From the IMG/VR virus record IMGVR_UViG_3300035664_000006, positions 31,884 through 95,883 of that record: 64,000 bases of DNA. One strand, given 5' to 3'. Source of the stretch: a virus. The position numbers and the translations under genes are program-made. The first letter of the stretch is position 1, and each line of letters starts with the position of its first letter. Positions 1 through 64,000 of the stretch are shown here, one piece after another. The notes under the pieces are model-generated. The model saw nothing but the letters and a program-made list of their open reading frames with translations, did no database searches and was not told the origin of the DNA.

Positions 1-185
1 TTTATAGATCCTTTTGTATGACTAGAATCGGGTCTTTCACGAGTTGACCATTTTACATTACACTCTACGTGATCTACGTAATAAGAAGTACCCTTTGTTG
101 TTATTATCCACATCGGTATACTACTATCTTCTAAATGTTTTTTATTAAAATGAAATAATAAATCATCACACGCTAATTCTATCAT
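1..185 (-). CDS. Conserved phage protein, cut by window edge
   Basis: An open frame runs from an ATG at 183-185 leftwards off the window, so only the first 61 residues are visible (starts MIELACDDLL, includes MWIITTKGTSYYVDH). An AAGG Shine-Dalgarno sits about 7 nt upstream of the ATG. I do not assign a function; the pattern looks like a small conserved T4-like phage protein. The terminator at 219-256 separates it from the upstream gene, so it has its own expression signal. Confidence 0.6.
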   Translation of the reverse strand, partial: MIELACDDLLFHFNKKHLEDSSIPMWIITTKGTSYYVDHVECNVKWSTRERPDSSHTKGSI

Positions 186-218
186 AATTTTTCCTTGATT
201 AATTTTTGGCATAAAAAA

Positions 219-256
219 ACCCAAGCTATCTTGATTTCTCAAGACAGTACTTGGGT
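219..256 (-). terminator. Intrinsic terminator
   Basis: Two nested stems (ACCCAAG/CTTGGGT around CTTGA/TCAAG) are followed on the minus strand by a run of T. It lies just after the 310-672 gene and would end its transcript. An A/T run on the other side makes it possibly bidirectional. Confidence 0.75.
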
Positions 257-309
257 AAAAAAAGGAGTTTTTTAAATTTTTAAAAAATCTTGTAATCTAC
301 AACATGGTA

Positions 310-672
310 TTAGATCAAAGATTTATATAATGAACCAGACAATTGGAAGTTTGATTTCCAATTCCATTCATCCAACACTAATTGATTAAAAGTAGTGTCA
401 TCTAACTCGATAACATCTTCGATACTCAATTCGAGCATTCTGATAGCACGGGTATAGCTTTGTTCATACGAATTGGGAACTGCTGGCAAGTTTTTAACTT
501 TTGCAATGCTATCTAATTCACCGGTATTAACCAGTTTCAAGTTATTTTTAGTGATAACTACCACTGCTTTTTTAAAATCTTCGACAGATTCGATATATTC
601 AGCAATGTGTTTTTCTTTGTTTTCACGAACTACTGCTAGTAATTCTTCTCTTTTGATTTTTACTGTTTTCAT
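310..672 (-). CDS. Conserved phage hypothetical protein, ~120 aa
   Basis: The product starts MKTVKIKREELLAVV and is charged and mostly helical, ending near GSLYKSLI. I recall similar small proteins in marine T4-like phages but no function. An in-frame ATG at 696 would add eight residues; neither start has a clear ribosome binding site. The tRNA-like gene lies directly upstream on the same strand, so both are probably transcribed from the promoter at 827-855. Confidence 0.6.
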   Translation of the reverse strand: MKTVKIKREELLAVVRENKEKHIAEYIESVEDFKKAVVVITKNNLKLVNTGELDSIAKVKNLPAVPNSYEQSYTRAIRMLELSIEDVIELDDTTFNQLVLDEWNWKSNFQLSGSLYKSLI

Positions 673-711
673 AACGTTATTTTCGATGTTTCTCATAATA
701 AACTGTATTAT

Positions 712-786
712 TGGTGCGCTTGATGGGATTCGAACCCATTATCGTAAGTTTTAGAGGCTTTTGCTATACCGAGCAGCTTCAAGCGC
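712..786 (-). tRNA. tRNA-like gene, anticodon CUA (possible amber suppressor)
   Basis: Reading the minus strand, the acceptor stem is a perfect 7 bp (GCGCTTG/CAAGCGC), followed by A73 and an encoded CCA. The T-arm is ATGGG-TTCGAAT-CCCAT and the D-arm is GCTG/TAGC with a GG in its loop. The 7-nt anticodon loop is CTCTAAA, giving anticodon CTA at 752-754, which reads UAG. The anticodon stem is weak: only three of five pairs form, with mismatches at both ends. It may therefore be a degenerate or unusual tRNA. Many genes in this window stop at TAG, so UAG is not generally recoded here. Confidence 0.65.
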
Positions 787-797
787 GTAATTATAAA

Positions 798-821
798 GAT
801 AGTAGGGATTTCTCCCTACTA
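798..821 (-). other. Leader hairpin between promoter and tRNA
   Basis: An 8-bp stem (AGTAGGGA/TCCCTACT) lies between the 827-855 promoter and the tRNA 5' end. It could be a processing signal or a partial attenuator. Confidence 0.4.
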
Positions 822-826
822 GGTAT

Positions 827-855
827 AGTATATCATTCAGATCGTTGTCTGTCAA
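827..855 (-). promoter_or_regulatory. Sigma-70 promoter for the tRNA
   Basis: TTGACA at 855-850 and TATACT at 832-827 are separated by 17 nt on the minus strand, just upstream of the tRNA-like gene. Confidence 0.75.
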
Positions 856-967
856 GTATTACTTTATTATTCACCTTACATCACGCCATCCAGTGCGAGA
901 TTTTGCGGTTCAATCGGATAAATTAATACTTGAAAACATTCTAAAGGTTACAAAGTATATAAAAACT

Positions 968-975
968 AATAAATA
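968..975 (+). promoter_or_regulatory. T4-type late promoter, nearly leaderless
   Basis: AATAAATA sits 5 nt before the ATG at 981. With T4 spacing, transcription would start at about the start codon; no Shine-Dalgarno is visible. Confidence 0.4.
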
Positions 976-980
976 AAAGT

Positions 981-1643
981 ATGATAAACATAATTTATAA
1001 ACTTGTAAATAGACGTAAAGCGAACAACAATGAATACCCATGTTATTATATAGGAAGTAAAATGGGGTATATTCCTGGTAAATATTGGGGTTCATCAAGG
1101 AACCCAATATTATTGCAAGAGTTAAAAGACAACATTTCTGATTTTGAAATAGAAATATTAGAATATGTTGACGACCCCCAAAAGTTAACTACAAGAGAAT
1201 TACATTATCATCAAACATATAATGTGGTATATGATGATGCATATTATAATTTACAATTAGCTGGTATAAAATTTTCAAGTGTTGGGTTTGTATGGTGTCA
1301 TGACCCAATATCATTGGTTAAAGCATATATGCCAAAACATAAAATCCCAAATGGATGGGAAATAGGTAAAACACCACAAGCAAAAATAAAAGCTGAATCA
1401 CGCACAGGGTATAAACGTGGTGATGCACAATTAAAAACACACCTTTCAAATGCAGTGACGAGATTAGAATGGATATTAAAAGATCCTGATGGGAATATAC
1501 ACATTGTTGATAAATTGCATAAATTTTGTGAAGAAAATAATGTATCATCAAGACTTCGACTTGTTAATCATATTGGAAAACCAATTAAGAAAGGAAAAAG
1601 TAAAGGATGGTGTGTTATTGAAGTAAGAGATACCAAGGGGTGA
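981..1643 (+). CDS. GIY-YIG homing endonuclease
   Basis: A 220-residue protein with an N-terminal GIY-YIG-type core: an IIYKLVN strand, then CYYIGSKMG as the YIG element, then a conserved Glu in TTRELHYHQTY. The C-terminal half (from ~110) is basic and probably binds DNA. It is freestanding, between the tRNA and the tmRNA. Unlike most other endonuclease genes here it lacks the shared 5' hairpin leader. Its stop codon lies inside the 1632-1653 hairpin. Confidence 0.75.
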   Translation: MINIIYKLVNRRKANNNEYPCYYIGSKMGYIPGKYWGSSRNPILLQELKDNISDFEIEILEYVDDPQKLTTRELHYHQTYNVVYDDAYYNLQLAGIKFSSVGFVWCHDPISLVKAYMPKHKIPNGWEIGKTPQAKIKAESRTGYKRGDAQLKTHLSNAVTRLEWILKDPDGNIHIVDKLHKFCEENNVSSRLRLVNHIGKPIKKGKSKGWCVIEVRDTKG

Positions 1644-1653
1644 CCCCCTTGGT
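1632..1653. terminator. Hairpin terminator shared by endonuclease and tmRNA
   Basis: ACCAAGGGG pairs with CCCCTTGGT around a short loop. It overlaps the endonuclease 3' end and follows the tmRNA coding piece on the minus strand, so it could serve both. No long T-run follows it. Confidence 0.55.
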
Positions 1654-1980
1654 AGGCGATTTTGTAACAAGGAGCCACCCCCGGAACTCGCTGGATATTA
1701 AGCAGCGATAGCATCAAAGATGCCATCTACAGTGTAGAATTCAAATTTTGTATTTGCTTTTGCATTTACTTTAAATGCTTGATTTACGGTCATCGCCTAC
1801 CGATTCTCCAATGTTCTTTTATCCAGCAATCGAATCTAAGTCAGGCCCATTATAAAACATATTAGCACTTCCCTTTTAAGGGGCAGGAAGTTTATGGCTA
1901 TGGCCCCACTCTGATACCTCTAATATGTTTTATGGTGGACCTGGCGATGTTCTGCCCATCGCGTCTTACCAAACTATTAC
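1654..1980 (-). ncRNA. ssrA: Circularly permuted two-piece tmRNA
   Basis: On the minus strand the acceptor piece comes first and ends CAGGTCC-A-CCA at 1933. An intervening segment bounded by an inverted repeat (TAAAACATATTAG/CTAATATGTTTTA) follows. The coding piece starts GGGCCTGACTTAGATTCGAT at 1848. The acceptor halves GGGCCTG and CAGGTCC pair over 7 bp. A tag frame at 1763-1698 starts AKANTKF, ends FDAIAA and stops at TAA, like SsrA tags ending ALAA or AVAA. GGTAGGCGAT and ATCGCCTACC close the coding piece. The T-loop (GGCAGAA in a GCGATG/CATCGC stem) is not the usual TTCGAAT. The acceptor-piece 5' end is approximate. tmRNA with SmpB rescues stalled ribosomes and tags the product for ClpXP/ClpAP; permuted forms occur in alphaproteobacteria, some betaproteobacteria and some cyanobacteria. 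Confidence 0.88.
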
Positions 1981-2012
1981 AACATCTTCAACGAATTCTT
2001 TAATTAATGTGT

Positions 2013-2040
2013 ATTATAGCACATAAAAACTGTTTGTCAA
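2013..2040 (-). promoter_or_regulatory. Sigma-70 promoter for tmRNA
   Basis: TTGACA at 2040-2035 and TATAAT at 2018-2013 are spaced 16 nt apart. This is a full consensus match directly upstream of the tmRNA acceptor piece. Confidence 0.85.
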
Positions 2041-2048
2041 TAATAAAA

Positions 2049-2091
2049 GATAAATAAAGATGTAGTTCGCGGAACGGGAATTCCCAACTAC
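2049..2091 (+). promoter_or_regulatory. Endonuclease leader: late promoter plus 5' hairpin (copy 1)
   Basis: GATAAATA (2049-2056) is followed after 5 nt by a hairpin at 2062-2091 (GTAGTT/AACTAC with inner GGAA/TTCC). AAGGAG and ATG 2117 follow. By T4 late-promoter spacing the transcript would start at the foot of the hairpin. The same module precedes five other endonuclease genes in this window. Confidence 0.7.
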
Positions 2092-2116
2092 TTTAATACT
2101 TTCAAGGAGTATCAAC

Positions 2117-2791
2117 ATGAATATTTATACAATCTATAAATCTACAAATACATTTAATAATAAAACATATATAGGATTCACAACGGATTTCAATAAACGT
2201 AAATCCGAACATAGGTATAGATTCAAAACTGGTTCTACTAAATTTTATAACGCCATAAAAAAGTACGGCTGGCAGTCATTTGCATGGGAAATTATATATC
2301 AATCATCAGAGTATGAATACACAAAAAATGTAATGGAAACATATTTTATTAATGAATACGATTCATATGTAAATGGGTATAACTCAACTAAAGGCGGTGA
2401 CGGTATAGACTCGGAATCTGCACGGTTATTTCAACAAGATATGATTAAAAATAACACTCATATTTTTCAAGGTGACAAAAACCCAACGTACTCAAGAATA
2501 CTAAATGGAACTCATAATTTTTTAAATAATAATTTTCAACGGAATATTTCTAATAATAGAGTTAAAAATAATACACATAATTTTCAAGGAGCCCGTAATC
2601 CATCCCATCAGAGATTAATTGATGGAACACATAATTTATTAGGAGGTGAAATACAACGTAAATCATCTATAAAAAGATTACAAGATGGAACACATAATTT
2701 TATAATTCAATATACTTGCCCGTACTGTGGTAAAATTGGAAAAGGTCCTAACATGAAACGATATCACTTTGATAAGTGTAAACTGAAATAG
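2117..2791 (+). CDS. GIY-YIG homing endonuclease with C-terminal zinc finger
   Basis: A 224-residue protein. Residues 1-90 form the GIY-YIG domain (YTIYKSTNTF, then KTYIGFTTDF, Arg in FNKRKSEH and a catalytic-type Glu in NVMETYF). Residues 110-195 contain imperfect repeats around a (D/N)GTHNF motif, likely DNA contacts. The C-terminus is a CPYCG...RYHFDKCK zinc-ribbon-like segment shared with four other endonucleases here. The gene sits between two RNA genes, which may be its homing site. The start follows AAGGAGTATCAAC. Confidence 0.85.
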   Translation: MNIYTIYKSTNTFNNKTYIGFTTDFNKRKSEHRYRFKTGSTKFYNAIKKYGWQSFAWEIIYQSSEYEYTKNVMETYFINEYDSYVNGYNSTKGGDGIDSESARLFQQDMIKNNTHIFQGDKNPTYSRILNGTHNFLNNNFQRNISNNRVKNNTHNFQGARNPSHQRLIDGTHNLLGGEIQRKSSIKRLQDGTHNFIIQYTCPYCGKIGKGPNMKRYHFDKCKLK

Positions 2792-2799
2792 TTATCATA

Positions 2800-2988
2800 T
2801 GTGACCTGTATTTAATTTTGTCTATACCGCACACCCTTGCGACTTCAGCCTGTTAAGGTAGAGCTACTAAATAGAACTCTATGACTTCTATACTTTCACA
2901 TAGATAAATTAAATATCTAACTATGGTTCAATAATGGCGTACCACTCCTAATCGTTTGTACTATGTACCGGATTTAAGTTAGAATATT
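2800..2988 (-). ncRNA. Unidentified RNA under a consensus promoter
   Basis: No convincing reading frame occupies this ~190-nt stretch, but a perfect sigma-70 promoter (2994-3021) fires into it on the minus strand. Local stems are visible, for example CATAG...TAGATA/TATCTATG near 2900-2930 and GGTACATAGTACC-like pairing near 2965. I could not match it to tRNA, 6S or RNase P. The 3' end is not defined and there is no clear terminator. Confidence 0.45.
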
Positions 2989-2993
2989 TACTT

Positions 2994-3021
2994 ATTATAG
3001 CATATTTATATGAGATGTCAA
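2994..3021 (-). promoter_or_regulatory. Sigma-70 promoter for the 2800-2988 RNA
   Basis: TTGACA (3021-3016), a 16-nt spacer and TATAAT (2999-2994) are all consensus. Confidence 0.8.
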
Positions 3022-3024
3022 GAA

Positions 3025-3093
3025 CTATTTTCTTTTTACACGTGGTTTAATTCTTGGTTTACCGGTTAATGAGTTGTTTCTGCTTCTAGCCAT
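3025..3093 (-). CDS. Very small basic protein, 22 aa
   Basis: The frame begins MARSRNN and ends VKRK, with 10 basic residues of 22. A GAGG lies 9 nt before the ATG and a perfect sigma-70 promoter (3125-3152) stands about 30 nt upstream. This makes expression likely although the frame is tiny. It may act on nucleic acid; I assign no function. The next promoter begins just inside its 3' end. Confidence 0.5.
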   Translation of the reverse strand: MARSRNNSLTGKPRIKPRVKRK

Positions 3094-3124
3094 TGTAAAT
3101 ACCTCGTTTGTTAGTGATGGGGCT

Positions 3125-3152
3125 ATTATACCTCAATTTCAGATGTTGTCAA
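3125..3152 (-). promoter_or_regulatory. Sigma-70 promoter for the 22-aa gene
   Basis: TTGACA at 3152-3147, a 16-nt spacer and TATAAT at 3130-3125. Confidence 0.8.
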
Positions 3153-3165
3153 GAACTTCTAAAAG

Positions 3166-3173
3166 AATAAATA
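3166..3173 (+). promoter_or_regulatory. T4-type late promoter candidate
   Basis: AATAAATA lies 9 nt before the ATG at 3183; no Shine-Dalgarno is evident, so the mRNA leader would be very short. Confidence 0.35.
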
Positions 3174-3182
3174 CTACTATTA

Positions 3183-3632
3183 ATGGAGAAGTTTGTGGAT
3201 ATAGGAATACCAAATTTTGATTTTTTTAGTCTTGTGCAACAATGTGGGTTTCCTATTGCATTAGCTGTGGTATGTGGATGGTTTGTTATGCAAGCAATCC
3301 AGTTAGTACTTGGGTCTGTTGTAAAATCCATTAAGAAGATGACATTTTTAATTAAATCAATGGATGGACGTGTGAAACAGATGAATGTTGATATTATTGA
3401 GATTGATAAATTGATTTCACAAGCATTGAATGTTCAATCATTGCCAGAAAAAATACATCATGAAGTAGCTGCAGTTATGAATAGTCATGATGTGAAACAA
3501 CCGATACCAACTAAACCAGTGCCTGATAATCCTAAAAAATCAATCCGTGAGAAATTTAAAAATGCGGTTGATAATGTGATTGATAAAAATGTTGATTCAA
3601 TCGTAGAAAAAGTAGAAGGAATTACAAAATGA
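3183..3632 (+). CDS. Small membrane protein, first of three similar
   Basis: A 149-residue protein with one hydrophobic segment at about residues 22-48 (FPIALAVVCGWFVMQAIQLVL). An amphipathic stretch (DGRVKQMNVDIIEIDKLI) and a charged tail with Pro/Lys repeats (PTKPVPDNPKKS) follow. The two genes downstream have the same plan, so the three may be paralogues working together at the inner membrane. A holin or regulator role is conceivable from size and topology but not shown. Confidence 0.6.
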   Translation: MEKFVDIGIPNFDFFSLVQQCGFPIALAVVCGWFVMQAIQLVLGSVVKSIKKMTFLIKSMDGRVKQMNVDIIEIDKLISQALNVQSLPEKIHHEVAAVMNSHDVKQPIPTKPVPDNPKKSIREKFKNAVDNVIDKNVDSIVEKVEGITK

Positions 3633-3910
3633 GCCCAGAATATATAAAATTTTTTTCTGATACAATAACCCCGATTCTTGGTAGTTGTGTGTTAGGTGCG
3701 TTTATATTCACTGCATTAAAATTTGTACTTGGTGATGTAATTACATCTGTTAGGACATTTGCTAGTATAGTTACTGCATTGGAGAACAGAGTAAGAATAA
3801 CATCTAATGAATTGATTAAAATTGATGTTACAGTTTCTGCAAAACTGGGATTACGCCCTGATTTGGACAGAATTGCGAGATCAGTTAGAGATGATTGTAG
3901 GAGAGATTAA
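3629..3910 (+). CDS. Small membrane protein, second of three
   Basis: 93 residues; overlaps the previous gene by 4 nt (ATGA), indicating translational coupling. A hydrophobic segment at about 13-36 (ITPILGSCVLGAFIFTALKF) is followed by ALENRVRITSNELIKID, which matches the plan of its neighbours. It ends in an Arg-rich tail. Function unknown. Confidence 0.6.
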   Translation: MSPEYIKFFSDTITPILGSCVLGAFIFTALKFVLGDVITSVRTFASIVTALENRVRITSNELIKIDVTVSAKLGLRPDLDRIARSVRDDCRRD

Positions 3911-4168
3911 ATGGATATAACACAAATAGCAGATATTATAAATCGTTATGGATTTCCAATAATTGCCGCAGGATATATGTTGAAAATGGTGAAATATGTT
4001 TGGGATTTTACAATAAATGAGATTAATCCGGTACTGGTAGATGCAAATAAAGAATTAATTTCACTAATTGATAAAATTCGTCTAGTTGATGCGGATTGCC
4101 TTCGAATTACTGCAAAATTGAATACAGTTCTTCAAATGCGAGAAAGTGAACAAAAAAATGATAAATAA
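3911..4168 (+). CDS. Small membrane protein, third of three
   Basis: 85 residues; starts immediately after the previous stop with GGAG upstream. YGFPIIAAGYMLKMVKYVW resembles the CGFPIALAVV segment of the first protein. It is followed by an amphipathic region (SLIDKIRLVDADCLRI). Its 3' end overlaps the late promoter of the next endonuclease module. Function unknown. Confidence 0.6.
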   Translation: MDITQIADIINRYGFPIIAAGYMLKMVKYVWDFTINEINPVLVDANKELISLIDKIRLVDADCLRITAKLNTVLQMRESEQKNDK

Positions 4169-4202
4169 GAATGTAGTTCGCGGAATGGGGATTCCCAACT
4201 AC
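4160..4202 (+). promoter_or_regulatory. Endonuclease leader (copy 2)
   Basis: GATAAATA at 4160-4167 and a hairpin at 4173-4202 (GTAGTT/AACTAC, inner GGAAT/ATTCC, loop GGGG), then AAGGAGTATCAAC and ATG 4228. Confidence 0.7.
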
Positions 4203-4227
4203 TTTAATACTTTCAAGGAGTATCAAC

Positions 4228-5211
4228 ATGAATATTTATCAACATCAATGTGTGTTTGCTGATAATTTAGCAACACAACACTATTATTCTATAATAGAAA
4301 ATGCAATTCAACAACCTCGTAAAAAATATAGAAAAACAAACCCTCTATATCAATATTACGAAGAGCATCACGTACTGCCAAAATCAATATTTCCAGAATA
4401 TAAAAAATCATTATGGAACAAAGTTTTATTGACAGCAGAAGAACATTATAATTGTCATAAATTATTACTAGAAATGACAGATGGTAAAAATAGATCAAAA
4501 ATGGTTTGTGCATTATGGTATATGACATCTGCAAGAACACTAGACATGCATAGAAAAATACAGTCTGGTGAAGAATTTGAACAAGCAAAAATAAATTGGT
4601 CTGAATATATGTCAGAATTAAAATTAGGTAAAAAATGTTCTCAGGAAACAAAAGATAAAATATCCGCTTCTAATAAAGGTCGAAAACCATCTGCAGCTGC
4701 AATAGAAGCAGTAATAAAATATAATACTGGAAGAAAGAGATGCCCGATTTCTGTTGAGAAATCAAGATTGGCACAACTTGGTAATACTAATGTAAAAGGA
4801 AGAAAATGTTGGACGAACGGTATAGAAGATACATTTTCAAACGACTGCCCTGGTGAAGGATGGCATATAGGAAAAACGTATAAGCACTCTGAACTCACCA
4901 AACGAAAAATTGGAGAAGCCGGTAAAGGTAGAGTGATATCTGATGAAACAAGAAAGAAGATGAGTGAAAAAAGTAAAGGTATTAAAAAGGCTGATGATTT
5001 TGGTGCTAAAATAAGTATAGCCAAAAAAGGAAAGAAAACAAACCAACAAGAAATAATGGGGAGAAAATATGCTTCAATGAATGATGAAGAATTTAATTCT
5101 TATATTTCTAAAATGAAATCATTATTAGCAAAAAACAGAGCAACTAATCTTCGTACAAAATGGATAAATATTGTAGAAGACCTTAATAGGGACAGTAATG
5201 AGAGTAAGTGA
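4228..5211 (+). CDS. HNH homing endonuclease with NUMOD3-like repeats
   Basis: A 327-residue protein. The HNH core is at about 45-85: EEHHVLPKS, then NKVLLTAEEHYNCHKLL. From ~130 there are repeated NUMOD3-like DNA-binding motifs (SQETKDKISASNKGRK; SDETRKKMSEKSKGIKK). It follows the shared leader and was probably inserted between the membrane-protein trio and the 5198 gene. Its last codons contain GATAAATA (5163-5170), which probably serves as the late promoter of the next gene. Confidence 0.85.
   Translation: MNIYQHQCVFADNLATQHYYSIIENAIQQPRKKYRKTNPLYQYYEEHHVLPKSIFPEYKKSLWNKVLLTAEEHYNCHKLLLEMTDGKNRSKMVCALWYMTSARTLDMHRKIQSGEEFEQAKINWSEYMSELKLGKKCSQETKDKISASNKGRKPSAAAIEAVIKYNTGRKRCPISVEKSRLAQLGNTNVKGRKCWTNGIEDTFSNDCPGEGWHIGKTYKHSELTKRKIGEAGKGRVISDETRKKMSEKSKGIKKADDFGAKISIAKKGKKTNQQEIMGRKYASMNDEEFNSYISKMKSLLAKNRATNLRTKWINIVEDLNRDSNESK
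5163..5170 (+). promoter_or_regulatory. T4-type late promoter
   Basis: GATAAATA inside the 3' end of the HNH gene, 27 nt before the ATG at 5198; an AGGGA ribosome site lies between them. Confidence 0.45.
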
Positions 5212-5494
5212 ATTTATAAATGAAGATTGGCAAAAAGTAAATAAAAAAGATAAAACTGACGGCATGAGTAAAAAGGCAGTTAGCACATATCGTAATGAAC
5301 ATCCAGGTTCAAAATTACAAACAGCGGTTACTACAAAACCTAGTAAGTTGAAGAAAGATAGTAAAGATGCTAACAGGCGTAAAAGTTTTTGTGCAAGAAT
5401 GGGTGGAATGAAAAAAGCAAATGCCAGTGCTGAAACAAAGAGAGACCCTGATAGTCCAATCAATAAAGCATTGCGTAGATGGAATTGTGAATAA
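5198..5494 (+). CDS. DUF6321-like small basic phage protein
   Basis: 98 residues beginning MRVSEFINEDW. The core (SKKAVSTYRNEHPGSKLQTA, KDANRRKSFCARMGGMK, DPDSPINKALRRW) is a pattern I recognise from many T4-like phages under DUF6321; its role is unknown. It overlaps the endonuclease 3' end by 14 nt and the next gene by 1 nt. The high Lys/Arg content suggests nucleic-acid or capsid association. Confidence 0.7.
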   Translation: MRVSEFINEDWQKVNKKDKTDGMSKKAVSTYRNEHPGSKLQTAVTTKPSKLKKDSKDANRRKSFCARMGGMKKANASAETKRDPDSPINKALRRWNCE

Positions 5495-5883
5495 TGAAAG
5501 TGAGTGAAGTAATTTCTGATAAAACCTCAGATATGGCTATAAATGAATTAGTAAGATATGTTAATGAAAAGTGGAATAAAGTTGGCTTACAGGTTGATTT
5601 TGGCACACATTTTGGTCAACGGATAAATGACGAACGTAATAATCCACCGATTGACGTTAATGAAGTTGCTAAATTATTTGACAAATTATTTGTCAATGCG
5701 GGTAAAGCAATTTCAAAATTGCCGATTGGATTTAAATCAGTGATGAATGACCCAGATACACATATCAATGTTATGTTTAAGATAGTAGAAGCAGGTGGAC
5801 ATAAAGTAGTTATGTTAACTTCTATTATTAGAAAATCTAAATTTAGATCAGATACAAAAGTATTTAGAGAAGAATTGCCGTAG
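5494..5883 (+). CDS. Conserved T4-like phage protein, 129 aa
   Basis: Starts MKVSEVISDKTSD. The middle holds FGTHFGQRINDERNNPPIDV and the end TSIIRKSKFRSDTKVF. I have seen this pattern (HFxxRxNDxRNxxxI... then a catalytic-looking C-terminal RKxxF) as a conserved small protein of marine T4-like phages. It resembles compact RelE/barnase-like folds, but I cannot confirm an activity. It is coupled to the upstream gene. Confidence 0.6.
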   Translation: MKVSEVISDKTSDMAINELVRYVNEKWNKVGLQVDFGTHFGQRINDERNNPPIDVNEVAKLFDKLFVNAGKAISKLPIGFKSVMNDPDTHINVMFKIVEAGGHKVVMLTSIIRKSKFRSDTKVFREELP

Positions 5884-5925
5884 GACCGTGACTTTGTTAC
5901 GAAGGCGATAGGTAGCTACTACCTT

Positions 5926-5954
5926 TGGAACGCTGAATCGCTACCAGCGTTCCA
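5926..5954. terminator. Terminator between convergent genes
   Basis: A perfect 10-bp stem TGGAACGCTG/CAGCGTTCCA with a 9-nt loop, placed between the plus-strand 5883 stop and the minus-strand unit ending at 5967. Confidence 0.7.
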
Positions 5955-5966
5955 TAAAGTGTAGTG

Positions 5967-6125
5967 TTATATTTTCAAATGTGTTTTACATTTAGCTGCT
6001 AGTGCATCCCAAACGTATATTATACATATTTCTACAAAGCTTATGATGGATACACCTAAAATTATTAATAAAAGGAATATTGAACATAGTATTGATAATG
6101 GGGTAAAGCTTCTTCTGGTTCTCAT
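5967..6125 (-). CDS. Small membrane protein, 52 aa
   Basis: The start at 6125 is preceded by AGGA at a suitable distance and lies inside the 3' end of the cyclase gene. The product has two adjoining hydrophobic stretches (LSILCSIFLLLIILGVSIISF, given here only in outline) and a short basic tail. It is the last gene of the long minus-strand unit. Function unknown. Confidence 0.4.
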   Translation of the reverse strand: MRTRRSFTPLSILCSIFLLLIILGVSIISFVEICIIYVWDALAAKCKTHLKI

Positions 6126-6133
6126 AATGTATC

Positions 6134-8191
6134 CTACTTGGTTGTAGCTCTGTAAATTCCATCCCATGAAAGTGGTAATTTAGTTTTTTTCATTTGTTCA
6201 CATCTTTCAATCCATAACTCGTAGCTATGTTCCATTTGGCCATCAAATTCACTCATTAATTCTTTAGACATTTTAATAGCTTGGTCAAACTGTTGAGAAC
6301 GATATGCTAATAACATGAAGTTATGTTTTGTTCTTGCTTCTTCGTATGAATCCAAATTTACATTATCGGTTAACAGTGGTGTATAAATTTGTAATCCAAC
6401 TGTTTTACCTTTCACTGCAATATTATCAAGTTCTAATGTAAAAATTTCATCTTTAACTAACGCATTTGTATTAGGTCCAATAATAAGTAATACACCATAA
6501 GATTTAGTTTGACCTTCTAATCTAGCAGCAGTGCTAACTGAATCACCTAACACATCGTATCCAAATTTATCTTTAGAACCAATATTACCAATTAGTGTTT
6601 CACCGGTATTAACCCCAGCCCCCATACCAACTGGTGGACGGCCACTAGCAGTAAGTTCAATATTGAAATCTTCGATTGCTTTAATCATTTGTTGAGCAGT
6701 TTTAACTGCAGTTACGGCATGATTAGGATCATCTAATGGCGCACCGTGAACATGTAAACTTGCATCGCCGATGAATTTAATCAATGTACCGTCATTCTTT
6801 AATACTGGTACACTCAACGCAGTCATATAATCATTCATGATTTGTGTAAGACCTTCTACATCATCACCGAACGATTCTCCTAGGGTTGTAAATCCACGTA
6901 AATCTGTCATGACAATTGAAAGTTCTTTACGTTCTCCACCTAGTTTAATAAGTTCTGGGTTCTTTTGTAATTTTTCTACGATAGTAGGGTTAACATATGA
7001 GCCAAATTGTTTTTTAATCTGCATTTTTTGTAAGAACTCACTTACAAATTTCACACCATATGCATGTAATGCAACTAGTATAATACCACTTACAAATGCA
7101 GTAATATCAAACAAGTACAAGTATTCGCTAAACACATATTGGCTACCAAACACTGATCCAACGGTTAATACAACAACGGCACCTAACCCAACATAAATCC
7201 ATCTAGTTAAGAATAATAGCAGAATGCCGATGACTAGTAAAGATAAGATTTCAACGCCATCTGCATAATCTGGACGTTGTATTACTACGTTATTCATTAT
7301 AGTACCAATAACTGCTGCTTGTGCTTCATGTGGGAATACCGAACCTTTTGCAGTTGGAATAGGATTACCGATACCTGCAGCAGTCGGGCCAACGATAACT
7401 ATTGAACCGTTGAGATCATCAGGTATATTAGATAAACTTATACTGGTTGACGATTGGCTCCAATCTATCCAAACACGACCTAGTGGATCAGTCGTAATTG
7501 GACCGAACTTTGGAATTCTCATTTTCTCAACACCAAATTCATTTAGTTTTACTTGAAAAGTTGAATCACCACTCGATGCTAACGCAACTGTTTCTAAACT
7601 TAATGATGGATATAGTTTATCACCAACTGAAACTACTAATGGCATCCTGCGATTAACACCATCAATTTCGGGTAGTGTATTAACTGTACCAACCCCGGCT
7701 ACAGATTCTTCTATGACTGGAATATTAGCAATAATACCTGGATATTGAATGACACGATCAATAAATTCTGGTCCTAATACTACTGACCCTGTGATTTTAG
7801 GTGTATTTTTAGAAAGATCAGCCGGGATATTAGGGAGAATAACAGGATAACTTGATAAGGCATTCGCGAATGCCTTATCACCACCTTGGCGATCAGTTTC
7901 TGGCATTAGGACATTGAATACCACTAATCCGGCATTATGCTCATACAGGTTTTGGATTATATCTGCATAGATGGTTCTCTTGAATGGCCATTGACCATAC
8001 TTGTCTAACGATGACTCGTCTATATTAATTGTATAGATTGAATTTTCAGTGGTTGGCTTTGATGTAATTAACGTATCAAAATATCGTAATCTTATACTTT
8101 CTATAAATGATGGATCGGATACCCGTACACCAACAATTAAAAATAACGTTAATAATGCAGTCCATGGACTTAAAAGAATTTTTTTAATCAT
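6134..8191 (-). CDS. CHASE2-domain class III adenylate/guanylate cyclase
   Basis: 685 residues. An N-terminal membrane segment (~8-24) leads into a CHASE2 sensor (~30-300, with DESSLDKYGQWPFKR). Three membrane segments follow (~310-385) and then a cyclase domain (~425-600). Metal-binding Asp residues are visible in VMTDLRGFT and KFIGDASLHVHGAP. The purine-specifying region reads YDVLGDSVSTAARLE, where the usual catalytic Asn (GDxVNxA) is Ser; similar Ser forms occur among CHASE2 cyclases, so activity is uncertain. The start overlaps the RimK-like gene by 4 nt. In bacteria CHASE2 cyclases often neighbour FecR proteins, as here. Confidence 0.88.
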   Translation of the reverse strand: MIKKILLSPWTALLTLFLIVGVRVSDPSFIESIRLRYFDTLITSKPTTENSIYTINIDESSLDKYGQWPFKRTIYADIIQNLYEHNAGLVVFNVLMPETDRQGGDKAFANALSSYPVILPNIPADLSKNTPKITGSVVLGPEFIDRVIQYPGIIANIPVIEESVAGVGTVNTLPEIDGVNRRMPLVVSVGDKLYPSLSLETVALASSGDSTFQVKLNEFGVEKMRIPKFGPITTDPLGRVWIDWSQSSTSISLSNIPDDLNGSIVIVGPTAAGIGNPIPTAKGSVFPHEAQAAVIGTIMNNVVIQRPDYADGVEILSLLVIGILLLFLTRWIYVGLGAVVVLTVGSVFGSQYVFSEYLYLFDITAFVSGIILVALHAYGVKFVSEFLQKMQIKKQFGSYVNPTIVEKLQKNPELIKLGGERKELSIVMTDLRGFTTLGESFGDDVEGLTQIMNDYMTALSVPVLKNDGTLIKFIGDASLHVHGAPLDDPNHAVTAVKTAQQMIKAIEDFNIELTASGRPPVGMGAGVNTGETLIGNIGSKDKFGYDVLGDSVSTAARLEGQTKSYGVLLIIGPNTNALVKDEIFTLELDNIAVKGKTVGLQIYTPLLTDNVNLDSYEEARTKHNFMLLAYRSQQFDQAIKMSKELMSEFDGQMEHSYELWIERCEQMKKTKLPLSWDGIYRATTK

Positions 8192-9063
8192 GATATTTTA
8201 TCTATAATAAATGATGATATTGCATCAGCAACATTGGTATTGCAATACTTGTCAAACCCACTAAATCCTGGATTTGAATTAGCTTCACATACTCTAAACC
8301 CTCGATCATCAAAAAGCAGATCAATCCCTGCAATCGTAAGATTTAATACTTCAGCCGTTTTAAGTGCTATTTCTTCAATTTCAGATGATACGGGAAATGA
8401 TTCACCAGTACCACCATTGGTTATATTAGCTCTGAAGTCATCTTCCGGTGCAGTTCGTTTCATTGCACCTAATACTTTACCACCTACTACAAATACTCTT
8501 AAATCTTCACCGGGTCTATGTGCTAGATATTCTTGGGCAATAAGAGTTTTTTCATTATGTACAGCATCTACAAATTCAATAAATTTTATATATTCTTGTT
8601 TAGTTTTACAAAGATAAACACCTTCGCCGAAGCTACCAACTACTACCTTTACTACACATGGAAATCCGATAGTTTTTTCAACTAAATCTGATCTTGAGGT
8701 AGATTTAACTATCATGGTATGTGGAACTGCGATGCCAGCATTCGCTAATATTTCACTTGATTGGAATTTATCTTGTACTAAGTTAATACTTTCACTACCA
8801 TTATAACACGGAATTCCTTCTAATTCAAAGTATCTAATTACAGATAATTCAGCACGTGATATTCCTGCACCAAGTCGTACTAATACTGCTCTTGGTCTAG
8901 CTAATCGTTCCCCATCATAAAATATTCCATGATTTAGAATAACATCGAATTTATTGAAGTAGCACACTCTGATATGAACATCCTTATCTGCAAAACTTTG
9001 TATAAGTTTTGAGGTTTCATAGTCAAATTCTTTTCTTTGTTTGGTTAAAATTAAAACGGTCAT
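8188..9063 (-). CDS. RimK-family ATP-grasp ligase
   Basis: 291 residues. An N-terminal pre-ATP-grasp domain precedes the ATP-grasp fold: QDKFQSSEILANAGIAVP, PCVVKVVVGSFGEGVYLC (nucleotide-binding Lys and Gly-rich loop) and a metal-binding C-terminus GIDLLFDDRGFRVCEANSNPGF. RimK-type enzymes add glutamate or similar residues to a protein or peptide C-terminus; the substrate here is unknown. It sits between the curli-like genes and the cyclase, so it may modify one of those products. No domain is missing. Confidence 0.85.
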   Translation of the reverse strand: MTVLILTKQRKEFDYETSKLIQSFADKDVHIRVCYFNKFDVILNHGIFYDGERLARPRAVLVRLGAGISRAELSVIRYFELEGIPCYNGSESINLVQDKFQSSEILANAGIAVPHTMIVKSTSRSDLVEKTIGFPCVVKVVVGSFGEGVYLCKTKQEYIKFIEFVDAVHNEKTLIAQEYLAHRPGEDLRVFVVGGKVLGAMKRTAPEDDFRANITNGGTGESFPVSSEIEEIALKTAEVLNLTIAGIDLLFDDRGFRVCEANSNPGFSGFDKYCNTNVADAISSFIIDKIS

Positions 9064-9095
9064 AATACCTTAAATATGTTTCAATTATTTATCGG

Positions 9096-10211
9096 TTATT
9101 GACCTTGCTGTATAGTAATCTTGGGACATCCACCCGTAGTAGCACAATTAAAATTAATTGAATATGATTGTTGAGAACTACCACTTTGAGATAAGCTTAA
9201 ATCAGTTGGTTGACCAGATAATGAAATCTTGCCCATATGATTACCAGATCCTTGTTGTAAAGTGTCAATGTGCTTATTATCACCACTTATATCGAGTTCT
9301 AAATATTGATTGCCGGAATCTTTTTGTTGTAGTGATAATGTATTGTTGTTTCCGTTTACATGTGTGAAAATACCTTTAGAACCACCGGTATTCTGTTGTA
9401 ATAGTGAAGCAGTATTATTATTTCCTAAAATACTTAATTCCGTATAATTTACTGAAGCATTCGACGTTGATGTTTCACTTATTGAAATTGTATTATTAGA
9501 ACCGTTGCCATAATATTCTATATAATTGTTTTTAGACCCTGATTGAGTTATTGTTATAGTATTAGAATTACCAAGTTGTTCTATATAAACTTGACTATCG
9601 GACGTTGCTCTATTGATAAATGATTGAACATTCGCAACATTAAATGAATTTGCATTAAAATTAGCAGATGAACCGCCACAGCACAATGTTGGTACAAAAA
9701 AACTTGAAGAAGTAGCTAGGTTGTTAGATGGTACTACGACTATTCCATTACCAATATTCCAATCTAACTGTAGTACCGCACCACCACCGTTTTCATACCA
9801 CCATACATCTATGGCATAAACTTGTCCAGCAGTCAATGTAATGGTACCAGAACCATTAAAGTTATTAGGTCCCTGTTCTACCCAGTTATTAATTACAACT
9901 GTGTTATCAATGGACATATAAAATCCATCGTCACTTCGATCATAAAAAGTTATGGTTTTACTACCAGATGAACCAGGCCACAAAATACTTCCAGTGAAAT
10001 GAATTATTACACCATCAGCTCTTCCCGAACCCATAACAACTCCTCCTCCCCAGTCATAATTTAATGAGGTAGATACACCAGACGATAAAATTGCGCCATT
10101 TGTATTCCTGGATGGAGTTGCGCCACCGGCAGCATATACAATATAATCTAAACCAGCCACTCCATCGGCATATACGTTTATACAAAATAATAACAACAGA
10201 ATAAATTTCAT
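9096..10211 (-). CDS. Secreted PA14-like protein with curlin-type repeats
   Basis: 371 residues. A signal peptide (1-15, ends NVYA). A PA14-like carbohydrate-binding beta-barrel lies at ~30-165 (DRSDDGFYMSIDN, LTAGQVYAIDVWWYEN). The C-terminal half (~195-371) is rich in curlin-like repeats such as YIEQLGNSNTITITQSG and HVNGNNNTLSLQQ. Curlin repeats stack into amyloid. The fusion would give a fibre subunit carrying a sugar-binding head. It overlaps the FecR gene by 4 nt. Confidence 0.8.
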   Translation of the reverse strand: MKFILLLLFCINVYADGVAGLDYIVYAAGGATPSRNTNGAILSSGVSTSLNYDWGGGVVMGSGRADGVIIHFTGSILWPGSSGSKTITFYDRSDDGFYMSIDNTVVINNWVEQGPNNFNGSGTITLTAGQVYAIDVWWYENGGGAVLQLDWNIGNGIVVVPSNNLATSSSFFVPTLCCGGSSANFNANSFNVANVQSFINRATSDSQVYIEQLGNSNTITITQSGSKNNYIEYYGNGSNNTISISETSTSNASVNYTELSILGNNNTASLLQQNTGGSKGIFTHVNGNNNTLSLQQKDSGNQYLELDISGDNKHIDTLQQGSGNHMGKISLSGQPTDLSLSQSGSSQQSYSINFNCATTGGCPKITIQQGQ

Positions 10212-11302
10212 TTTAATTGTAATACTCCTGATGATTGAATTATATTCACAATATTACCACCAGGGCTACCATCGCCGATGAGTGTAGATGCGGCAACGCT
10301 ATTTTGTGTAATATTAATTGATGTATTTGAGCTGTATCCTTGTGTTTTTATTTCTGAATAATGCTCAAATGGTGCTACTCGAAATGCAACACCTTTTCCT
10401 TTATCTCGGTCATCATTGCCGTTTTTATCCCATAATACACAAACGTTATTAACTGCATTACACCCCAATTTTCCTGCAGCTGATAACATCGCTAACATAC
10501 GTGCTTGTTCTATTTCTTCACCACTTTTTGCCACTTGACTGGCCAATCTTCTAGTAGCCTCTGCTTCTATTTCTTCTAATTCTTTATCTCGTGGTGATTT
10601 CATAGCTTCTTTCATGACTCGTTGTACTTCTACTGGTTTCACTATTATAAGGTTGTTGGATATTTTTGATTCAATAATATTAATTGATGTAGGTGGCGTT
10701 GGACTCATTGTTGCACTTTGAACATAAGTTGCTTGGAATGCTTCTTCTAATGAAACTTTACCTGCTAGGGTTTCTACATCAATTTTACCAACTTTGCATT
10801 TGTTTTCTTCTAATTCATACTTTTTAATGTCTTTTTCATCTTTACAACTTGGTACTAGAACAATTAAACTCTGTCCAGATTCATCAACCGTCATTGTAAA
10901 ATCAGTGCCTCTAACTGCAATAGCAGCAGTTGGTGTTTTTATATTCACTTGTTGTGGATTATTTTTAGCTATTTGACCAGATGCATACCTAACAGTACCC
11001 ATACCTACCTTGAGTGCTAATTTACCTGCATCACTTGATTTTGGGTCGAATACAAAGTCGTCTATTAATAGACGACTATTTTCTGTTATCTTTACTTTTG
11101 TATCATCTTTAAAAATTATGTTGCTAATACAACCACCAGTTATATAAATATCCATACTTTCAATTGCAGCACCTTTATCACCTGGTAAATTTTGTTTATT
11201 TCGTTCTATTTTACAATTGGTACTAGATACATCGGCAACTGTACCTATTCCGGCTGAAACATTAACAGATAATAAACAAAGTATTACTGCAATAATTGGC
11301 AT
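10208..11302 (-). CDS. FecR-domain periplasmic protein
   Basis: 364 residues with a signal peptide (1-17). The FecR-like domain spans ~45-150, with FVFDPKSSDAGKLALKVGMG and VNIKTPTAAIAVRGTDF as the signature. A charged helical region follows (~215-270). The C-terminus has short curlin-like motifs (SINITQNSVAAS, GNIVNIIQSSG), so it may associate with the fibre. In bacteria FecR-domain proteins accompany CHASE2 cyclases and surface proteins. It lies 2 nt from the curlin-like gene. Confidence 0.82.
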   Translation of the reverse strand: MPIIAVILCLLSVNVSAGIGTVADVSSTNCKIERNKQNLPGDKGAAIESMDIYITGGCISNIIFKDDTKVKITENSRLLIDDFVFDPKSSDAGKLALKVGMGTVRYASGQIAKNNPQQVNIKTPTAAIAVRGTDFTMTVDESGQSLIVLVPSCKDEKDIKKYELEENKCKVGKIDVETLAGKVSLEEAFQATYVQSATMSPTPPTSINIIESKISNNLIIVKPVEVQRVMKEAMKSPRDKELEEIEAEATRRLASQVAKSGEEIEQARMLAMLSAAGKLGCNAVNNVCVLWDKNGNDDRDKGKGVAFRVAPFEHYSEIKTQGYSSNTSINITQNSVAASTLIGDGSPGGNIVNIIQSSGVLQLK

Positions 11303-11304
11303 AA

Positions 11305-12099
11305 TTATCTTGCAATTGCGGATTGTGCATTCACTATTGTGCTTGAACTTGATCTAACTGTAATGGTATTGTTATCACCAGTTGTTTTCAAATCAATTGT
11401 AGTATCATTTGACCCTTGTTGTTGGGTAGTAATCGCATTATAATTACCAGCGATGACTTCTTTTAAATAATGTCCAGTTGCACCGGCTACATCACTTTGT
11501 TCAACATTTAATAAGTTATTATTACCTGTAATGCTTAAGAGAGAAGTACCATTTGTACTAGATAAATTTTCAGTAACTTGGTTGGTTCCTCCGGTAATGG
11601 TGAGTGTACTAGTAATATAGTTTCCAATTATATTTTGCATCACGATGTTAGTATTGCCGGTGATAGTTTCAGTTACTTCAACATGTTGATTATCTGTGGA
11701 ATTTGTATCACCAATAACTAATCTATTTTTATTATCATTACCAGATATGGTGTTAGTATATTTATTGTTCCCACCTTTAATACTATATTGCGCCCAGTTA
11801 TTATTACCATGATGTGTCATTGATAAAATATTATTACTACCATTAATAGTTGCATAATTTGATGCACTGGCTGGATCTGGTGTATTAGTAGTTATGTTAG
11901 TGGTTTGATCCGTTGTGATAGTACCAGAAATACCACCGACTGTATTGGTTCCACCTACTTGTTCTATTGTAATAGTATTTGAATTTCCTATTTGTTCTAT
12001 GAAGACACTGTTAGGACCGGTAGCAGTTCCAACAGCCATGGTTAAATTAGAAAACAATATCACTGATGATATTAATAAATAATTCAATAATTGTTTCAT
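11305..12099 (-). CDS. Curlin-like amyloid subunit (CsgA/CsgB type)
   Basis: 264 residues with a signal peptide (1-22, ends TMA). The mature part is built of Asn/Gln/Thr-rich curlin-like repeats (VFIEQIGNSNTITIEQVG, NYATINGSNNILSMTHHGNN, LLSITGNNNLLNVEQ). Repeats of this type make amyloid beta-solenoids exported through CsgG. It lies directly downstream of csgG. Which of CsgA (major) or CsgB (nucleator) it mimics cannot be told. Confidence 0.82.
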   Translation of the reverse strand: MKQLLNYLLISSVILFSNLTMAVGTATGPNSVFIEQIGNSNTITIEQVGGTNTVGGISGTITTDQTTNITTNTPDPASASNYATINGSNNILSMTHHGNNNWAQYSIKGGNNKYTNTISGNDNKNRLVIGDTNSTDNQHVEVTETITGNTNIVMQNIIGNYITSTLTITGGTNQVTENLSSTNGTSLLSITGNNNLLNVEQSDVAGATGHYLKEVIAGNYNAITTQQQGSNDTTIDLKTTGDNNTITVRSSSSTIVNAQSAIAR

Positions 12100-12113
12100 T
12101 TCAATATGCTCCT

Positions 12114-12914
12114 TTATTGTTTAAACGCCCAATGCCCTTTACGAGCCCCTTCACGAATTGTATCGACAACTGCTGCTTGGACTGCTTTATTAGTTGCTCT
12201 ATTGATACTCTCGTTTATACTACCGCCTATTTCAGCCTCTAATGCTTTAGTATCAGCAGCTATAAATCTTAAAACACCGAATTTATCCATATAACTTAGG
12301 ACAGTCTTGGTCACTGTTACCGAAGTTAAAATCTCACCGGATGTTACTGAAACTGTTCGTAGACTGACAGTTACGGTATCACTTTGGTATTGTGTTTCAC
12401 CACCAATTCCAAAAATTCTTACACCTGCACCACCAGTCAATGTATTTGAATCATACCCGACAATCGCTCCTTCTGCCAATATTCCAGCAAATAACATCGC
12501 TGGTAATGGTTGTGCATCTTTGCCCTGAAATTGCTCACGAGCTTGTCGAATCATCTGCCGTTCTTTAATCAAGTTTTCTAGGCCGACACGTTCAACAACA
12601 GTAAACCATCTCGCATCACCTACATCTTGTAATGCTTTAATTAAGTAATTTTCAGCCCCTTGTGTAACTGCAGAACTTAAACTAGCTATATTTGGCATAG
12701 ATTTACGTTGCCCAGTTTTATCAGTAAATCCATATACTGCAATTGGAATAGGTCCTGATGATGGCGGATCCAATTTATTTTCATCTTTATATAAAAATAA
12801 ACTTTTTTCAATAACTGGATCATCAAATTGTTCACCAGTAATTAATTTATTGATAGCACTACTTGTAGCACACCCTTGCAACAATATCATTGACAGTATA
12901 ATAATTTTTTTCAT
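12114..12914 (-). CDS. csgG: CsgG curli secretion channel lipoprotein
   Basis: 266 residues with a lipoprotein signal: MKKIIILSMILLQGC, Cys 15 being the lipidation site. The CsgG domain follows: IPIAVYGFTDKTGQRK, RWFTVVERVGLENLIKERQ, GILAEGAIVGYDSNT and IFGIGGETQYQSDTVTVSLR. Full length for the family (E. coli CsgG is about 277). It forms the nonameric outer-membrane pore for curlin subunits. It is flanked by CsgF and the curlin-like gene; no CsgE is seen. Confidence 0.93.
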   Translation of the reverse strand: MKKIIILSMILLQGCATSSAINKLITGEQFDDPVIEKSLFLYKDENKLDPPSSGPIPIAVYGFTDKTGQRKSMPNIASLSSAVTQGAENYLIKALQDVGDARWFTVVERVGLENLIKERQMIRQAREQFQGKDAQPLPAMLFAGILAEGAIVGYDSNTLTGGAGVRIFGIGGETQYQSDTVTVSLRTVSVTSGEILTSVTVTKTVLSYMDKFGVLRFIAADTKALEAEIGGSINESINRATNKAVQAAVVDTIREGARKGHWAFKQ

Positions 12915-12916
12915 AA

Positions 12917-13396
12917 TTAGAAATAAAATGTCCCAGCTGGTACTTTCATTGTTGTGGTCTGTAAAGGATTTGAATTATTAGTAATATTGATAATTATCAA
13001 TCCTTGATCAGAACCTGCTCCTAAACTCCAAGTGACATTATTCCCACCAAGATCTGGCATATTTCCACATACCGTACCTGGTGATGTACATGTTGTCCCT
13101 TCGCTAAACATTGAGTCAGTTAATTGTTTAGCCAACTGTGAGTATATTCTAGATTCTAAATTAGCTAAGAATTTAGCTTGCGGGGTATTTTGTGCATCAG
13201 ATAACGCTTTTGCTTGTAATGCATCAGCAGCTGCTTTATTTTTATCTGCTGCTTGTGTTTCTAGCTGATTAATCGTTAATACATGTGAACTATATCCAAC
13301 ACCACTAAATGCTGGACTATTGAATGTATGCTGCAACTCGGCAGATTGTACAACATATGGCCCGATTAAAAATAAAAAACCTAGTATTTTTCTCAT
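12917..13396 (-). CDS. csgF: CsgF curli assembly factor
   Basis: 159 residues starting MRKILGFLFLIG with a signal peptide ending at about VQS-AEL. The mature N-terminus carries the family motif FNSPAFSG, the segment that plugs the CsgG pore. A helical region (~35-90) and a beta C-terminus follow. I chose the ATG at 13396 because a run of eight G lies just before it; the longer frame from 13474 lacks such a site. CsgF links CsgG to nucleation of fibres outside the cell. Confidence 0.88.
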   Translation of the reverse strand: MRKILGFLFLIGPYVVQSAELQHTFNSPAFSGVGYSSHVLTINQLETQAADKNKAAADALQAKALSDAQNTPQAKFLANLESRIYSQLAKQLTDSMFSEGTTCTSPGTVCGNMPDLGGNNVTWSLGAGSDQGLIIINITNNSNPLQTTTMKVPAGTFYF

Positions 13397-13399
13397 GAA

Positions 13400-13446
13400 T
13401 ATCCCCCCCCTTAAGTTATTTAAAAAGAGGGGTATTATTATAATAC
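13400..13446 (-). promoter_or_regulatory. csgF leader with G8 ribosome site
   Basis: On the minus strand, CCCCTC pairs with the GGGGGGGG tract that serves as ribosome binding site for csgF, so the site can be hidden in a hairpin. The homopolymer is also prone to length change. Confidence 0.35.
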
Positions 13447-13452
13447 TAGTAG

Positions 13453-14127
13453 TTAATTGACTGGGAATAAGCAATGGTTAACGTATAAATGAGATTGCTC
13501 TTCTGATAAGCCTAATGACATTAGGACTCGTGGGTTATGGGGGTTAAGACGTTGATTTTCAATGTAATATTGATGTTTACTTGAAATATCGTCTATGGTA
13601 TGGTTTGTATCTATTAAGGATACCATATATGCAGTTAACGTTGATGAAACCGTATTTAAAATCTGATCTAATTCTTCATCTGATTGAACATTGCCTGCTG
13701 CAATGATGGAATCTGAAAATATTCGTTTACCCCAATCTGGTAGTTCACGTTTCTTATTCCATTCTAGTTTTTCTGATTCTTCTTTAAACCAATCGGACAA
13801 TGAATGGTTAGCTATTACTGGACTAAAATCATGAAAACATCCAGTTATTTTATTTTTACCTGCAAATACATCAAACCCAAATATAGGAGCAGGATTGTGA
13901 TAATGCGGGTAAATACAACAATGCATCATCCACAATCCACGGGCATCTAGCACATCAATGATATTGACATGTGCTTTTCGATATAATGAAGAACTCCAGG
14001 TTTGATTAGACCAACCTGGGTTGTTAAACTGTCCAGCAATCGGATCAGAAACTTCTTCACCTGATTGCTGGAAAGTATTTAAAAATAACTGTTGTATATC
14101 TGTAAGAGTACACAACAATTTATTCAT
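13453..14127 (-). CDS. Ferredoxin-dependent bilin reductase (PcyA/PebS/PcyX family)
   Basis: 224 residues, about family length. The core IFGFDVFAGKNKITGCFHDFSP carries the conserved Asp region that protonates the bilin. The C-terminus NPRVLMSLGLSEEQSHLYV then NHCLFP is typical of the family. These enzymes reduce biliverdin with electrons from ferredoxin to coloured bilins. The product cannot be read from sequence; phage members of the PcyX and PebS types are known. It overlaps the haem oxygenase gene by 8 nt, so biliverdin is made and used by one operon. Confidence 0.88.
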   Translation of the reverse strand: MNKLLCTLTDIQQLFLNTFQQSGEEVSDPIAGQFNNPGWSNQTWSSSLYRKAHVNIIDVLDARGLWMMHCCIYPHYHNPAPIFGFDVFAGKNKITGCFHDFSPVIANHSLSDWFKEESEKLEWNKKRELPDWGKRIFSDSIIAAGNVQSDEELDQILNTVSSTLTAYMVSLIDTNHTIDDISSKHQYYIENQRLNPHNPRVLMSLGLSEEQSHLYVNHCLFPVN

Positions 14128-14656
14128 GTAATTCCTTCATAATTTTAATAGCCCATTTAAATGCAACTCTTGCTTCATCACCTAAATCATCAGTAAGTTC
14201 TTCACGAATTGCATTTCTAAGCCCTTCAACATCATCGAATTGGTAAAACTTACCAGAACCTGGTACTGTTTTAGCGATATATTGTCCACCATATAAATCG
14301 CCCATATGACGAACATAAAGATGAGCTTTAATTAAATGTTTAGTTGATGGTTCATTTAATAATCCTAACACATAATTGTTATATGCCAGTGTTGCTGGTA
14401 AAAATGTATAATGTGTGTTAGGATCTCTTAATTCGATAAAATCTTGATAAATTCCAGGTAGTCTTTCAACGCCTGGTAAGTTATCAAAATATCCTAACAC
14501 TTTGCAACCAAATTCAACTGGTCCATATGCTGCAATCATCTGATACAGGTAATTAGTATATAGTTCAGTTGAAATCTTACCAGTTAATAATAATTTTGCA
14601 AAGTTAGTTTTCTCTGCTTCCGTATGTAAATCTTTTGTAATTTCACGTAATGACAT
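14120..14656 (-). CDS. hemO: Haem oxygenase
   Basis: 178 residues from the ATG at 14656, which has AAGGA before it; an upstream in-frame ATG at 14677 is less likely. The proximal haem ligand is His in KDLHTEAEKT. The distal helix motif is RHMGDLYGGQYIA. It opens haem to biliverdin, CO and iron, and feeds the overlapping bilin reductase. It is the first gene of the long minus-strand unit and has a consensus promoter. Confidence 0.93.
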   Translation of the reverse strand: MSLREITKDLHTEAEKTNFAKLLLTGKISTELYTNYLYQMIAAYGPVEFGCKVLGYFDNLPGVERLPGIYQDFIELRDPNTHYTFLPATLAYNNYVLGLLNEPSTKHLIKAHLYVRHMGDLYGGQYIAKTVPGSGKFYQFDDVEGLRNAIREELTDDLGDEARVAFKWAIKIMKELHE

Positions 14657-14679
14657 ATTTTTCCTTATAATAATCATAT

Positions 14680-14708
14680 ATTATATCACTGTGCTGGAAT
14701 AGTGTCAA
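14680..14708 (-). promoter_or_regulatory. Sigma-70 promoter for the bilin-curli unit
   Basis: TTGACA at 14708-14703, a 17-nt spacer and TATAAT at 14685-14680, 24 nt upstream of the haem oxygenase start. Confidence 0.82.
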
Positions 14709-14715
14709 GAAAAAA

Positions 14716-14758
14716 TATAAATAAAGATGTAGTTCACGGAATTGGCGTTCCTAACTAC
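14716..14758 (+). promoter_or_regulatory. Endonuclease leader (copy 3)
   Basis: A perfect T4 late promoter TATAAATA at 14716-14723 and a hairpin at 14729-14758 (GTAGTT/AACTAC, inner GGAA/TTCC). AAGGAGTATC and ATG 14785 follow. Confidence 0.75.
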
Positions 14759-14784
14759 TTTAATACTGTAAAGGAGTATCAACA

Positions 14785-15576
14785 ATGATATTTATAGAAA
14801 ATAAGTATACCATATGGTATAATAAAATTATTAATTCCTCAAAAACTCGTAAATTATCAAATAATGTATATACAGAAAGACATCACATTATACCAAGAAG
14901 TGTTGGAGGGTCTAATGATGACAGTAATATAGCAATTCTTACTGCCCGTGAGCATTTTTTATGCCATTTATTATTAGTTAAAATGACTTCTAATAAAGAA
15001 CGGGTTAAGATGATATATGCTTCTTGGAGAATGGTTTGCACATCTAACAGATATCAAGTAAGACATAAAACAACATCACGGATTTATCAAAAAATTAGAG
15101 AAGATTATATCAATGTTGTTAAAAATAGAAAAATGACTGATGAAACAAAACAAAAATTAAGAGAAGCTAACCTAGGTAAAAAGCATAGTGATGAAAGTAA
15201 AGCAAAAATGTCCAAATCTAGAGCTGGTATACTATTAAATGAAATACACGGGATAGAAAAAGCAAATAAGATTAGGGAAAAACGTTCTGCTTCATTAAAA
15301 GGTAAAAATGCTGGAAAAACTCCTAGATTAGGTGCAAAATTAACAGAAGAATCCAAGCAGAAAATATCCGATAAAGCAAAACTCCGTAAAAAAGAATGCG
15401 AATATTGTAAAAATCAGTATTCTCTTTTAACTTACAATCGTTATCATGGTAAAAATTGTAAATTATCTGGGAATACTGATATTAGATTAATGAAAACTTG
15501 TGTATATTGTGATAAAACTATGGACCCAGCAAATTATGCAAGATATCATGGTGATAAGTGTAAATTAAAACATTAA
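14785..15576 (+). CDS. HNH homing endonuclease with zinc fingers
   Basis: 263 residues. HNH core at ~35-75: ERHHIIPRS, NIAILTAREHFLCHLLL. NUMOD3-like repeats at ~110-200 (DETKQKLREANLGKKHSDES; ESKQKISDKAK). The C-terminus has two zinc-finger-like units, CEYCKNQ...YHGKNC and CVYCDKT...RYHGDKC, related to the tail of other endonucleases here. It is inserted between haem oxygenase and clpS, and overlaps the clpS stop by 4 nt. Confidence 0.85.
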   Translation: MIFIENKYTIWYNKIINSSKTRKLSNNVYTERHHIIPRSVGGSNDDSNIAILTAREHFLCHLLLVKMTSNKERVKMIYASWRMVCTSNRYQVRHKTTSRIYQKIREDYINVVKNRKMTDETKQKLREANLGKKHSDESKAKMSKSRAGILLNEIHGIEKANKIREKRSASLKGKNAGKTPRLGAKLTEESKQKISDKAKLRKKECEYCKNQYSLLTYNRYHGKNCKLSGNTDIRLMKTCVYCDKTMDPANYARYHGDKCKLKH

Positions 15577-15875
15577 TCTTCACATTCAATTTTTATCTGG
15601 AGTGGAAACCCATTTTCTCTGGCTAGTTTAGTAGCATCAACGGCTTTAATTTCAGCGATTTCAAAATCATATACACCTGCGATACCTGAACCAGTTTCAT
15701 GCACTTGCATAGTAACATCATAAGCAGTTGATTCTGAATGTCTGAATACATCTACGAGCATCATGATTACGAAATCAATTGGTGTATGGTCATCATTTAG
15801 CACGATGACTTTCCAACGTTTTGGTTCTTCTACGCGGATTTTTACTTTTTCTTCAATTTTAACGTCTGTTGACAT
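15573..15875 (-). CDS. clpS: ClpS adaptor of the ClpAP protease
   Basis: 100 residues from the ATG at 15875 (AGGAAAT upstream). WKVIVLNDDHTPIDFVIMML is the ClpS signature whose Asn-Asp-Asp and Met/Thr residues line the N-degron pocket. ETAYDVTMQVHETG and GIAGVYDFEIAEIK-type features follow, ending with the family's C-terminal strand. ClpS hands N-end-rule substrates to ClpA and reduces degradation of SsrA-tagged proteins by ClpAP. Third in a chaperone/protease group with dnaK and hsp20. Confidence 0.92.
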   Translation of the reverse strand: MSTDVKIEEKVKIRVEEPKRWKVIVLNDDHTPIDFVIMMLVDVFRHSESTAYDVTMQVHETGSGIAGVYDFEIAEIKAVDATKLARENGFPLQIKIECED

Positions 15876-15897
15876 AATGGATTTCCTGTGTAAGTGA

Positions 15898-16326
15898 TTA
15901 TTTAATTTCAATTTGGCGAGGTTTTAATGCCTCTGGTACAACATATTCTAATTCGATTCGTAACAACCCATCTTTAACCTCTGCACCAATAACCTCGATA
16001 TATTCAGCTAATGGAAATTGCACTAAAAAGTTTCGTGAAGCCAATCCACGATGTAAATATTCCCAGTCTGATGAATCATTGGTATCGATATGTTCACCTG
16101 TGATAGTAAGAATATTTTGGTCAACTTCGACATGAATTTCTTCTTTACTAAATCCTGCTACGGCTAATTCGATACTGTAATTAGTTTCATTGTATTTTAA
16201 AATATTATGTGGTGGATAATTGGATTGTGTTGTACTAACTTTGTTGTTAAGCATCCGATCAAATCCCACCAATGCTCTATTTAAATTTGCTAATGTTGCT
16301 GTACCAATTGTTCTAATTGTTGCCAT
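15898..16326 (-). CDS. Small heat-shock protein (IbpA/Hsp20 type)
   Basis: 142 residues. N-terminus LANLNRALVGFDRMLNN resembles IbpA. The alpha-crystallin domain (~38-125) includes YSIELAVAGFSKEEIHVEVD, SDWEYLHRGLASRNFLVQFP and DGLLRIEL. The IxI-like tail is short (IEIK). AAGGAG precedes the start. It holds unfolded proteins for DnaK, encoded just upstream. Confidence 0.92.
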   Translation of the reverse strand: MATIRTIGTATLANLNRALVGFDRMLNNKVSTTQSNYPPHNILKYNETNYSIELAVAGFSKEEIHVEVDQNILTITGEHIDTNDSSDWEYLHRGLASRNFLVQFPLAEYIEVIGAEVKDGLLRIELEYVVPEALKPRQIEIK

Positions 16327-16350
16327 TTTATATCTCCTTATATAAGCAAG

Positions 16351-16388
16351 AACAATCGTGAACCCATTGTAGGCATTTCACGATTGTT
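16351..16388 (-). terminator. Terminator after dnaK
   Basis: A 12-bp stem AACAATCGTGAA/TTCACGATTGTT between dnaK and hsp20. It probably reduces read-through; a TATAAT just before it on the minus strand may restart transcription for hsp20. Confidence 0.6.
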
Positions 16389-16413
16389 ATTATAACATAC
16401 TACTTTAAATAAA

Positions 16414-18303
16414 TCAAACTTCTTTAAACTCAGCTTGTACAACGTCTTCATCATTAGATGGTGATGATTCAGATGGTTGATCGGCTGCCTGTTTTTTCAT
16501 GAAAACTGGACTTGCTGCTTCAAATAATTTCTGGACTGATTCATTGATTTTTTCAATATCATCGCCCTTTGAAACATCGTCAATATATTGAACTGCAGTT
16601 TCAAAAGCAGATTTTTCTTCATCTGATAATTGATCTTTTACTTCATCAAAGTCTTTCTGTAAGGTATGACGTTGTGATTCAGCTTGATTACGAGCTTCGA
16701 TCAACTCTTTTTGTTTTTTATCTGCTTCAGCATTTTCTTCAGCATCTTTTACCATACGTTGAATTTCTTCTTCAGTTAAACCTGAATCAGATTTAATGGT
16801 AATATTATTTTTCTTACCTGTTGATTTATCTTGTGCTGAAATATGCATGATACCATTGGCATCGATATCGAATGTTACTTCGATTTGTGGAGTACCACGT
16901 CGAGCTGGTTCAATACCGTCTAAGTTGAATTCACCCAATTGTTTATTATAAGCATACAGTTCACGTTCACCTTGTCCCACCTTGATTGTTACTGCGGGTT
17001 GATTATCCTCAGCGGTTGAGAATGTTTGACTCGCTTTCGTAGGGATTGTGGTATTTTTCTGAATCAATTTAGTCATCACACCACCCATGGTTTCGATACC
17101 CAATGACAATGGTGTTACGTCTAATAACAAGATATCAGTTTTGTCGCCTGATAAAACTGCACCTTGAACCGCTGCACCAGCAGCCACTGCTTCGTCTGGA
17201 TTAACATCTTTACGTGGTGCCTTGCCAAACAATTTTTCAACTGCTTCTTGGACTTTTGGCATACGGGTTTGCCCACCGACTAAGATAACTTCATCAATTT
17301 CAGATAAATCGACTTTAGCATCTTTAATTGCAACTTTACATGGTGCAATACTACGTTCGATCAAGTCATCTACTAATGCTTCGAATTTAGCCCGAGTTAA
17401 TTTTACGTTTAGGTGTTTTGGACCAGTTGCATCAGCGGTGATATATGGTAAATTGACATCTGTTTGTTCAGATGATGATAACTCGATTTTAGCTTTTTCT
17501 GCTGCTTCTTTCAAGCGTTGTAAAGCCATGGTATCATTTTTTAGATTCACGCCGGTGTCTTTTTCGAATTCACTTACTAGGTGATCCATTAAACGTTGGT
17601 CGAAATCTTCACCACCTAAAAATGTATCACCATTTGTTGATAATACTTCGATTTGTTTTTCGCCATCAATGTTAGCGATTTCGATGATTGAAATATCAAA
17701 TGTACCACCACCTAGATCATATACAGCAACTTTACGATCCTTGCTGTCAGCTTTATCAACACCGTATGCAAGTGCAGCAGCAGTTGGTTCATTGATAATA
17801 CGAAGAACTTCAAGTCCAGCGATACGACCAGCATCTTTAGTTGCTTGACGTTGTGAGTCATTGAAATAAGCAGGAACAGTGATAACAGCTTGTGATACTT
17901 CATATCCTAAGTAGTCTTCAGCAGTTTTTTTCATTTTACGTAAAACTTCTGCTGAAATTTGTGGGGGTGCTAATTTGTCACCATTTGCTTCAACCCATGC
18001 ATCACCATTTTCAGCTTTAATAATTGAATATGGCATCAGGTCGATATCTTTTTGAACTGCATCTTCGTCAAATTTACGACCGATAAGACGTTTCGCAGCG
18101 TAGATTGTATTTTTTGGATTTGTAACAGATTGCCGTTTAGCGGCTGCACCTACTAATACTTCTGCATCAGTATATGCAATGATTGATGGGGTAGTGCGTG
18201 TACCCTCTGAATTTTCGATTACTTTTGTTGAGCCATTCTCTAAAATAGCTACGCAAGAATTTGTGGTACCTAAATCGATACCGATTACTGTATTTTTACT
18301 CAT
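16414..18303 (-). CDS. dnaK: DnaK (Hsp70) chaperone
   Basis: 629 residues, essentially full length (E. coli 638). The ATPase domain is intact: [13 protein letters not shown] at 5-17, [38 protein letters not shown]. The linker [19 protein letters not shown] and the substrate-binding domain follow, with the helical lid at ~505-600. The tail ends [16 protein letters not shown] precedes the ATG. DnaJ and GrpE are not in this window and would come from the host or elsewhere in the genome. DnaK is unusual in a phage. Confidence 0.96.
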
Positions 18304-18325
18304 AATGTTCTCCTTTATTAAGCGA

Positions 18326-18354
18326 GTTATAATTTGGCACTATGCCTATGTTAA
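18326..18354 (-). promoter_or_regulatory. Promoter for dnaK
   Basis: TTAACA (18354-18349), a 17-nt spacer and TATAAC (18331-18326), one mismatch in each hexamer. A GTTAAAC/GTTTAAC stem just upstream may terminate the 18377 gene. Confidence 0.5.
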
Positions 18355-18376
18355 ACCCATATGGCGTTTAACGTAA

Positions 18377-18655
18377 TTATTTATCATCTTCTAAAGAAAT
18401 GTGAGACCATTCCTTTAATTTTTTTAATTTATTTTCAGCAGATATTTCAATACCTTCTTTACTTATGATATTATTACAAGCTAGAAGATAAATCATTGCT
18501 TGTAAATCTCCAATTTCTTCTTCAAGATGTTGACGATTTGTTTCACCTTTCCATTCGGTATCTAACCCAAACCTGAAAATTTTGGATATTGCCTGAATAA
18601 CTTCGGCACATTCTTCTTGAGTAATACTAAGTATTTCTCTATGTTGTTCTTCCAT
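18377..18655 (-). CDS. MazG-like nucleotide pyrophosphohydrolase
   Basis: About 92 residues. The all-alpha NTP-pyrophosphatase signature is visible as QEECAEVIQAISK (ExxE) and LEEEIGDLQAMIYLL (ExxD), the four acidic magnesium ligands. The family removes pyrophosphate from (d)NTPs, and phage MazG proteins are often linked to nucleotide or alarmone pools. GGAT lies before the ATG at 18655; an ATG at 18667 is possible. It has its own consensus promoter. Confidence 0.78.
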   Translation of the reverse strand: MEEQHREILSITQEECAEVIQAISKIFRFGLDTEWKGETNRQHLEEEIGDLQAMIYLLACNNIISKEGIEISAENKLKKLKEWSHISLEDDK

Positions 18656-18681
18656 AAAAAATCCCATGATTTAAAGATTGA

Positions 18682-18710
18682 ATTATACCATGGGGATTCT
18701 ATAATGTCAA
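18682..18710 (-). promoter_or_regulatory. Sigma-70 promoter for the MazG-like gene
   Basis: TTGACA (18710-18705), a 17-nt spacer and TATAAT (18687-18682). It overlaps the stop of the methyltransferase gene. Confidence 0.8.
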
Positions 18711-19771
18711 CTAGAATGTCTAGTTTTCTTTAAAGCTTTATCTTTTTTATCTTGCTCTTTCTTTAAAGCTTTATCTTTTTTATCTTGCTCTGCTTTCAAG
18801 ACTTCTTCTAATAATCCTGGATTTTGCTTACACAGTGCATGTTCAATTATATATCTAGCAGTTTCAAAATCTAATCGCCGTCTCCTAACCCCGGATTTTG
18901 TATTTCCTTTAAATGGTGCTAAAAAAACATCATGTGTATTGGTTCTATAATATTCTAATAAGATATTACAATCATCGATTAACATGTTTATATCTACTGG
19001 TGTATTAATTAATATTTTCGATGATGATCTACTACTAACTTTAACTGGACTGGTAATTTTGTCCGGTGTAGTGAAACATATTCTATCAGCGTTGGTACTA
19101 TCAAAACAGATAACACCGAAATTCCCATCATGATTATTAAACTTGATTAAATTTTTACCTAGGTTTAAAGAAGTCAAAGCAAATTTATTTAATGATTTAA
19201 ATGAGCCGATCAACTGATCATTTTTGTAGATATCATAATCATCAGATAATTCAGGACCCCATGTAATAACTATAACTGGGTGTTCAGTGTCTTCAAATGG
19301 ATTTTCTTCTAGTATGTTGATACTACGGATTCTCTTAGATTTATTTGAACTTATCTGATATGTTTCTGGGATTATAGCAACCCCATAATCAAAACTATTC
19401 AAACATTGATTTAACCCTATAACATATAAATCTTCGCATGATGGAAATAGTTCAAAGTATTCCTTGACATTATTTAACTTGTTTCTAGCTGCTGACACTT
19501 TGGCCAAATATGGTGGATTAGTAATGCATAAATCAGTATGGTGTGGCGGGATACTCTTTAAACTATCGTTAATAGGCCAGTTAAATGAATGATCTATGTC
19601 GTAGCCTTTTACTGCATAGTTATCAGCAAATGGGGAAAGTAAATCTCCGCCACCGGCAAATGGGTCAACTATCTGTACAAAATTTAAAGAATCAATAAAT
19701 AATTGAATATTTGACTTAATCCATAAATCCTTTTTTGTAAAAAACTGTCCTAGTTCAACCTTTTTTGTCAT
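18707..19771 (-). CDS. N6-adenine DNA methyltransferase (type II)
   Basis: 354 residues. Starts with KVELGQFFTKKDLWIKSN; the SAM-binding motif is VDPFAGGGDLL (~36-46) and the catalytic motif is TNPPY (~85-89). The C-terminus carries a direct repeat of the 11-residue unit EQDKKDKALKK, a likely coiled or flexible tail. It follows the putative nuclease gene by 8 nt, so the two probably form a restriction-modification pair. Phage use could be self-protection or attack on rival DNA. Confidence 0.85.
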   Translation of the reverse strand: MTKKVELGQFFTKKDLWIKSNIQLFIDSLNFVQIVDPFAGGGDLLSPFADNYAVKGYDIDHSFNWPINDSLKSIPPHHTDLCITNPPYLAKVSAARNKLNNVKEYFELFPSCEDLYVIGLNQCLNSFDYGVAIIPETYQISSNKSKRIRSINILEENPFEDTEHPVIVITWGPELSDDYDIYKNDQLIGSFKSLNKFALTSLNLGKNLIKFNNHDGNFGVICFDSTNADRICFTTPDKITSPVKVSSRSSSKILINTPVDINMLIDDCNILLEYYRTNTHDVFLAPFKGNTKSGVRRRRLDFETARYIIEHALCKQNPGLLEEVLKAEQDKKDKALKKEQDKKDKALKKTRHSS

Positions 19772-19779
19772 ATATGTCC

Positions 19780-20595
19780 TTATAATGAGTTAACAAAATC
19801 AATCAGTGATTCACAATTTCCACAATTTATATTTACATATTGTTGGCATAATGTATTAAGCTCTGGGATATGGCTTTCACCCCATTTACCATCTATTAAT
19901 ACATAAAAATGCATGTTATCGGTGTTATGTTTATTAACATACGCAATTGCTTCATTGATAAAATTTTTAGATTCTTTTACTTGATGCGATTGAGAAGACC
20001 CAGCTGCTTCTGTATATTTCGCAAAAACGTGAATAGTGATATCACCTCCATTACAAATAAAATCTATACTGCGAGCATTTGCTTCTTTTACATCTTTCTT
20101 TTTCTTTATTGTATTGGCTATGATAATATCGCCGTTGCATAGAGTATATAACCCATTTACAGGTTTATTCCATGTAAAGGTATTATTAACATATTTTTGT
20201 AAAGTTGCAAACTGTGTTAACTCATCAACTGTTTGTCTACATGCATTTCTGCTAAATGGAATGGTTATTCTTGGATCAGATATTAATAACAATTGTGCAA
20301 TCTCAGAAATCATTTCTTTTGAAACATTAGTGATGTCATCAACATTGTATATATGACTCAAATCCCTAACAATATAATTAGATATTTTATCACCAATTTC
20401 GTTATAATCAGTATCTTTACTATTTCTGCCAGTTTTAGTTTTTTTAAACTTGGGAAAAATTGAACTACACGGATTTGCGGCAATATATTCCCATACTAGC
20501 CTATCTTCTATGTAATTAGATTGATTGGTTTCAGATCTGCTTTCCTTAATATTTTTAGCACCATTTTTATATTCTGTTTTAATTACGACTGACAT
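19780..20595 (-). CDS. Probable type II restriction endonuclease
   Basis: 271 residues with no motif I can name for certain. The region SIDFICNGGDITIHVFAKY then TEAAGSSQSHQVKES, and later FYVLIDGKWGE, resembles PD-(D/E)XK restriction enzymes. In these an acidic strand is followed by xxK and an AGSxxxxQ stretch; the usual Glu/Asp of ExK is Phe here. Position directly before the methyltransferase supports the call. It is expressed from a consensus promoter with an odd leader (next entries). Confidence 0.55.
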   Translation of the reverse strand: MSVVIKTEYKNGAKNIKESRSETNQSNYIEDRLVWEYIAANPCSSIFPKFKKTKTGRNSKDTDYNEIGDKISNYIVRDLSHIYNVDDITNVSKEMISEIAQLLLISDPRITIPFSRNACRQTVDELTQFATLQKYVNNTFTWNKPVNGLYTLCNGDIIIANTIKKKKDVKEANARSIDFICNGGDITIHVFAKYTEAAGSSQSHQVKESKNFINEAIAYVNKHNTDNMHFYVLIDGKWGESHIPELNTLCQQYVNINCGNCESLIDFVNSL

Positions 20596-20614
20596 ATATC
20601 TTCCATGATAAAAT

Positions 20615-20673
20615 CAAGGAAGCATGAAATTATAGTAAACTATCAATGAACATCATGTTCATTTACTTCCTTG
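20615..20673 (-). promoter_or_regulatory. Leader hairpin, palindrome and 10-codon uORF
   Basis: CAAGGAAG at the 5' side pairs with CTTCCTTG followed by ATTTT, a possible attenuator. Inside is the palindrome ATGAACATCATGTTCAT (20646-20662) and a mini-gene MNMMFIDSLL (20662-20630). The mini-gene's ribosome site AAGGAAG is in the stem. It lies in the mRNA leader of the restriction gene and is a candidate operator or attenuator. Confidence 0.5.
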
Positions 20674-20682
20674 TGTAAATTA

Positions 20683-20711
20683 ATTATAGCATCGTTGATT
20701 GTGAATGTCAA
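20683..20711 (-). promoter_or_regulatory. Sigma-70 promoter for the restriction pair
   Basis: TTGACA (20711-20706), a 17-nt spacer and TATAAT (20688-20683). The -35 overlaps the bS21 stop codon. Confidence 0.82.
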
Positions 20712-20938
20712 CGTTTTTTTGGTAGTGCTTCTTTTTGTAATTTTTTCTTTAGACGAGATTTTGCTGCACCTTTTGCTTTCTTTCTTGTAGTAGTTGGTTT
20801 TTCATAAGATTCTTTAGCACGTAAATCATCTAACTTACCACTTTCTTCTACTTTCTTTTTAAATTTTCTTAACGCTTGATTAATATTATCGCTTTCTTTT
20901 ACTGTAATGCCAGTTCTAGTCTTCTGGTTGATTATCAT
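20708..20938 (-). CDS. rpsU: Ribosomal protein bS21
   Basis: 76 residues. GITVKESDNINQALRKFKKK, LRAKESYEKPTTTRKKAK and a basic helical tail match bS21 (E. coli 71 aa). The ATG at 20938 has GAGG six bases before it, so I prefer it over the two ATGs upstream. bS21 sits near the anti-Shine-Dalgarno on the 30S subunit. Phage copies are known in large and marine phages and may bias initiation towards phage mRNA. Confidence 0.92.
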   Translation of the reverse strand: MIINQKTRTGITVKESDNINQALRKFKKKVEESGKLDDLRAKESYEKPTTTRKKAKGAAKSRLKKKLQKEALPKKR

Positions 20939-21335
20939 CTTCATCCTCATCGATTTCATTTTGCAGTTGATCTGCTATCCAATCTAAATTAAAAATCCTA
21001 TTTTTAGAAATTAGATTGTATGGTGTTATTTCATTATTAGTAATGTAGTGAACATTTGGTTGTGCTAATAAAAAAGTAACGAATTCTCGTGTAATAGTAT
21101 TACAATTATCAATATCAATAATTACAACATCTACCATATGTGATACACTCAACAACCAATCAATATCGGTCTCATCGTTTTCATAAATGAAAACATTAAG
21201 ATCATCAATGCTTTTACTTAAAATTGATTGGAATTGTTGTTTAACGTGTAACGATGGACTTACCAAAAGGTAGCTTACACTTAGATTAAAAATTTTATCA
21301 GGTGGGGTTATTACAGTAATACGACCTAGTTGCAT
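20916..21335 (-). CDS. Conserved T4-like phage protein, 139 aa
   Basis: Starts MQLGRITVITPPDKIFNLS and contains VFIYENDETDIDWLLSVS, VVIIDIDNCNTITREFV and ISKNRIFNLDWI. This is a conserved protein of marine T4-like phages that I recall without a function. The acidic tail (DEDEDDNQPED) overlaps the bS21 start by 23 nt, suggesting translational coupling between the two. Confidence 0.65.
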   Translation of the reverse strand: MQLGRITVITPPDKIFNLSVSYLLVSPSLHVKQQFQSILSKSIDDLNVFIYENDETDIDWLLSVSHMVDVVIIDIDNCNTITREFVTFLLAQPNVHYITNNEITPYNLISKNRIFNLDWIADQLQNEIDEDEDDNQPED

Positions 21336-21355
21336 ATATCCTTCTTATATAAGTT

Positions 21356-21383
21356 ATCACCTAATAAACGTTTATTAGGTGAT
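21356..21383. terminator. Perfect hairpin after rlpA
   Basis: A 28-nt perfect palindrome (ATCACCTAATAAAC/GTTTATTAGGTGAT) between rlpA and the 21335 gene. It probably terminates rlpA transcription. Confidence 0.6.
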
Positions 21384-21402
21384 TTAGTTGTATATGTATT
21401 TA

Positions 21403-21867
21403 TTACCCAACGACATCTAATGATACTCTTTGTATACCATCGATTCCAATTGCTTTTGCTGCACCTTTTGACAAATCCATAATCCTATTTTTAACCCACG
21501 GGCCTCTGTCATTGATTTTAACAATCACAGATTTGTTGTTCTTCAAATTAGTAACTTTCACTTTACTATGAAGTGGGATAGTTCTATGTGCTGCTGTCAT
21601 TGCGTTCTTGTTGAATACTTCACCAGATGCAGTTTTACGACCATGGAATTGAGAACCATAAAATGATGCGATTCCTACCATATTATTTCTTTTTACTGGT
21701 TTGGTTTTTTTATATATTACTTTTTTATCATTCTTGTTAGAATGTGTTTCATGTTTTTGAACAGCCTTTTTTACTACTGCATGATGAACATGTTTATGCT
21801 CTTTTGCTGAAGTAAGTGAAGGCATTAGACTAACTAATAAAGTTAGAATTATAAGTGAATTTTTCAT
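21403..21867 (-). CDS. rlpA: RlpA-like double-psi beta-barrel protein
   Basis: 154 residues from the ATG at 21867 (AAAGGAG upstream). A signal peptide ends near LTSA. A His/Lys-rich linker leads to the RlpA barrel: GIASFYGSQFHGRKTASGE, MTAAHRTIPLHSKVKVTN and INDRGPWVKNRIMDLSKGAA. The conserved catalytic-type Asp and His are present. Bacterial RlpA cleaves naked glycan strands; in a phage it may aid lysis or wall remodelling. No SPOR domain. It lies behind a long structured leader. Confidence 0.87.
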   Translation of the reverse strand: MKNSLIILTLLVSLMPSLTSAKEHKHVHHAVVKKAVQKHETHSNKNDKKVIYKKTKPVKRNNMVGIASFYGSQFHGRKTASGEVFNKNAMTAAHRTIPLHSKVKVTNLKNNKSVIVKINDRGPWVKNRIMDLSKGAAKAIGIDGIQRVSLDVVG

Positions 21868-21889
21868 TTTTTCTCCTTTCACTTGGTGT

Positions 21890-22175
21890 ATCCTTTAATA
21901 GCGATACATTACATTAAGGGAGATAACTGCCAAGGATTGTTAACCCTTATGTCACTGGCGTTTTCTCCATCCGCTATTCAACTGTCACTTGTAATAGCTT
22001 AGGCGAGTATGGCTTCCCGACCTTCGGGTTTCTTCATTGGCCAAGACTCGCGGGATCATTAAATAACTCATGATCCAACTATCTCAGTTTCTTTACGAAA
22101 CGTATTGTATATATCATTTTCCCTAATGCTTCGGTATAAAAATGATATATCACTAAGTATTTACTACTTAATGTA
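21890..22175 (-). ncRNA. Structured RNA leader of rlpA, unidentified
   Basis: From the promoter at 22181 to rlpA there is ~290 nt without a gene but with many stems. These are ATATATCATTTT/AAAATGATATAT, GATCAT/ATGATC, GCGAGT/ACTCGC enclosing TGGC/GCCA and CCCGA/TCGGG, GCTATT/AATAGC, GGAGA/TCTCC enclosing GCCA/TGGC and AAGG/CCTT, and GTATC/GATAC just before the ribosome site. It could be a riboswitch-like leader or a separate RNA. I compared it from memory with c-di-AMP, cobalamin and SAM aptamers and RNase P and saw no match. Confidence 0.65.
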
Positions 22176-22180
22176 CAACA

Positions 22181-22209
22181 ATTATACTACTATATAATTA
22201 AATTGTCAA
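22181..22209 (-). promoter_or_regulatory. Sigma-70 promoter for the structured leader/rlpA
   Basis: TTGACA (22209-22204), a 17-nt spacer and TATAAT (22186-22181). Confidence 0.82.
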
Positions 22210-22424
22210 CCCCACGATAGGGTTATTTCATCAATTTTAGTAATATTGGAACGATTAAAGTCGAATGAACTAAAGTTCAGATATGATAATAATTTAGTCA
22301 TCTCTTGTTCATCTACTTCTATTGATTGATCAGTTACCCAATTATTTGCTATTTTCAAATAATCAGGCATCTGATCAACAAGTTCTACATCTATTTCAAA
22401 CGGTGTTTTTATTAGAAGTTTCAT
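22206..22424 (-). CDS. Hypothetical protein, 72 aa
   Basis: Starts MKLLIKTPFEIDVELVDQ and is acidic, ending DEITLSWG. No domain recognised. Its stop overlaps the -35 of the next promoter. No strong ribosome site is visible. Confidence 0.5.
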   Translation of the reverse strand: MKLLIKTPFEIDVELVDQMPDYLKIANNWVTDQSIEVDEQEMTKLLSYLNFSSFDFNRSNITKIDEITLSWG

Positions 22425-22478
22425 ATTTTTCCAAATCTATGTAAAGTATTTACCTTACCTATAGAAATGTAAAAACTA

Positions 22479-22850
22479 CTACATTTTATGTACAATGAAT
22501 GCAGTCTTAATACCGTTGAACTGCAACGTTCTTGGATCAAATGCCAATTTGAGAACATGATAATTTGCTCTTAATCGCTGTTTAATTGTATCGAAGATTT
22601 CTTTAGATGTTTTTGATTTACCTGATAATTGATCAGCTAATCGTTTTACATCTTCTTTATACAAAAGAACAGACGAGTTGTCATTTATATGGTTTTCAAG
22701 TTGTGCAAACAATTCATTGATTTTTTCAGAACGCTTATCAGCTTCTAAAATGAATTCGTTATCTGAATATTGAATACCTGAACTTTTGCCTTTATTAAGG
22801 TTTAGTGGTGTTACGAATACAACTGGTAATGATGCTAATTGCTTGGACAT
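22479..22850 (-). CDS. Conserved phage hypothetical, 123 aa
   Basis: Starts MSKQLASLPVVFVTPLNLN and ends FNGIKTAFIVHKM. Helical middle with an acidic/basic pattern. No function known to me. Directly preceded by a consensus promoter; an AATGTA/TACATT stem follows near its stop and may end transcription. Confidence 0.6.
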   Translation of the reverse strand: MSKQLASLPVVFVTPLNLNKGKSSGIQYSDNEFILEADKRSEKINELFAQLENHINDNSSVLLYKEDVKRLADQLSGKSKTSKEIFDTIKQRLRANYHVLKLAFDPRTLQFNGIKTAFIVHKM

Positions 22851-22879
22851 ATTGGTTCCTAAAAATTGAAAGAGACTTT

Positions 22880-22908
22880 ATTATAAAATAATGGTTGATG
22901 TTTGTCAA
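22880..22908 (-). promoter_or_regulatory. Sigma-70 promoter
   Basis: TTGACA (22908-22903), a 17-nt spacer and TATAAT (22885-22880), upstream of the 22479-22850 gene. Confidence 0.8.
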
Positions 22909-22912
22909 CAAC

Positions 22913-23200
22913 TCATACAATAATACTAGTAGTAGCTTTAGTATAAGAACTTGCAAATTCTTTTTCAGTTGGTTCTGCTACAACAACAGTGGACCGAAAG
23001 ATTTTCAAATCCCTACTAGGATCAACTGTGAATACAAATGGAACCATTCCGATCCCACCATCTGCACTTGTTAATGCTCTTGGTTTTGAAACTTTTAAAT
23101 AATCAGATCTTTCTTCTACCAATGTTCCTAAGATTTCTTCACCTGATGTTAATTTAATGGTGATTACTTCACCAATTGATAATCCTTTATCGATAATCAT
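22913..23200 (-). CDS. Small Sm-like/SH3-like phage protein
   Basis: 95 residues. GEVITIKLTSGEEILGTLVEE and a later YLKVSKPRALTSADGGIGMVPF form a short beta-rich pattern. It recalls LSm-like proteins conserved in marine T4-like phages. The role is unknown. It overlaps the glutaredoxin gene by 4 nt and would be co-translated with it. Confidence 0.6.
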   Translation of the reverse strand: MIIDKGLSIGEVITIKLTSGEEILGTLVEERSDYLKVSKPRALTSADGGIGMVPFVFTVDPSRDLKIFRSTVVVAEPTEKEFASSYTKATTSIIV

Positions 23201-23499
23201 ACTGCCTCTTGTAAGTATTGTCTTAATTCTGTAAATCCGCCAATGTAATTACCATCAACAAAAATTTGTGGAACTGCTCTTGCAGTTGGAACTGCTTCTA
23301 ATAAATCTTCACGAGACCACTTGTCGCCTGAAATATTTCTTTCTTCGTATTCATATCCTTTCATTCGTAACAAAGCTTTGGCTTGATCACAGAAAGTACA
23401 CAGATCCTTGGACCATACAATAGCTACATTGGTAGTTGATGGTTTGGTGAGAAATCCTTCTGCATTTACAATATAATCTTCTGGAACTTTCCCTGTCAT
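23197..23499 (-). CDS. Glutaredoxin
   Basis: 100 residues. The redox site is CTFC in SKDLCTFCDQAKALL. Then ERNISGDKWSREDLLEAVP, the cis-proline TARAVPQIFVDG and the glutathione-binding NYIGGFTEL. It most likely supplies electrons to the phage class Ia ribonucleotide reductase encoded just upstream. The family usually runs 80-100 residues. Confidence 0.9.
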   Translation of the reverse strand: MTGKVPEDYIVNAEGFLTKPSTTNVAIVWSKDLCTFCDQAKALLRMKGYEYEERNISGDKWSREDLLEAVPTARAVPQIFVDGNYIGGFTELRQYLQEAV

Positions 23500-23500
23500 A

Positions 23501-23662
23501 TTATGCTTTCTCGACTTCTACAATTACAGTACTGCCAACTAATTCTTGAACAATTGATTCTACTGTTGCTTCGAACTCGTCGCCTACTAATGGTGCAACT
23601 GCATCACCTTTGATTAATTTGCTTAATTTAATTACTACTACTTCTTCTTGAATTTGTGCCAT
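23501..23662 (-). CDS. Small conserved phage protein, 53 aa
   Basis: Starts MAQIQEEVVVIKLSKLIKGD and ends VIVEVEKA, preceded by AGGAAAA. It lies 1 nt from the 23664 gene and just before the glutaredoxin. Similar small proteins occur next to glutaredoxin or reductase genes in T4-like marine phages as I recall. Function unknown. Confidence 0.65.
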   Translation of the reverse strand: MAQIQEEVVVIKLSKLIKGDAVAPLVGDEFEATVESIVQELVGSTVIVEVEKA

Positions 23663-23663
23663 T

Positions 23664-24107
23664 TTATTTTCCTATACTATATGTTTGTTGGAATATGTCT
23701 TTTTTGACAACTCCGTAATCATTCTCACCATGTCTAACGATTACATCTTCTTTTGCTTTATAATGCAACGGTTCACCCCATGATGTGTCTACAACTCCAT
23801 CATGATCGGCTAACTTTGCAATTTTAATGATTTTCTTTGGAACACATGTGCCATCACCATTATCATCTTTCAATTCATTGAATTTTTCAGGAGGCATACT
23901 ATATTGTTCACCTTTCGGTCCAGTGAGAATATACCATCCTTTTTTATAATGTTGTGGTTTTCCATTACTTTCTAAGGTATCAATGGTTCCAGGTTTATCG
24001 GCAATTTCATAGTGTTCTGGATTGCCTTTTTTATAAGTTTCAAATGCACCGGTTTTAAACCAATTATCGGTGATACCTTCTGAAACTATATTAATTAAAT
24101 CTCTCAT
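23664..24107 (-). CDS. Hypothetical phage protein, 147 aa
   Basis: Starts MRDLINIVSEGITDNWFK, the XXLxxIVSEG-type N-terminus seen on several small proteins of this phage. The middle (GWYILTGPKGEQYSMPPEKF) looks like a small SH3-like beta domain. AAGGATAATT precedes the ATG at 24107. No function assigned. Own promoter upstream. Confidence 0.6.
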   Translation of the reverse strand: MRDLINIVSEGITDNWFKTGAFETYKKGNPEHYEIADKPGTIDTLESNGKPQHYKKGWYILTGPKGEQYSMPPEKFNELKDDNGDGTCVPKKIIKIAKLADHDGVVDTSWGEPLHYKAKEDVIVRHGENDYGVVKKDIFQQTYSIGK

Positions 24108-24136
24108 AATTATCCTTATCAACTGATTGGAATATG

Positions 24137-24165
24137 ATTATACACCATATTCCAACTGTTGTCAA
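24137..24165 (-). promoter_or_regulatory. Sigma-70 promoter
   Basis: TTGACA (24165-24160), a 17-nt spacer and TATAAT (24142-24137), serving the 23664-24107 gene. Confidence 0.8.
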
Positions 24166-24169
24166 TTAC

Positions 24170-24220
24170 TTATGCATTTTTAACTGCATTAATCTTTGCT
24201 TTTTCTAACAAATAACTCAT
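24170..24220 (-). CDS. Possible 16-aa peptide after nrdB
   Basis: MSYLLEKAKINAVKNA has a GAGG 8 nt before its ATG, overlapping the nrdB stop. The frame is too short to be certain; it may be a mini-protein or chance. Confidence 0.3.
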   Translation of the reverse strand: MSYLLEKAKINAVKNA

Positions 24221-24228
24221 AATTTACC

Positions 24229-25341
24229 TCATATGGTTGGTAGTGCATCGTAGTCAAGTTCATCACTCATCGCTCCGATGATATAATTTGTGCTTTCTGA
24301 CTCTTGCAAAGCGGTTTGTTTTTTACTGCTGTCGCTATGCTTATTAAACCATGGGATCGGTGTAGTTTTAGGTGCAGTGCCTTGATACTTAATACCAATT
24401 TCTTTTAGTGCACCAACTGCGGTATAATCAACAAAATCTTTTAAAATATTGGCATTTAACCCGATGACTGGTCCTTTCATAAACAAGTAATCAGCCCACG
24501 CCTTTTCTTCTCTAATAACTGACTCATAAATCCCATATACTTCACGTTCTAATCTTACCTTGGCTGCCGCAAATCTTGGATCATCTTTAACTACTTGGTT
24601 GATCAAGTAAGCAGTCCAATCTTTATGCAACAACTCGTCTTGTAAAATTAATGCAATGATATTGCCATTACCGATGAATAGTTTATTTTCAACCATTGCT
24701 AAACTGGTGGCAAATGAAACCATAAACCTAAATGCTTCTAGTGCATAACTGGCATGTAAAGCCAACCAAATATGATCTATATGAGTATCTTCATTATAGA
24801 TGAAACTGATAGTATCTTTAACTTCTGTTAGACAGTTATATACATGTAATCTATTATAATATTTACCAACACTCGATGCCATATCGATAATTTCTTTTGT
24901 ATCATGAATGGTATTAAATACTTCTTTTGGTACATTATAGATATTACGAATGATATGACTATAACTACGGCTATGAATATTTGTTTCAAACATAGACCAT
25001 ATAGACATAAGTGCTTCTACTTCTGGTAAGCTAGAAACTGGACCAAAAATTTGAATCGGTGCTCTTCCTTGCAAACTATCTAAAGCAGTTTGTCTTAACA
25101 AATTACTAGTGAATATATGTTTAACCGCATCACTAGCATCTTTAAAATCATTTGCATCTTTACTCAATGAAATTTCTTCTGGAATCCAGTAAAACCCCCG
25201 TTGAGTTTGTTCAAATTTTGCTATTTTATTATATTTTGTTTCTTCAAACCGTTGAATAGTTACTGGCCCTGCTGGGTCAAGGAACATTTTACGATTTAAA
25301 TAATCCGTTTGTGTTTTTAAGTTATATTGCTGTTCTGACAT
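24229..25341 (-). CDS. nrdB: Ribonucleotide reductase class Ia beta subunit NrdB
   Basis: 370 residues, normal length. Di-iron and radical site features: the radical Tyr and ligands in ETNIHSRSYSHIIRN, ligands in EDTHIDHIWLALHASYALEAF and QDELLHKDW. The C-terminal tail EQSTNYIIGAMSDELDYDAL-like peptide should dock on NrdA. It forms the tyrosyl radical used by NrdA to reduce NDPs. It follows the three nrdA pieces on the same strand. Confidence 0.95.
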   Translation of the reverse strand: MSEQQYNLKTQTDYLNRKMFLDPAGPVTIQRFEETKYNKIAKFEQTQRGFYWIPEEISLSKDANDFKDASDAVKHIFTSNLLRQTALDSLQGRAPIQIFGPVSSLPEVEALMSIWSMFETNIHSRSYSHIIRNIYNVPKEVFNTIHDTKEIIDMASSVGKYYNRLHVYNCLTEVKDTISFIYNEDTHIDHIWLALHASYALEAFRFMVSFATSLAMVENKLFIGNGNIIALILQDELLHKDWTAYLINQVVKDDPRFAAAKVRLEREVYGIYESVIREEKAWADYLFMKGPVIGLNANILKDFVDYTAVGALKEIGIKYQGTAPKTTPIPWFNKHSDSSKKQTALQESESTNYIIGAMSDELDYDALPTI

Positions 25342-25350
25342 TCCTTGTCC

Positions 25351-25491
25351 TTATTCGTCTGGTAATCTTCTTTCGTGATAAATTACTAATGCATCTTCTA
25401 GTAATTCGATTTGTTTTTCGATCCTCCATTTTACTAGAGGATCGGTTTCTGTTTCTAATTTTTGTTTTAAGTGTTCGATATTGGCATCCAT
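25351..25491 (-). CDS. Small helical protein, 46 aa
   Basis: Starts MDANIEHLKQKLETETDPLV and ends YHERRLPDE. AAAGG lies before the ATG. It sits between nrdB and the 25467 gene, overlapping the latter's 3' end by 25 nt. Two amphipathic helices; function unknown. Confidence 0.65.
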   Translation of the reverse strand: MDANIEHLKQKLETETDPLVKWRIEKQIELLEDALVIYHERRLPDE

Positions 25492-25739
25492 GCATTTACC
25501 TTTATCAATTTTTTAATACCTGGAACACGTCTAATTAAGAATACTTTTCTACATGGTCCTTCTTTCTTAATGAAATCGTGTGCATCAACATAATTCACAG
25601 TTTTCGTAAAAGGTGACTCTAATCTGATATACCAACCCCATGGTTCCATATTAAATTTGATATTTTTTCCAATACTTAATAATGTATTAGAGCTATATGG
25701 ATCGCCATCGATATGTGTTTCTATTTTAAATATTTTCAT
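25467..25739 (-). CDS. Hypothetical protein, 90 aa
   Basis: Starts MKIFKIETHIDGDPYSSN, beta-rich then basic (KVFLIRRVPGIKKLIKVN). Located between nrdA and nrdB, with AAGGA upstream. No family recognised. Confidence 0.6.
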   Translation of the reverse strand: MKIFKIETHIDGDPYSSNTLLSIGKNIKFNMEPWGWYIRLESPFTKTVNYVDAHDFIKKEGPCRKVFLIRRVPGIKKLIKVNAWMPISNT

Positions 25740-25751
25740 TATTTCCTTCTT

Positions 25752-26714
25752 TTATAATTTGCAAGATTCGCAATAACTTTCATCATCTTCATTGATACCA
25801 CTTGGTAATTCAACTTCATCTTCTGATTTTGAACCAGCTTTATCTATAAGTGAGTAATAAAAACCTTTTAATCCCCACTTATGTCCTAACATCAAATTCT
25901 TCGCAATTAATGTTCCTGGTACTTTTCTATCTGGAAAGTGTTTAGGCGAATAAAATGAATTTACACTGATTGATTGGTCAACATATGCTGCTAATACCGC
26001 TGCAGTTTTTAAATACCCGATGCAATCAGTTTGTTCCCACATTAACTGATATTTGTTTTTCAGTTTATGGTATTCTGGAACAACTTGTGTTAATGATGCG
26101 GCTTTTGATTCTTTAGTTTGAATTAACTGCATTGGCATTTCAATACCATTGGTGCTATTAATAACAACCGAACTAGATTCAACAGGAGCAATTGCCATTT
26201 GTGTAGCATTACGAACACCGCTAACTTTCATTCTTTCACGTAATTGTTCCCAAGGCAGTTCTGGCGTAAAATCGGTTAATTCATTTACACCTTCTGCACG
26301 TAGTTCCCACGGGAATATACCTTGACCATATCGGGTTTTTGCACTATCTAAACATGGTCCACGTTCTTCTGCTAATTCAACACTAGATTCAGTTAAGTAG
26401 AATGCCTGGTGTTCCATAAAAGATTTAACTTCGGCTAACATTTCAGGCTCACCGTATTTCAACCCGCGTTTAGCAGCCCAGTATGCTAAATTAGTAACGC
26501 CAATCCCAATAGGACGAATTTCATCGTTTGATAGTTTAGAGTGGATTGACAAGAAGTCTTGATAATCTAAGATATTGTTCAGGCTACGATGAAGGATACG
26601 GCAAGCTCTACGCATATCTTCTGGATTTCTGCAATTACCCCAATTGATTGAACCTAAGGTACACAGTGCTATTTTTGGAACTTTTCTAGTGCATTCTTTT
26701 TTAATTATTCTCAT
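25752..26714 (-). CDS. nrdA: NrdA C-terminal piece with intein-derived N-tail
   Basis: About 320 residues. The first ~13 (MRIIKKECTRKVP) are foreign to NrdA and resemble the start of a C-intein. NrdA then resumes with KIALCTLGSINWG, which carries the second redox Cys (C462 of E. coli NrdA). Further landmarks: APVESSSVVINSTNGIEMP, the radical-transfer Tyr pair in GFYYSLI and the C-terminal shuttle cysteines in YCESCKL. No His-Asn splice junction is present, so this piece probably functions as a separate chain. The start is uncertain (26714, 26726 or 26744). Confidence 0.85.
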   Translation of the reverse strand: MRIIKKECTRKVPKIALCTLGSINWGNCRNPEDMRRACRILHRSLNNILDYQDFLSIHSKLSNDEIRPIGIGVTNLAYWAAKRGLKYGEPEMLAEVKSFMEHQAFYLTESSVELAEERGPCLDSAKTRYGQGIFPWELRAEGVNELTDFTPELPWEQLRERMKVSGVRNATQMAIAPVESSSVVINSTNGIEMPMQLIQTKESKAASLTQVVPEYHKLKNKYQLMWEQTDCIGYLKTAAVLAAYVDQSISVNSFYSPKHFPDRKVPGTLIAKNLMLGHKWGLKGFYYSLIDKAGSKSEDEVELPSGINEDDESYCESCKL

Positions 26715-27408
26715 TTCTATTTCCATATAATTTACAATTATCAAAATGATATTGAGTCATTTTACTGATCCCACCTGTTTTATTACAATGTGGGCATGTT
26801 ACTTTTTTCATCGGCTTGCCTGTTTTAGAATTAGACATATTGATATTATTTTTTAATCTTAATTCAGGCGATTGTTCGTGTTTAAGCCATTTTTTAAAAT
26901 TTGATATACTTATTTCTTTTCTATCTATAATTCTGCATACTGTTGGTTGTTTTCTTCCTTTAAGAGAAATACTAGTTTTAATGTTTGGAATACCTTTACG
27001 TGGACTAGGTTTTCCTTTATTATATGGTGATTTTCCTTTTCTAGCGATAGACACACCTAGGTTTGGAATACCTTTACGTGGACTAGGTTTTCCTTTATTG
27101 TGAGAAATAAAACTTATCCCTAATGTTGTAAACTTACCGTCACCATTATGCATGTTATAACTTCGTATATCATTTTTGGCATCTAAAAGCGTTAAAAGCT
27201 CTGTTTCTAAATTAACCATATCGATAGGTTCACCAATTGCTAAAATCGTTCTCCCCCATTCATCATAATTTTTCTTAATCAATGGTTTTACAATTTTACT
27301 AGAACATATATAACCATAATGTGGGTGACAATTTTTTCTAGTGCGTGACCCTAAGTACCATCTTAGGGATACTTTATTCTTCCAAATATATACAAATGCT
27401 TGGCTCAT
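26701..27408 (-). CDS. GIY-YIG homing endonuclease inside nrdA (second)
   Basis: 235 residues. GIY-YIG core FVYIWKNKVSLRWYLGSR, with ETELL as the catalytic-Glu region. Residues ~110-160 repeat the unit KGKPSPRKGIPN, NUMOD-like. The C-terminus is the shared zinc-finger tail CPHCNKTGG...YHFDNCK. Its ATG overlaps the stop of the upstream nrdA piece (ATGA) and its end overlaps the next nrdA piece. It marks the second nrdA break. Confidence 0.85.
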   Translation of the reverse strand: MSQAFVYIWKNKVSLRWYLGSRTRKNCHPHYGYICSSKIVKPLIKKNYDEWGRTILAIGEPIDMVNLETELLTLLDAKNDIRSYNMHNGDGKFTTLGISFISHNKGKPSPRKGIPNLGVSIARKGKSPYNKGKPSPRKGIPNIKTSISLKGRKQPTVCRIIDRKEISISNFKKWLKHEQSPELRLKNNINMSNSKTGKPMKKVTCPHCNKTGGISKMTQYHFDNCKLYGNRNENN

Positions 27409-28439
27409 AATAATAAATCTGTAATATCATCATCTTCTGTCAATTCCCTAACTTTCTTCATATCACCGTTAGACAATAAAACCTTGTGTTGCCCTGGAAT
27501 TAATACTTCAGTACCATCGTCTAAACTAAGTTTAAACTCTCCTTCATCATCTAATGATTTTAATGGAACTGTTGGCAAATTTATCTCTAAACATAAATTT
27601 GATTGGTATATTGTGTGATGTTCTGGATCAAATGGTCCTTGCTTCATTACATTATCAATGAACACTAAGTAGATTCTACCGGTATCAGTTCTTTCTTTTA
27701 GAATACCACCTTTGAATACTTCTTCAGCACTCATTGTTTTTTTACGTAAGTCTTTACGTTTTTCGTATTTTACGTAGAGTTCTTCAAATTTTGTGGTATT
27801 TTGATAGAATGCTTCGTATAAATCTGGTACTTCATTCGGATCAAAGAAAGTAATGTTTCCTTTATCCTTAAAACGTCTCCAAAAGAATGCTGATAATACA
27901 ACACCATAATCCATATGGCGAACACGAGTTTCTTCAGTTCCTTGATTGTTTTTAAGTACAATCAGGTCATCGAATTGATAATGCCAAATTGGGTAAAATA
28001 CTGTTGCCGATGCATTTCTAACACCACCTTGCGAGTTATGTGTTAATACCATTTGACTTTCTTTACTGGCAGATGCAAAGAAAGTATGAGTATCCTCTAC
28101 TGTGATATCGATATAATTCTCGTCATTGTTTTGGTCAAAATCAGCTACTAATAATCTAGTGAACCCAACTTCAGTGAGAATACGGTCATCATTAGTAAGG
28201 TCTTTCGGTTTCTTCTGTAGGAATTCTCCAGAGTCACTCCACACCATAATTGGATGATTTACCGAACAGTTTAATACCACGCCGTTTTCGAACTCTAACC
28301 GAACTTGGTCTTCGGATTGCACAACTGTATTCCATTTATCGGTTACTGTCTTAAAGACGATATCGCCTTGCTCGTTTTTAGTTTTAATTTTCATACCTAC
28401 TGTCAGGTCTTTAATTTGAATTTTTTTAGTTTTTACCAT
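27405..28439 (-). CDS. nrdA: Split-intein C-part + NrdA middle + degenerate N-intein tail
   Basis: 344 residues in three parts. 1-135 is a C-intein: block B-like CSVNHPIMVW, block F YIDITVEDTHTFFA and the splice end VLTHN before Ser136. 136-301 is NrdA: SQGGVRNASATVFYPIWH, RVRHMDYG and SNLCLEI with the thiyl-radical Cys, Asn and Glu (E. coli N437/C439/E441). 302-344 is not NrdA; it has IPGQHKVLLSNGDMKKV-REL, like the end of an N-intein but without the N-terminal nucleophile block. The first intein should splice to the 29565 product; the second cannot. Confidence 0.88.
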   Translation of the reverse strand: MVKTKKIQIKDLTVGMKIKTKNEQGDIVFKTVTDKWNTVVQSEDQVRLEFENGVVLNCSVNHPIMVWSDSGEFLQKKPKDLTNDDRILTEVGFTRLLVADFDQNNDENYIDITVEDTHTFFASASKESQMVLTHNSQGGVRNASATVFYPIWHYQFDDLIVLKNNQGTEETRVRHMDYGVVLSAFFWRRFKDKGNITFFDPNEVPDLYEAFYQNTTKFEELYVKYEKRKDLRKKTMSAEEVFKGGILKERTDTGRIYLVFIDNVMKQGPFDPEHHTIYQSNLCLEINLPTVPLKSLDDEGEFKLSLDDGTEVLIPGQHKVLLSNGDMKKVRELTEDDDITDLLL

Positions 28440-29520
28440 TTTTGTGTTCTTCTTTTGTAATTATTTCAATGTCGTTAAATTTTGAGGACATATTATATTG
28501 ACTAACTTTTAATACTGTTCTTCCTCTAGTTTCTCTGTAGTATTTGTCCAATAAATCTTTTGACTTAAAAAAAATACCATCTACTTTATAAAAAACTTTG
28601 GTTGATGGGTTGGCATAGTTAGCAAAATTGGTTTGATATTCTTCTTTGCTTATAGTTATGACCTTTCGGTCAATAAGAGAATAGACTACAACATTTCCAG
28701 TATTATGATGCTTATGCAAATCCTTATTATACGTTTCTTTTTTGATAAGTTTTTTCTCACCAGTAACTCTGTCTATTACTGAAATTTCGCCAAACGTATG
28801 TCCAACGTATCTACCATTTGAATTATGAAACTCATGATGGGGTACTGTAACTCGCCTACCAGTAATAGTATCGTAGGCTACTATTTTACCTTTAGTAATA
28901 CCAACATATTTTGGATTAGAATAAAAAATAGTTTTTGATATTCTGCAAGTATTTCCGGTAGACGTATCTAGTGCCAGTACATAGTCTTTAAATTCAGTAG
29001 TATGTGTATTAGGATTACAATCTTTAACATAAATCTTTTTAATTCCAGTGTCGGTCCTGATATTCATCATGCCTTTTGACACATGTAGATGTCTTCCAGT
29101 AGCAAATTCTTCTACGGTTACTCGATAAGTATTTCCATTAGAATCTTTACACAAGACAGTACCTGCACCGCAATTGGTTCCACCTGCGCTGATAGAATTT
29201 ATAAAAAGCGGATTCTTCCCAACTTGATGCTTTTTGTGAAAAAGTTTTTCTGCTTCAAATGCCAATACTCTTGTATTAAAATATTCTATCTTATATTTAA
29301 ACAACTCAGGATGTTCTTTTAATTTTTGGACAAAATCAATTGTAGTTGAGCTAGTAAAATATTTTATTAGTAAGTCATGTTCGTTACTTCCCTCAACTCC
29401 ACGAGAACCAGAATAAAACTTTCCAGTTTCGATGTCATTAAGTGTATAACAGTAATAAGTTGAATTTGTTAGCATATTTGTTAAAGATCCGTTATATGAT
29501 TCTTGTAGATAATTTAGCAT
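28426..29520 (-). CDS. GIY-YIG-like homing endonuclease in the split intein
   Basis: 364 residues. The GIY-YIG-like core is YYCYTLNDIETGKFYSGSRG with a Glu in AFEAEKLFHKKH. Residues ~140-320 hold about five diverged repeats of ~35 residues (such as VLALDTSTGNTCRISKTIFY and KIVAYDTITGRRVTVPHHEF), a probable modular DNA-binding array. It lies exactly between the N- and C-intein halves. GGAGG is 8 nt before the ATG and is buried in a hairpin. Confidence 0.8.
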   Translation of the reverse strand: MLNYLQESYNGSLTNMLTNSTYYCYTLNDIETGKFYSGSRGVEGSNEHDLLIKYFTSSTTIDFVQKLKEHPELFKYKIEYFNTRVLAFEAEKLFHKKHQVGKNPLFINSISAGGTNCGAGTVLCKDSNGNTYRVTVEEFATGRHLHVSKGMMNIRTDTGIKKIYVKDCNPNTHTTEFKDYVLALDTSTGNTCRISKTIFYSNPKYVGITKGKIVAYDTITGRRVTVPHHEFHNSNGRYVGHTFGEISVIDRVTGEKKLIKKETYNKDLHKHHNTGNVVVYSLIDRKVITISKEEYQTNFANYANPSTKVFYKVDGIFFKSKDLLDKYYRETRGRTVLKVSQYNMSSKFNDIEIITKEEHKNGKN

Positions 29521-29559
29521 TTCTCATACCTCCATTATTATTTATGCTGGTATGAGAAA
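29520..29559 (-). promoter_or_regulatory. RBS-hiding hairpin with internal late promoter
   Basis: On the minus strand TTTCTCATACC (29559-29549) pairs perfectly with GGTATGAGAAA (29530-29520), which adjoins the GGAGG site and includes the A of the start codon. The loop contains CATAAATA, a T4-type late promoter. Read-through mRNA would hide the start; late mRNA would lack the 5' arm and be translated. The same logic is known for T4 I-TevI. Confidence 0.7.
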
Positions 29560-29564
29560 AACTG

Positions 29565-30524
29565 TTATTTATTGTTGGAATCGTACTCGTCTAAAACTTC
29601 AACCCAAGTTTCTGGAGTAACACAACAGGATCTAAGATCACCAAACCATTTTTTAAGGAATGGAATGAATCCGGTATGCATAATTTCACCATTTCTAATA
29701 GGTGAACCTAGTGGGCGCAATCTACCAACTTCTAAGCCTATGCCAGCACGTTTACTGGCATATTTTGCCATCATTTCGCCAGAAGCAAATATAGAGTCAA
29801 GATCGTCATCGCTCCGTATAAGGACGCAGCTAGAAAATTGTTTTGTTGGAGTTCCAAGCCCAGCAAGAACAGGAGTAGCAAGAGTGAATAGACCATCGGA
29901 CGCAGCATTATAATATTCCTTTATGTATTTCATTCTAGCAGAATTTGGTTCTTCTTTATGAAAGACCGTAGCTGCCGCAACCATATATCTAACTTGTGGA
30001 GTTTCGTATACTTCTTTGGTAGCACGATTTCTTAATAGATATTTTTCTATTAATTGTTCAATTGCTGCATAGGAATATTGTTCGTCTTTATCATGGTCAA
30101 TGAACGAGTCCATTTTATTCCATTCATCTTCTGCATACCAATCTAGAAGTTCTGGAGTATAAAGTCCTATTTCTATGTTTTTCTTTACGATGTCATAAAG
30201 TTTTGGTGGTTGATATTGTCCATATACATCTTTACGAAGCATTGACAACCGTTGTTTACCAGCCACATATTGATAATTTGTATGTCCGATATCAGGATTG
30301 GCTTCTATGTCAATAAGATTAACTATTGCACGTAATGTAATTTCATCGATTTCTTTGGTCGTAATGCCATCATAATAATGCGGTTGACTTTCGATTTCAA
30401 TCATTGACTGGCTAACATCAGCGATACCGCTACATACTTTAGCGATTTGATGCTGCCATTTTTCTAGGTTTAATGGTTCTTTAGTACCATTTCTTTTGAT
30501 TACTGTTATTTTATTCATATCCAT
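29565..30524 (-). CDS. nrdA: NrdA N-terminal piece ending in a 19-residue N-intein
   Basis: About 319 residues from the ATG at 30524 (an ATG two codons later is possible). An ATP-cone lies at ~1-90 (ITVIKRNGTKEPLNLEKW). The NrdA core follows, with the first redox Cys in FSSCVLIRSDDDLDS (C225 of E. coli) and ASKRAGIGLEVGRLRPLGSP. The extein ends WFGDLRSC, then CVTPETWVEV...NNK is an intein block A. After splicing RSC joins SQGG, matching the intact E. coli sequence. Confidence 0.92.
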   Translation of the reverse strand: MDMNKITVIKRNGTKEPLNLEKWQHQIAKVCSGIADVSQSMIEIESQPHYYDGITTKEIDEITLRAIVNLIDIEANPDIGHTNYQYVAGKQRLSMLRKDVYGQYQPPKLYDIVKKNIEIGLYTPELLDWYAEDEWNKMDSFIDHDKDEQYSYAAIEQLIEKYLLRNRATKEVYETPQVRYMVAAATVFHKEEPNSARMKYIKEYYNAASDGLFTLATPVLAGLGTPTKQFSSCVLIRSDDDLDSIFASGEMMAKYASKRAGIGLEVGRLRPLGSPIRNGEIMHTGFIPFLKKWFGDLRSCCVTPETWVEVLDEYDSNNK

Positions 30525-30672
30525 ATGATGTGTACTCTCAATCCGTATTACTATATTAATTCTGTTTAGGTAGTATTTAGTGGGTTGGATTGATGTGTGA
30601 AAAATTTTGTAAGTCATTGAAATAGAACAGAATCTTATAAAAAGACGCTGTACTATTCAATGAATTATAGAT

Positions 30673-30701
30673 ATTATACACTGCATAACAAGAAATGTCT
30701 A
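30673..30701 (-). promoter_or_regulatory. Sigma-70 promoter for nrdA
   Basis: TAGACA (30701-30696), a 17-nt spacer and TATAAT (30678-30673). Confidence 0.65.
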
Positions 30702-30710
30702 GTGAAATTT

Positions 30711-32426
30711 TTAACTAATTGCTGTGTAGGTATAATGTAGATACCCAGCATCATTTGTAAGAAGGTTGGTATACGCAATGCTTAACGAATAGGGATCCTC
30801 ACCATTATCAAGTATCCCACCATTGATATCTAAGAAAGACACTTGGAAATCTAGTAATAGTGAGTTATCCATTGTGCCTGTACAGTTATATTCATCAGTT
30901 AATTGAATATGTTTAGCATCAATATCTACTACTATTGATAAAACCCCAGATCTAGTTTCGTTGTTTAAATTTTTATAATAATATTTGATATTATAGGTAA
31001 TAGAACCATCTGGCACCCCATCCACTGAACCTGCTAATGGTAATCTAAATAAAGCAGTACTATAAGTATTATATCCTAAAGAAACTCTGGTGGTTCCAAA
31101 TGAACTATATTCACAATGACCACTAACTTCTGGAATATATGCATAGGTAAGTGATGGATGTGATGATATTGCGGTGCGGTCTGATTTAATATTGTTAATA
31201 ACATTTCCGTAATATCTAGAATAAATTTGTGGGAATTCTTGATTATTTACATTCCCAAAATTGTTTCCTACATTGTATAATTCTATATTAGAAACATTAT
31301 TACCTGTACCTAAATCTATGAATATGGCATTTTGTTGCACACTATAGAACTTGTAATTATTGATTATAGTATCTCTTGAACCAAATTGTTGACCAATATT
31401 TACACCATCTGAATTAAAACCTAACACAAACCCTTGCTTTACATTAGTGACATATCCTTCATCAAACAAATTATTTATAATATCATTATCTGAATATACT
31501 CCGTAGTTGAAACCTGAAATATATATATTTTTAAAAATGTTACGTTCACATGTTACAAGTGAGGTAAAACCATATAATGCAATGCCTTTACTTAATTTGG
31601 TAATATCACCGACCCATCCTCCTTGTAGATTTAAATCTTCGAACGTACTATCCCTAACTGACTCTAATTGCAATGCAACTTGATCAATTGATGAAGTTAT
31701 AATTGATAATCCTTTAAATAATATGTATCGTGGTTGATTTGTATATTGGACATCGTTGGAATCGTTTGTAAAGTTACCATCTAGATTTGTATCTATTAAT
31801 CTACTACCCATTCCTGCTGGATTGCCAGGTGTAGATAAATCATTGACAAATCTAACTACTGGAGTGGCTGATGTATGACTGATTATAGTTTTACTAGAAC
31901 CTTCCCCTATGATCGTAGCGTAGCTTGGAATGAATAATGTCCCAGTAATTTTATATGTACCTGCTGGTATTTTTAATGTAATTCTTTTATATGAATTATT
32001 ATATGCTGTCCCTGCTGTATTCAAAAATAATTGATCAATTGCTCGTTGTAATGAGATAGTATCATCTACGATGCCGTCACCAATTACCCCAAAATCTTTT
32101 GTTGAAACATAATCATCTAAACGGTCTTGTACAGTACGATATACTGGATGATTAGAATCAATCCCAGTATGAATATTGGTATTATTGTCTTTATAAACTC
32201 GTTGGAAAATATTAAGAAGATCTGGATTGTTATCCAAATCTTTATATGTTAATAGTTTTGTATTACCAACTGATGGAGCTCCTTCAGAAACTGAACCATT
32301 TCCAATATATAACTCTTGACTATCAACACACCATGCTAATTCACCACTAGCTAATTGTGGAAGTCCTGTCCCTTCTAGTTTTTTACCACGTCTTTGTTGG
32401 ATTCTTGAGATTTGTACAACTGCCAT
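30711..32426 (-). CDS. Tail fibre/spike with pectate-lyase-like beta-helix
   Basis: 571 residues. The N-terminus ISRIQQRRGKKLEGTGLPQ, ASGELAWCVDSQELYIGNG is the attachment motif of T4-like marine phage fibres. From ~110 (VSTKDFGVIGDGIVDDT, LKIPAGTYKITGTLFIPS) it is a Pectate_lyase_3-type right-handed beta-helix to about 420, then a beta-rich C-terminus. It probably binds or degrades surface sugars. AGAGG and a late promoter precede it. Confidence 0.82.
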   Translation of the reverse strand: MAVVQISRIQQRRGKKLEGTGLPQLASGELAWCVDSQELYIGNGSVSEGAPSVGNTKLLTYKDLDNNPDLLNIFQRVYKDNNTNIHTGIDSNHPVYRTVQDRLDDYVSTKDFGVIGDGIVDDTISLQRAIDQLFLNTAGTAYNNSYKRITLKIPAGTYKITGTLFIPSYATIIGEGSSKTIISHTSATPVVRFVNDLSTPGNPAGMGSRLIDTNLDGNFTNDSNDVQYTNQPRYILFKGLSIITSSIDQVALQLESVRDSTFEDLNLQGGWVGDITKLSKGIALYGFTSLVTCERNIFKNIYISGFNYGVYSDNDIINNLFDEGYVTNVKQGFVLGFNSDGVNIGQQFGSRDTIINNYKFYSVQQNAIFIDLGTGNNVSNIELYNVGNNFGNVNNQEFPQIYSRYYGNVINNIKSDRTAISSHPSLTYAYIPEVSGHCEYSSFGTTRVSLGYNTYSTALFRLPLAGSVDGVPDGSITYNIKYYYKNLNNETRSGVLSIVVDIDAKHIQLTDEYNCTGTMDNSLLLDFQVSFLDINGGILDNGEDPYSLSIAYTNLLTNDAGYLHYTYTAIS

Positions 32427-32444
32427 AAAATATCCTCTTTGATA

Positions 32445-32452
32445 TATTTATA
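32445..32452 (-). promoter_or_regulatory. T4-type late promoter
   Basis: A perfect TATAAATA, 18 nt upstream of the fibre start, with AGAGG between. Confidence 0.7.
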
Positions 32453-32470
32453 ACATTTTGAACATAAAAA

Positions 32471-32490
32471 AGCCCTAGAAGACTAGGGCT
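32471..32490 (-). terminator. Intrinsic terminator
   Basis: AGCCCTAG/CTAGGGCT stem followed by six T on the minus strand, after the 32501 gene. Confidence 0.85.
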
Positions 32491-32500
32491 ATGTGAAAAA

Positions 32501-33061
32501 TTAAGCTACTGTGAAAGAAGTTGCATCAGTTACGGTTGTTCCAGATAAATCGAACCCGATGGTAAATTCACCACCTGTGACTGATGTACTTGCTGCTTGA
32601 TTAAGTGTTAAACTAGTCCCAGCTGATACTGATGAAACAGTAGTTCCTGGTAATATACCAGGCCCAGTTACTGTTGCCCCAACCATTGTTGCTAGTGCTG
32701 AAGATGTTGCTAACGTAACAGTTCCATTAGTAGTACCGGTAATCGTTCTAACACCAGACACTCTGCGAATACGAGTTCTTAGTTCAGCTGCATCATTAAT
32801 TGCTTTATCCATTACCACATGGATTTTACCTGAATTATCAGCTGGTGACCAGTATGCTAGTGGACTGATTTCTTTGACGATTGCTTCTAATACGCCATCT
32901 GCCAATTGAGTTGATGAATCAATATAACTATCTTCATTTTGTAAATCAATTGCAGTTCCACCTGCAATTTTTACTGTAATTAAATATAAATTAGAATTTA
33001 CATTGTATAATGTTCCAACTTTTGTAGCTGAACCATTAATTCTTGATACCATTAAAGTCAT
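32501..33061 (-). CDS. Structural protein with Ig-like repeat region
   Basis: 186 residues. The first half (SRINGSATKVGTLYNVNSN, AAELRTRIRRVSG) looks like a capsid-associated protein; the second (~105-186) is a Thr/Ser/Gly-rich beta segment with GTTNGTVTLATSSALATM and GGEFTIGF. Probably a head decoration or fibre component; exact role unknown. It has its own late promoter. Confidence 0.6.
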   Translation of the reverse strand: MTLMVSRINGSATKVGTLYNVNSNLYLITVKIAGGTAIDLQNEDSYIDSSTQLADGVLEAIVKEISPLAYWSPADNSGKIHVVMDKAINDAAELRTRIRRVSGVRTITGTTNGTVTLATSSALATMVGATVTGPGILPGTTVSSVSAGTSLTLNQAASTSVTGGEFTIGFDLSGTTVTDATSFTVA

Positions 33062-33082
33062 TTTAAAAATCTCCGTTTTAAG

Positions 33083-33090
33083 TATTTATC
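33083..33090 (-). promoter_or_regulatory. T4-type late promoter
   Basis: GATAAATA at the stop of the nuclease gene, 22 nt before the ATG at 33061, with ACGGAG between. Confidence 0.6.
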
Positions 33091-33805
33091 AGTTATTCTT
33101 GTAATATAATTCCACACGATCCCACCATTTATTCTCCCAATGACTAAAATTTTCTGGTTTTAGAATAAATTCTTGATATTGTGGAATACCCCATATACCA
33201 GGGGATGTTTCCGGTGGTTTTACACACATTAAAATTACACCTTTCCGTACATTGGTACCATGTACCTTATTATGGGCTAGTGCATATGCAGTTAATTGAA
33301 GATAATAATCCTCAATCCATTCTTCTTTTTTAGGTTTATTGGATTGTTTATAGTCAAATATTGCTTCATCATTTGTATGAATACCCAATGCATCAGCAGT
33401 TCCTGCATATAGCCCTGGATAATATAATCCAACCTCAGACCCCCATATTTCATTTATATTTAAAAATCCATTAGATATAATAGTATCAGCCATTAGATGG
33501 CTTTGTTTACTATATGGATTTGTACCAGCTGGAGTCAATTGGCCATTTGCAATAAAGTCTTCTAAAAACTTATGCATTCGTGTTCCACGGCCAGCAGCTT
33601 CAGTTGTTATTTCTTGTGCTTTTGTTTCGCCGACCGACTTCCTCCATTTCATAATGGATTCCATCTTTTCTTTTGATTTTGTCTTGTCAAGAATTGTTGT
33701 TACTGAGGGAACCTTAGAACCATCTGGGCAAAGATATAATCGTTTGCCCTGTTCTTCGTTTCTATTGATTGGTGTGTAATTATAGCGTTCTGTTAGTAAA
33801 GTCAT
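33089..33805 (-). CDS. PD-(D/E)XK nuclease (Cas4/RecB-like)
   Basis: 238 residues. Motifs: GRGTRMHKFLED (His-containing helix), YPGLYAGTADALGIH (first Asp), EAIFDYKQSNKP (D-x-K, with Asp in the Glu position) and YYLQLTAYALAH (QxxxY). This set marks Cas4/RecB-family exonucleases found in T4-like phages, presumably for recombination or DNA processing. The four-cysteine cluster of Cas4 is not seen. Confidence 0.82.
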   Translation of the reverse strand: MTLLTERYNYTPINRNEEQGKRLYLCPDGSKVPSVTTILDKTKSKEKMESIMKWRKSVGETKAQEITTEAAGRGTRMHKFLEDFIANGQLTPAGTNPYSKQSHLMADTIISNGFLNINEIWGSEVGLYYPGLYAGTADALGIHTNDEAIFDYKQSNKPKKEEWIEDYYLQLTAYALAHNKVHGTNVRKGVILMCVKPPETSPGIWGIPQYQEFILKPENFSHWENKWWDRVELYYKNN

Positions 33806-33810
33806 AAGGT

Positions 33811-33839
33811 ATTATATAACATTTACTAACAGAGGTCAA
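33811..33839 (-). promoter_or_regulatory. Sigma-70 promoter
   Basis: TTGACC (33839-33834), a 17-nt spacer and TATAAT (33816-33811), upstream of the nuclease gene. Confidence 0.7.
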
Positions 33840-33842
33840 TTA

Positions 33843-34211
33843 CTATTTTGATTTTAAAGCATGTTTAGCCATACTAGATACTTGTGAATGTGTTGGGTCT
33901 ACTTCTTGATTGTTAACCATATCAGGTTGTTGACTATCAGGCACTAATCTAATACCATTATCATCAAAACTATCTCTATTACCATTTACAATGTTGTGTA
34001 ATGGACCACTTGGATCTTCTGAATCGTATCGTAAAGCAAATGAATTGTAATCTATACTTGGACCACCAAAGTTTGATAATGCTGTATTAATAGTATCCCA
34101 ATCTACTGGTGTTTCTTGTTTCTCCGGATGGAAATTTAAATCCGCTTGCAGTAATTTTAAAACTTTAACAAGCGGATCATCTGCTTCAGCAGCTTCAATT
34201 ACTTTTTTTTT
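33843..34211 (-). other. -1 frameshift extension of the 34199 gene
   Basis: No gene in the usual sense lies here, but a 118-codon open frame with no start codon continues directly from the A9 run at 34211-34203. It reads VIEAAEADDPLVKVLKLLQ at its start and ends SSMAKHALKSK. A -1 slip on AAAAAAAAAG (compare the A-AAA-AAG slippery type) would fuse it to the upstream protein. Coding-like composition supports translation; a homopolymer sequencing error would give the same picture. Confidence 0.6.
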
Positions 34212-35146
34212 GAGCTTAAAAGCATTCCTAGTCTACGACTATAATCAATACTTTCGCGTTTCATTCTACCAGCTTCTGTGGCTGGGGGCATTTCACCACC
34301 TTCTTCACCACCAATATCTCCACCTAATTCTGGAGTACCGGTTTCACCACCCATTGGAGAACCACCCATTGGAGAACCACCCATTGGAGCACCCATTGTT
34401 TCACCTTGCTCACCTGACACAATCGCCAAACCATTTGAAAGACCTTCACGACCAGCAACCAATGCTGTGTAGATCCCTTCTAATGCTTGGGATACAACTT
34501 GATTAAATTGCCCTGATACCTCACTACCTTGTTCTGCTCTGATTGAGTCTAACAATTCTAATAATTGATCTGCTTTCATCGCTGCAGTATCTTCAATCCA
34601 GTTAGTGATCTTACCAACCATATCTTTTGTAGCTAAGATATTTTCTGCTTTTTGTTCTTCACCTTCTAATAGCATCCAACTTGCCTGTGATTCAGACAAA
34701 TCGTATCTTAATGTCAATTCAGCAGCTAATTCTTGTCTATCAGATTCACCCAATTGAATTCGTTTAATTGCATTTTTAATCCAACTTTCTGGTACTGACA
34801 TTTTTTCTGCGCGGTGACGAATTGCCGATACCATGGCCTCATTGCTTATTTGCTTACGAGGTTTTTCAGAATTTTCTGCCAATTCAGCAGCTTCTTCTCT
34901 TTCGAAGATTGCTTGATTAACTACGTCTAATAAAGCACGAGTTTTTTGATATTTTGAATTTTCTAAAATATTATCATAACTTTCGTTCATTTCTAGTTGG
35001 CTTAATTCAGTGCGTAATTTATTACGTACATCTTCTAGTTGAACGTCTGAAAACTGTTCTAATTTTAATTTGTAACCGAAAGTCTTAGCCATGCTTTCGT
35101 TTAGTTTTTTACTTGTTACTTTTTGTGATAAATCTTTAATTTGCAT
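34199..35146 (-). CDS. Virion structural or core protein, T4-like
   Basis: 315 residues. Starts MQIKDLSQKVTSKKLNESM, is strongly helical and charged, and carries a Gly/Met/Pro tandem (GGSPMGGSPMGGETG) at ~265-285. It ends RLGMLLSSKKK at an A9 run. A scaffold, core or internal head protein is plausible from context; I cannot prove it. TTAGTGTTCC-side ribosome site AAGGA precedes it, with a TATAAATA late promoter upstream. See the frameshift extension. Confidence 0.65.
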   Translation of the reverse strand: MQIKDLSQKVTSKKLNESMAKTFGYKLKLEQFSDVQLEDVRNKLRTELSQLEMNESYDNILENSKYQKTRALLDVVNQAIFEREEAAELAENSEKPRKQISNEAMVSAIRHRAEKMSVPESWIKNAIKRIQLGESDRQELAAELTLRYDLSESQASWMLLEGEEQKAENILATKDMVGKITNWIEDTAAMKADQLLELLDSIRAEQGSEVSGQFNQVVSQALEGIYTALVAGREGLSNGLAIVSGEQGETMGAPMGGSPMGGSPMGGETGTPELGGDIGGEEGGEMPPATEAGRMKRESIDYSRRLGMLLSSKKK

Positions 35147-35178
35147 GTTAGTGTTCCTTATAACATTTCTCTATCATG

Positions 35179-35186
35179 TATTTATA
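35179..35186 (-). promoter_or_regulatory. T4-type late promoter
   Basis: A perfect TATAAATA, 33 nt before the ATG at 35146. Confidence 0.7.
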
Positions 35187-35616
35187 CAAAAGTATGTTTA
35201 AACATTCTAGAAATAATTTTTTTATAGTATTCAGATTGGTTGGTACTTTCCTCCAATTTTGTTAATACTATGAGGTATTTTTCATCTGGTAATTTATCAA
35301 TCATGTTTTTAAATATTAAAGTATCACTATAATTAAACCAATAGCTATTATCTAATTCTTTTATTTCATGGCATCTATTATATTGCCTATGGTTATAAAA
35401 TTTAGCGGCCATTAACGCACAACTTTTCAAATAGTATTGATTGATCAAATCTTTATTTAAAATGTTAAAAACACCCCAATTACCATTAGGCAATTTTTTA
35501 ACTAAAAAATCTTTATAACCAAGTGCCCCATTAGGTAGAATTTTTATTGGTAAATTTGCTTGAAGTTCTTGGTCAAAATAATTTGCTAATTCTTTAATTA
35601 CTGTCTTTGTTTTCAT
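35182..35616 (-). CDS. Conserved structural-region protein, 144 aa
   Basis: Starts MKTKTVIKELANYFDQELQ; LPNGALGYKDFLVKKLPNGNW in the middle. Aromatic and basic, mixed alpha/beta. Overlaps the upstream 35594 gene by 23 nt. I recall similar proteins in T4-like marine phages; role unknown. Confidence 0.6.
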   Translation of the reverse strand: MKTKTVIKELANYFDQELQANLPIKILPNGALGYKDFLVKKLPNGNWGVFNILNKDLINQYYLKSCALMAAKFYNHRQYNRCHEIKELDNSYWFNYSDTLIFKNMIDKLPDEKYLIVLTKLEESTNQSEYYKKIISRMFKHTFV

Positions 35617-35806
35617 TAGCCACCACCGATGGGTTGTTAAATCCTATCTTAGAAACCAGATTCTTACGAATCATCGATTGAATTCTAAATTGTTCATGTT
35701 CACTAAGACTACTTAATTTTACTGGTGATTGTAATTTTTCTAATAACTTGGACTCCTCATTAGTCATCCAAATTTCCATAGTAGTAAATAATTCTTTTAG
35801 TTTCAT
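35594..35806 (-). CDS. Small protein, 70 aa
   Basis: Starts MKLKELFTTMEIWMTNEESK, fully helical. Overlaps both neighbours (4 nt with 35803, 23 nt with 35182), so it is part of a coupled cluster. Function unknown. Confidence 0.6.
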   Translation of the reverse strand: MKLKELFTTMEIWMTNEESKLLEKLQSPVKLSSLSEHEQFRIQSMIRKNLVSKIGFNNPSVVANENKDSN

Positions 35807-36294
35807 CTTAGGTTAGCTATTGTAAGCCATCTATTCAATTCATCATTTTCAGGTAATACATCACGGGAATTGCCTCCGGTTGAACTTATATTACTACCTC
35901 TGGCTGCTCGTTCGTATGCTCTATCAACTATTTTATTGATTAAGTTATCTGTTCGATCTCCACCAACATCATTATTTCCATTGTCAACTAGGTCTGCTTG
36001 TTCTTCTTCACTGGTTTCACCCATTGTAGTAGATAATTGTGAAGATAAATCAGATGGTAATTCAACTTCTGCACCAACCTTTGGTCCAACTTGTTGTTGA
36101 TCAGTTGAAGAAGTTTGAGTCATTGCATTTGGGTCTAATGAAAGCTTGTTAGGATCATTCGGGTCCATTTGATGAATCGCTGTCATTTTTTCTGGAGGAA
36201 GTGTTAATTTAACACCATCTTGGGCGGTTAGTTCAATTCCTTGAGGACTTGATTGTGTTACCTTGTAATTTTCCATTATTTCTTTAATTTTCAT
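35803..36294 (-). CDS. Acidic structural-region protein, 163 aa
   Basis: Starts MKIKEIMENYKVTQSSPQGI, a typical N-terminus in this phage. A small beta domain (~10-40) with LTLPPEKMTAIH precedes a low-complexity acidic middle and a helical C-terminus NELNRWLTIANL-like. Likely head-associated; not proven. Confidence 0.6.
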   Translation of the reverse strand: MKIKEIMENYKVTQSSPQGIELTAQDGVKLTLPPEKMTAIHQMDPNDPNKLSLDPNAMTQTSSTDQQQVGPKVGAEVELPSDLSSQLSTTMGETSEEEQADLVDNGNNDVGGDRTDNLINKIVDRAYERAARGSNISSTGGNSRDVLPENDELNRWLTIANLR

Positions 36295-36305
36295 TCTTGT
36301 TCCTA

Positions 36306-36545
36306 TTAGAATTTCATAATGATAGTAACAATAGTTGAAAGCATACCAGCTACAATAGTTGCAGTAGCACCAATAATAACTTTACTCATACTTGCTTTAC
36401 TTTCTTCAATTTTTCCAGAAAGTGTTTCTACCTTTGTTTCAATTGTATGTAATCTGGTTTCTAGATTTTGGTATCTCAATGCACATAACTCTACGTGACT
36501 TTCTAGGTTTTCTTTTTCAATATCGGTTGGTTTCAACGTTGTCAT
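36306..36545 (-). CDS. Coiled coil plus membrane anchor, 79 aa
   Basis: Residues ~10-50 form a coiled coil (LETRLHTIETKVETLSGKI), and ~55-78 is a C-terminal membrane segment (VIIGATATIVAGMLSTIVTI). This resembles XhlA-like small membrane proteins of phages linked with lysis. CTGGAG precedes the ATG and AATAAATA (36584-36591) lies upstream. Confidence 0.65.
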   Translation of the reverse strand: MTTLKPTDIEKENLESHVELCALRYQNLETRLHTIETKVETLSGKIEESKASMSKVIIGATATIVAGMLSTIVTIIMKF

Positions 36546-36583
36546 TATTATCTCCAGGTATCCTGTTCAAGGGGTGTATGTTA

Positions 36584-36591
36584 TATTTATT
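36584..36591 (-). promoter_or_regulatory. T4-type late promoter variant
   Basis: AATAAATA, ~38 nt upstream of the 36545 start. Confidence 0.45.
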
Positions 36592-36991
36592 GCTTTTTAT
36601 GGAAAACAATATTCTTATTTTTACCTTCTGTAACAAATACCGCGAAATTTTGCTCTAATAATTCATCAAGACCATCAATATATGGTACTAACTCGAAATC
36701 TTCTTTTAAGAACCCAACCGGATCGTTATCATTAAAGTATACATCTTCCCTTTCAGTTCCAAAATCAAATCGCCATACTCTAATTATCTCATTGGTATCA
36801 AATCCTATCAGACTACCTTTTACTTCAGTCATAATAGGATTTTCAAAATATGATAAATTAGCTCTTATACCTAATGATTGCAGAACGGTATTGAAATTCT
36901 GTTCTTTCCATCGAGCAGCTTCTTTTCCTAATTCAGCTCTATATTGTCCGGTATGTGTAATATCTACGAGTGTATATAATTTATAATTCAT
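36587..36991 (-). CDS. Conserved T4-like phage protein, ~134 aa
   Basis: Starts MNYKLYTLVDITHTGQYR; later FNTVLQSLGIRANLSYFE, IRVWRFDFGTEREDV and DFELVPYIDGL. I recognise this as a conserved virion-region protein of marine T4-like phages without known role. The ATG at 36991 is preceded by ATTAAATA-CGTT, a weak late-promoter-like match giving an almost leaderless mRNA; an ATG at 37009 is the alternative. Confidence 0.68.
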   Translation of the reverse strand: MNYKLYTLVDITHTGQYRAELGKEAARWKEQNFNTVLQSLGIRANLSYFENPIMTEVKGSLIGFDTNEIIRVWRFDFGTEREDVYFNDNDPVGFLKEDFELVPYIDGLDELLEQNFAVFVTEGKNKNIVFHKKQ

Positions 36992-37013
36992 AACGTATTT
37001 AATAGACATAAAA

Positions 37014-37043
37014 AAAAGGAGTTACATTTCTGTAACTCCTTTT
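37014..37043 (-). terminator. Intrinsic terminator
   Basis: AAAAGGAGTTACA/TGTAACTCCTTTT, a long perfect stem with T-runs on both sides, just after the 37067 gene. Confidence 0.88.
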
Positions 37044-37066
37044 AATTACTTAATGGTAATTAGTAA

Positions 37067-37591
37067 TTAAACTAATGAACCAATTGACGCACCAACGAAG
37101 TTTTTTGCACCAGCTGCAACATCAATTGCAGTTACTGCAATAGTACCATTGTAAACGAAACCAGCACTACCAACAGGAGTTTTGTTTCCTAAACGACCTG
37201 ATAATGCATCAGTAATAGCTGATTCTAAATCGGTCCAAGTTTTGTCTTGAACATTTGCGTTTGAACCAGTACCGCTATCATTGGCAGTGTCATACGCGAT
37301 AACTGCAACGAAATCAGTAGCAGTTGGTTGACCGATTGCATAAATTTCTGCAACTGTTTGGATTGCACGAACTGCAGCTGAATAGTAGCTATCGCTATCA
37401 GTATATGCACCAGTATATGCACCCGATGTTGCACCAGTAACAACATATGCTTGTTTTGTTAAGTCGATATCGCTATCGCCGCCTGTACCAGCGTTGATGT
37501 TGATAATACGTAATTGACGTGTGCCAAAGTTTGTGCTTGGGCTAGTTTTTAAATAGTTAGTGGTAACTGTAGTACCGATTAATGATGGCAT
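37067..37591 (-). CDS. Structural protein, 174 aa
   Basis: Starts MPSLIGTTVTTNYLKTSPS; Ala/Thr/Gly-rich, with SYYSAAVRAIQTVAEIYAIG and TWTDLESAITDALSGRLG. It has its own terminator and AGGAG site, as expected for a highly expressed virion protein. Likely a head or tail component; I cannot be more exact. Confidence 0.62.
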   Translation of the reverse strand: MPSLIGTTVTTNYLKTSPSTNFGTRQLRIININAGTGGDSDIDLTKQAYVVTGATSGAYTGAYTDSDSYYSAAVRAIQTVAEIYAIGQPTATDFVAVIAYDTANDSGTGSNANVQDKTWTDLESAITDALSGRLGNKTPVGSAGFVYNGTIAVTAIDVAAGAKNFVGASIGSLV

Positions 37592-37672
37592 AATATTTTC
37601 TCCTATATGCTTTTCAACTCACTACTCTGTGAGCTTGTAATATTATTTAGTGTTTTTTTAGAAAATGGCTTG

Positions 37673-37933
37673 TTAAGTCTTGTTTTCTTTACTTTCTTGA
37701 ATTTTCTTAATACCTCGTTTGAATTTAGAACCATCTCCAGCTTTAATGCTATTGATAAATCGTCTTTCTAATTCACCTGCAGTTTCTTCATCGTATATTT
37801 CTCTGATGGATTCCAATAAATTAATTGCACTTTGAATGATGTTAGAACCACGACTTTCGATAATTAAATCGCTATCCCGGTTCATCCCAATGTTGCTTAA
37901 TTCTTGTAAAATGCTTCTAGTACTCTTACGCAT
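37673..37933 (-). CDS. Small helical virion-region protein, 86 aa
   Basis: From the ATG at 37933 (GGGAATA upstream): MRKSTRSILQELSNIGM..., helical and charged, ending KKIQESKENKT. A perfect late promoter TATAAATA (37953-37960) lies 19 nt upstream, which supports this start over the upstream ATG at 38032. Function unknown. Confidence 0.65.
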   Translation of the reverse strand: MRKSTRSILQELSNIGMNRDSDLIIESRGSNIIQSAINLLESIREIYDEETAGELERRFINSIKAGDGSKFKRGIKKIQESKENKT

Positions 37934-37952
37934 AGTATTATTCCCTATACTG

Positions 37953-37960
37953 TATTTATA
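37953..37960 (-). promoter_or_regulatory. T4-type late promoter
   Basis: TATAAATA with normal spacing before the 37933 start and its GGGA ribosome site. Confidence 0.72.
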
Positions 37961-37978
37961 GTAATATGAAAAATGTGC

Positions 37979-38006
37979 TTGATTTTTAAAGTTTCTATGG
38001 TATAAT
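37979..38006 (+). promoter_or_regulatory. Sigma-70 promoter
   Basis: TTGATT, a 16-nt spacer and TATAAT (38001-38006), upstream of the 38044 gene. Confidence 0.65.
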
Positions 38007-38043
38007 TTACTTTCACAACAACAGACATACACAGGAGAATATT

Positions 38044-38277
38044 ATGTCAACACAACAAAGGGAAGTACTTAAAACTCAACCACAAGGTAAAACAGGCTAT
38101 GACATCAGATCTGATATCTTAATGATGGCTAAAGATCTAGCAATAAAAGAATTTGAGTCGGAATTTGAATACTGGAAGATTTTAAACCAAGGTATAGAAA
38201 GCAAACCAGAATTCCCATCAATTGATAAAGTTCTTGAGATTGCTAATAGAATGAATGATTTTGTTGGTAAGAAGTAA
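38044..38277 (+). CDS. Conserved T4-like early protein, 77 aa
   Basis: Starts MSTQQREVLKTQPQGKTGYD and contains RSDILMMAKDLAIKEF, then SIDKVLEIANRMNDFVG. The pattern is conserved in marine T4-like phages; role unknown. AGGAG precedes it and it is the only plus-strand gene of its neighbourhood, with its own promoter and terminator. Confidence 0.72.
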   Translation: MSTQQREVLKTQPQGKTGYDIRSDILMMAKDLAIKEFESEFEYWKILNQGIESKPEFPSIDKVLEIANRMNDFVGKK

Positions 38278-38281
38278 CTAA

Positions 38282-38301
38282 AAAGGCCCTTCGGGGCCTT
38301 T
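38282..38301 (+). terminator. Intrinsic terminator
   Basis: AAAGGCCC-TTCG-GGGCCTTT followed by TCTTTT. Confidence 0.9.
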
Positions 38302-38304
38302 CTT

Positions 38305-38962
38305 TTATGATTTACGTTGAATTGCTCTAGCTTTTTTTGTGGATTCAGATAATTTTTGCCTCGTTTCTTCAGACATTGGTGGCCTGTTCTTAGCAGCATT
38401 GCTCATTTTTATACGAGTTTCGTCTGATATGCCTTTAACACCTTTGTTCCAAGGTTCTCTTCCTATATTACTTTTTGACAAATTTGAAATATTATTTGCA
38501 ACTCGTGGATCCGATTTGGTCAATCCTTTATTCCAAGGTGTTTGAACTCCTTTTAATCCTTTATTCCAAGGTGGAATTCCTTTAGAGGAAATACTCTTTT
38601 TTTGTATTGCTTCTGCTGATATTTTTTTGCCTTTATGAGCCATACCAATTTTTTTTCCTAGTTTCTTCTGATAAATTTGCAGTCCCATCTCCCCCATCTG
38701 TTTTATTAAGTAGAATACCGGTTCCAATATCTTTTCGTCCATACCATCTAATTAAACGGCGTTCTAATGCGAATGCTCCGAGTTCTGTTAAATTTGATTC
38801 ACATATAATAATATAAGAATGATCTGATGGAACTGGAATGCGGGTAGCATGTTTATTCCATGCTCGATTGCCTTTACCTTTTCCGATATAATACGGGGTT
38901 CCTGCAGATGCAGTTGATGATGAAATTTTACGCATATACGCATAAACATAATAAATACACAT
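38305..38962 (-). pseudogene. GIY-YIG/NUMOD3 endonuclease, frameshifted at an A8 run
   Basis: The N-terminal frame (38962 to 38633) holds a GIY-YIG core: [42 protein letters not shown]. It ends out of frame after LSEETRKK. The C-terminal frame (to 38305) continues [15 protein letters not shown] with NUMOD3-like repeats (PPWNKGLKG, TPWNKGLTKS, EPWNKGVKG). Removing one A from the run of eight at 38649-38656 restores [11 protein letters not shown]. It is either inactivated, frameshifted in translation, or a homopolymer error. Confidence 0.8.
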
Positions 38963-38987
38963 GTTGATACTCCTTTACAGTATTAAA

Positions 38988-39017
38988 GTAGTTGGGAACT
39001 CCAATTCCGCGAACTAC
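38988..39017 (-). promoter_or_regulatory. Endonuclease leader hairpin (copy 6)
   Basis: GTAGTT/AACTAC with inner GGAA/TTCC, then AAGGAGTATCAAC and the ATG at 38962. The late-promoter part upstream is degenerate (GAATAATA). Confidence 0.65.
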
Positions 39018-39020
39018 ATA

Positions 39021-39422
39021 TTATTCTATCGATTCTTTACCAAATAAATCTGGGTTTAATTTACCCCATTTACGCATAATTATACCAGCTATGTAATTTG
39101 CCTCATTTTCATGCGGACTTCCATCTTTTCCACTGTCAGCATTTAATTCATTATTCAAATCTTGCCGATAGTGGACTAATTCATGTGCTAATGTTCTACA
39201 ACAATCCATGATATGACGATTCTTGATGGTTAAATTGATATTATGTCCACCATAACCACCAAAAGAACGATATTCTACACTATGAGAATTATCTTTTTGA
39301 AGATTAATATTGGGTAAACTATCTAATTGTAATTCTTTTTTGGCAAACTTAATAAAAGCATGAAGAATATCTTCTGCTTTATCTCGATTCAATCCTTCTG
39401 ATAGTATTTCTCGTATTTTCAT
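39021..39422 (-). CDS. HExxH metallopeptidase-like phage protein
   Basis: 133 residues from MKIREILSEGLNRDKAED. RTLAHELVHYRQD carries HExxH and DGSPHENEANYIAG a possible third ligand, suggesting a small zinc protease. GATAAATA lies exactly 5 nt before this ATG, with no Shine-Dalgarno, so the mRNA is probably leaderless. The substrate is unknown; virion maturation is one idea. Confidence 0.68.
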   Translation of the reverse strand: MKIREILSEGLNRDKAEDILHAFIKFAKKELQLDSLPNINLQKDNSHSVEYRSFGGYGGHNINLTIKNRHIMDCCRTLAHELVHYRQDLNNELNADSGKDGSPHENEANYIAGIIMRKWGKLNPDLFGKESIE

Positions 39423-39427
39423 AGTAG

Positions 39428-39435
39428 TATTTATC
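39428..39435 (-). promoter_or_regulatory. T4-type late promoter, leaderless layout
   Basis: GATAAATA followed by 5 nt and the ATG at 39422. Confidence 0.5.
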
Positions 39436-39454
39436 AACTGAACTAAAAGACTAT

Positions 39455-39679
39455 TTACTTTGGGTTCGACAACATGTTTTTTAAATATTCATTAAACTCG
39501 TCAATATTACCTATGAAACGGTCATTGGTTTCTTTATGCTGCCATACCCAGTCAGTATTATTGACCGGATCAACTGTGTAATTATTAGTAATTCTAATAT
39601 CAGAAACTGGAAAATTAGTATAAAATTCCTCCATTTCTGGACTTATTTGTGATTCTTCTGCTGATTTAATATCTTCCAT
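39455..39679 (-). CDS. Hypothetical protein, 74 aa
   Basis: Starts MEDIKSAEESQISPEMEEF; acidic, with WVWQHKETNDRFIGNIDEF. It lies 1 nt from the next gene in the structural cluster. Function unknown. Confidence 0.55.
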   Translation of the reverse strand: MEDIKSAEESQISPEMEEFYTNFPVSDIRITNNYTVDPVNNTDWVWQHKETNDRFIGNIDEFNEYLKNMLSNPK

Positions 39680-39680
39680 G

Positions 39681-39983
39681 TTAACTCCAATATATATAAT
39701 TATTTAATCTTCTAAATGTTTCATTCGGTAATGCTAATGTATCGGCAACTACTGAAAATCCGATATTTAATGGGTAAAAGATTTTCTTGACAACATTATC
39801 ATCTAAAATTGCTGTATAGGTAGATGATGGCACATAACTAGTTGCACTTGCATCTAATGCTACTGAAAATCCGATATTTAATGGGTAAAAGATTTTCTTG
39901 ACAACATTATCATCTAAAATTGCTGTATAGGTTGTTGAACTACTTCGAGTTGCGGTAATACTACCGATATCTACTAATGCCAT
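39681..39983 (-). CDS. Structural-region protein with a perfect internal duplication
   Basis: 100 residues made of two copies of a unit around TYTAILDDNVVKKIFYPLN followed by IGFSV. The DNA copies are identical over 73 bp (39749-39821 and 39860-39932). The duplication looks recent. The protein lies next to a very large fibre-like gene; it may be a small fibre or adaptor. Function unknown. Confidence 0.62.
   Translation of the reverse strand: MALVDIGSITATRSSSTTYTAILDDNVVKKIFYPLNIGFSVALDASATSYVPSSTYTAILDDNVVKKIFYPLNIGFSVVADTLALPNETFRRLNNYIYWS
39749..39932. repeat. 73-bp perfect direct repeat
   Basis: Copies at 39749-39821 and 39860-39932, period 111 bp (37 codons), inside the 39681 gene. The frame is kept. 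Confidence 0.9.
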
Positions 39984-39987
39984 AATA

Positions 39988-42900
39988 TTATCCTTTTAGT
40001 ATTAATCTACCACATGCAGTACCATCTGTTTTATTCATATTATATAAATTATTCAAGTAATAGATATTACCATTTATGTTTCTTAATGCCACTGTTCCAT
40101 TTGTATACATACTGCGATATTGATAATTATTGAATAAAGTATTGGCTGCTACTTGCATCGAATAATTTCCAGATAATACTTGAGTATTCGTTACATAACT
40201 ATTTACGAGTGGGTTATTAGTAACGCCATATATGATATCAGCAAGAGTATATGTTGAATAGGCAGGATAAGACGATCCGTTGTTTAAATATGTTTCCACA
40301 CTCAGCACTAATGTTCCTTTGTATGGAAATATTGATTGAAGAATCCCATAAGAAAGGGTACTACTACTACTATTGCCTTGAAAACCAGTCAACCCTGCAA
40401 CGGTATCAGAAGTTGGTGTTGAGCCATTCGCGGCAGTATATGTAGTTAATGTAGTATAACTCAATGTTTTATTAGAATATGAATGAAAATATATATTATG
40501 ATATAAAACATAATTGCTATATTTTGCTGCTGATATATTATTGTTTGTATGCGAAATTATAGACATTAAATAATTTGATATAGGATCATAATAAAATGCA
40601 ATAGCATGTACAGGGTAACTCTGGATGGTTAATGGTGGTAATGAATATGAGGTGCCCAATCTTCCCCCGGTAGGAATACCTGCAACTGAAACTTTATCAA
40701 TCCCTATTGAACCGCCATTGGTGTTAGCAGAAAGAGTTAAATTAAATGTAGAATTATATGTATATGTTATGTATATACATCCACGATAATCTGGGAATAT
40801 ATTTGCAATATATGAACTATTTGCTAAATTTGAAGGTGTATACGTGAATGCAAGTGTAAATCCAGATCCAGTTGAACCATCAGTAGTAGTCCACCGGTTA
40901 ATAATTGCAACTCGTGGAGAAGTAGTTGCACCATTAATCCCAACATAAACATATTGTCCGTCAATCGCTATTTGATGAGCAGCATATGCAAGAGTTATGG
41001 TTGCGGAATTGTATGTTTCGGTATCTATTCTAGCTAACGTAGTTCCACCAGAACCAGCATTAACATAAATGGCATAAATTGTTCTAAAACCATCGAAAAT
41101 TAATTTATCGTAATTGCCCGCTAATCGTTGAACTAATGTGCCACTCGAAACAGTTTGGGTTGTGTCATATGTTTTAATACCACCAGAACCACAAGCACAC
41201 CAGGCATTAACACCGATTAATAACATATCAACAACGCCAGCTGCTGAATATCCGTTATTTTGTGGTCTACCAGAAGCATTGACTGTATTTAATGAACTAT
41301 ATACCCCACTTTCTGCACCGCCATTTAATGGTAATATTAAACAAGTTGAATTAGTGCCACTAGCATCTGCCCATCCTCCAGGTGCTAATGGAACGGTTGT
41401 GGTATCTAATCCAGCACCAAATGGTTTAGTGATTGAGCAATTATACGCTCTACCTTGTGGTTGTAAGTTAGTAGCATGATCAATAGAAAAAGAAGTTATA
41501 ACAGATTTGGTTATATCCCATCCATAAGTATAATTATAAGAATCACCTAATGTAGTTGTTATACCTTTATTGGTCACTGCTCGCATATCTTTATTAAGTG
41601 AGCTATTTGGTAATCTAGGGAATACAAATTGATAAGAAGAATTATCAGATGTATAACCTAAAATAACAGAGTTAGTCCATGCAAAATTTGGCATACCAGC
41701 TGCTGCTGTATCCTCTACAGCTACCCGTTCAAATTCAAAAATAGCAGTCCATAATCCCATGGATTGTCTAACCCAAGGCCAAATCATAAAATGTGAGGAA
41801 GTAGCTGATACTAATATTTGGCAATCTTTTAAATCATATCCCTGCCCAAATGTTCCATTAAATCCATATGTTTCATTAAGTGGTTGTTTAGTTGACGTAT
41901 CCCATCCCTCGGCTGCTGCTGTAAAAAACTGTTGTTTAGTAGGATCCCATCTAATAATTAAATATTTGTAATTAGTATTATCTGCACATATTGCTCGATA
42001 AACATAAGTGTATAAAGGTGACCAAGTATTTAAGTTTGATTGTACTATATTTGCAACAGTTCCAGATGTTGGCGGAGTCCCGTTATTTATTGTATATGTT
42101 ATCGATGATGAGCTAACGATATTATTTACCACAATTGAATTAGGTGTCCCACCATACAATGTACCAGTACCAGCTGTTGCAGCAATTAATGACCCTGCTC
42201 CAAACCCGGTAGTTGAACTCATGCCGGTGATAACTGCGGTATTTTGATAATTTGATTTTACAGCACCAACTGTTATTGTTAAATTATTAGTTGGAGTTGT
42301 ACCACCTAAATTTGCTCCCGCTATTACAATGGTATCACCAACTGCATACCCAGTACCTGATGATAAAACACCTATTGTAGTAAATCCGCTGTATGCAGTT
42401 CCCGCACCAGTTTTGGAGATCTGAAATACAGCACCTGTTCCAGAACCACTAGTAGATAGTGGAGTTACGTTATAGTTGTTAGCTGCGGTAACACTAGTTC
42501 CACTCACAGCCGAACTACTGACATATCCTTTAATAGTATTTGTAAGTACTGAACCACCGATGGTCAATGTTAAATTATTAGTTGGAGTTGTACCACCTAA
42601 ACTTGCTCCAGCTATTACAATGGTATCACCAACTACATACCCAGTACCGGAAGAATACATAGTTGCGGTTGTTACTCCAGAATATGTTGTGCCGGTGCCC
42701 GCCTTTGTGACAGTAATATATCCCCCTGAACCTACACCGCTTGTTGATGCAATTGCTACACCAATATATGTGCCTATAGTGGATGTACTACTAGTCCCAG
42801 TTGGGGTTCCGAATGTTGTTAACGAACTAAACCCACCAGTAGGAGTAATGGTCCCAGTAGTGCTAGTAGCGGTGGTGAATACCGTTGATGAATTTGGTGC

Positions 42901-43035
42901 AATATAATCATATTGAGACCAACCCAATGATGTAATAGCGGTATCAACCGCTGAAATGATATTAGCTGGGGTTGTTTCATTTGAAACTGTAATTTTTATA
43001 CTGTTAGTAGTATAACTTGCTGAAGAAACTGTCAT
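39988..43035 (-). CDS. Large tail fibre/baseplate-associated protein, 1015 aa
   Basis: N-terminus ISAVDTAITSLGWSQYDYI is a pattern of T4-like marine phage structural proteins. Residues ~85-280 contain at least two copies of a Gly/Thr-rich unit with SSGTGYxVGDTIVIAGAxLG then GTTPTNNLT, flanked by similar DNA (around 42290-42350 and 42580-42640). The remaining ~700 residues are beta-rich with aromatic repeats. It probably forms a long fibre or a tip that meets the host. Confidence 0.72.
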   Translation of the reverse strand: MTVSSASYTTNSIKITVSNETTPANIISAVDTAITSLGWSQYDYIAPNSSTVFTTATSTTGTITPTGGFSSLTTFGTPTGTSSTSTIGTYIGVAIASTSGVGSGGYITVTKAGTGTTYSGVTTATMYSSGTGYVVGDTIVIAGASLGGTTPTNNLTLTIGGSVLTNTIKGYVSSSAVSGTSVTAANNYNVTPLSTSGSGTGAVFQISKTGAGTAYSGFTTIGVLSSGTGYAVGDTIVIAGANLGGTTPTNNLTITVGAVKSNYQNTAVITGMSSTTGFGAGSLIAATAGTGTLYGGTPNSIVVNNIVSSSSITYTINNGTPPTSGTVANIVQSNLNTWSPLYTYVYRAICADNTNYKYLIIRWDPTKQQFFTAAAEGWDTSTKQPLNETYGFNGTFGQGYDLKDCQILVSATSSHFMIWPWVRQSMGLWTAIFEFERVAVEDTAAAGMPNFAWTNSVILGYTSDNSSYQFVFPRLPNSSLNKDMRAVTNKGITTTLGDSYNYTYGWDITKSVITSFSIDHATNLQPQGRAYNCSITKPFGAGLDTTTVPLAPGGWADASGTNSTCLILPLNGGAESGVYSSLNTVNASGRPQNNGYSAAGVVDMLLIGVNAWCACGSGGIKTYDTTQTVSSGTLVQRLAGNYDKLIFDGFRTIYAIYVNAGSGGTTLARIDTETYNSATITLAYAAHQIAIDGQYVYVGINGATTSPRVAIINRWTTTDGSTGSGFTLAFTYTPSNLANSSYIANIFPDYRGCIYITYTYNSTFNLTLSANTNGGSIGIDKVSVAGIPTGGRLGTSYSLPPLTIQSYPVHAIAFYYDPISNYLMSIISHTNNNISAAKYSNYVLYHNIYFHSYSNKTLSYTTLTTYTAANGSTPTSDTVAGLTGFQGNSSSSTLSYGILQSIFPYKGTLVLSVETYLNNGSSYPAYSTYTLADIIYGVTNNPLVNSYVTNTQVLSGNYSMQVAANTLFNNYQYRSMYTNGTVALRNINGNIYYLNNLYNMNKTDGTACGRLILKG

Positions 43036-43038
43036 AAT

Positions 43039-43524
43039 TTAATTCCTTGTATAGGTAAATGATAAAATAGCATCAAATGTATAATTTGTAGCAGTAACGT
43101 CTACTGTAATATAATCCGTTGTTAAAACTATGGTATTCAATGTAGTTGTTAATGAAATATTTTGTCCCGCTGATAATGATACCGTAGCAATAGTAGAATC
43201 TGATTTTTTAATTACTAATGTTAATGGTCCACCAGATGGCGGGGTTCCAGCAGAAATAAAAACTGATGTAATATTTATAGATGTATCAGGATACCATCTT
43301 AAAGTTCCAGTTCCAATATTAACTGGACCAACAAAATTAAGTTGTTTTGTATAGGTTGGTGTAGTTCCACCGCCACCGCCTAATGATTTGATTTGATCTG
43401 ATGTATTTTTAAAATACAATTTTTCATCGGCATAATTCAACGCGATCTCGCCATAATCTAAATCAGTAGCGAGTGGGATTTTGCCGATTACTGATGATTT
43501 TTTCAGTAATACTTTGTTTGCCAT
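43039..43524 (-). CDS. Fibre-like structural protein, 161 aa
   Basis: The N-terminus VLLKKSSVIGKIPLATDLDY then GEIALNYADEKLYFKN is the attachment motif of T4-like fibre proteins. A Gly-rich hinge (GGGGGTTPT) at ~55 leads to a beta-rich domain. It is 3 nt from the 1015-aa gene. Confidence 0.72.
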   Translation of the reverse strand: MANKVLLKKSSVIGKIPLATDLDYGEIALNYADEKLYFKNTSDQIKSLGGGGGTTPTYTKQLNFVGPVNIGTGTLRWYPDTSINITSVFISAGTPPSGGPLTLVIKKSDSTIATVSLSAGQNISLTTTLNTIVLTTDYITVDVTATNYTFDAILSFTYTRN

Positions 43525-43594
43525 TTTAAATCCTATAGAGGAAGGTTCTGCAAGAATGCAAGGATAGAATAGAAATTCTACCCATTTTATCTAT

Positions 43595-44866
43595 TTAGTA
43601 GGTACCACCATCAATATCACCAACCGATAACACACCTGATGAATATAATAGCCCACTGCCAGCAATGGTTGATTTTAATTGTAGGTTATCAGCTGCAATT
43701 TCAATACCACCATCAGTTGCAACATTAACACTAAATGTTGAGCCGGATAATGTCAACCCATCACCACCTGAATAAGCACCACCACCATTGAATTGTACCC
43801 ATTGCTGACCTGAAAAACTGGTCAAATAATGATTACCTTGTACCCAACCAGATTTACCATAATTGGTACCTTCTAATATGAATATTGAAGCACCTTTTAA
43901 TTCAGCATAAGTATCTGCGTCAGCGGATCTAGATAATGTATAATTAGAACCATTATCGCTATATGTATATATACCAATTTCTGATGCAGTTGATTGATTT
44001 TTTAATAAAATTCTATAACCATCGCCGTGTGCTTGGGTTAATGCACCATGACCATCAATAACCAAAGTACCAGTTGTTCCAGTTAATGCTACATTAGAAT
44101 CTGCTAATAAATTAGCAGCATCTTTCCATGTTAACCCAGTAACTGCATTATCAACATAATCTTTATTAGCAGCATCACTACCAACTTCTGGTGTACCAAC
44201 ATTAGTTATTTTCGCACCATTGACATCAACATTCCCTAACCCATTTGGGTCTAATGAAATATCGCCATTTGTATTTGTGGATGAAATAATATTGCCATTG
44301 AAGTTTAAATTATCAATTGTTAGTTCGGTTAATCCAGCTAATGAAGTGGAGGTTGCGCCTAATGATATAGATGTTGAGCCAATGGTTATTGAGCCACTAA
44401 CTGGTATTGCAGCCCAAGATACAACACCAGCTCCATTAGTGGTTAAAACATAATTGGCAGTACCATCTACTCTAGGTAATGTATAAGCACCAGCAATAGA
44501 AACTTTTCCAGTACCATTAGGTGATAATAATAAATTTCCATTAGTATCAGTAGTGCTAATAGTGTTGCCATTTAATTCAATGTTATCAACTAATAAATCA
44601 TCGATTTTTTTATTAGAATCAACAACAATAGCAGAAGATGCAGTTAATGTGCCAGCAGTATGATCTAATCTATCTGTGAAAAATTTGCCACCAATTACTA
44701 CATGCGAAGCAGCGTTGCCATTTGTTTCGGTACCCATGCCAATGTATAATCGATCACCACCATTACTACCATTATCTGTTAATCCAGAATATGCTAATTC
44801 ACCATTACCTAATGTTGATGGATTGCCTGATGTTTCTGAACGTTTTATTCTAATAATGTTACTCAT
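43595..44866 (-). CDS. Tail fibre protein, 423 aa
   Basis: N-terminus IIRIKRSETSGNPSTLGNGE then LAYSGLT...LYIGMG is the fibre attachment motif. Triple-helix-like repeats follow (NTISTTDTNGNLLLSPNGTG; NIISSTNTNGDISLDPNGLG) and a shaft. It ends SVGDIDGGTY; the next fibre gene ends NQNLDGGHY, a shared terminal signature. Confidence 0.8.
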   Translation of the reverse strand: MSNIIRIKRSETSGNPSTLGNGELAYSGLTDNGSNGGDRLYIGMGTETNGNAASHVVIGGKFFTDRLDHTAGTLTASSAIVVDSNKKIDDLLVDNIELNGNTISTTDTNGNLLLSPNGTGKVSIAGAYTLPRVDGTANYVLTTNGAGVVSWAAIPVSGSITIGSTSISLGATSTSLAGLTELTIDNLNFNGNIISSTNTNGDISLDPNGLGNVDVNGAKITNVGTPEVGSDAANKDYVDNAVTGLTWKDAANLLADSNVALTGTTGTLVIDGHGALTQAHGDGYRILLKNQSTASEIGIYTYSDNGSNYTLSRSADADTYAELKGASIFILEGTNYGKSGWVQGNHYLTSFSGQQWVQFNGGGAYSGGDGLTLSGSTFSVNVATDGGIEIAADNLQLKSTIAGSGLLYSSGVLSVGDIDGGTY

Positions 44867-44875
44867 TTAAATTCC

Positions 44876-45226
44876 TTAATAATGACCGCCATCTAAATTT
44901 TGATTGCTGCCAAGCGATAATAACACATTTGTGTTATCTGTTAATTGACTAATATCGGTAGGTGGTGCAACTGTGCTAATAACACCATTTGTTATTGTAA
45001 TATTGTTTCCAATTTTAACACCACCTAGTCTAGATGCAGTTGCAATGGGTAAAGTATATGATCCAGAGCCAGAACCGGTAGATAATGGTATTCCACCTTT
45101 TGTTTCACCGTCCCCTAAACGTAAATCTCCCAGTTCTTGGTTATAAAAGATCATGCCATTATCACCGATATAATCATCAGCGGTAACTGAGTTAACTCTA
45201 CTTGAACGTATCTTTTGAATAGTCAT
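44876..45226 (-). CDS. Short fibre-like protein, 116 aa
   Basis: IQKIRSSRVNSVTADDYIGD then YNQELGDLRLGDGETKGGIP is the same family N-terminus. LPIATASRLGGVKIGNNIT resembles the phage head-fibre/tail-collar repeat. The C-terminus is NQNLDGGHY. Confidence 0.72.
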   Translation of the reverse strand: MTIQKIRSSRVNSVTADDYIGDNGMIFYNQELGDLRLGDGETKGGIPLSTGSGSGSYTLPIATASRLGGVKIGNNITITNGVISTVAPPTDISQLTDNTNVLLSLGSNQNLDGGHY

Positions 45227-45237
45227 TATTTAAATCC

Positions 45238-45528
45238 TTATAGCAATCTTAATAAATGTGCCAATTCATCTTCATGCATTTGGATTACTTTGATTTCATC
45301 TTCATCAGATATTTCATTCTGAGTTAAATCATCAATTATATCACTTTCTTTACCATTAGCCGCTTTTTTCATTTCTAATTCTTGTTGTAATGGTGAAACA
45401 AATACTGGATTTTGATCTAATTCACTTGGATCGGTTTTATCCTGTGATGGCATATCAATCTCTGGATCACCGTCCCCGTTTATTCTTATGTTAATTGGTA
45501 CATTAATTGTAAATTCTTTAGCTCTCAT
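45238..45528 (-). CDS. Small acidic protein, 96 aa
   Basis: Starts MRAKEFTINVPINIRINGDG, acidic (DEDEIKVIQMHEDELAHLL). GATAAATA lies 5 nt before its ATG, so it is probably leaderless. Located in the fibre cluster; function unknown. Confidence 0.58.
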   Translation of the reverse strand: MRAKEFTINVPINIRINGDGDPEIDMPSQDKTDPSELDQNPVFVSPLQQELEMKKAANGKESDIIDDLTQNEISDEDEIKVIQMHEDELAHLLRLL

Positions 45529-45533
45529 AATCT

Positions 45534-45541
45534 TATTTATC
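45534..45541 (-). promoter_or_regulatory. T4-type late promoter, leaderless layout
   Basis: GATAAATA, 5 nt, ATG 45528. Confidence 0.5.
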
Positions 45542-45563
45542 CATTATTGACATGTAGAATTTA

Positions 45564-47165
45564 CTAATATATTTCACGCCATTGCATACTAACACCAACA
45601 TTCGTTGATTGTGCACCTAAATTTGTGGCAACTACCAGGAATATCTCAGAATCCGTACTGTCAAAGTTTTGCACAATATAATTCTTTTTTGCAGATGATG
45701 GGATGTTACTAGCCGGTGCGCCTCCTGCTTTTTGACTACCTTGGGTAGATGCACCAACAAATCCACTATCCATTTCTTGCCCATCTGTCCATGCGGTAGC
45801 AGTTACGTTGTATTGAATACCTGATTCATTATGCACATCTACCCATGAATTACCTGTTAGAAATGCTTGTGCTGGTAATTTTATCAATTGCCATTTAATA
45901 TTGGCACCATCGCTGAATACATTTAAGTTACCCATGCGAACAATCATTCTATTTGAATATGTATGAAACGTATTTTTTAATCTAATTGCCATAACTGGAG
46001 AAGTTACACCAGCTGCTATTGTTTTTAAGGTCGGTGTAGTTGTAGACCAATCTTGACCTGCTTCAACATAGCCACCTTCACTGAATACTGTTGAACATAT
46101 TTGATCCATTGAACCGCCTGTGGTAGTACCAATATTTCTTATTTCGCATCTAACGGGAAGATTTGGATTACTCATGTAAACAGTTGGTAACATATTGCTA
46201 TGTAAGAATTCGTGTACATAAACTGCATTGCCATTATGTGCAAACCCAACACGAACCCTACCAACGCCCAGCCACTGGAAATCAATCACTACTAATTGTG
46301 TATTAAGTATGTTCAACCATGAAACAGTGTCTAAATTCCATTGTGATTGAGTTTTTCTGACTTCAATGGGAGCGCCAGAAACAAAACTTCTTATTACCCA
46401 TGATAAAGTCCCATCGCCTGCTTGCTCAAAGTAAATTCCATCATTATCATCAAAATACCCAGTTCGTTTAACTACGTTCGGTGTAGCAGCTCCAAAATTT
46501 ATACTACTAAAAATTACTTGAGATTTACCAGGCATATAATGATGATAAAATTTTGTTTGATGGATAATAAAACTAGATGGATTAGAAGTTGTAGATAATG
46601 TACAACATGCTTTATTTTTTACAAATTGAATAGCACCACCATTTCCAGCATAGTCGATAAATGCAGGATCTATACCATATAAGTGTTTATAATCACCTAA
46701 AGTAAAAGGTTCGGAAACTCGTTGTCTACCAAACGCATCAATTGCGCCAAACCCCATTGAAACTGGAATAGGATTTCCACTATCATTTTTTATTTCAACT
46801 TCTGGTAAACTGCTAATTGAAACACTGCCATCCACTGTAATAGAACCACCATTATCACTAATTGCCCATGGGGTAGTACCTTGTTTAACAGTCCAATCAC
46901 CATCTTGCTGAACTTTTCCTATAACTGCAGAACTCGTTTTTAATGTTACTTGCCCATTAGTACCGATTGATACTGGTGCAGAATGATTTTCATCCCATAC
47001 ATTCCCTAATGTATCGATTTGAATTCTAACCTTATCAACCAGAACATCGCCTTGTAATGATATTCCATCAACATGTGTGCGAATAACTGGTTCACCAGAC
47101 TCATTATATTGCATAGCTTTATGCAGATTTTTTAAATTATTATCATTTGGATGTATATATGTCAT
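45564..47165 (-). CDS. Large structural protein, 533 aa
   Basis: An N-terminal segment with DGISLQGDVLVDKVRIQID, then GSITVDGSVSISSLPEVEIKN and AIDAFGRQRVSEPFTLGDYK. The rest is a beta-rich jelly-roll-like region (~200-533). Such proteins occur in fibre/baseplate clusters of T4-like phages; the FGRQRVSEPFTLxDxK motif is one I have seen often in phage structural proteins. Confidence 0.7.
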   Translation of the reverse strand: MTYIHPNDNNLKNLHKAMQYNESGEPVIRTHVDGISLQGDVLVDKVRIQIDTLGNVWDENHSAPVSIGTNGQVTLKTSSAVIGKVQQDGDWTVKQGTTPWAISDNGGSITVDGSVSISSLPEVEIKNDSGNPIPVSMGFGAIDAFGRQRVSEPFTLGDYKHLYGIDPAFIDYAGNGGAIQFVKNKACCTLSTTSNPSSFIIHQTKFYHHYMPGKSQVIFSSINFGAATPNVVKRTGYFDDNDGIYFEQAGDGTLSWVIRSFVSGAPIEVRKTQSQWNLDTVSWLNILNTQLVVIDFQWLGVGRVRVGFAHNGNAVYVHEFLHSNMLPTVYMSNPNLPVRCEIRNIGTTTGGSMDQICSTVFSEGGYVEAGQDWSTTTPTLKTIAAGVTSPVMAIRLKNTFHTYSNRMIVRMGNLNVFSDGANIKWQLIKLPAQAFLTGNSWVDVHNESGIQYNVTATAWTDGQEMDSGFVGASTQGSQKAGGAPASNIPSSAKKNYIVQNFDSTDSEIFLVVATNLGAQSTNVGVSMQWREIY

Positions 47166-47166
47166 C

Positions 47167-47379
47167 TTAAACCTCTGGACCTAATTCCCATGGATGTCCT
47201 GTAGCTGGACTAACTGTTCCTGGGCTATTATAAACATTATATGGTCTATAACCAATTTTAGTAATATCAACTGGATCAGTATTAATAAGTTTTCCTTGAC
47301 GTTTTAATTCAGCCAATTCTAATTTTAAATCTCTACGTTCGGATTTTGGGATATGTGTTGAAATACCATTTTCTGCCAT
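47167..47379 (-). CDS. Small structural-region protein, 70 aa
   Basis: Starts MAENGISTHIPKSERRDLKL and ends GTVSPATGHPWELGPEV. AAGGA and a CTAAATA late-type element precede it. Adjacent to the 533-aa gene; function unknown. Confidence 0.62.
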   Translation of the reverse strand: MAENGISTHIPKSERRDLKLELAELKRQGKLINTDPVDITKIGYRPYNVYNSPGTVSPATGHPWELGPEV

Positions 47380-47416
47380 AATTTTTTTCCTTTTGTATAT
47401 TTAGTTAAATATCGGT

Positions 47417-48616
47417 ATGATTAACAAAGAACCATTCAATAAACTTATTAATGATTTAAAAGAAACTGGAAAATACAGAGTTTTCAATGACATACTACGT
47501 GAGCAAGGTAAATTCCCAAATGCAATTTGGTATGGCCCATATGCCATCAAGAATATTGTCAATTGGTGTAGTAATGATTATCTTGGGATGGGGCAGCATA
47601 AAGTAGTATTAGATGCAATGAGGACAGCATTAGATATGACAGGTGCTGGTTCTGGTGGTACTAGAAATATTTCAGGAACTAGTCATTATCATGTCGCATT
47701 GGAACATGAATTAGCATCATTACATAAAAAAGAAAAAGCACTATTGTTCTCATCTGCATATGTAGCAAATGAATGGAGTTTAATTGCATTAAGTAAGATT
47801 ATTCCAAATATCGAGTTTATTAGTGATAGCAAGAACCATAATAGTTTAATAGTTGGTATGAGCCATAGCAGAGCACCTAAACAAATATTCAAGCATAATG
47901 ATTTAATTGAGTTAGAAAACTGTTTAAAACAGGCAGTTAAAAATGAAACTATTCCTTGTATTGTATTTGAAAGTGTATACAGTATGGAAGGTGATGTCAG
48001 TCCAATTAAAGAAATATGTGATTTAGCTGACAAATATAATGCCATCACATACTGTGATGAAGTTCATGCGGTAGGAGTTCGAGGATTTACAGGTGCGGGT
48101 GTGTTAGAAGAACTAGGTTTACAAGAACGAGTTGATATTGTTAATGGTACTCTTGGCAAAGCATTTGGTGTACAAGGTGGTTATATCGCAGGGGATTCTA
48201 TAGTAATTGATGCTATTCGAAGCATTGCGAATGGATTCATCTTTAGTACATCATTAAGTCCAGTGATTGTCGCCGGGGCATTAGCTGCAGTTAAATTTTC
48301 AAAAGCTCATAATGAATTAAGAGAAAAACACCAAGAACGAGCTAGAAAATTAAAAAAACGGATGAAGGAATCGGGAATACCAGTAATGGACTCAACTACA
48401 CATATCGTACCGGTGTTGATCGGGAATGCACAGAAAGCCCGAGAAATTAGTGATAGATTATTAAATGATTATAGTATTTACGTACAAGCAATTAATTCTC
48501 CAACAGTAGATGTTGGCACTGAACGATTGCGATTTGCACCTACCCCAAATCATACGGATGCTATGATAGCTGATTTAGTAACAGCGTTGTCTATCATATT
48601 AAAAAGTTATAATTAG
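47417..48616 (+). CDS. hemA: 5-aminolevulinate synthase (Shemin pathway)
   Basis: 399 residues, full length. PLP-enzyme landmarks: [17 protein letters not shown] (~75-90), CDEVHAVG (~213-220) and the Schiff-base Lys in [32 protein letters not shown] near the end is the substrate-loop region. It joins glycine and succinyl-CoA to give 5-aminolevulinate, the first committed step to haem, which the phage haem oxygenase and bilin reductase could use. The last ~40 codons appear to be a replacement copy (see 49429-49555). GTTAAATA lies 5 nt before the ATG. Confidence 0.93.
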
Positions 48617-48659
48617 AATAAATAAAGGCGTAGTTCGCGGAATGGGGATTCCCAACTAC
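48617..48659 (+). promoter_or_regulatory. Endonuclease leader (copy 4)
   Basis: AATAAATA at 48617-48624 and a hairpin at 48630-48659 (GTAGTT/AACTAC, GGAAT/ATTCC). Its ribosome site differs from the other copies (CGGAGGACATCAGC). Confidence 0.68.
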
Positions 48660-48684
48660 ACTAATGTCAACGGAGGACATCAGC

Positions 48685-49428
48685 ATGAGTATTTATGATA
48701 ATACCATCACACCAACTTATCTTTATATTAAACAACATTCAATTACTGGCTTAAAATATTTTGGTAAAACTACAAATTCAAACCCATTAAAATACTTAGG
48801 ATCTGGAACATATTGGAAAAAACATATCAGAAAACATGGTGAAGAATATGTAGAAACCATCTGGATGTCAGAACCATATACTAATAAAGAAATATTAACT
48901 GAAGTTGCATTAAAATTCTCAATTGAAAATAATATTGTAGAATCTAACGAATGGGCTAATTTAATATTAGAAAATGGATTAGATGGTGGAACTCACGGGG
49001 CTATAGTGTCATCGGAAACTAGAAATAAAATTTCTGCATCAAATAGTCGTAGACGATTATCTGATGCAACCAAGCAAAAGATTAAAAATTCTAAACTAAA
49101 TATTTCAGATGAAACACGAGCAAAGATCGGTGCTGCCAGTAAAAATAGAATAGCAAGTGCTGAAACAAGAAAAAAGCTTTCAATTACTAGCACGGGGAGA
49201 ATGCATACTGATGAAACAAAAGAAAAAATAAGACAGATTAATTTAGGAAGAAAGCATACCGCTGAGACTATTCATAAGTTAAAAAACAGAGTAGTTACAA
49301 CTGAAACAAAGCAAAAAATGTCATTGATCCGAAAAAACCATCCGATTGTTAAATGTCCGCACTGTGATGTATCTGGAAAGGGTGGAAATATGACACGATA
49401 TCATTTTAATAATTGTAAAAATAAATAG
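48685..49428 (+). CDS. GIY-YIG/NUMOD3 homing endonuclease in the ALA synthase locus
   Basis: 247 residues from the ATG at 48685, preceded by GGAGG. N-terminal TYLYIKQHSITGLKYFGKTT is GIY-YIG-like. From ~100, NUMOD3-like repeats (SSETRNKISASNSRRRLSDA; SDETRAKIGAASKNR; TDETKEKIRQINLGRKHTAE). C-terminal zinc-finger tail CPHCDVSGKGG...RYHFNNCK. It lies between the functional ALA synthase stop and a displaced ALA synthase 3' end, so it homed into this gene. Confidence 0.85.
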   Translation: MSIYDNTITPTYLYIKQHSITGLKYFGKTTNSNPLKYLGSGTYWKKHIRKHGEEYVETIWMSEPYTNKEILTEVALKFSIENNIVESNEWANLILENGLDGGTHGAIVSSETRNKISASNSRRRLSDATKQKIKNSKLNISDETRAKIGAASKNRIASAETRKKLSITSTGRMHTDETKEKIRQINLGRKHTAETIHKLKNRVVTTETKQKMSLIRKNHPIVKCPHCDVSGKGGNMTRYHFNNCKNK

Positions 49429-49555
49429 TTTCCCAACAGTTGAGGTAGGAGCAGAACGATTAAGATTTGCTCCTACACCATTGCATGATGATGGTATGAT
49501 TGAAGATTTGATTAATGCATTAAAAACAATTATTGTACCGCATTCTGTTGTTTAG
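49429..49555 (+). pseudogene. Displaced 3' end of ALA synthase
   Basis: Immediately after the endonuclease stop the plus strand reads [20 protein letters not shown] in frame, then GMIEDLINALKTII..., stopping at TAG 49553-49555. It matches the C-terminus of the intact enzyme ([17 protein letters not shown]) but differs in many codons. It has no start. It is the old 3' end cut off by the insertion. Confidence 0.85.
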
Positions 49556-49763
49556 TTAATTGTTCAATTTTCTGTTGAAGTTGTTGTATTTCATCATCTT
49601 GACGATGATCATCTGCTTCAGCATGTTGTAATGATCTAGCAAACAAAAGTAACAGTGCTTCAATTTCATCTTCGGTGTCCGAGTAATGAGATTTTGCAAA
49701 TTTTTTAAGTTTATCAAGTAATAACGATGATTCATTAAGCTGTGTAATTTCATGCATTTTCAT
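49530..49763 (-). CDS. Coiled-coil protein, 77 aa
   Basis: From the ATG at 49763 (GAGGGAA upstream): MKMHEITQLNESSLLLDKL; acidic helix then a coiled coil EIQQLQQKIEQLTKQQNA. Its 3' end runs antisense over the displaced ALA synthase end. Probably a small virion- or scaffold-type protein; function unknown. Confidence 0.55.
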   Translation of the reverse strand: MKMHEITQLNESSLLLDKLKKFAKSHYSDTEDEIEALLLLFARSLQHAEADDHRQDDEIQQLQQKIEQLTKQQNAVQ

Positions 49764-49839
49764 AAATAATTCCCTCAAGACCGCATCCAAATTTTGCTAA
49801 TACGTAATAAATGTAGTATAATATTTTCATAGTAATATT

Positions 49840-49882
49840 TATAAATAATTATGTAGATCGCGGAATTGGCGTTCCCATCTAC
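49840..49882 (+). promoter_or_regulatory. Endonuclease leader (copy 5), compensatory change
   Basis: A perfect TATAAATA at 49840-49847 and a hairpin at 49853-49882. Here the stem is GTAGAT/ATCTAC instead of GTAGTT/AACTAC, a paired change that supports the structure. Confidence 0.75.
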
Positions 49883-49907
49883 TTTAATACTGTAAAGGAG
49901 TATCAAC

Positions 49908-50837
49908 ATGGATATTTATTCCATTTATAAAATTACAAATACAAATAATGAGAAAGTTTATATAGGTTTTACAAATAATTTTGAAAGAAGAATTGTAGAA
50001 CATGCTAGAAACTCAAGAAAAATAAATTCGCATTTATACTACGCTATTAAAAAATATGGGATAGATACATTCACATTTGAAATAATCTATCAATCTTTAG
50101 ATGGAGCCCATTCAAAAAATGTAATGGAGTCTTATTTTATTAATTTATATGATAGTTATCATTCTGGATACAATATGACACTTGGTGGTGATGGTACACT
50201 CGGACGATTGTGGACAGATGAACAAAAACATAAGGCAAGTATACGAAATAAAGGGCAACTATCTAACAATAAAGGTAAATCATATATTGAGCTGTATGGG
50301 GAAGAAAAAGCACTCGAAAAAATCAATAAATTAAAAAATACATGGCTTTATAAAAAATCATTAAAACCAGTTATTCAAAAAATATCTAGATTCGGTCGAA
50401 GTTACAATGAAATATTTGGTGAGGAAAAAGCTAAAGAAATATCTGAGAAAAAACGTATAAAAATGTTAGGTGATAAAAATCCTAGATATGGAAAACCTGG
50501 TACTTTTACTGGTAGGAAGCATTCCGTTGAAACTATTGCTAAAATAAAAGGAAAAACATTTGAAGAACGCTTCGGGGAAGAAAAAGCAATCATAATCAAA
50601 GAGAAATTAAGTCTCGCCAATTTGGGTGAAAATAATCCAATGTATGGGAAGGTTGGCGCGATGAAAGGAAAACATCATTCTACTGATACGAAAATCAAAA
50701 TGAAAATAGCTCATCAAAATAGAGAAAAACCTACTTATCTACAAGAACTAAAAACGTGTCCACACTGTCAAAAAACCAGCACGATTGGTAATGCAACCCG
50801 CTGGCATTTTGACAATTGTAAATTTAAAACTAATTAG
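49908..50837 (+). CDS. GIY-YIG homing endonuclease with zinc-finger tail
   Basis: 309 residues. GIY-YIG core at 1-90: YSIYKITNTNNEKVYIGFT, Arg in FERRIVEH and Glu in NVMESYFINLY. It is clearly related to the 2117 protein. The middle has repeats of the YxExFGEEKAxEI type (SYNEIFGEEKAKEISEKKR; EERFGEEKAIIIKEKL). The C-terminal CPHCQKTST...RWHFDNCK tail is shared. It overlaps the convergent nuclease stop by 4 nt. Confidence 0.85.
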   Translation: MDIYSIYKITNTNNEKVYIGFTNNFERRIVEHARNSRKINSHLYYAIKKYGIDTFTFEIIYQSLDGAHSKNVMESYFINLYDSYHSGYNMTLGGDGTLGRLWTDEQKHKASIRNKGQLSNNKGKSYIELYGEEKALEKINKLKNTWLYKKSLKPVIQKISRFGRSYNEIFGEEKAKEISEKKRIKMLGDKNPRYGKPGTFTGRKHSVETIAKIKGKTFEERFGEEKAIIIKEKLSLANLGENNPMYGKVGAMKGKHHSTDTKIKMKIAHQNREKPTYLQELKTCPHCQKTSTIGNATRWHFDNCKFKTN

Positions 50838-51646
50838 TTTTTACCTTTGCATTCCGTTTGTTTCGATTTAGTTAATGCACCAAAATCAACCGGCCATAAT
50901 TGGTCAAGTGGTAATTCCGATGCATTAGCAGGGTATGCAAATGTAATGCCAGTCAGTTGTTGTATTTGTGTAATTGGTGCTCTAACTTTTGTTAAATCAT
51001 TTCCTAATCCTGCTTGATGCGGGAAAATGAAACCAGCTACTTCATTAGTAGTTGTATCTATTGCAATTTTATAAAACGCATGCGGTACAACTACTTTGTT
51101 AGGTCCAATAGTTTTATCTGATTGGTTATAAATTGGCCCTGCATAAATTACATATGGATGATTTCTTTGAACAACCCATCCGCGAACGCTTGTTTCAAGT
51201 AATTTATAAATTCCTCTATTTAAGTTTGGGAGCTGGGCTGCCATATTTGTCAATAAAAAGCTTTCCTTCTCCAATTGATCGAATCTTGATTGGTCAGCAT
51301 TTGGTACAATATGCCCAATATCATATCCAGAACCCTTGAAATCCACCAGTTCTGCTCTACTGCCTTTTGGTAAACTTTGATCAGGTGCGAATCCATTAGA
51401 ACGTGGTACACATCCTAATGCATATTCAGGATAAAGTGTATAAGAAACCCACACTGGCAATTTAGCAGTTGTATCATTTAATGTAACATAACCGGCACGA
51501 CAAATTGCTACACCTTGTTTAGCAGTTTGTGGAAAGCCATATGGTGATTGAACTTGACATTTTTCAATTGGGTAAGGTGCATATTGTTCCCAAGCATGTA
51601 CAGGAACTGTAAAAAATGCAGTGATTAAAAATAAAATATATTTCAT
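50834..51646 (-). CDS. Secreted DNA/RNA non-specific endonuclease (NUC1 type)
   Basis: 270 residues with a signal peptide (1-18, ends VHA). The beta-beta-alpha metal motif SGYDIGHIVPNADQSRF is the DRGH-type active site (general-base His), and NMAAQLPNLNRGIYKLLE the metal-binding Asn region. The signal peptide implies export to the periplasm or outside, where it could degrade competing or released DNA. Full length. Confidence 0.88.
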   Translation of the reverse strand: MKYILFLITAFFTVPVHAWEQYAPYPIEKCQVQSPYGFPQTAKQGVAICRAGYVTLNDTTAKLPVWVSYTLYPEYALGCVPRSNGFAPDQSLPKGSRAELVDFKGSGYDIGHIVPNADQSRFDQLEKESFLLTNMAAQLPNLNRGIYKLLETSVRGWVVQRNHPYVIYAGPIYNQSDKTIGPNKVVVPHAFYKIAIDTTTNEVAGFIFPHQAGLGNDLTKVRAPITQIQQLTGITFAYPANASELPLDQLWPVDFGALTKSKQTECKGKN

Positions 51647-51679
51647 AGTAGTCCTTTAATTAAGTACTACTATTTAACT

Positions 51680-52090
51680 TTATTTAAACCAGCCCATCTT
51701 TTTTCCTAATGTATCACGTCTGTAATATTCTTGTAAACTACCTGGAAATCGCCAAGCCCAAATAGCAACTAGTAGCATAAAGCCACCTGACCAGCAAGTA
51801 GCTTTGATGTTATAAGTAGTAAACCATAGAATAGCTAACGAACTAGCCATAACTAGTAACATCATATATTTCATTTTAGTTGGAAATATTTTGTTATCAA
51901 TCCAATTAGTTAAGAATGGTCCAAAATGTTTATGATTATATAACCATTTATTCATTACAGGACTACCTTTACTAAAACAAATAGCAGCTCCTACGAGAAA
52001 CGGGCTGAATGGCAACCCAGGTAATATAATACCCAGGTATGTAATTCCTAACAATATAAATCCAGCTATTTTCCATAACCAATTTTTCAT
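51680..52090 (-). CDS. DUF454 (YbaN-like) membrane protein
   Basis: 136 residues from the ATG at 52090 (GGAAT upstream). Two or three membrane segments and the family motif ITYLGIILPGLPFSPFLV, then CFSKGSPVMNKWLYNHKHFG. The function of the family is unknown. It overlaps the HNH gene by 4 nt. Rare in phages and probably of bacterial origin. Confidence 0.78.
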   Translation of the reverse strand: MKNWLWKIAGFILLGITYLGIILPGLPFSPFLVGAAICFSKGSPVMNKWLYNHKHFGPFLTNWIDNKIFPTKMKYMMLLVMASSLAILWFTTYNIKATCWSGGFMLLVAIWAWRFPGSLQEYYRRDTLGKKMGWFK

Positions 52091-52599
52091 ACGATAAATT
52101 CCAACCATTCCTTATGTTTAACATTGAACTCAAATTTTTTACGTTTATTAACTAATTCGAAATAATCTGGTTTATATGGTTTAATGCGCGGTTTGTACCC
52201 ATGTTGTTTATCGCCTTTAGCGGAATTACATGGACCACATGCAATAACGGTATTATCCCAAGAAGTTTTACCACCTTTAGACGATGGAACAACGTGATCT
52301 AATGTCGCGGTATTTTTAGTTAGTTTAGACCCACAATATTGACATTCTCCATTATCACGGATGAAAATACTAGAGCGACTAAATCTGACCGTTGCTTTTG
52401 GTTTCATATATTCGCGTAGAATTAAAACTGATGGAACATTAGTTTCCCAGTTTGCGGAGCGGATAGTCCAATTATTGTGCCATAATACTACATCGGCTTT
52501 TTCAAGCACAATGTATTTTATAGCATCTTGCCAATTTATAGTGCTAAGTGGTAAAACACTTACTGGCATTCCTGATGCGTTCAGCAGTAAGCAGTCCAT
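52087..52599 (-). CDS. HNH endonuclease, McrA-like
   Basis: 170 residues. An N-terminal domain (LLLNASGMPVSVLPLSTINW) common to bacterial and T4-like phage HNH proteins precedes the HNH core CQYCGSKLTK, LDHVVPSSKGGKTSWDN and CGPCNSAKGD with two zinc-binding CxxC. Unlike the mobile ones it has no leader module or NUMOD repeats and sits under a consensus promoter. It may be a host-DNA nuclease. Confidence 0.82.
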   Translation of the reverse strand: MDCLLLNASGMPVSVLPLSTINWQDAIKYIVLEKADVVLWHNNWTIRSANWETNVPSVLILREYMKPKATVRFSRSSIFIRDNGECQYCGSKLTKNTATLDHVVPSSKGGKTSWDNTVIACGPCNSAKGDKQHGYKPRIKPYKPDYFELVNKRKKFEFNVKHKEWLEFIV

Positions 52600-52624
52600 A
52601 ATAATTTCTCTCTGTTAAATGTGT

Positions 52625-52653
52625 ATTATATCACAATAAAGTGATTATGCCAA
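52625..52653 (-). promoter_or_regulatory. Sigma-70 promoter
   Basis: TTGGCA (52653-52648), a 17-nt spacer and TATAAT (52630-52625), upstream of the HNH gene. Confidence 0.68.
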
Positions 52654-53193
52654 GATACTTTGTGCAAACTCCATACCAGATTTATCTAGTGCATTTGCCC
52701 ATTGTTCTTTATTATCGGTGTCAAACACTAATTCTGGATCACTTGAAGCAATGCACCAGCTATTTTCGTGTTTATACGGTGATATTCCGTTTATTTCATT
52801 CATTAATTGATGTTCAGCCCATCCACACATACCGGCAATCATCCTCCATTCTTTTGGAGTATCGCCTCTTGATAATCTGGTAAGCATATCTTCTGATGAG
52901 CTTAATGAAAATTGATTATTGATTCGTAAGGTGTTACTAGTACGCCATTCATTAGAATGGATTATACTAAGACTTTTTGGACTTATTGGACCACCAATAT
53001 AAACGAATCCAGGTAGGTCAATTTCTAATCCCAATCGTTCGCCCAGTTCATTTACGGTCACTGGGCTACGTTTATTGATTATCAAACCTATACTACCGTC
53101 TCTATGGTGTTCAGTTACCATTATAACTGTTTTATACCATAAATTGCCTTTTACTGATGGTGGTGCGATTAATAGTTTTCCGATTAAATTCAT
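52645..53193 (-). CDS. YqgE/AlgH family protein
   Basis: 182 residues. GKLLIAPPSVKGNLWYKTVI, HHRDGSIGLIINKRSPVTV, YIGGPISPKSLSIIHS and RMIAGMCGWAEHQLMNE follow the AlgH/YqgE pattern (usual length ~185). AlgH is a bacterial protein of uncertain function. Its presence in a phage suggests host origin. Confidence 0.88.
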   Translation of the reverse strand: MNLIGKLLIAPPSVKGNLWYKTVIMVTEHHRDGSIGLIINKRSPVTVNELGERLGLEIDLPGFVYIGGPISPKSLSIIHSNEWRTSNTLRINNQFSLSSSEDMLTRLSRGDTPKEWRMIAGMCGWAEHQLMNEINGISPYKHENSWCIASSDPELVFDTDNKEQWANALDKSGMEFAQSILA

Positions 53194-53205
53194 ATAGTTA
53201 TTTAA

Positions 53206-54006
53206 CTATACAAATCTTGATACAGAATTTTTTACGTCGGCAATAGTAATTGTTCCGTCGTTATTTCTATCTAATCCTTTATTTTGATCGTATACTGCAT
53301 GTCCACTTGAACTAATAACATGATTATCATCCTTGCCTAATGCTGCTGGGTAAAATACTGCAATATATAAATCACCAACCCCCATTCCTGGTTTAATTCC
53401 AATCATTTTAAAATATTTGTAAACATAATCAAGTTGTTCAACTGCGGTCATTCTATGCAAATCTTCAACTGATGTGCCCAATCTTCTAGCAGTACTTGGC
53501 ATAAATTGAATAAGCCCAGTTGCACCGGATGATTTATTAACTGCTTGTGGATTTACACCTGATTCTTGCTTCATAATTGCAATTAAATCATTAGATTTTA
53601 CCCCTAACTCAGACGAGACTTTTTCAAGTTTCCTATTGAAATCTGGATCTTGAATAATACTAACATCAACATCAACTGATTGCCCACTATCTTTAATATC
53701 AGCTTCAGTACTCTTAGTTAATCTACCCGCAATTTCTGGATTCTCTGCCAATGCAGAATTTAACCCAGTAATGAGTTGTTCATCTGGTTTTCCGGTAGTT
53801 GGTAATCCTAAAGCACCTTGTGCTTTAGCAACAGCAGATTTAGTATATTTCCCTAAAATCCCATCAACCCCTGGTGGTCCAACATCATAACCGAATGCTA
53901 CTAATACTTTTTGTAAATCAGCAACATCAGGGGAGATCATTCTTGTTGGAAGCGATAATGTAAATCCTTCTGCTTCTTTTAAAATTTTAAATTCATAAAA
54001 TCTCAT
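53206..54006 (-). CDS. Lytic transglycosylase with peptidoglycan-binding domain
   Basis: 266 residues. Starts MRFYEFKILKEAE. PG_binding_1 domain at ~25-85 (VADLQKVLVAFGYDVGPPG, DGILGKYTKSAVAKAQ). SLT-type transglycosylase at ~130-230 with catalytic Glu in IMKQESGVNPQAVNKSSGA and GLIQFMPSTARRLG. The end has an EF-hand/dockerin-like loop (DRNNDGTITIADVKN). No signal peptide, so a virion-associated or holin-released enzyme is more likely than a secreted one. Confidence 0.85.
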   Translation of the reverse strand: MRFYEFKILKEAEGFTLSLPTRMISPDVADLQKVLVAFGYDVGPPGVDGILGKYTKSAVAKAQGALGLPTTGKPDEQLITGLNSALAENPEIAGRLTKSTEADIKDSGQSVDVDVSIIQDPDFNRKLEKVSSELGVKSNDLIAIMKQESGVNPQAVNKSSGATGLIQFMPSTARRLGTSVEDLHRMTAVEQLDYVYKYFKMIGIKPGMGVGDLYIAVFYPAALGKDDNHVISSSGHAVYDQNKGLDRNNDGTITIADVKNSVSRFV

Positions 54007-54359
54007 TAGTTACCTTTCCACTTTGGTAATGGCCCACCATAATCACTAGCTTTGACTAATTTACCTTTAATACTTTTTGGTTTTGATTCGCCACCGGTTT
54101 TGAATTTACGATTGGTATCGCGTTTTCTCAATCCTTGTGCTTTACAAGATGAAAGCTGGCTAGCACCTAGTTCTTTATCGGTTTTTTTAGATAAACACAA
54201 TTTTCTGGATGCTTTTCCTGCTTCGTCTAATTCAATTTCTTCATCAACCTTGTAAGGTGCTACTGGTTTGTGTCCACGTGGATCGCGGCTACCCTCTCTT
54301 ACTTTTCTTTTTGGTTCTACACCAATTTTTTCTTCTGATAAAATTTCACTTATACGCAT
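54006..54359 (-). CDS. Basic phage protein, 117 aa (DUF6321-like relative)
   Basis: Starts MRISEILSEEKIGVEPKRKV and is basic and Ser/Lys-rich. Its C-terminus KASDYGGPLPKWKGN and middle LCLSKKTDKELGASQLSSCKA recur in such short phage proteins. It overlaps the transglycosylase start by 1 nt. Function unknown. Confidence 0.58.
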   Translation of the reverse strand: MRISEILSEEKIGVEPKRKVREGSRDPRGHKPVAPYKVDEEIELDEAGKASRKLCLSKKTDKELGASQLSSCKAQGLRKRDTNRKFKTGGESKPKSIKGKLVKASDYGGPLPKWKGN

Positions 54360-54380
54360 GATTAAATCCTTAATATCATG

Positions 54381-54388
54381 TATTTATT
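54381..54388 (-). promoter_or_regulatory. T4-type late promoter variant
   Basis: AATAAATA, 21 nt upstream of the 54359 start, with AAGGA between; it overlaps the epimerase stop. Confidence 0.5.
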
Positions 54389-55199
54389 ATATTCCTCGAT
54401 CAATCCAATCATATACCGATGCCCATTTTCTTCTACCAATCGTAGATTTCAACAAAGTTAAATCGGCCTTCGTATTATACTGTTCTGTATTTTTAGGTTC
54501 AACTAGTTCTAATGGGACATCTTCTTGGAATGCGATTTCTTCGGCAATGTCCAAATATGAGTGTGATAATCCAGTCCCAACATTCCAAATACCAGACCCA
54601 TTCACTTGTTTAATAAAATCAATATGTAATTTACATACATCACCTACCCATACCCAATCACGTTTAATACGATGTGCATTGCCCCAGACGGTTATTTTAC
54701 CCTCTGTTTTAGCTTGTTCTCTCCATCTACAAATAATATCAGTATGTGCCCCCTTTGTATGCATATATCGCCCGTATACATTAAAATATCTGAATCCTTG
54801 GACATAAATATTTTGTTGTTGTTGAAACACCCATCTATCAAATAGGTATTTTGACCAAGCATATGCAGTATGTGGATGACATGGAGCAAACTCTGAAAAA
54901 TCATTAGAGTTGCCATATACTGCACACGTACTTGCATATTGCATATGTACTTTATTCAAGTTACATTCATTAAACAACCATTGACTAAATTCATAGTTTT
55001 TATATATTATTGTATCAACATCGGTGTCACTTGTATCAGTGACTGCGCCTAAATGTATCACCCATTTATAATTTTTAACATCTGGGAAATTGTTTGGGTC
55101 CCACGTCCATGTATCAATTTCCCAGAATTCTTCTTGATTTAACCAGTCTAACATATTACGACCAATGAAACCTGTTGAACCGGTTACTAATATTCTCAT
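54387..55199 (-). CDS. NAD-dependent sugar epimerase (HldD-like)
   Basis: 270 residues. Rossmann motif ILVTGSTGFIGRNMLDWL, then VIHLGAVTDTSDTD, the catalytic Ser/Thr, YASTCAVYG, and the YxxxK as AYAWSKYLFD. YFNVYGRYMHTKGAH resembles ADP-heptose epimerases, which run ~310 residues; this one is shorter. It may alter host surface sugars or make a sugar nucleotide for fibres. It starts just before the methyltransferase-like gene ends. Confidence 0.85.
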   Translation of the reverse strand: MRILVTGSTGFIGRNMLDWLNQEEFWEIDTWTWDPNNFPDVKNYKWVIHLGAVTDTSDTDVDTIIYKNYEFSQWLFNECNLNKVHMQYASTCAVYGNSNDFSEFAPCHPHTAYAWSKYLFDRWVFQQQQNIYVQGFRYFNVYGRYMHTKGAHTDIICRWREQAKTEGKITVWGNAHRIKRDWVWVGDVCKLHIDFIKQVNGSGIWNVGTGLSHSYLDIAEEIAFQEDVPLELVEPKNTEQYNTKADLTLLKSTIGRRKWASVYDWIDRGI

Positions 55200-55205
55200 A
55201 AATAC

Positions 55206-55886
55206 CTATGTAGTTTTATCATTAAAATCAAATAATGGTGTGTCCAATGGTTCTGATTTTTTAGGTTTTGGTTCTTTTTTAGGTTTTGGTTCTTTTTTAG
55301 GTTTTGGTTCTTTTTTAGGTTTTGGTTCTTTTTTAGGTTTTGGTTCTTTTTTAGGTTTTGGTTCTTTTTTAGGTTTTGTCTCAGGAATTGGATCTGGATC
55401 AATAACTTGTTCATAGAATTTATAATTGTATTTTACACCATTTGCACAAACTATATTTGTTATAGTACTATTTACTTCGAATATAGCTGTTACAGCTTCA
55501 TGTTTCCAATCGGCAGGTATATCATCATCCATTAGTATTTTTATATCGTCTTTTGATACAAGATATAATCGTTTAATACATTCAATACAATTATCTAGCA
55601 TTATATCAACACCAAAAATTGTAGACAGTGCGATATCATGACTTATACCATTTTTCATTTTAAGAATTAAGGCAGCAACCAAAAATTGCCCATCACCACA
55701 GGTTGGATCGATAAATGTTTTAGTATCATCTGTAAACAGTTCTACTGGGAATTTGTTTAAGATTTCTTCTACCAAGTCCGATGGTGTAAAGATTTCACCA
55801 GTTTGTTTGGTTCGTTCGTCATCCCTATCCACTCCTGACATATGTTCACGGGAATGGTACTCTTCTATTAATTTATTTAATATCAT
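55206..55886 (-). CDS. Methyltransferase-like protein with KPKKEP repeat tail
   Basis: 226 residues. RTKQTGEIFTPSDLVEEIL and the SAM motif FIDPTCGDGQFLVAALI start a class I N6-methyltransferase fold (~25-110), but no NPPY motif follows. The last third carries the hexapeptide KPKKEP six times plus a partial copy, a flexible, highly charged tail. It overlaps the full methyltransferase gene by 14 nt, so it may act as its partner. Confidence 0.72.
   Translation of the reverse strand: MILNKLIEEYHSREHMSGVDRDDERTKQTGEIFTPSDLVEEILNKFPVELFTDDTKTFIDPTCGDGQFLVAALILKMKNGISHDIALSTIFGVDIMLDNCIECIKRLYLVSKDDIKILMDDDIPADWKHEAVTAIFEVNSTITNIVCANGVKYNYKFYEQVIDPDPIPETKPKKEPKPKKEPKPKKEPKPKKEPKPKKEPKPKKEPKPKKSEPLDTPLFDFNDKTT
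55259..55378. repeat. 18-bp tandem repeat in the methyltransferase-like gene
   Basis: Six full copies of an 18-bp unit (plus strand AGGTTTTGGTTCTTTTTT) and one partial copy, encoding KPKKEP. Copies are identical, so the number can change easily; the frame is kept. Confidence 0.92.
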
Positions 55887-56973
55887 TATATGAAATATTT
55901 TTAACCATTTGAATATTTAACCATCCACTAAATCTACATGCGGTATTTAACAGTGATTTAATGCTAATAAGTCTTTCCCTAATTGCATTCGCACCCTCTA
56001 TTGTAGATGGGTATATATATAGAAATAACCCCGCATTTTCATGTCCCCCAGTAGGTTTAGTGTCACCATCAAGAATTTGAATACTTTCAACCGTTATTTT
56101 TCTAGTCATTGGTATACATACTCTTAATTTAGGTGTATTACGTTGATCAACAATGAATGCACCTAAATTATTAGTGAAATCAATTTCATGACTGAACTCA
56201 TCAGTGTTTACCTTATTGTGTAAAAACCCCAATGAAGTATCAATGTTATTAGAAAACACCAATCCGTCGTTTTTAGATTTATCAACTATTACGTACCCAA
56301 AAGAAGAACCAACAGTTGGAAAGTATTGTTTTACCGAATCAATATTAGCATATGACGAATATTGATTAAACACATTCCATAACTTGTTTTCTTTATTAGG
56401 CCCAATACGATAAATCCCTACTAAATCTCTACTAGGACTAATCCATGTAGTGGGAGTAATCAATCCAATCACACCGTCATCTTTTGATAGATCCTTGATT
56501 GCTACTGACCAGAACTTAGACCATAGATTACTTGCTTTATCCTTTCTTTTACCATCCTTAGTTATTTCTTGAAATGGTGGGTTACCCGCTATTGCGTCAA
56601 ATTTCATAATTATATCATCCTTGATATTTTGAAGTCTTTGTCTAAACTCAATACTGTAATAGGTTAGTGAGCTTATATTTTTACCTGAGAACATCGCTAT
56701 AAAATCAGTCGAATCCAGGACTTCATATGTTCCGACTAATTTGTGTGTCTTTTTAGCATTATTCATTGCCATTGAAGTTTCAAAGAACCCAAATGTAGTA
56801 GCACGAATTTCATCATCTGACAATCCCGCTGCTCTTTTTTGCTCTTCAACTACACTTACAAATTGCCCAGTTCCGGCAACTGGGTCTAAAAAATTTCCAT
56901 GAATATGATGTCCATTAAAGCCTTTTAAAATTTCCATAACAAGAGCTTCATATTGTGTTTTATTGCGTACCAT
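55873..56973 (-). CDS. N6-adenine DNA methyltransferase (Eco57I-like)
   Basis: 366 residues. SAM motif FLDPVAGTGQFVSVVEEQ (~28-45) and catalytic NPPF in DAIAGNPPFQEITKDGK (~135). VIGLITPTTWISPSRDLVGI follows as in Eco57I-type enzymes. It belongs with the 55206 protein and the downstream-encoded helicase as a restriction-like module. Confidence 0.86.
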   Translation of the reverse strand: MVRNKTQYEALVMEILKGFNGHHIHGNFLDPVAGTGQFVSVVEEQKRAAGLSDDEIRATTFGFFETSMAMNNAKKTHKLVGTYEVLDSTDFIAMFSGKNISSLTYYSIEFRQRLQNIKDDIIMKFDAIAGNPPFQEITKDGKRKDKASNLWSKFWSVAIKDLSKDDGVIGLITPTTWISPSRDLVGIYRIGPNKENKLWNVFNQYSSYANIDSVKQYFPTVGSSFGYVIVDKSKNDGLVFSNNIDTSLGFLHNKVNTDEFSHEIDFTNNLGAFIVDQRNTPKLRVCIPMTRKITVESIQILDGDTKPTGGHENAGLFLYIYPSTIEGANAIRERLISIKSLLNTACRFSGWLNIQMVKNISYNDIK

Positions 56974-57073
56974 TTATATATCCTTATAATCATGGTATTG
57001 GTATTATCGTATTTCTATCAGCCAACCATGGCTTGATAAAATTTTCCTGAATCTATCCTGATTTCAGGCATGT

Positions 57074-57104
57074 TTTCTATCAAGTCGTCCTGACTTGATA
57101 GAAA
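57074..57104 (-). terminator. Strong hairpin after the helicase gene
   Basis: TTTCTATCAAGTC/GACTTGATAGAAA, a 13-bp perfect stem with a 5-nt loop, followed by further smaller stems. The ~150-nt gap 56974-57120 contains nothing else. Confidence 0.75.
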
Positions 57105-57120
57105 TACGGGTTATTTCATC

Positions 57121-59421
57121 CTAAACTTTTAGGTCTAATAAATCTTTATTAATTACACCTAATGTAAATAGTTCATCAATTAACTCAAACTCTATATTGT
57201 ATTCGAGTTTAAATTCATTCCTTACTACTTCATTGTTTCTATAAAAGTCCAATGCATCATCAATATTATTGATATCACCGGTACTATCACACCCATCTAC
57301 CATGAAATCGATGTTTTCAGCAACACATGCGATCACTTCTCTTACCTTGGAGATAATGTCTTTTGGGTCAGTGCTATCATCTGGTTTATTTGAGTTGCCC
57401 TTGACCGGTTTAATTACAGGCATAGCTGTTTTACCTTTTGATACTGAAGCAGTTTTAGCAATTTTTAATGCTTCTAAGTCACGTATCGCAATTGCTGCAA
57501 GTTGATCTTCATTTAAGATATCTAAATTTGCAGTTTTTCCAATGATTCTACTTCTACGATTGAAGCTGATAAATTGTTCTAAGTATTCATCAATTTCAAT
57601 CTTGATACGGTCACCATCCTCTGATGATTTATAGATATCAATCGTTTTCAATACATTACGCAATGCATTTTTCAATCCACACCCATTATTTTTAGCTTGG
57701 CTTTTGGCTGTTTCTAATATCATCGCATCAAATTTATCATCGCGATTTGGATCAAAACTTAATGAAATAATTCTAGCTAATGTTTTATTCATACCAGCTG
57801 TCAATGCACGACTGATGCGCTGTGTAGTAGTTCCAGCATCACCGTTATCATATGCCAAGTACAATTCTGAAATTTGTGGAATTGAAAAACTACGTTGAGC
57901 CATCTGAACAGCTAATATTAATGAGTGTTTATTACTCATTACTGCCTTTTCTATTTCTTCTTTAACAAATGCCTCGGCATCGGCACCTTTCATACCATCC
58001 CCGCCATATACCATTGTGATTCTATAGCCTGGTAATGTATCTTCAGCAATTCGGGCTAATTCTTTCAAGTTTTTATTGGACGTATTGTTCGGGAAAAACA
58101 TCATTGCTACTCGCTTACCTTCATCTGCTGTACGTTCAGTGATTAAGTCAACATTTAAATTATCATAATCACCATCCATAAATAAACTTCTTAATGTTTT
58201 AACCAAGAACCGTTTAGCCTTAACTGGTTTAGCTACAGTTTTACCCCAAGATGGTAAAAATACACCACCATCATCAAATACGTCTGGTTCATTGATTTTA
58301 GTATCTTCAACTGGTCCAGCTAAATCTAATTGATAGAATTCTGCATCTACTACTGATTTTGTTCTTTCTGGATCAACTGTAAAATACTTTAATGTTGTAT
58401 CATATGAGGGACGAACTGTACGTTTTTCAATAAGTAATTCTGGGTACACAACTGTATCAACAAAATCAATTTTCCACGCACTTGCCGCTCGATCAGGATT
58501 GGTGCCAGTCATAAGAATTACAACATCATCTGGCTGTTGTGCATCAATCATAGCCATTGCTTGTCCAGACCGATGCGCCCCGAAATCAGCTTCATCAATA
58601 AATGCCAATCTATCGACATCTAACCCATACAGATAGTCAATACGATCTTGTCTTAATGAACCTGGGCACAATGAAAGAAATGCAACCACTTGCTTACCAT
58701 TACTTAATGCATCATCAATTAACGATTGATAATTCCTAACTGATGTTTCCACGAACACAATATCTTTAAATTGTTCATAACCCGCTAGTTCATTTCTGAT
58801 ACTAGTACCAGCCGTAAGAACGTAGCTGGAATATATAGTTAGTGGAATACCAGCTTCCTTAACGATAGATGCTGACCAAATTGTTTTTCCAAATCTCGCA
58901 CAGAATTCCGCCAACAATACTTGTTTACCTTGTATGATTTTACCAAGGAACAACTCGGCTTTTTCTGCTTGCAAGATATTCAATGATGCGGTTGGCAATG
59001 GTTGACCAGCCTCGTAAAGAAACTTATCTACTCTATATTTAATTTCATCGACTGGAAGATCATGCCATTCCCGAGAGTTTGGTTTAATATGTCCAATATG
59101 CGGTCTGATGTAATCATCAATGTAGATATGAGATTCTCTAAATTTACCAGACTTAATGGCTAAATCAGTTACATCCCATATACCAAAGCAACCAGCTGTA
59201 CCATTTTTCCATTTATGATGACTAGTGGTCAATTGTTCTTTAATACGATCAGATACACCCTCTAATGGATCTTCGCCTGCTGGTACATAAGTTTCACCTA
59301 CTTTACCATCTACATCCGGGTTTTCACTAAAAATGTAGATGAAAACCCGTGCGTTAACTGGATCTATACTAAATTTATAATTATTAACGCCTTTAACTAG
59401 TCCTGTAACTAATTGTGCCAT
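57121..59421 (-). CDS. GIY-YIG (T5orf172-like) nuclease fused to SF2 helicase
   Basis: 766 residues from the ATG at 59421 (AAGGA upstream). Residues ~15-100 contain RVFIYIFSENPDVDGKVGET and later DRIKEQL, matching the GIY-YIG/T5orf172 pattern (YI...KxGxT...RI). The SF2 helicase starts at ~180: Walker A-like EFCARFGKTIWSA, then DEAD-type LAFIDEADFGAHRSGQA, MTGTNPD, and late motifs ALTAGMNKTLARI. With two methyltransferase-like genes downstream it resembles the R subunit of a restriction system. Own promoter. Confidence 0.78.
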   Translation of the reverse strand: MAQLVTGLVKGVNNYKFSIDPVNARVFIYIFSENPDVDGKVGETYVPAGEDPLEGVSDRIKEQLTTSHHKWKNGTAGCFGIWDVTDLAIKSGKFRESHIYIDDYIRPHIGHIKPNSREWHDLPVDEIKYRVDKFLYEAGQPLPTASLNILQAEKAELFLGKIIQGKQVLLAEFCARFGKTIWSASIVKEAGIPLTIYSSYVLTAGTSIRNELAGYEQFKDIVFVETSVRNYQSLIDDALSNGKQVVAFLSLCPGSLRQDRIDYLYGLDVDRLAFIDEADFGAHRSGQAMAMIDAQQPDDVVILMTGTNPDRAASAWKIDFVDTVVYPELLIEKRTVRPSYDTTLKYFTVDPERTKSVVDAEFYQLDLAGPVEDTKINEPDVFDDGGVFLPSWGKTVAKPVKAKRFLVKTLRSLFMDGDYDNLNVDLITERTADEGKRVAMMFFPNNTSNKNLKELARIAEDTLPGYRITMVYGGDGMKGADAEAFVKEEIEKAVMSNKHSLILAVQMAQRSFSIPQISELYLAYDNGDAGTTTQRISRALTAGMNKTLARIISLSFDPNRDDKFDAMILETAKSQAKNNGCGLKNALRNVLKTIDIYKSSEDGDRIKIEIDEYLEQFISFNRRSRIIGKTANLDILNEDQLAAIAIRDLEALKIAKTASVSKGKTAMPVIKPVKGNSNKPDDSTDPKDIISKVREVIACVAENIDFMVDGCDSTGDINNIDDALDFYRNNEVVRNEFKLEYNIEFELIDELFTLGVINKDLLDLKV

Positions 59422-59453
59422 AAAATTCCTTGAACTATTGTTGAGAAAGACCA

Positions 59454-59482
59454 ATTATATCGTTTTACATCGAATCTGTCAA
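59454..59482 (-). promoter_or_regulatory. Sigma-70 promoter for the helicase module
   Basis: TTGACA (59482-59477), a 17-nt spacer and TATAAT (59459-59454). Confidence 0.85.
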
Positions 59483-59494
59483 GATTTATTTCTC

Positions 59495-59523
59495 TTGACA
59501 TACCTTCAGCTACCTTGTATAAT
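59495..59523 (+). promoter_or_regulatory. Sigma-70 promoter for the small-gene array
   Basis: TTGACA (59495-59500), a 17-nt spacer and TATAAT (59518-59523). It is divergent from the helicase promoter, 12 nt away. Confidence 0.85.
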
Positions 59524-59551
59524 GCACTCATTCTATCACACTTATTTTAAT

Positions 59552-59857
59552 ATGAAAACAACAATTACAAAACTAGACAGGCGGCATACCGGTTATCAAC
59601 ACTTTAATTATATGGCTGTTCCAAAATGGCAGCAAAACTGGAATCATGTTGATTTGACTGATACACATCGATTAATGAGACAATGGTGCTGGGAAACATT
59701 TGGTCCAAGTTGTGAATATGATGAATACCGCTCACTTTTTGGTCATCGAGATATTAATACCAGATGGTGTTGGTTAGCGAGTGCAGAACGCCGTTCTCCG
59801 CGTATTTTAATTCAATCTGAAGAAGATAAAAACTGGTTTGTGTTGAGGTGGTCATGA
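59552..59857 (+). CDS. Array protein 1, 101 aa
   Basis: From ATG 59552, ~29 nt after the promoter; starts MKTTITKLDRRHTGYQHF. Contains LMRQWCWETFGPSCEYDEY and TRWCWLASAERR; ends EEDKNWFVLRWS. The last codons TTG-AGG-TGG-TCA-TGA give GAGG as ribosome site for the next gene. An upstream in-frame ATG lies before the promoter and is unlikely. Confidence 0.72.
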   Translation: MKTTITKLDRRHTGYQHFNYMAVPKWQQNWNHVDLTDTHRLMRQWCWETFGPSCEYDEYRSLFGHRDINTRWCWLASAERRSPRILIQSEEDKNWFVLRWS

Positions 59858-60129
59858 TTAAAGTCAAGTTGAAAAAATATCACATATCAGAATTCGAACT
59901 CTTTACTCCAAAATATTACGAATTATTGACAACTTATAAAGAAATGAAGCAATGGTGTCGTGATACTTATGGTAAAGGCTATGACAATGCTACTAGAAAA
60001 TGGTGTTGGCGAAGTGGAGTAAACTCCGAAGAAGTAGAAAATGATGACTATGATACCTATAGGAAGTATGTGGTATTTTTCTTCACTAGTGAGGAACACG
60101 CGAGTTGGTTTTTAATGAGATGGGGTTAA
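59854..60129 (+). CDS. Array protein 2, 91 aa
   Basis: ATG overlaps the previous stop (ATGA). Starts MIKVKLKKYHISEFELF; contains EMKQWCRDTYGKGYDNAT and RKWCWRSG; ends EEHASWFLMRWG. Same plan as protein 1. Confidence 0.75.
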   Translation: MIKVKLKKYHISEFELFTPKYYELLTTYKEMKQWCRDTYGKGYDNATRKWCWRSGVNSEEVENDDYDTYRKYVVFFFTSEEHASWFLMRWG

Positions 60130-60130
60130 T

Positions 60131-60310
60131 ATGTTATTTGACGTGACTGATTTTCCTAAATTTGTGAGTTATGCTGAAAAAAATTATCCGCCTTTTACTC
60201 ATATGACCACTATACTTATAGCTGCCGGGTATAAATCATCCCGGTTCGCGGATGCAGATTGGTATATGGATGATATCGAATATACACATTTTGTATTGAG
60301 GTGGTCATGA
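60131..60310 (+). CDS. Array protein 3, 59 aa
   Basis: Starts MLFDVTDFPKFVSYAEKN one nt after the previous stop, with GAGATGGGG upstream. Ends DIEYTHFVLRWS; lacks the WC helix. Shorter member, with the terminal motif intact. Confidence 0.72.
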   Translation: MLFDVTDFPKFVSYAEKNYPPFTHMTTILIAAGYKSSRFADADWYMDDIEYTHFVLRWS

Positions 60311-60513
60311 GAACTCTCATAATAACTCAAGATTCATTTCTTGATAACAAATTTTTAGATATGTGGGAAAATGATAATGACCCTAGAAATTGGGCTGATT
60401 TCATTAAAAGTTTAGATAATAACATCATGACTGTGGGTTTTAGAAATCAAACAACTACAATTCAATTTATCAATGAATCACATAAAACTTGGTTCTTAAT
60501 GAGGTATGCATGA
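60307..60513 (+). CDS. Array protein 4, 68 aa
   Basis: ATGA overlap. Starts MRTLIITQDSFLDNKFLDMW; ends NESHKTWFLMRYA. The terminal W is Tyr. No WC helix. Confidence 0.72.
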   Translation: MRTLIITQDSFLDNKFLDMWENDNDPRNWADFIKSLDNNIMTVGFRNQTTTIQFINESHKTWFLMRYA

Positions 60514-60758
60514 GTCAAAAATTAGGATGGAAGAAGAAATATCCATTTAAAGCAACAATAAAAAGTGATAATGTAGAAGCGTCAGCATGGTTAAGATCAC
60601 AGTTTGGGCATGATTATTTAACGCTATCGACCGGTAGAAGGCTAGTACTCAATAGAAAAGACCAGGTATGGGCATTTGAGAAATGGGAGTATACTGGTTC
60701 TACATATGGATTTGGTAATGAGGAACTTAGGACGTGGTTTTTAATGAGATGGGGATGA
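60510..60758 (+). CDS. Array protein 5, 82 aa
   Basis: ATGA overlap. Starts MSQKLGWKKKYPFKATIKS; contains ASAWLRSQFGHDYLTL and AFEKWEYTG; ends NEELRTWFLMRWG. Confidence 0.74.
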   Translation: MSQKLGWKKKYPFKATIKSDNVEASAWLRSQFGHDYLTLSTGRRLVLNRKDQVWAFEKWEYTGSTYGFGNEELRTWFLMRWG

Positions 60759-60759
60759 T

Positions 60760-60966
60760 ATGAGAATAAAGAAAATGCCATTTGAAAAGAATAGCTTTAT
60801 TCTAAGTGAAAACAAAGGTGAGCGTTCGGTATCTAAGCAAGAACAACATAGCCTTGTAGAATGGATGGAACAGAAAAATATGAGATATATCTTAACTGGT
60901 AATATCTTAACTTTACCACGAGAAGAAGATCAAACCATATTTATATTACGATGGATGACTGAATAA
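60760..60966 (+). CDS. Array protein 6, 68 aa
   Basis: Starts MRIKKMPFEKNSFILSENKG. Contains SLVEWMEQKNMRYILTG. Terminal motif REEDQTIFILRW followed by MTE, so the C-terminus is extended. GAGATGGGG precedes the start. Confidence 0.7.
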   Translation: MRIKKMPFEKNSFILSENKGERSVSKQEQHSLVEWMEQKNMRYILTGNILTLPREEDQTIFILRWMTE

Positions 60967-60976
60967 AAGGACAACA

Positions 60977-61442
60977 ATGGACAAGGAAGACCGTAACAAG
61001 GATCGGGAAGATCTATTAAACACAATAAAAAGAAAATGCAGAAAAGTGGATTAGTGGTGATAAACCAGAACCCGTTGTCACTTCATTTTCATCAGTAATA
61101 ATGCCAATGATTAGGAAAGTTATGCCACAAATGATAGCAAGTCAACTAACAGGAGGCCCATCTGGTATGGTTTATAATATGGGTTCTATCTTTGACACAA
61201 TTTTAACCACTCATATTGAACAAGTAGCAGTTAATGGCAAAGAAATTGATTACTATGCCATTAAAATCCCATATGGATATTTTGATAAGCACGATTTATC
61301 AACTGATGATATTTATCAATGGTGTATTGACACGTATAGTAAAGATAACGATGATAGCAGATGGTATGTGCGTGGTTCGATGACTTATCTCTTCAGAACT
61401 GAAGAAGATCGCAATTGGTTTTTATTAAGGTGGAGTTCATGA
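60977..61442 (+). CDS. Array protein 7, frameshifted; capsid-like N-region
   Basis: A start MDKEDRNKDREDLLNTI (ATG 60977, AGGA upstream) stops at 61054. Reading one A fewer in the run at 61027-61031 joins it to NAEKWISGDKPEPVVTSF and the long frame ending EEDRNWFLLRWSS. The segment SVIMPMIRKVMPQMIASQ then GGPSGMVYNM resembles a conserved stretch of T4-like major capsid proteins; the rest (YQWCIDTYSKDNDDSRWYV) is array-like. Either a homopolymer error, a real frameshift, or a decayed N-region with translation restarting at 61101. Confidence 0.55.
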
Positions 61443-61660
61443 TATTAACAAGTATTCTTAAATTTGAAACAGAAGGTAAACTGATTAATTATTATTCAGT
61501 TAGAGTGCCAAACATATCACAACGAGAAGTAGATAGCTGGTGTTTAAAAACATTTGATCTCTCTGAAGACAAAGATAGATGGTTTACTGATGGATGGTTT
61601 GTTTATTATTTCAAAAACGAAGAAGATCGAAATTGGTTTTTATTAAGGTGGGGGTCATGA
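61439..61660 (+). CDS. Array protein 8, 73 aa
   Basis: ATGA overlap. Starts MILTSILKFETEGKLINYYS; contains VDSWCLKTFDLSEDKDRWFT; ends EEDRNWFLLRWGS, nearly identical to the end of protein 7. The DNA of the two 3' ends is also close. Confidence 0.76.
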   Translation: MILTSILKFETEGKLINYYSVRVPNISQREVDSWCLKTFDLSEDKDRWFTDGWFVYYFKNEEDRNWFLLRWGS

Positions 61661-61686
61661 TAACCAATTTATGTCAGGAGGTAGTT

Positions 61687-61956
61687 ATGGATTCTGGAAT
61701 GTTTTATGCACCGTATATTCCAGTTGGCATACCAGGAATAAAACCGTATTCTTTTATCAGAAAGGTTGACGATGTTAATGAAGCATGGTATACTATAAAA
61801 ATACAGCATCCACCAGCAGTGGATTGGATGATAGAGGAATTGCCAATCGGTAGTTGGCGGTATGCTGCCAATACACCATTAGGTGGATGGGTAGATCTGT
61901 CGGTATACGATTTAAGAGAAGATGCATATAGTTGGTTTACGCTGAGGTGGTCATGA
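61687..61956 (+). CDS. Array protein 9, ~89 aa
   Basis: ATG 61687 has a perfect AGGAGG 5 nt upstream; the ATG at 61657, coupled to the previous stop, would add ten residues. Starts MDSGMFYAPYIPVGIPGI; ends LREDAYSWFTLRWS. WMIEELPIGSWRYAAN is the internal helix/W segment. Confidence 0.7.
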   Translation: MDSGMFYAPYIPVGIPGIKPYSFIRKVDDVNEAWYTIKIQHPPAVDWMIEELPIGSWRYAANTPLGGWVDLSVYDLREDAYSWFTLRWS

Positions 61957-62171
61957 AAGTCAAGATCTATAAATTAGATCCGTATGAAAATGCGATTAAG
62001 GAAGCAATCGAAGAACACAATCTTCAAGATATACGAGGATACGATAGAATTATTCGTAAGTTAGGGTTTCCTAGTTGTGAGTTTATTCCAAATCTGGGGA
62101 AGGCTGCTGATAGTCATTGGGAGATGGATGAAATTGAGTTTACTTGGTTTGCATTAAAGTTCAGTAGATAA
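61953..62171 (+). CDS. Array protein 10, 72 aa
   Basis: ATGA overlap. Starts MKVKIYKLDPYENAIKEAI; ends MDEIEFTWFALKFSR, a diverged terminal motif. Mostly helical. Confidence 0.7.
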   Translation: MKVKIYKLDPYENAIKEAIEEHNLQDIRGYDRIIRKLGFPSCEFIPNLGKAADSHWEMDEIEFTWFALKFSR

Positions 62172-62173
62172 TC

Positions 62174-62386
62174 ATGGTATCGATTAATATAACTCACAAT
62201 CAATGGAACAAATTAGTATTCTATTATGATGAGTCCGATTCTAGTATTCAGGCAATCCGTTCATCACGAGAAATGAAACAATACATCAAAGATACCTATC
62301 ATGGAAATTATGATCAATTAAAAGGTTTTGGGACCATCACATTTGAGCATGAACATCATCTAACTTGGTTTTTATTAAACATATGA
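62174..62386 (+). CDS. Array protein 11, 70 aa
   Basis: Starts MVSINITHNQWNKLVFYYD. Contains EMKQYIKDTYHGNYDQLKG; ends HEHHLTWFLLNI, so the LRW part is lost. The start of the next gene still overlaps (ATGA). Confidence 0.7.
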   Translation: MVSINITHNQWNKLVFYYDESDSSIQAIRSSREMKQYIKDTYHGNYDQLKGFGTITFEHEHHLTWFLLNI

Positions 62387-62652
62387 GATTTGAAGATATA
62401 AAACTACGATACACTGTTGTACTCGACAATTTAGATGACCTAAGAAAACATGCATCTGAGTTGCCACCCGGTATACGACCAGATGATTATGATGCAATCG
62501 CTGACATTATGTGCAAATGGTGTGAACAGCAATTTGGTGAGAAGACAGTAAAATGGGATTATTGGCTAGCTAAAGCTTATGATCCAGCTGAAGATCATTT
62601 TAGTTTTGAAGAAGAATATCAACGAACCTTGTTTGTATTGAGGTGGTCATGA
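62383..62652 (+). CDS. Array protein 12, 89 aa
   Basis: ATGA overlap. Starts MRFEDIKLRYTVVLDNLDD. Contains IMCKWCEQQFGEKTVKWDYW; ends EEYQRTLFVLRWS. The W of WF is Leu. Confidence 0.74.
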   Translation: MRFEDIKLRYTVVLDNLDDLRKHASELPPGIRPDDYDAIADIMCKWCEQQFGEKTVKWDYWLAKAYDPAEDHFSFEEEYQRTLFVLRWS

Positions 62653-62870
62653 GTTTACCTATAAATGGTACATATGAGTTATTTTGTCATCTTGGGTTAA
62701 TCCATTGTTTTGATGATCCAGGATTTTGTATTCGCGATGTTGCTGAAATACACGAATGGATTAGACAACAGCCTACTGATCTTTGGAGGGGTATGGATGA
62801 ACCATATGCGTATACTGTATATTATTTGCAACCTGAATTGTATATTTGGTTTAAAATGAGATGGATATGA
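62649..62870 (+). CDS. Array protein 13, 73 aa
   Basis: ATGA overlap after GAGGTGGTC. Starts MSLPINGTYELFCHLGLIHC. Contains EIHEWIRQQPTDLWRGMDE; ends QPELYIWFKMRWI. Confidence 0.74.
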   Translation: MSLPINGTYELFCHLGLIHCFDDPGFCIRDVAEIHEWIRQQPTDLWRGMDEPYAYTVYYLQPELYIWFKMRWI

Positions 62871-63121
62871 AACAAACATTATCAAATGCTGATTTACAGA
62901 AATTATGGGCTAATTGGCTATTAACTTTACAAGGCCAACATGTCAGTGGCTATGGGCTTAGAATGAGTTACGATACTCAATCTCGTAATTATGGTCCTGC
63001 TAGGTGCTTCGAAGATTGGTTATTTTCACAAGGCGCAATAGTTAAACAAGTTAAAGGTAAACGCCACTTGGAATTCATGACACCAGAACAAGCAACATGG
63101 TTTAAACTAAAATGGCTATGA
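62867..63121 (+). CDS. Array protein 14, 84 aa
   Basis: ATGA overlap. Starts MKQTLSNADLQKLWANWLL. Contains CFEDWLFSQGAIVKQVKGKR; ends PEQATWFKLKWL. Confidence 0.74.
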   Translation: MKQTLSNADLQKLWANWLLTLQGQHVSGYGLRMSYDTQSRNYGPARCFEDWLFSQGAIVKQVKGKRHLEFMTPEQATWFKLKWL

Positions 63122-63300
63122 CCATTGATTTAGAAATTTTTCGCGAACCAACTACTGTTTTTATATGGTTATGTAAATCGTTTGGGCCACCTGGATTAAA
63201 CCATGGTAGGTGGGAGTTGCGAGACTTGAGATATATAGATTTTCAGAATGATATGGACAAGACGTTCGTATTATTAAAATTTGATTTAAAGGGAAAATAG
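63118..63300 (+). CDS. Array protein 15, 60 aa
   Basis: ATGA overlap. Starts MTIDLEIFREPTTVFIWLC; contains KSFGPPGLNHGRWELRD; ends DKTFVLLKFDLKGK, a degenerate motif. Last of the array. Confidence 0.68.
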   Translation: MTIDLEIFREPTTVFIWLCKSFGPPGLNHGRWELRDLRYIDFQNDMDKTFVLLKFDLKGK

Positions 63301-63303
63301 AAA

Positions 63304-63639
63304 ATGATTAATGGGATACAAAGTAATAGCGCACATATATTGGCTTATTCAAATGGCAGTTCTTCAATAACATCCGGTTCATTACGAATACAAAATGGTA
63401 GGTTAGAAGCATATGCTGGTTATAGTTGGACACCAGTAGAATATGAGAATGGGATAGTTGGGTTAACAACACAAGCTGAACAGGCGATAGATTGGGCATA
63501 TAAAAAAATGATTGAAGAAAAAGAAGAACAAATTTTAATCGAAAAATATCCATCATTGGGTAGTGCTAAAGGTCAATATGAAATGATCAAGAAAATATGT
63601 CAAGCTGAGGAAGAACTTGACACCAGTAAAGGAGTATAA
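63304..63639 (+). CDS. Hypothetical phage protein, 111 aa
   Basis: Starts MINGIQSNSAHILAYSNGSS, with AAGGGAAA upstream. N-terminal beta-rich (LRIQNGRLEAYAGYSWTPVE), C-terminal helical (AIDWAYKKMIEEKEEQILIE, KYPSLGSAKGQYEMIKKIC). Lacks the WFxLRW motif. I recall similar tail/virion-region proteins in marine T4-like phages. Confidence 0.65.
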   Translation: MINGIQSNSAHILAYSNGSSSITSGSLRIQNGRLEAYAGYSWTPVEYENGIVGLTTQAEQAIDWAYKKMIEEKEEQILIEKYPSLGSAKGQYEMIKKICQAEEELDTSKGV

Positions 63640-63643
63640 TATA

Positions 63644-63991
63644 ATGGAGTTCATAATTTTAATTGCACTGCAATTAAAACATTGGTACATAGATTTTGTT
63701 AATCAAACCGATGCAGAAGTTGTCAGTAAAGGCCATTATGGGGAATTAACCGGTATACTGCATAGCGCAAAACATGGTATTGGAACCGGGGTTATTTTTC
63801 TATTCATTGATCCATATCTAGCTCCAATCATGGTATTATTTGATGGGTATTTACATTACCACATCGATTGGGCTAAACGTAATTTTGGTAATCAAGATAT
63901 CCAGAATCCTAAATTTTGGGCACATCTAGGTCTTGATCAGATGGCACATCAGTTATGTTATATCGGGTATGTAGCAATGGTGGTGTTATGA
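63644..63991 (+). CDS. DUF3307-like membrane protein
   Basis: 115 residues from the ATG at 63644 (AAGGAG upstream). LKHWYIDFVNQT begins a family pattern with His and Asp in or near the membrane; HSAKHGIGTGVIFLFIDPY, HYHIDWAKRNFG and LGLDQMAHQLCYIGY follow. Two or three membrane segments. Function unknown; similar genes occur in T4-like marine phages. Confidence 0.7.
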   Translation: MEFIILIALQLKHWYIDFVNQTDAEVVSKGHYGELTGILHSAKHGIGTGVIFLFIDPYLAPIMVLFDGYLHYHIDWAKRNFGNQDIQNPKFWAHLGLDQMAHQLCYIGYVAMVVL

Positions 63992-64000
63992 TACGGGCTG
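63988..64000 (+). CDS. Start of a further gene, cut by window edge
   Basis: ATG at 63988 overlaps the previous stop (ATGA); only four codons (MIRA) are visible. Existence is inferred from the overlap pattern. Confidence 0.3.

What the first reader, a model, noticed from the sequence alone, without database searches (positions are those of the whole stretch)
59552..63300. A 15-gene array of divergent small proteins with a common WFxLRW C-terminus
Seen directly: 15 consecutive short frames end in WFVLRWS, WFLMRWG, HFVLRWS, WFLMRYA, WFLMRWG, IFILRW, WFLLRWSS, WFLLRWGS, WFTLRWS, WFALKFSR, WFLLNI, LFVLRWS, WFKMRWI, WFKLKWL and FVLLKFD. Many share (Q/K/S)WC...(F/Y)G and a following RW. N-terminal parts are highly divergent. 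Inference: one fast-diverging family expanded by tandem duplication, expressed early from a consensus promoter. This is the profile of anti-defence or host-takeover factors, each perhaps facing a different target through the variable part while the terminal motif docks on one shared partner. I know of no described family with this signature.
Basis: partly seen in the sequence, partly recalled or inferred. Interest (0 to 1): 0.92.

Follow-up and report, generated by a model that had tools for sequence, protein, structure and literature searches.

The report
Self-chaining phage arrays of WFxLRW proteins
This phage, like at least a hundred other uncultured virus fragments, carries a row of small related proteins of an undescribed family (about 126 copies in one close relative) in which the last few codons of each gene both spell the family's protein signature and serve as the ribosome-binding site of the next gene, so that whole genes can apparently be swapped in and out like beads on a string.

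Summary
In detail: 15 consecutive frames at 59552-63300 belong to one protein family. A profile built only from other phages finds all 15 (E 1e-13 to 0.03); nothing else among 834 frames of the window scores below 0.25. The family has no consistent Pfam, PHROGs, NCBIfam or PDB match. It is widespread in viral contigs: 108 of 119 fetched loci have members, about 600 unique. A related 94-kb contig has about 126, some 84 in one row; the cultured Sinorhizobium jumbo phage Phosso has about 35. Members are under purifying selection (dN/dS 0.18), strongest at the C-terminus. Two divergent members are confidently predicted to share a C-terminal strand-strand-helix; their N-terminal parts differ. The motif is dual-coded: TTG-AGG-TGG spells LRW and is the Shine-Dalgarno of the next, ATGA-overlapped gene. 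AGG encodes 76% of motif arginines there against 8% elsewhere. Yet the residues persist where no gene overlaps. Between phages the arrays change by whole-gene cassettes with boundaries at the motif. The most likely role is a host-takeover or anti-defence repertoire behind strong host-type promoters; that function is inferred, not shown.

The parts
59495..59523 (+). Exact consensus sigma70-type promoter TTGACA-17-TATAAT that heads the array
   Evidence: 13 sites with <=1 mismatch in 64 kb, shuffles mean 1.9, largest 6. The orthologous arrays in L053 and L013/L017 also start behind exact promoters.
59552..59857 (+). w1, family member (WFVLRWS), short leader without a clear Shine-Dalgarno
   Evidence: Independent profile E 5.2e-9; orthologues L053 72%, L013 52%
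59854..60129 (+). w2, family member (WFLMRWG)
   Evidence: E 8.1e-11; L053 67%
60131..60310 (+). w3, short sub-family member (HFVLRWS); AlphaFold2 b-a-a-b-b-a, pLDDT 96.4
   Evidence: E 0.007; 67% orthologue in another array of G001; model
60307..60513 (+). w4, family member (WFLMRYA)
   Evidence: E 1.1e-5
60510..60758 (+). w5, family member (WFLMRWG); gene 92.6% identical (aa) to G001 3445-3690 with unrelated flanks
   Evidence: E 1.8e-8
60760..60966 (+). w6, family member (IFILRWMTE); motif Arg is CGA and no gene overlaps downstream
   Evidence: E 1.2e-5; orthologue in L013
61101..61442 (+). w7, family member (WFLLRWSS); N-terminal extension frameshifted relative to L053
   Evidence: E 5.2e-12
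61439..61660 (+). w8, family member (WFLLRWGS), paralogue of w7; AlphaFold2 b-b-a-b-b-a, pLDDT 86.5
   Evidence: E 9.6e-14; model
61657..61956 (+). w9, family member (WFTLRWS)
   Evidence: E 5.8e-6; orthologues in L053, L094
61953..62171 (+). w10, short sub-family member (WFALKFSR)
   Evidence: E 0.031; 52% orthologue in G001
62174..62386 (+). w11, family member (WFLLNI); gene 87% identical (aa) to G001 15359-15574
   Evidence: E 9.4e-7
62383..62652 (+). w12, family member (LFVLRWS)
   Evidence: E 1.7e-10; 65% orthologue in G001
62649..62870 (+). w13, family member (WFKMRWI)
   Evidence: E 9.5e-5; 55% orthologue in G001
62867..63121 (+). w14, family member (WFKLKWL)
   Evidence: E 5.6e-6; L053 56%
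63118..63300 (+). w15, terminal member (FVLLKFDLKGK); motif kept although it is neither terminal nor a Shine-Dalgarno
   Evidence: E 0.017; orthologues in L053, L013

Best explanation
The region is one array of a large, undescribed phage protein family (about 60-110 aa) with a conserved C-terminal strand-strand-helix, whose last helix carries WFxLRW, and variable N-terminal parts. SHOWN BY SEQUENCE: homology; purifying selection; a perfect host-type promoter at the head; ATGA overlaps; LRW codons (TTG AGG TGG TC-ATG-A) chosen so that they form a Shine-Dalgarno (GAGGTG) for the next gene; whole-gene turnover with boundaries at this shared 3' end. INFERRED: because every gene ends in the ribosome site of whatever follows, and all share 25-40 nt of similar sequence there, ordinary phage homologous recombination can insert, delete or trade single genes without breaking the translational chain. 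ALSO INFERRED: the proteins are a repertoire of early, individually dispensable host-takeover or anti-defence factors; the variable N-terminal parts would contact different host targets, while the conserved helix builds the core and probably a shared interface.
For: Independent profile detects all 15 and no other frame. 108 of 119 fetched viral loci have members, 93 have >=3, 19 have >=10. Relative G001: about 126 members, 28 kb of a 94-kb contig, about 84 in one row. Phosso: 35 at E<=0.01. dN/dS 0.18 over 66 independent pairs, 0.12 in the last 18 codons; recent paralogues 0.22 in the last 20 codons, 0.56 elsewhere. AGG is 297/392 of motif Arg codons at overlapping junctions against 142/1736 in gene bodies; with a gap of 0-12 bases W is kept in 33/39 with only 6 AGG; same trend in G001. 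w1, w6, w15 match the 74-76 kb array of G001 while w3-w5 and w8-w14 match its other arrays. Nucleotide similarity around w5 and w11 starts and stops at the gene junctions. 63% of 3' block ends lie within 15 nt of a member stop, 7.7% expected. Exact promoters at 10/106 array heads (7 distinct sequences), 0/192 controls. AlphaFold2 models share the C-terminal unit.
Against: No functional evidence: no consistent match in the PADLOC defence library, no fold match in PDB, no neighbour that points to a target. Early expression rests on promoter consensus only. The block-boundary test is partly confounded on the 5' side, because alignments run on into the generally similar motif; recombination at the motif is inferred from whole-gene boundaries, not observed. 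Turnover with relaxed selection on recent copies would also fit weakly selected or selfish genes. Only two members were modelled.
Confidence: 0.6

Rival explanations
1. The WFxLRW terminus is only a by-product of gene chaining: TTGAGGTGGTCATGA is a ribosome site plus overlapping start, and unrelated small genes converge on it.
For: AGG and TTG codons are strongly over-used at overlapping junctions, and the motif is nearly always one codon from the stop.
Against: W-F, the upstream F.F.dE.DA and the W(C)..FG...RW pattern lie outside any ribosome site. The motif is kept where the next start does not overlap and with codons that make no Shine-Dalgarno, e.g. w6, w11, w15. The S-PM2 'ORFanage', a row of small overlapping genes, shows only a two-residue junction bias and no profile match. 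dN/dS is lowest at the C-terminus. The two models share the strand-strand-helix.
Confidence: 0.05
2. Selfish or near-neutral genes: the architecture makes insertion and duplication so easy that arrays grow by recombination, with little benefit per gene.
For: Extreme copy number in one relative, rapid gain and loss, dN/dS near 0.5-1.5 between some recent paralogues.
Against: Orthologues in different phages are kept under purifying selection (0.18). Phage genomes are under size pressure, yet 30% of a 94-kb contig is spent on them.
Confidence: 0.2
3. Regulatory or nucleic-acid-binding small proteins: w3-type members have the element order of a winged helix and could bind DNA, RNA or RNA polymerase.
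For: Element order b-a-a-b-b-a in the w3 model; several of the non-significant PDB matches are winged-helix regulators; one member weakly matches HeH/LEM (E 5e-4). The multi-copy zinc ribbons of phage G were proposed as transcription factors (PMC7824862).
Against: All PDB matches of that model have E above 2 and low TM-scores. The w8 model has a strand where w3 has a helix, so a helix-turn-helix is not general. No common basic surface was shown.
Confidence: 0.2

Closest known systems
'ORFanage' of T4-like cyanophage S-PM2 (PMC4503421)
   Same: Row of more than 30 small, often overlapping ORFs of unknown function behind a host-like early promoter; dispensable in culture, seen in freshwater metagenomes
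   Different: Not one family: no WFxLRW terminus and no match to the profile
Promoter-early-stem-loop (PeSL) mobile regulatory cassettes of T4-type phages (Arbiol 2010, Comeau 2014; as cited in PMC4503421)
   Same: Short repeated sequence between small accessory genes thought to mediate modular shuffling
   Different: PeSLs are non-coding promoter plus terminator hairpins; here the repeated sequence is the coding 3' end of each gene and the ribosome site of the next
Expansion of a zinc-ribbon protein in Bacillus phage G, about 35 copies, called unprecedented (PMC7824862)
   Same: One small protein family expanded inside one large phage genome
   Different: Different family; the present family reaches about 126 copies in one contig, is chained in overlapping rows and occurs in many phages
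Multigene families of large eukaryotic DNA viruses (general knowledge, a lead only)
   Same: Tandem families of diverged paralogues at variable copy number, several of them acting against host immunity
   Different: No homology tested or expected; phage operon with translational chaining; function here unproven

Membership tests
Any described protein family (Pfam, PHROGs, NCBIfam, PDB) | Profile match above threshold across members | tested here: not met
   106 divergent members: PHROGs 0, NCBIfam 0, Pfam two single stray hits, PDB none
S-PM2 ORFanage proteins | Homology of the array proteins to S-PM2p017-052 | tested here: not met
   Best profile E 0.013 in a 39-protein set, no motif; whole S-PM2 genome no match at E<=1
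PeSL mobile cassettes | Promoter and stem-loop terminator between genes | tested here: not met
   Genes overlap by ATGA; one exact promoter at the head of the array; terminator-like sites at chance level
Known defence or anti-defence proteins | Match to curated models | tested here: inconclusive
   PADLOC gives six single-member hits, best E 0.0017, no consistent family; no dedicated anti-defence library was on hand
Integron-like gene cassettes | attC sites and a dedicated tyrosine integrase | not tested
   Junctions are coding motif plus start codon; 20 window proteins scanned against Pfam showed no integrase, but that was not exhaustive
The WFxLRW family (membership of the 15 frames) | Match to a profile built without the window and its close relatives | tested here: met
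   All 15 at E<=0.031, next frame 0.26
The WFxLRW family (membership of the 15 frames) | C-terminal strand-strand-helix with the motif in the last helix | tested here: met
   Predicted with good confidence for w8 and w3 only; the other 13 were not modelled

The most novel reading that the evidence does not exclude
Phages have evolved a self-propagating gene-array architecture in which a conserved protein C-terminus doubles as ribosome-binding site and recombination anchor, letting one lineage hold and reshuffle over a hundred diverged effectors built on one structural unit: a phage multigene-family arsenal against host functions.
Probability: 0.45. Interest if true: 0.92.

Novelty: categorically new. 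Interest (0 to 1): 0.82.

Why it matters
It turns a large block of phage 'dark matter' (hundreds of ORFans in more than a hundred viral contigs) into one recognisable family. It also offers a concrete, testable principle, dual coding of a protein motif and a ribosome site, for how phages build and trade rows of accessory genes. A cultured phage with about 35 copies (Sinorhizobium phage Phosso) makes function directly testable. If the proteins are host-takeover or anti-defence factors, the arrays are a large natural library of them.

Tried and rejected
Near-identity search of cultured phages with the array region: no match. tblastn of single members in cultured phages: nothing significant; the consensus pointed weakly to Phosso, which the profile confirmed. 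Profile search of RaK2, CBB, nt-1, Lak-B4, Pseudomonas phage Y6, four huge uncultured phage records, S-PM2, S-RIM32 and S-SRM01: no match at E<=0.01; CBB has one frame at 0.1 and LR756504 two marginal ones. Atu_ph07: about 7 weak dispersed relatives. GTDB genomes: 111 pattern hits but only one contig with an array (L217, 6.4 kb, in a Bacteroidetes bin), so the family is essentially viral. Plasmids: none. S-PM2 ORFanage as a member: rejected. The CTA-anticodon tRNA suggested TAG recoding, but TAG ends 13 of 65 long ORFs and was kept as a stop. The first related-loci run failed because the 15 are too diverged. Motif strings in papers: none; the library holds open-access papers only, so an undetected description elsewhere is possible.
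Full report
WHAT IS THERE. The window is the last 64 kb of a 95.9-kb IMG/VR virus record. At 59552-63300, + strand, 15 small frames follow each other, ten of the 14 junctions as ATGA overlaps. The quoted C-termini are correct. An exact TTGACA-17-TATAAT promoter stands 29 bases before the first ATG, and a second one at 59454-59482 faces the other way, towards the helicase-like gene 57121-59454. The window holds nine exact sites, and 13 with at most one mismatch against a shuffle mean of 1.9.

ONE FAMILY. Pairwise similarity among the 15 is low. A profile made of 89 members from other contigs recovers all 15 window frames at E 9.6e-14 to 0.031, with the next of 834 frames at 0.26. The family pattern is roughly W(C)..fG...rW....f.F.dE.DA.WF.LRWx-stop. 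106 members have no PHROGs or NCBIfam match, no consistent Pfam match and no PDB sequence match.

COPY NUMBER AND RANGE. The related contig IMGVR_UViG_3300044613_002694 (94 kb, handle G001) has 122 profile matches at E<=0.01. Reading its ORFs gives about 126, of which about 84 form one same-strand row at 2-21 kb; together they take 28 kb. Large contigs of 333-400 kb have 10-33. Among cultured phages, Sinorhizobium phage Phosso (469 kb) has 39 matches, 35 of them at E<=0.01, several with R(W/F) termini in overlapping rows; Agrobacterium phage Atu_ph07 has a few weak dispersed ones. For scale, a survey of 224 jumbo phages called about 35 copies of a zinc ribbon in phage G unprecedented (PMC7824862). 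A virion protein of the window phage is nearest to T4-like cyanophages (S-RIM32, 50%), so the phage is probably a T4-superfamily myovirus; its host is unknown.

SELECTION. Over 66 independent pairs dN/dS is 0.18, and 0.12 over the last 18 codons; the pairs were chosen at 65-98% identity, which biases the figure downward. Among 21 close paralogue pairs in G001 it is 0.45: 0.22 in the last 20 codons, 0.56 elsewhere, and 1.5 for the N-terminal part of one tandem pair. These small, partly overlapping samples suggest, and do not prove, faster change of the N-terminal part after duplication.

DUAL CODING. At overlapping junctions the LRW codons read TTG AGG TGG TC ATG A, which holds GAGGTG at normal Shine-Dalgarno distance. 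AGG encodes 297 of 392 motif arginines there but 142 of 1736 (8%) in gene bodies. In G001, where only 40 of 112 motif-bearing members fit the search pattern itself, AGG is 55 of 64 at ATGA junctions, so search bias alone does not explain it. The residues are also kept without that duty: with 0-12 bases between genes W is kept in 33 of 39, R or K dominates and AGG is only 6; w6 uses CGA, and w15 keeps FVLLKF although it is not terminal. The S-PM2 'ORFanage' is a natural control: similar overlapping small genes, but only a two-residue junction bias and no family match (PMC4503421). So the protein motif is real, and its codons have been recruited as the next gene's ribosome site.

WHOLE-GENE TURNOVER. 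Compared with L053, the array keeps the order w1, w2, w3, w7, w9, w14, w15 and lacks the rest. In G001 the counterparts of w1, w6 and w15 are in the array at 74-76 kb, while those of w3-w5 and w8-w14 are 40-70 kb away in other arrays, at identities from about 40 to 93%. For w5 and w11 nucleotide similarity of about 90-93% begins in the preceding gene's motif codons or near the start codon and ends at the gene's own end, with unrelated flanks. Over 101 short shared blocks, 63% of 3' ends fall within 15 bases of a member stop (7.7% at random), and 46% of 5' ends fall from -45 to +10 of the preceding stop (15% at random). The 5' figure is inflated by general similarity of the motif, but whole-gene units are clear. 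Inference: homologous recombination at the shared 3' ends moves single genes, and every moved gene both finds and brings a ribosome site.

STRUCTURE. w8 with 106 sequences gives pLDDT 86.5 and b-b-a-b-b-a. w3 with 20 sequences of its own sub-family gives pLDDT 96.4 and b-a-a-b-b-a. Both end in a strand pair plus the WFxLRW helix; the N-terminal halves differ. PDB has nothing significant. BFVD gives only uncharacterised phage proteins, best E 5e-4. Coordinates were not at hand to test which conserved residues are exposed; by helix periodicity both faces of the last helix are conserved, which hints at an interface beyond the core (inference).

FUNCTION. Nothing here identifies a target. Strong host-type promoters (exact ones at 10 of 106 array heads, 7 distinct sequences, against 0 of 192 controls), small size, variable N-terminal parts and high turnover fit early host-takeover or anti-defence proteins best. 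Selfish genes and nucleic-acid-binding regulators are live rivals. I put about 0.6 on the whole account: higher for the anatomy and gene turnover, about 0.45 for the takeover or anti-defence role.

NOVELTY. Each known kind considered (described protein families, ORFanage proteins, PeSL cassettes) failed a defining test. The translational overlap as such is ordinary; new are the family, its scale, and a protein terminus that doubles as the chain's ribosome site. The literature check covered open-access papers only.

Noticed in passing
60967-61100: The stretch between w6 and w7 looks like the lost N-terminal extension of w7: L053 has one continuous longer orthologue, while the window copy is frameshifted in an A-rich run (natural or assembly error).
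   Followed up: partly
712-786: tRNA with CTA anticodon (called Pyl by ARAGORN), a possible amber suppressor; TAG is nevertheless the stop of 13 of 65 long ORFs.
   Followed up: partly
14680-24165, 59454-59523, 63617-63645: Nine exact TTGACA-17-TATAAT promoters in 64 kb; at 63617 the -10 box runs into a start codon with a Shine-Dalgarno inside the spacer, as also upstream of the L013/L017 array.
   Followed up: partly
6134-8191: CHASE2 plus adenylate/guanylate cyclase protein (685 aa) in a phage, near FecR, PA14 and RimK-like genes: an unusual signalling cluster.
   Followed up: no
16414-18303: Phage-encoded DnaK/Hsp70-like protein, about 50-68% identical to copies in huge-phage and other records filed as phage.
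   Followed up: no
L266 (S-PM2 4500-19000): S-PM2 ORFanage genes often end in ND or DD because of an 8-base ATGACTGA stop/start overlap: a different chaining signature in another phage.
   Followed up: partly
L217: 15-member array on a 6.4-kb contig binned with a Bacteroidetes genome; probably a phage contig, a possible host hint.
   Followed up: no
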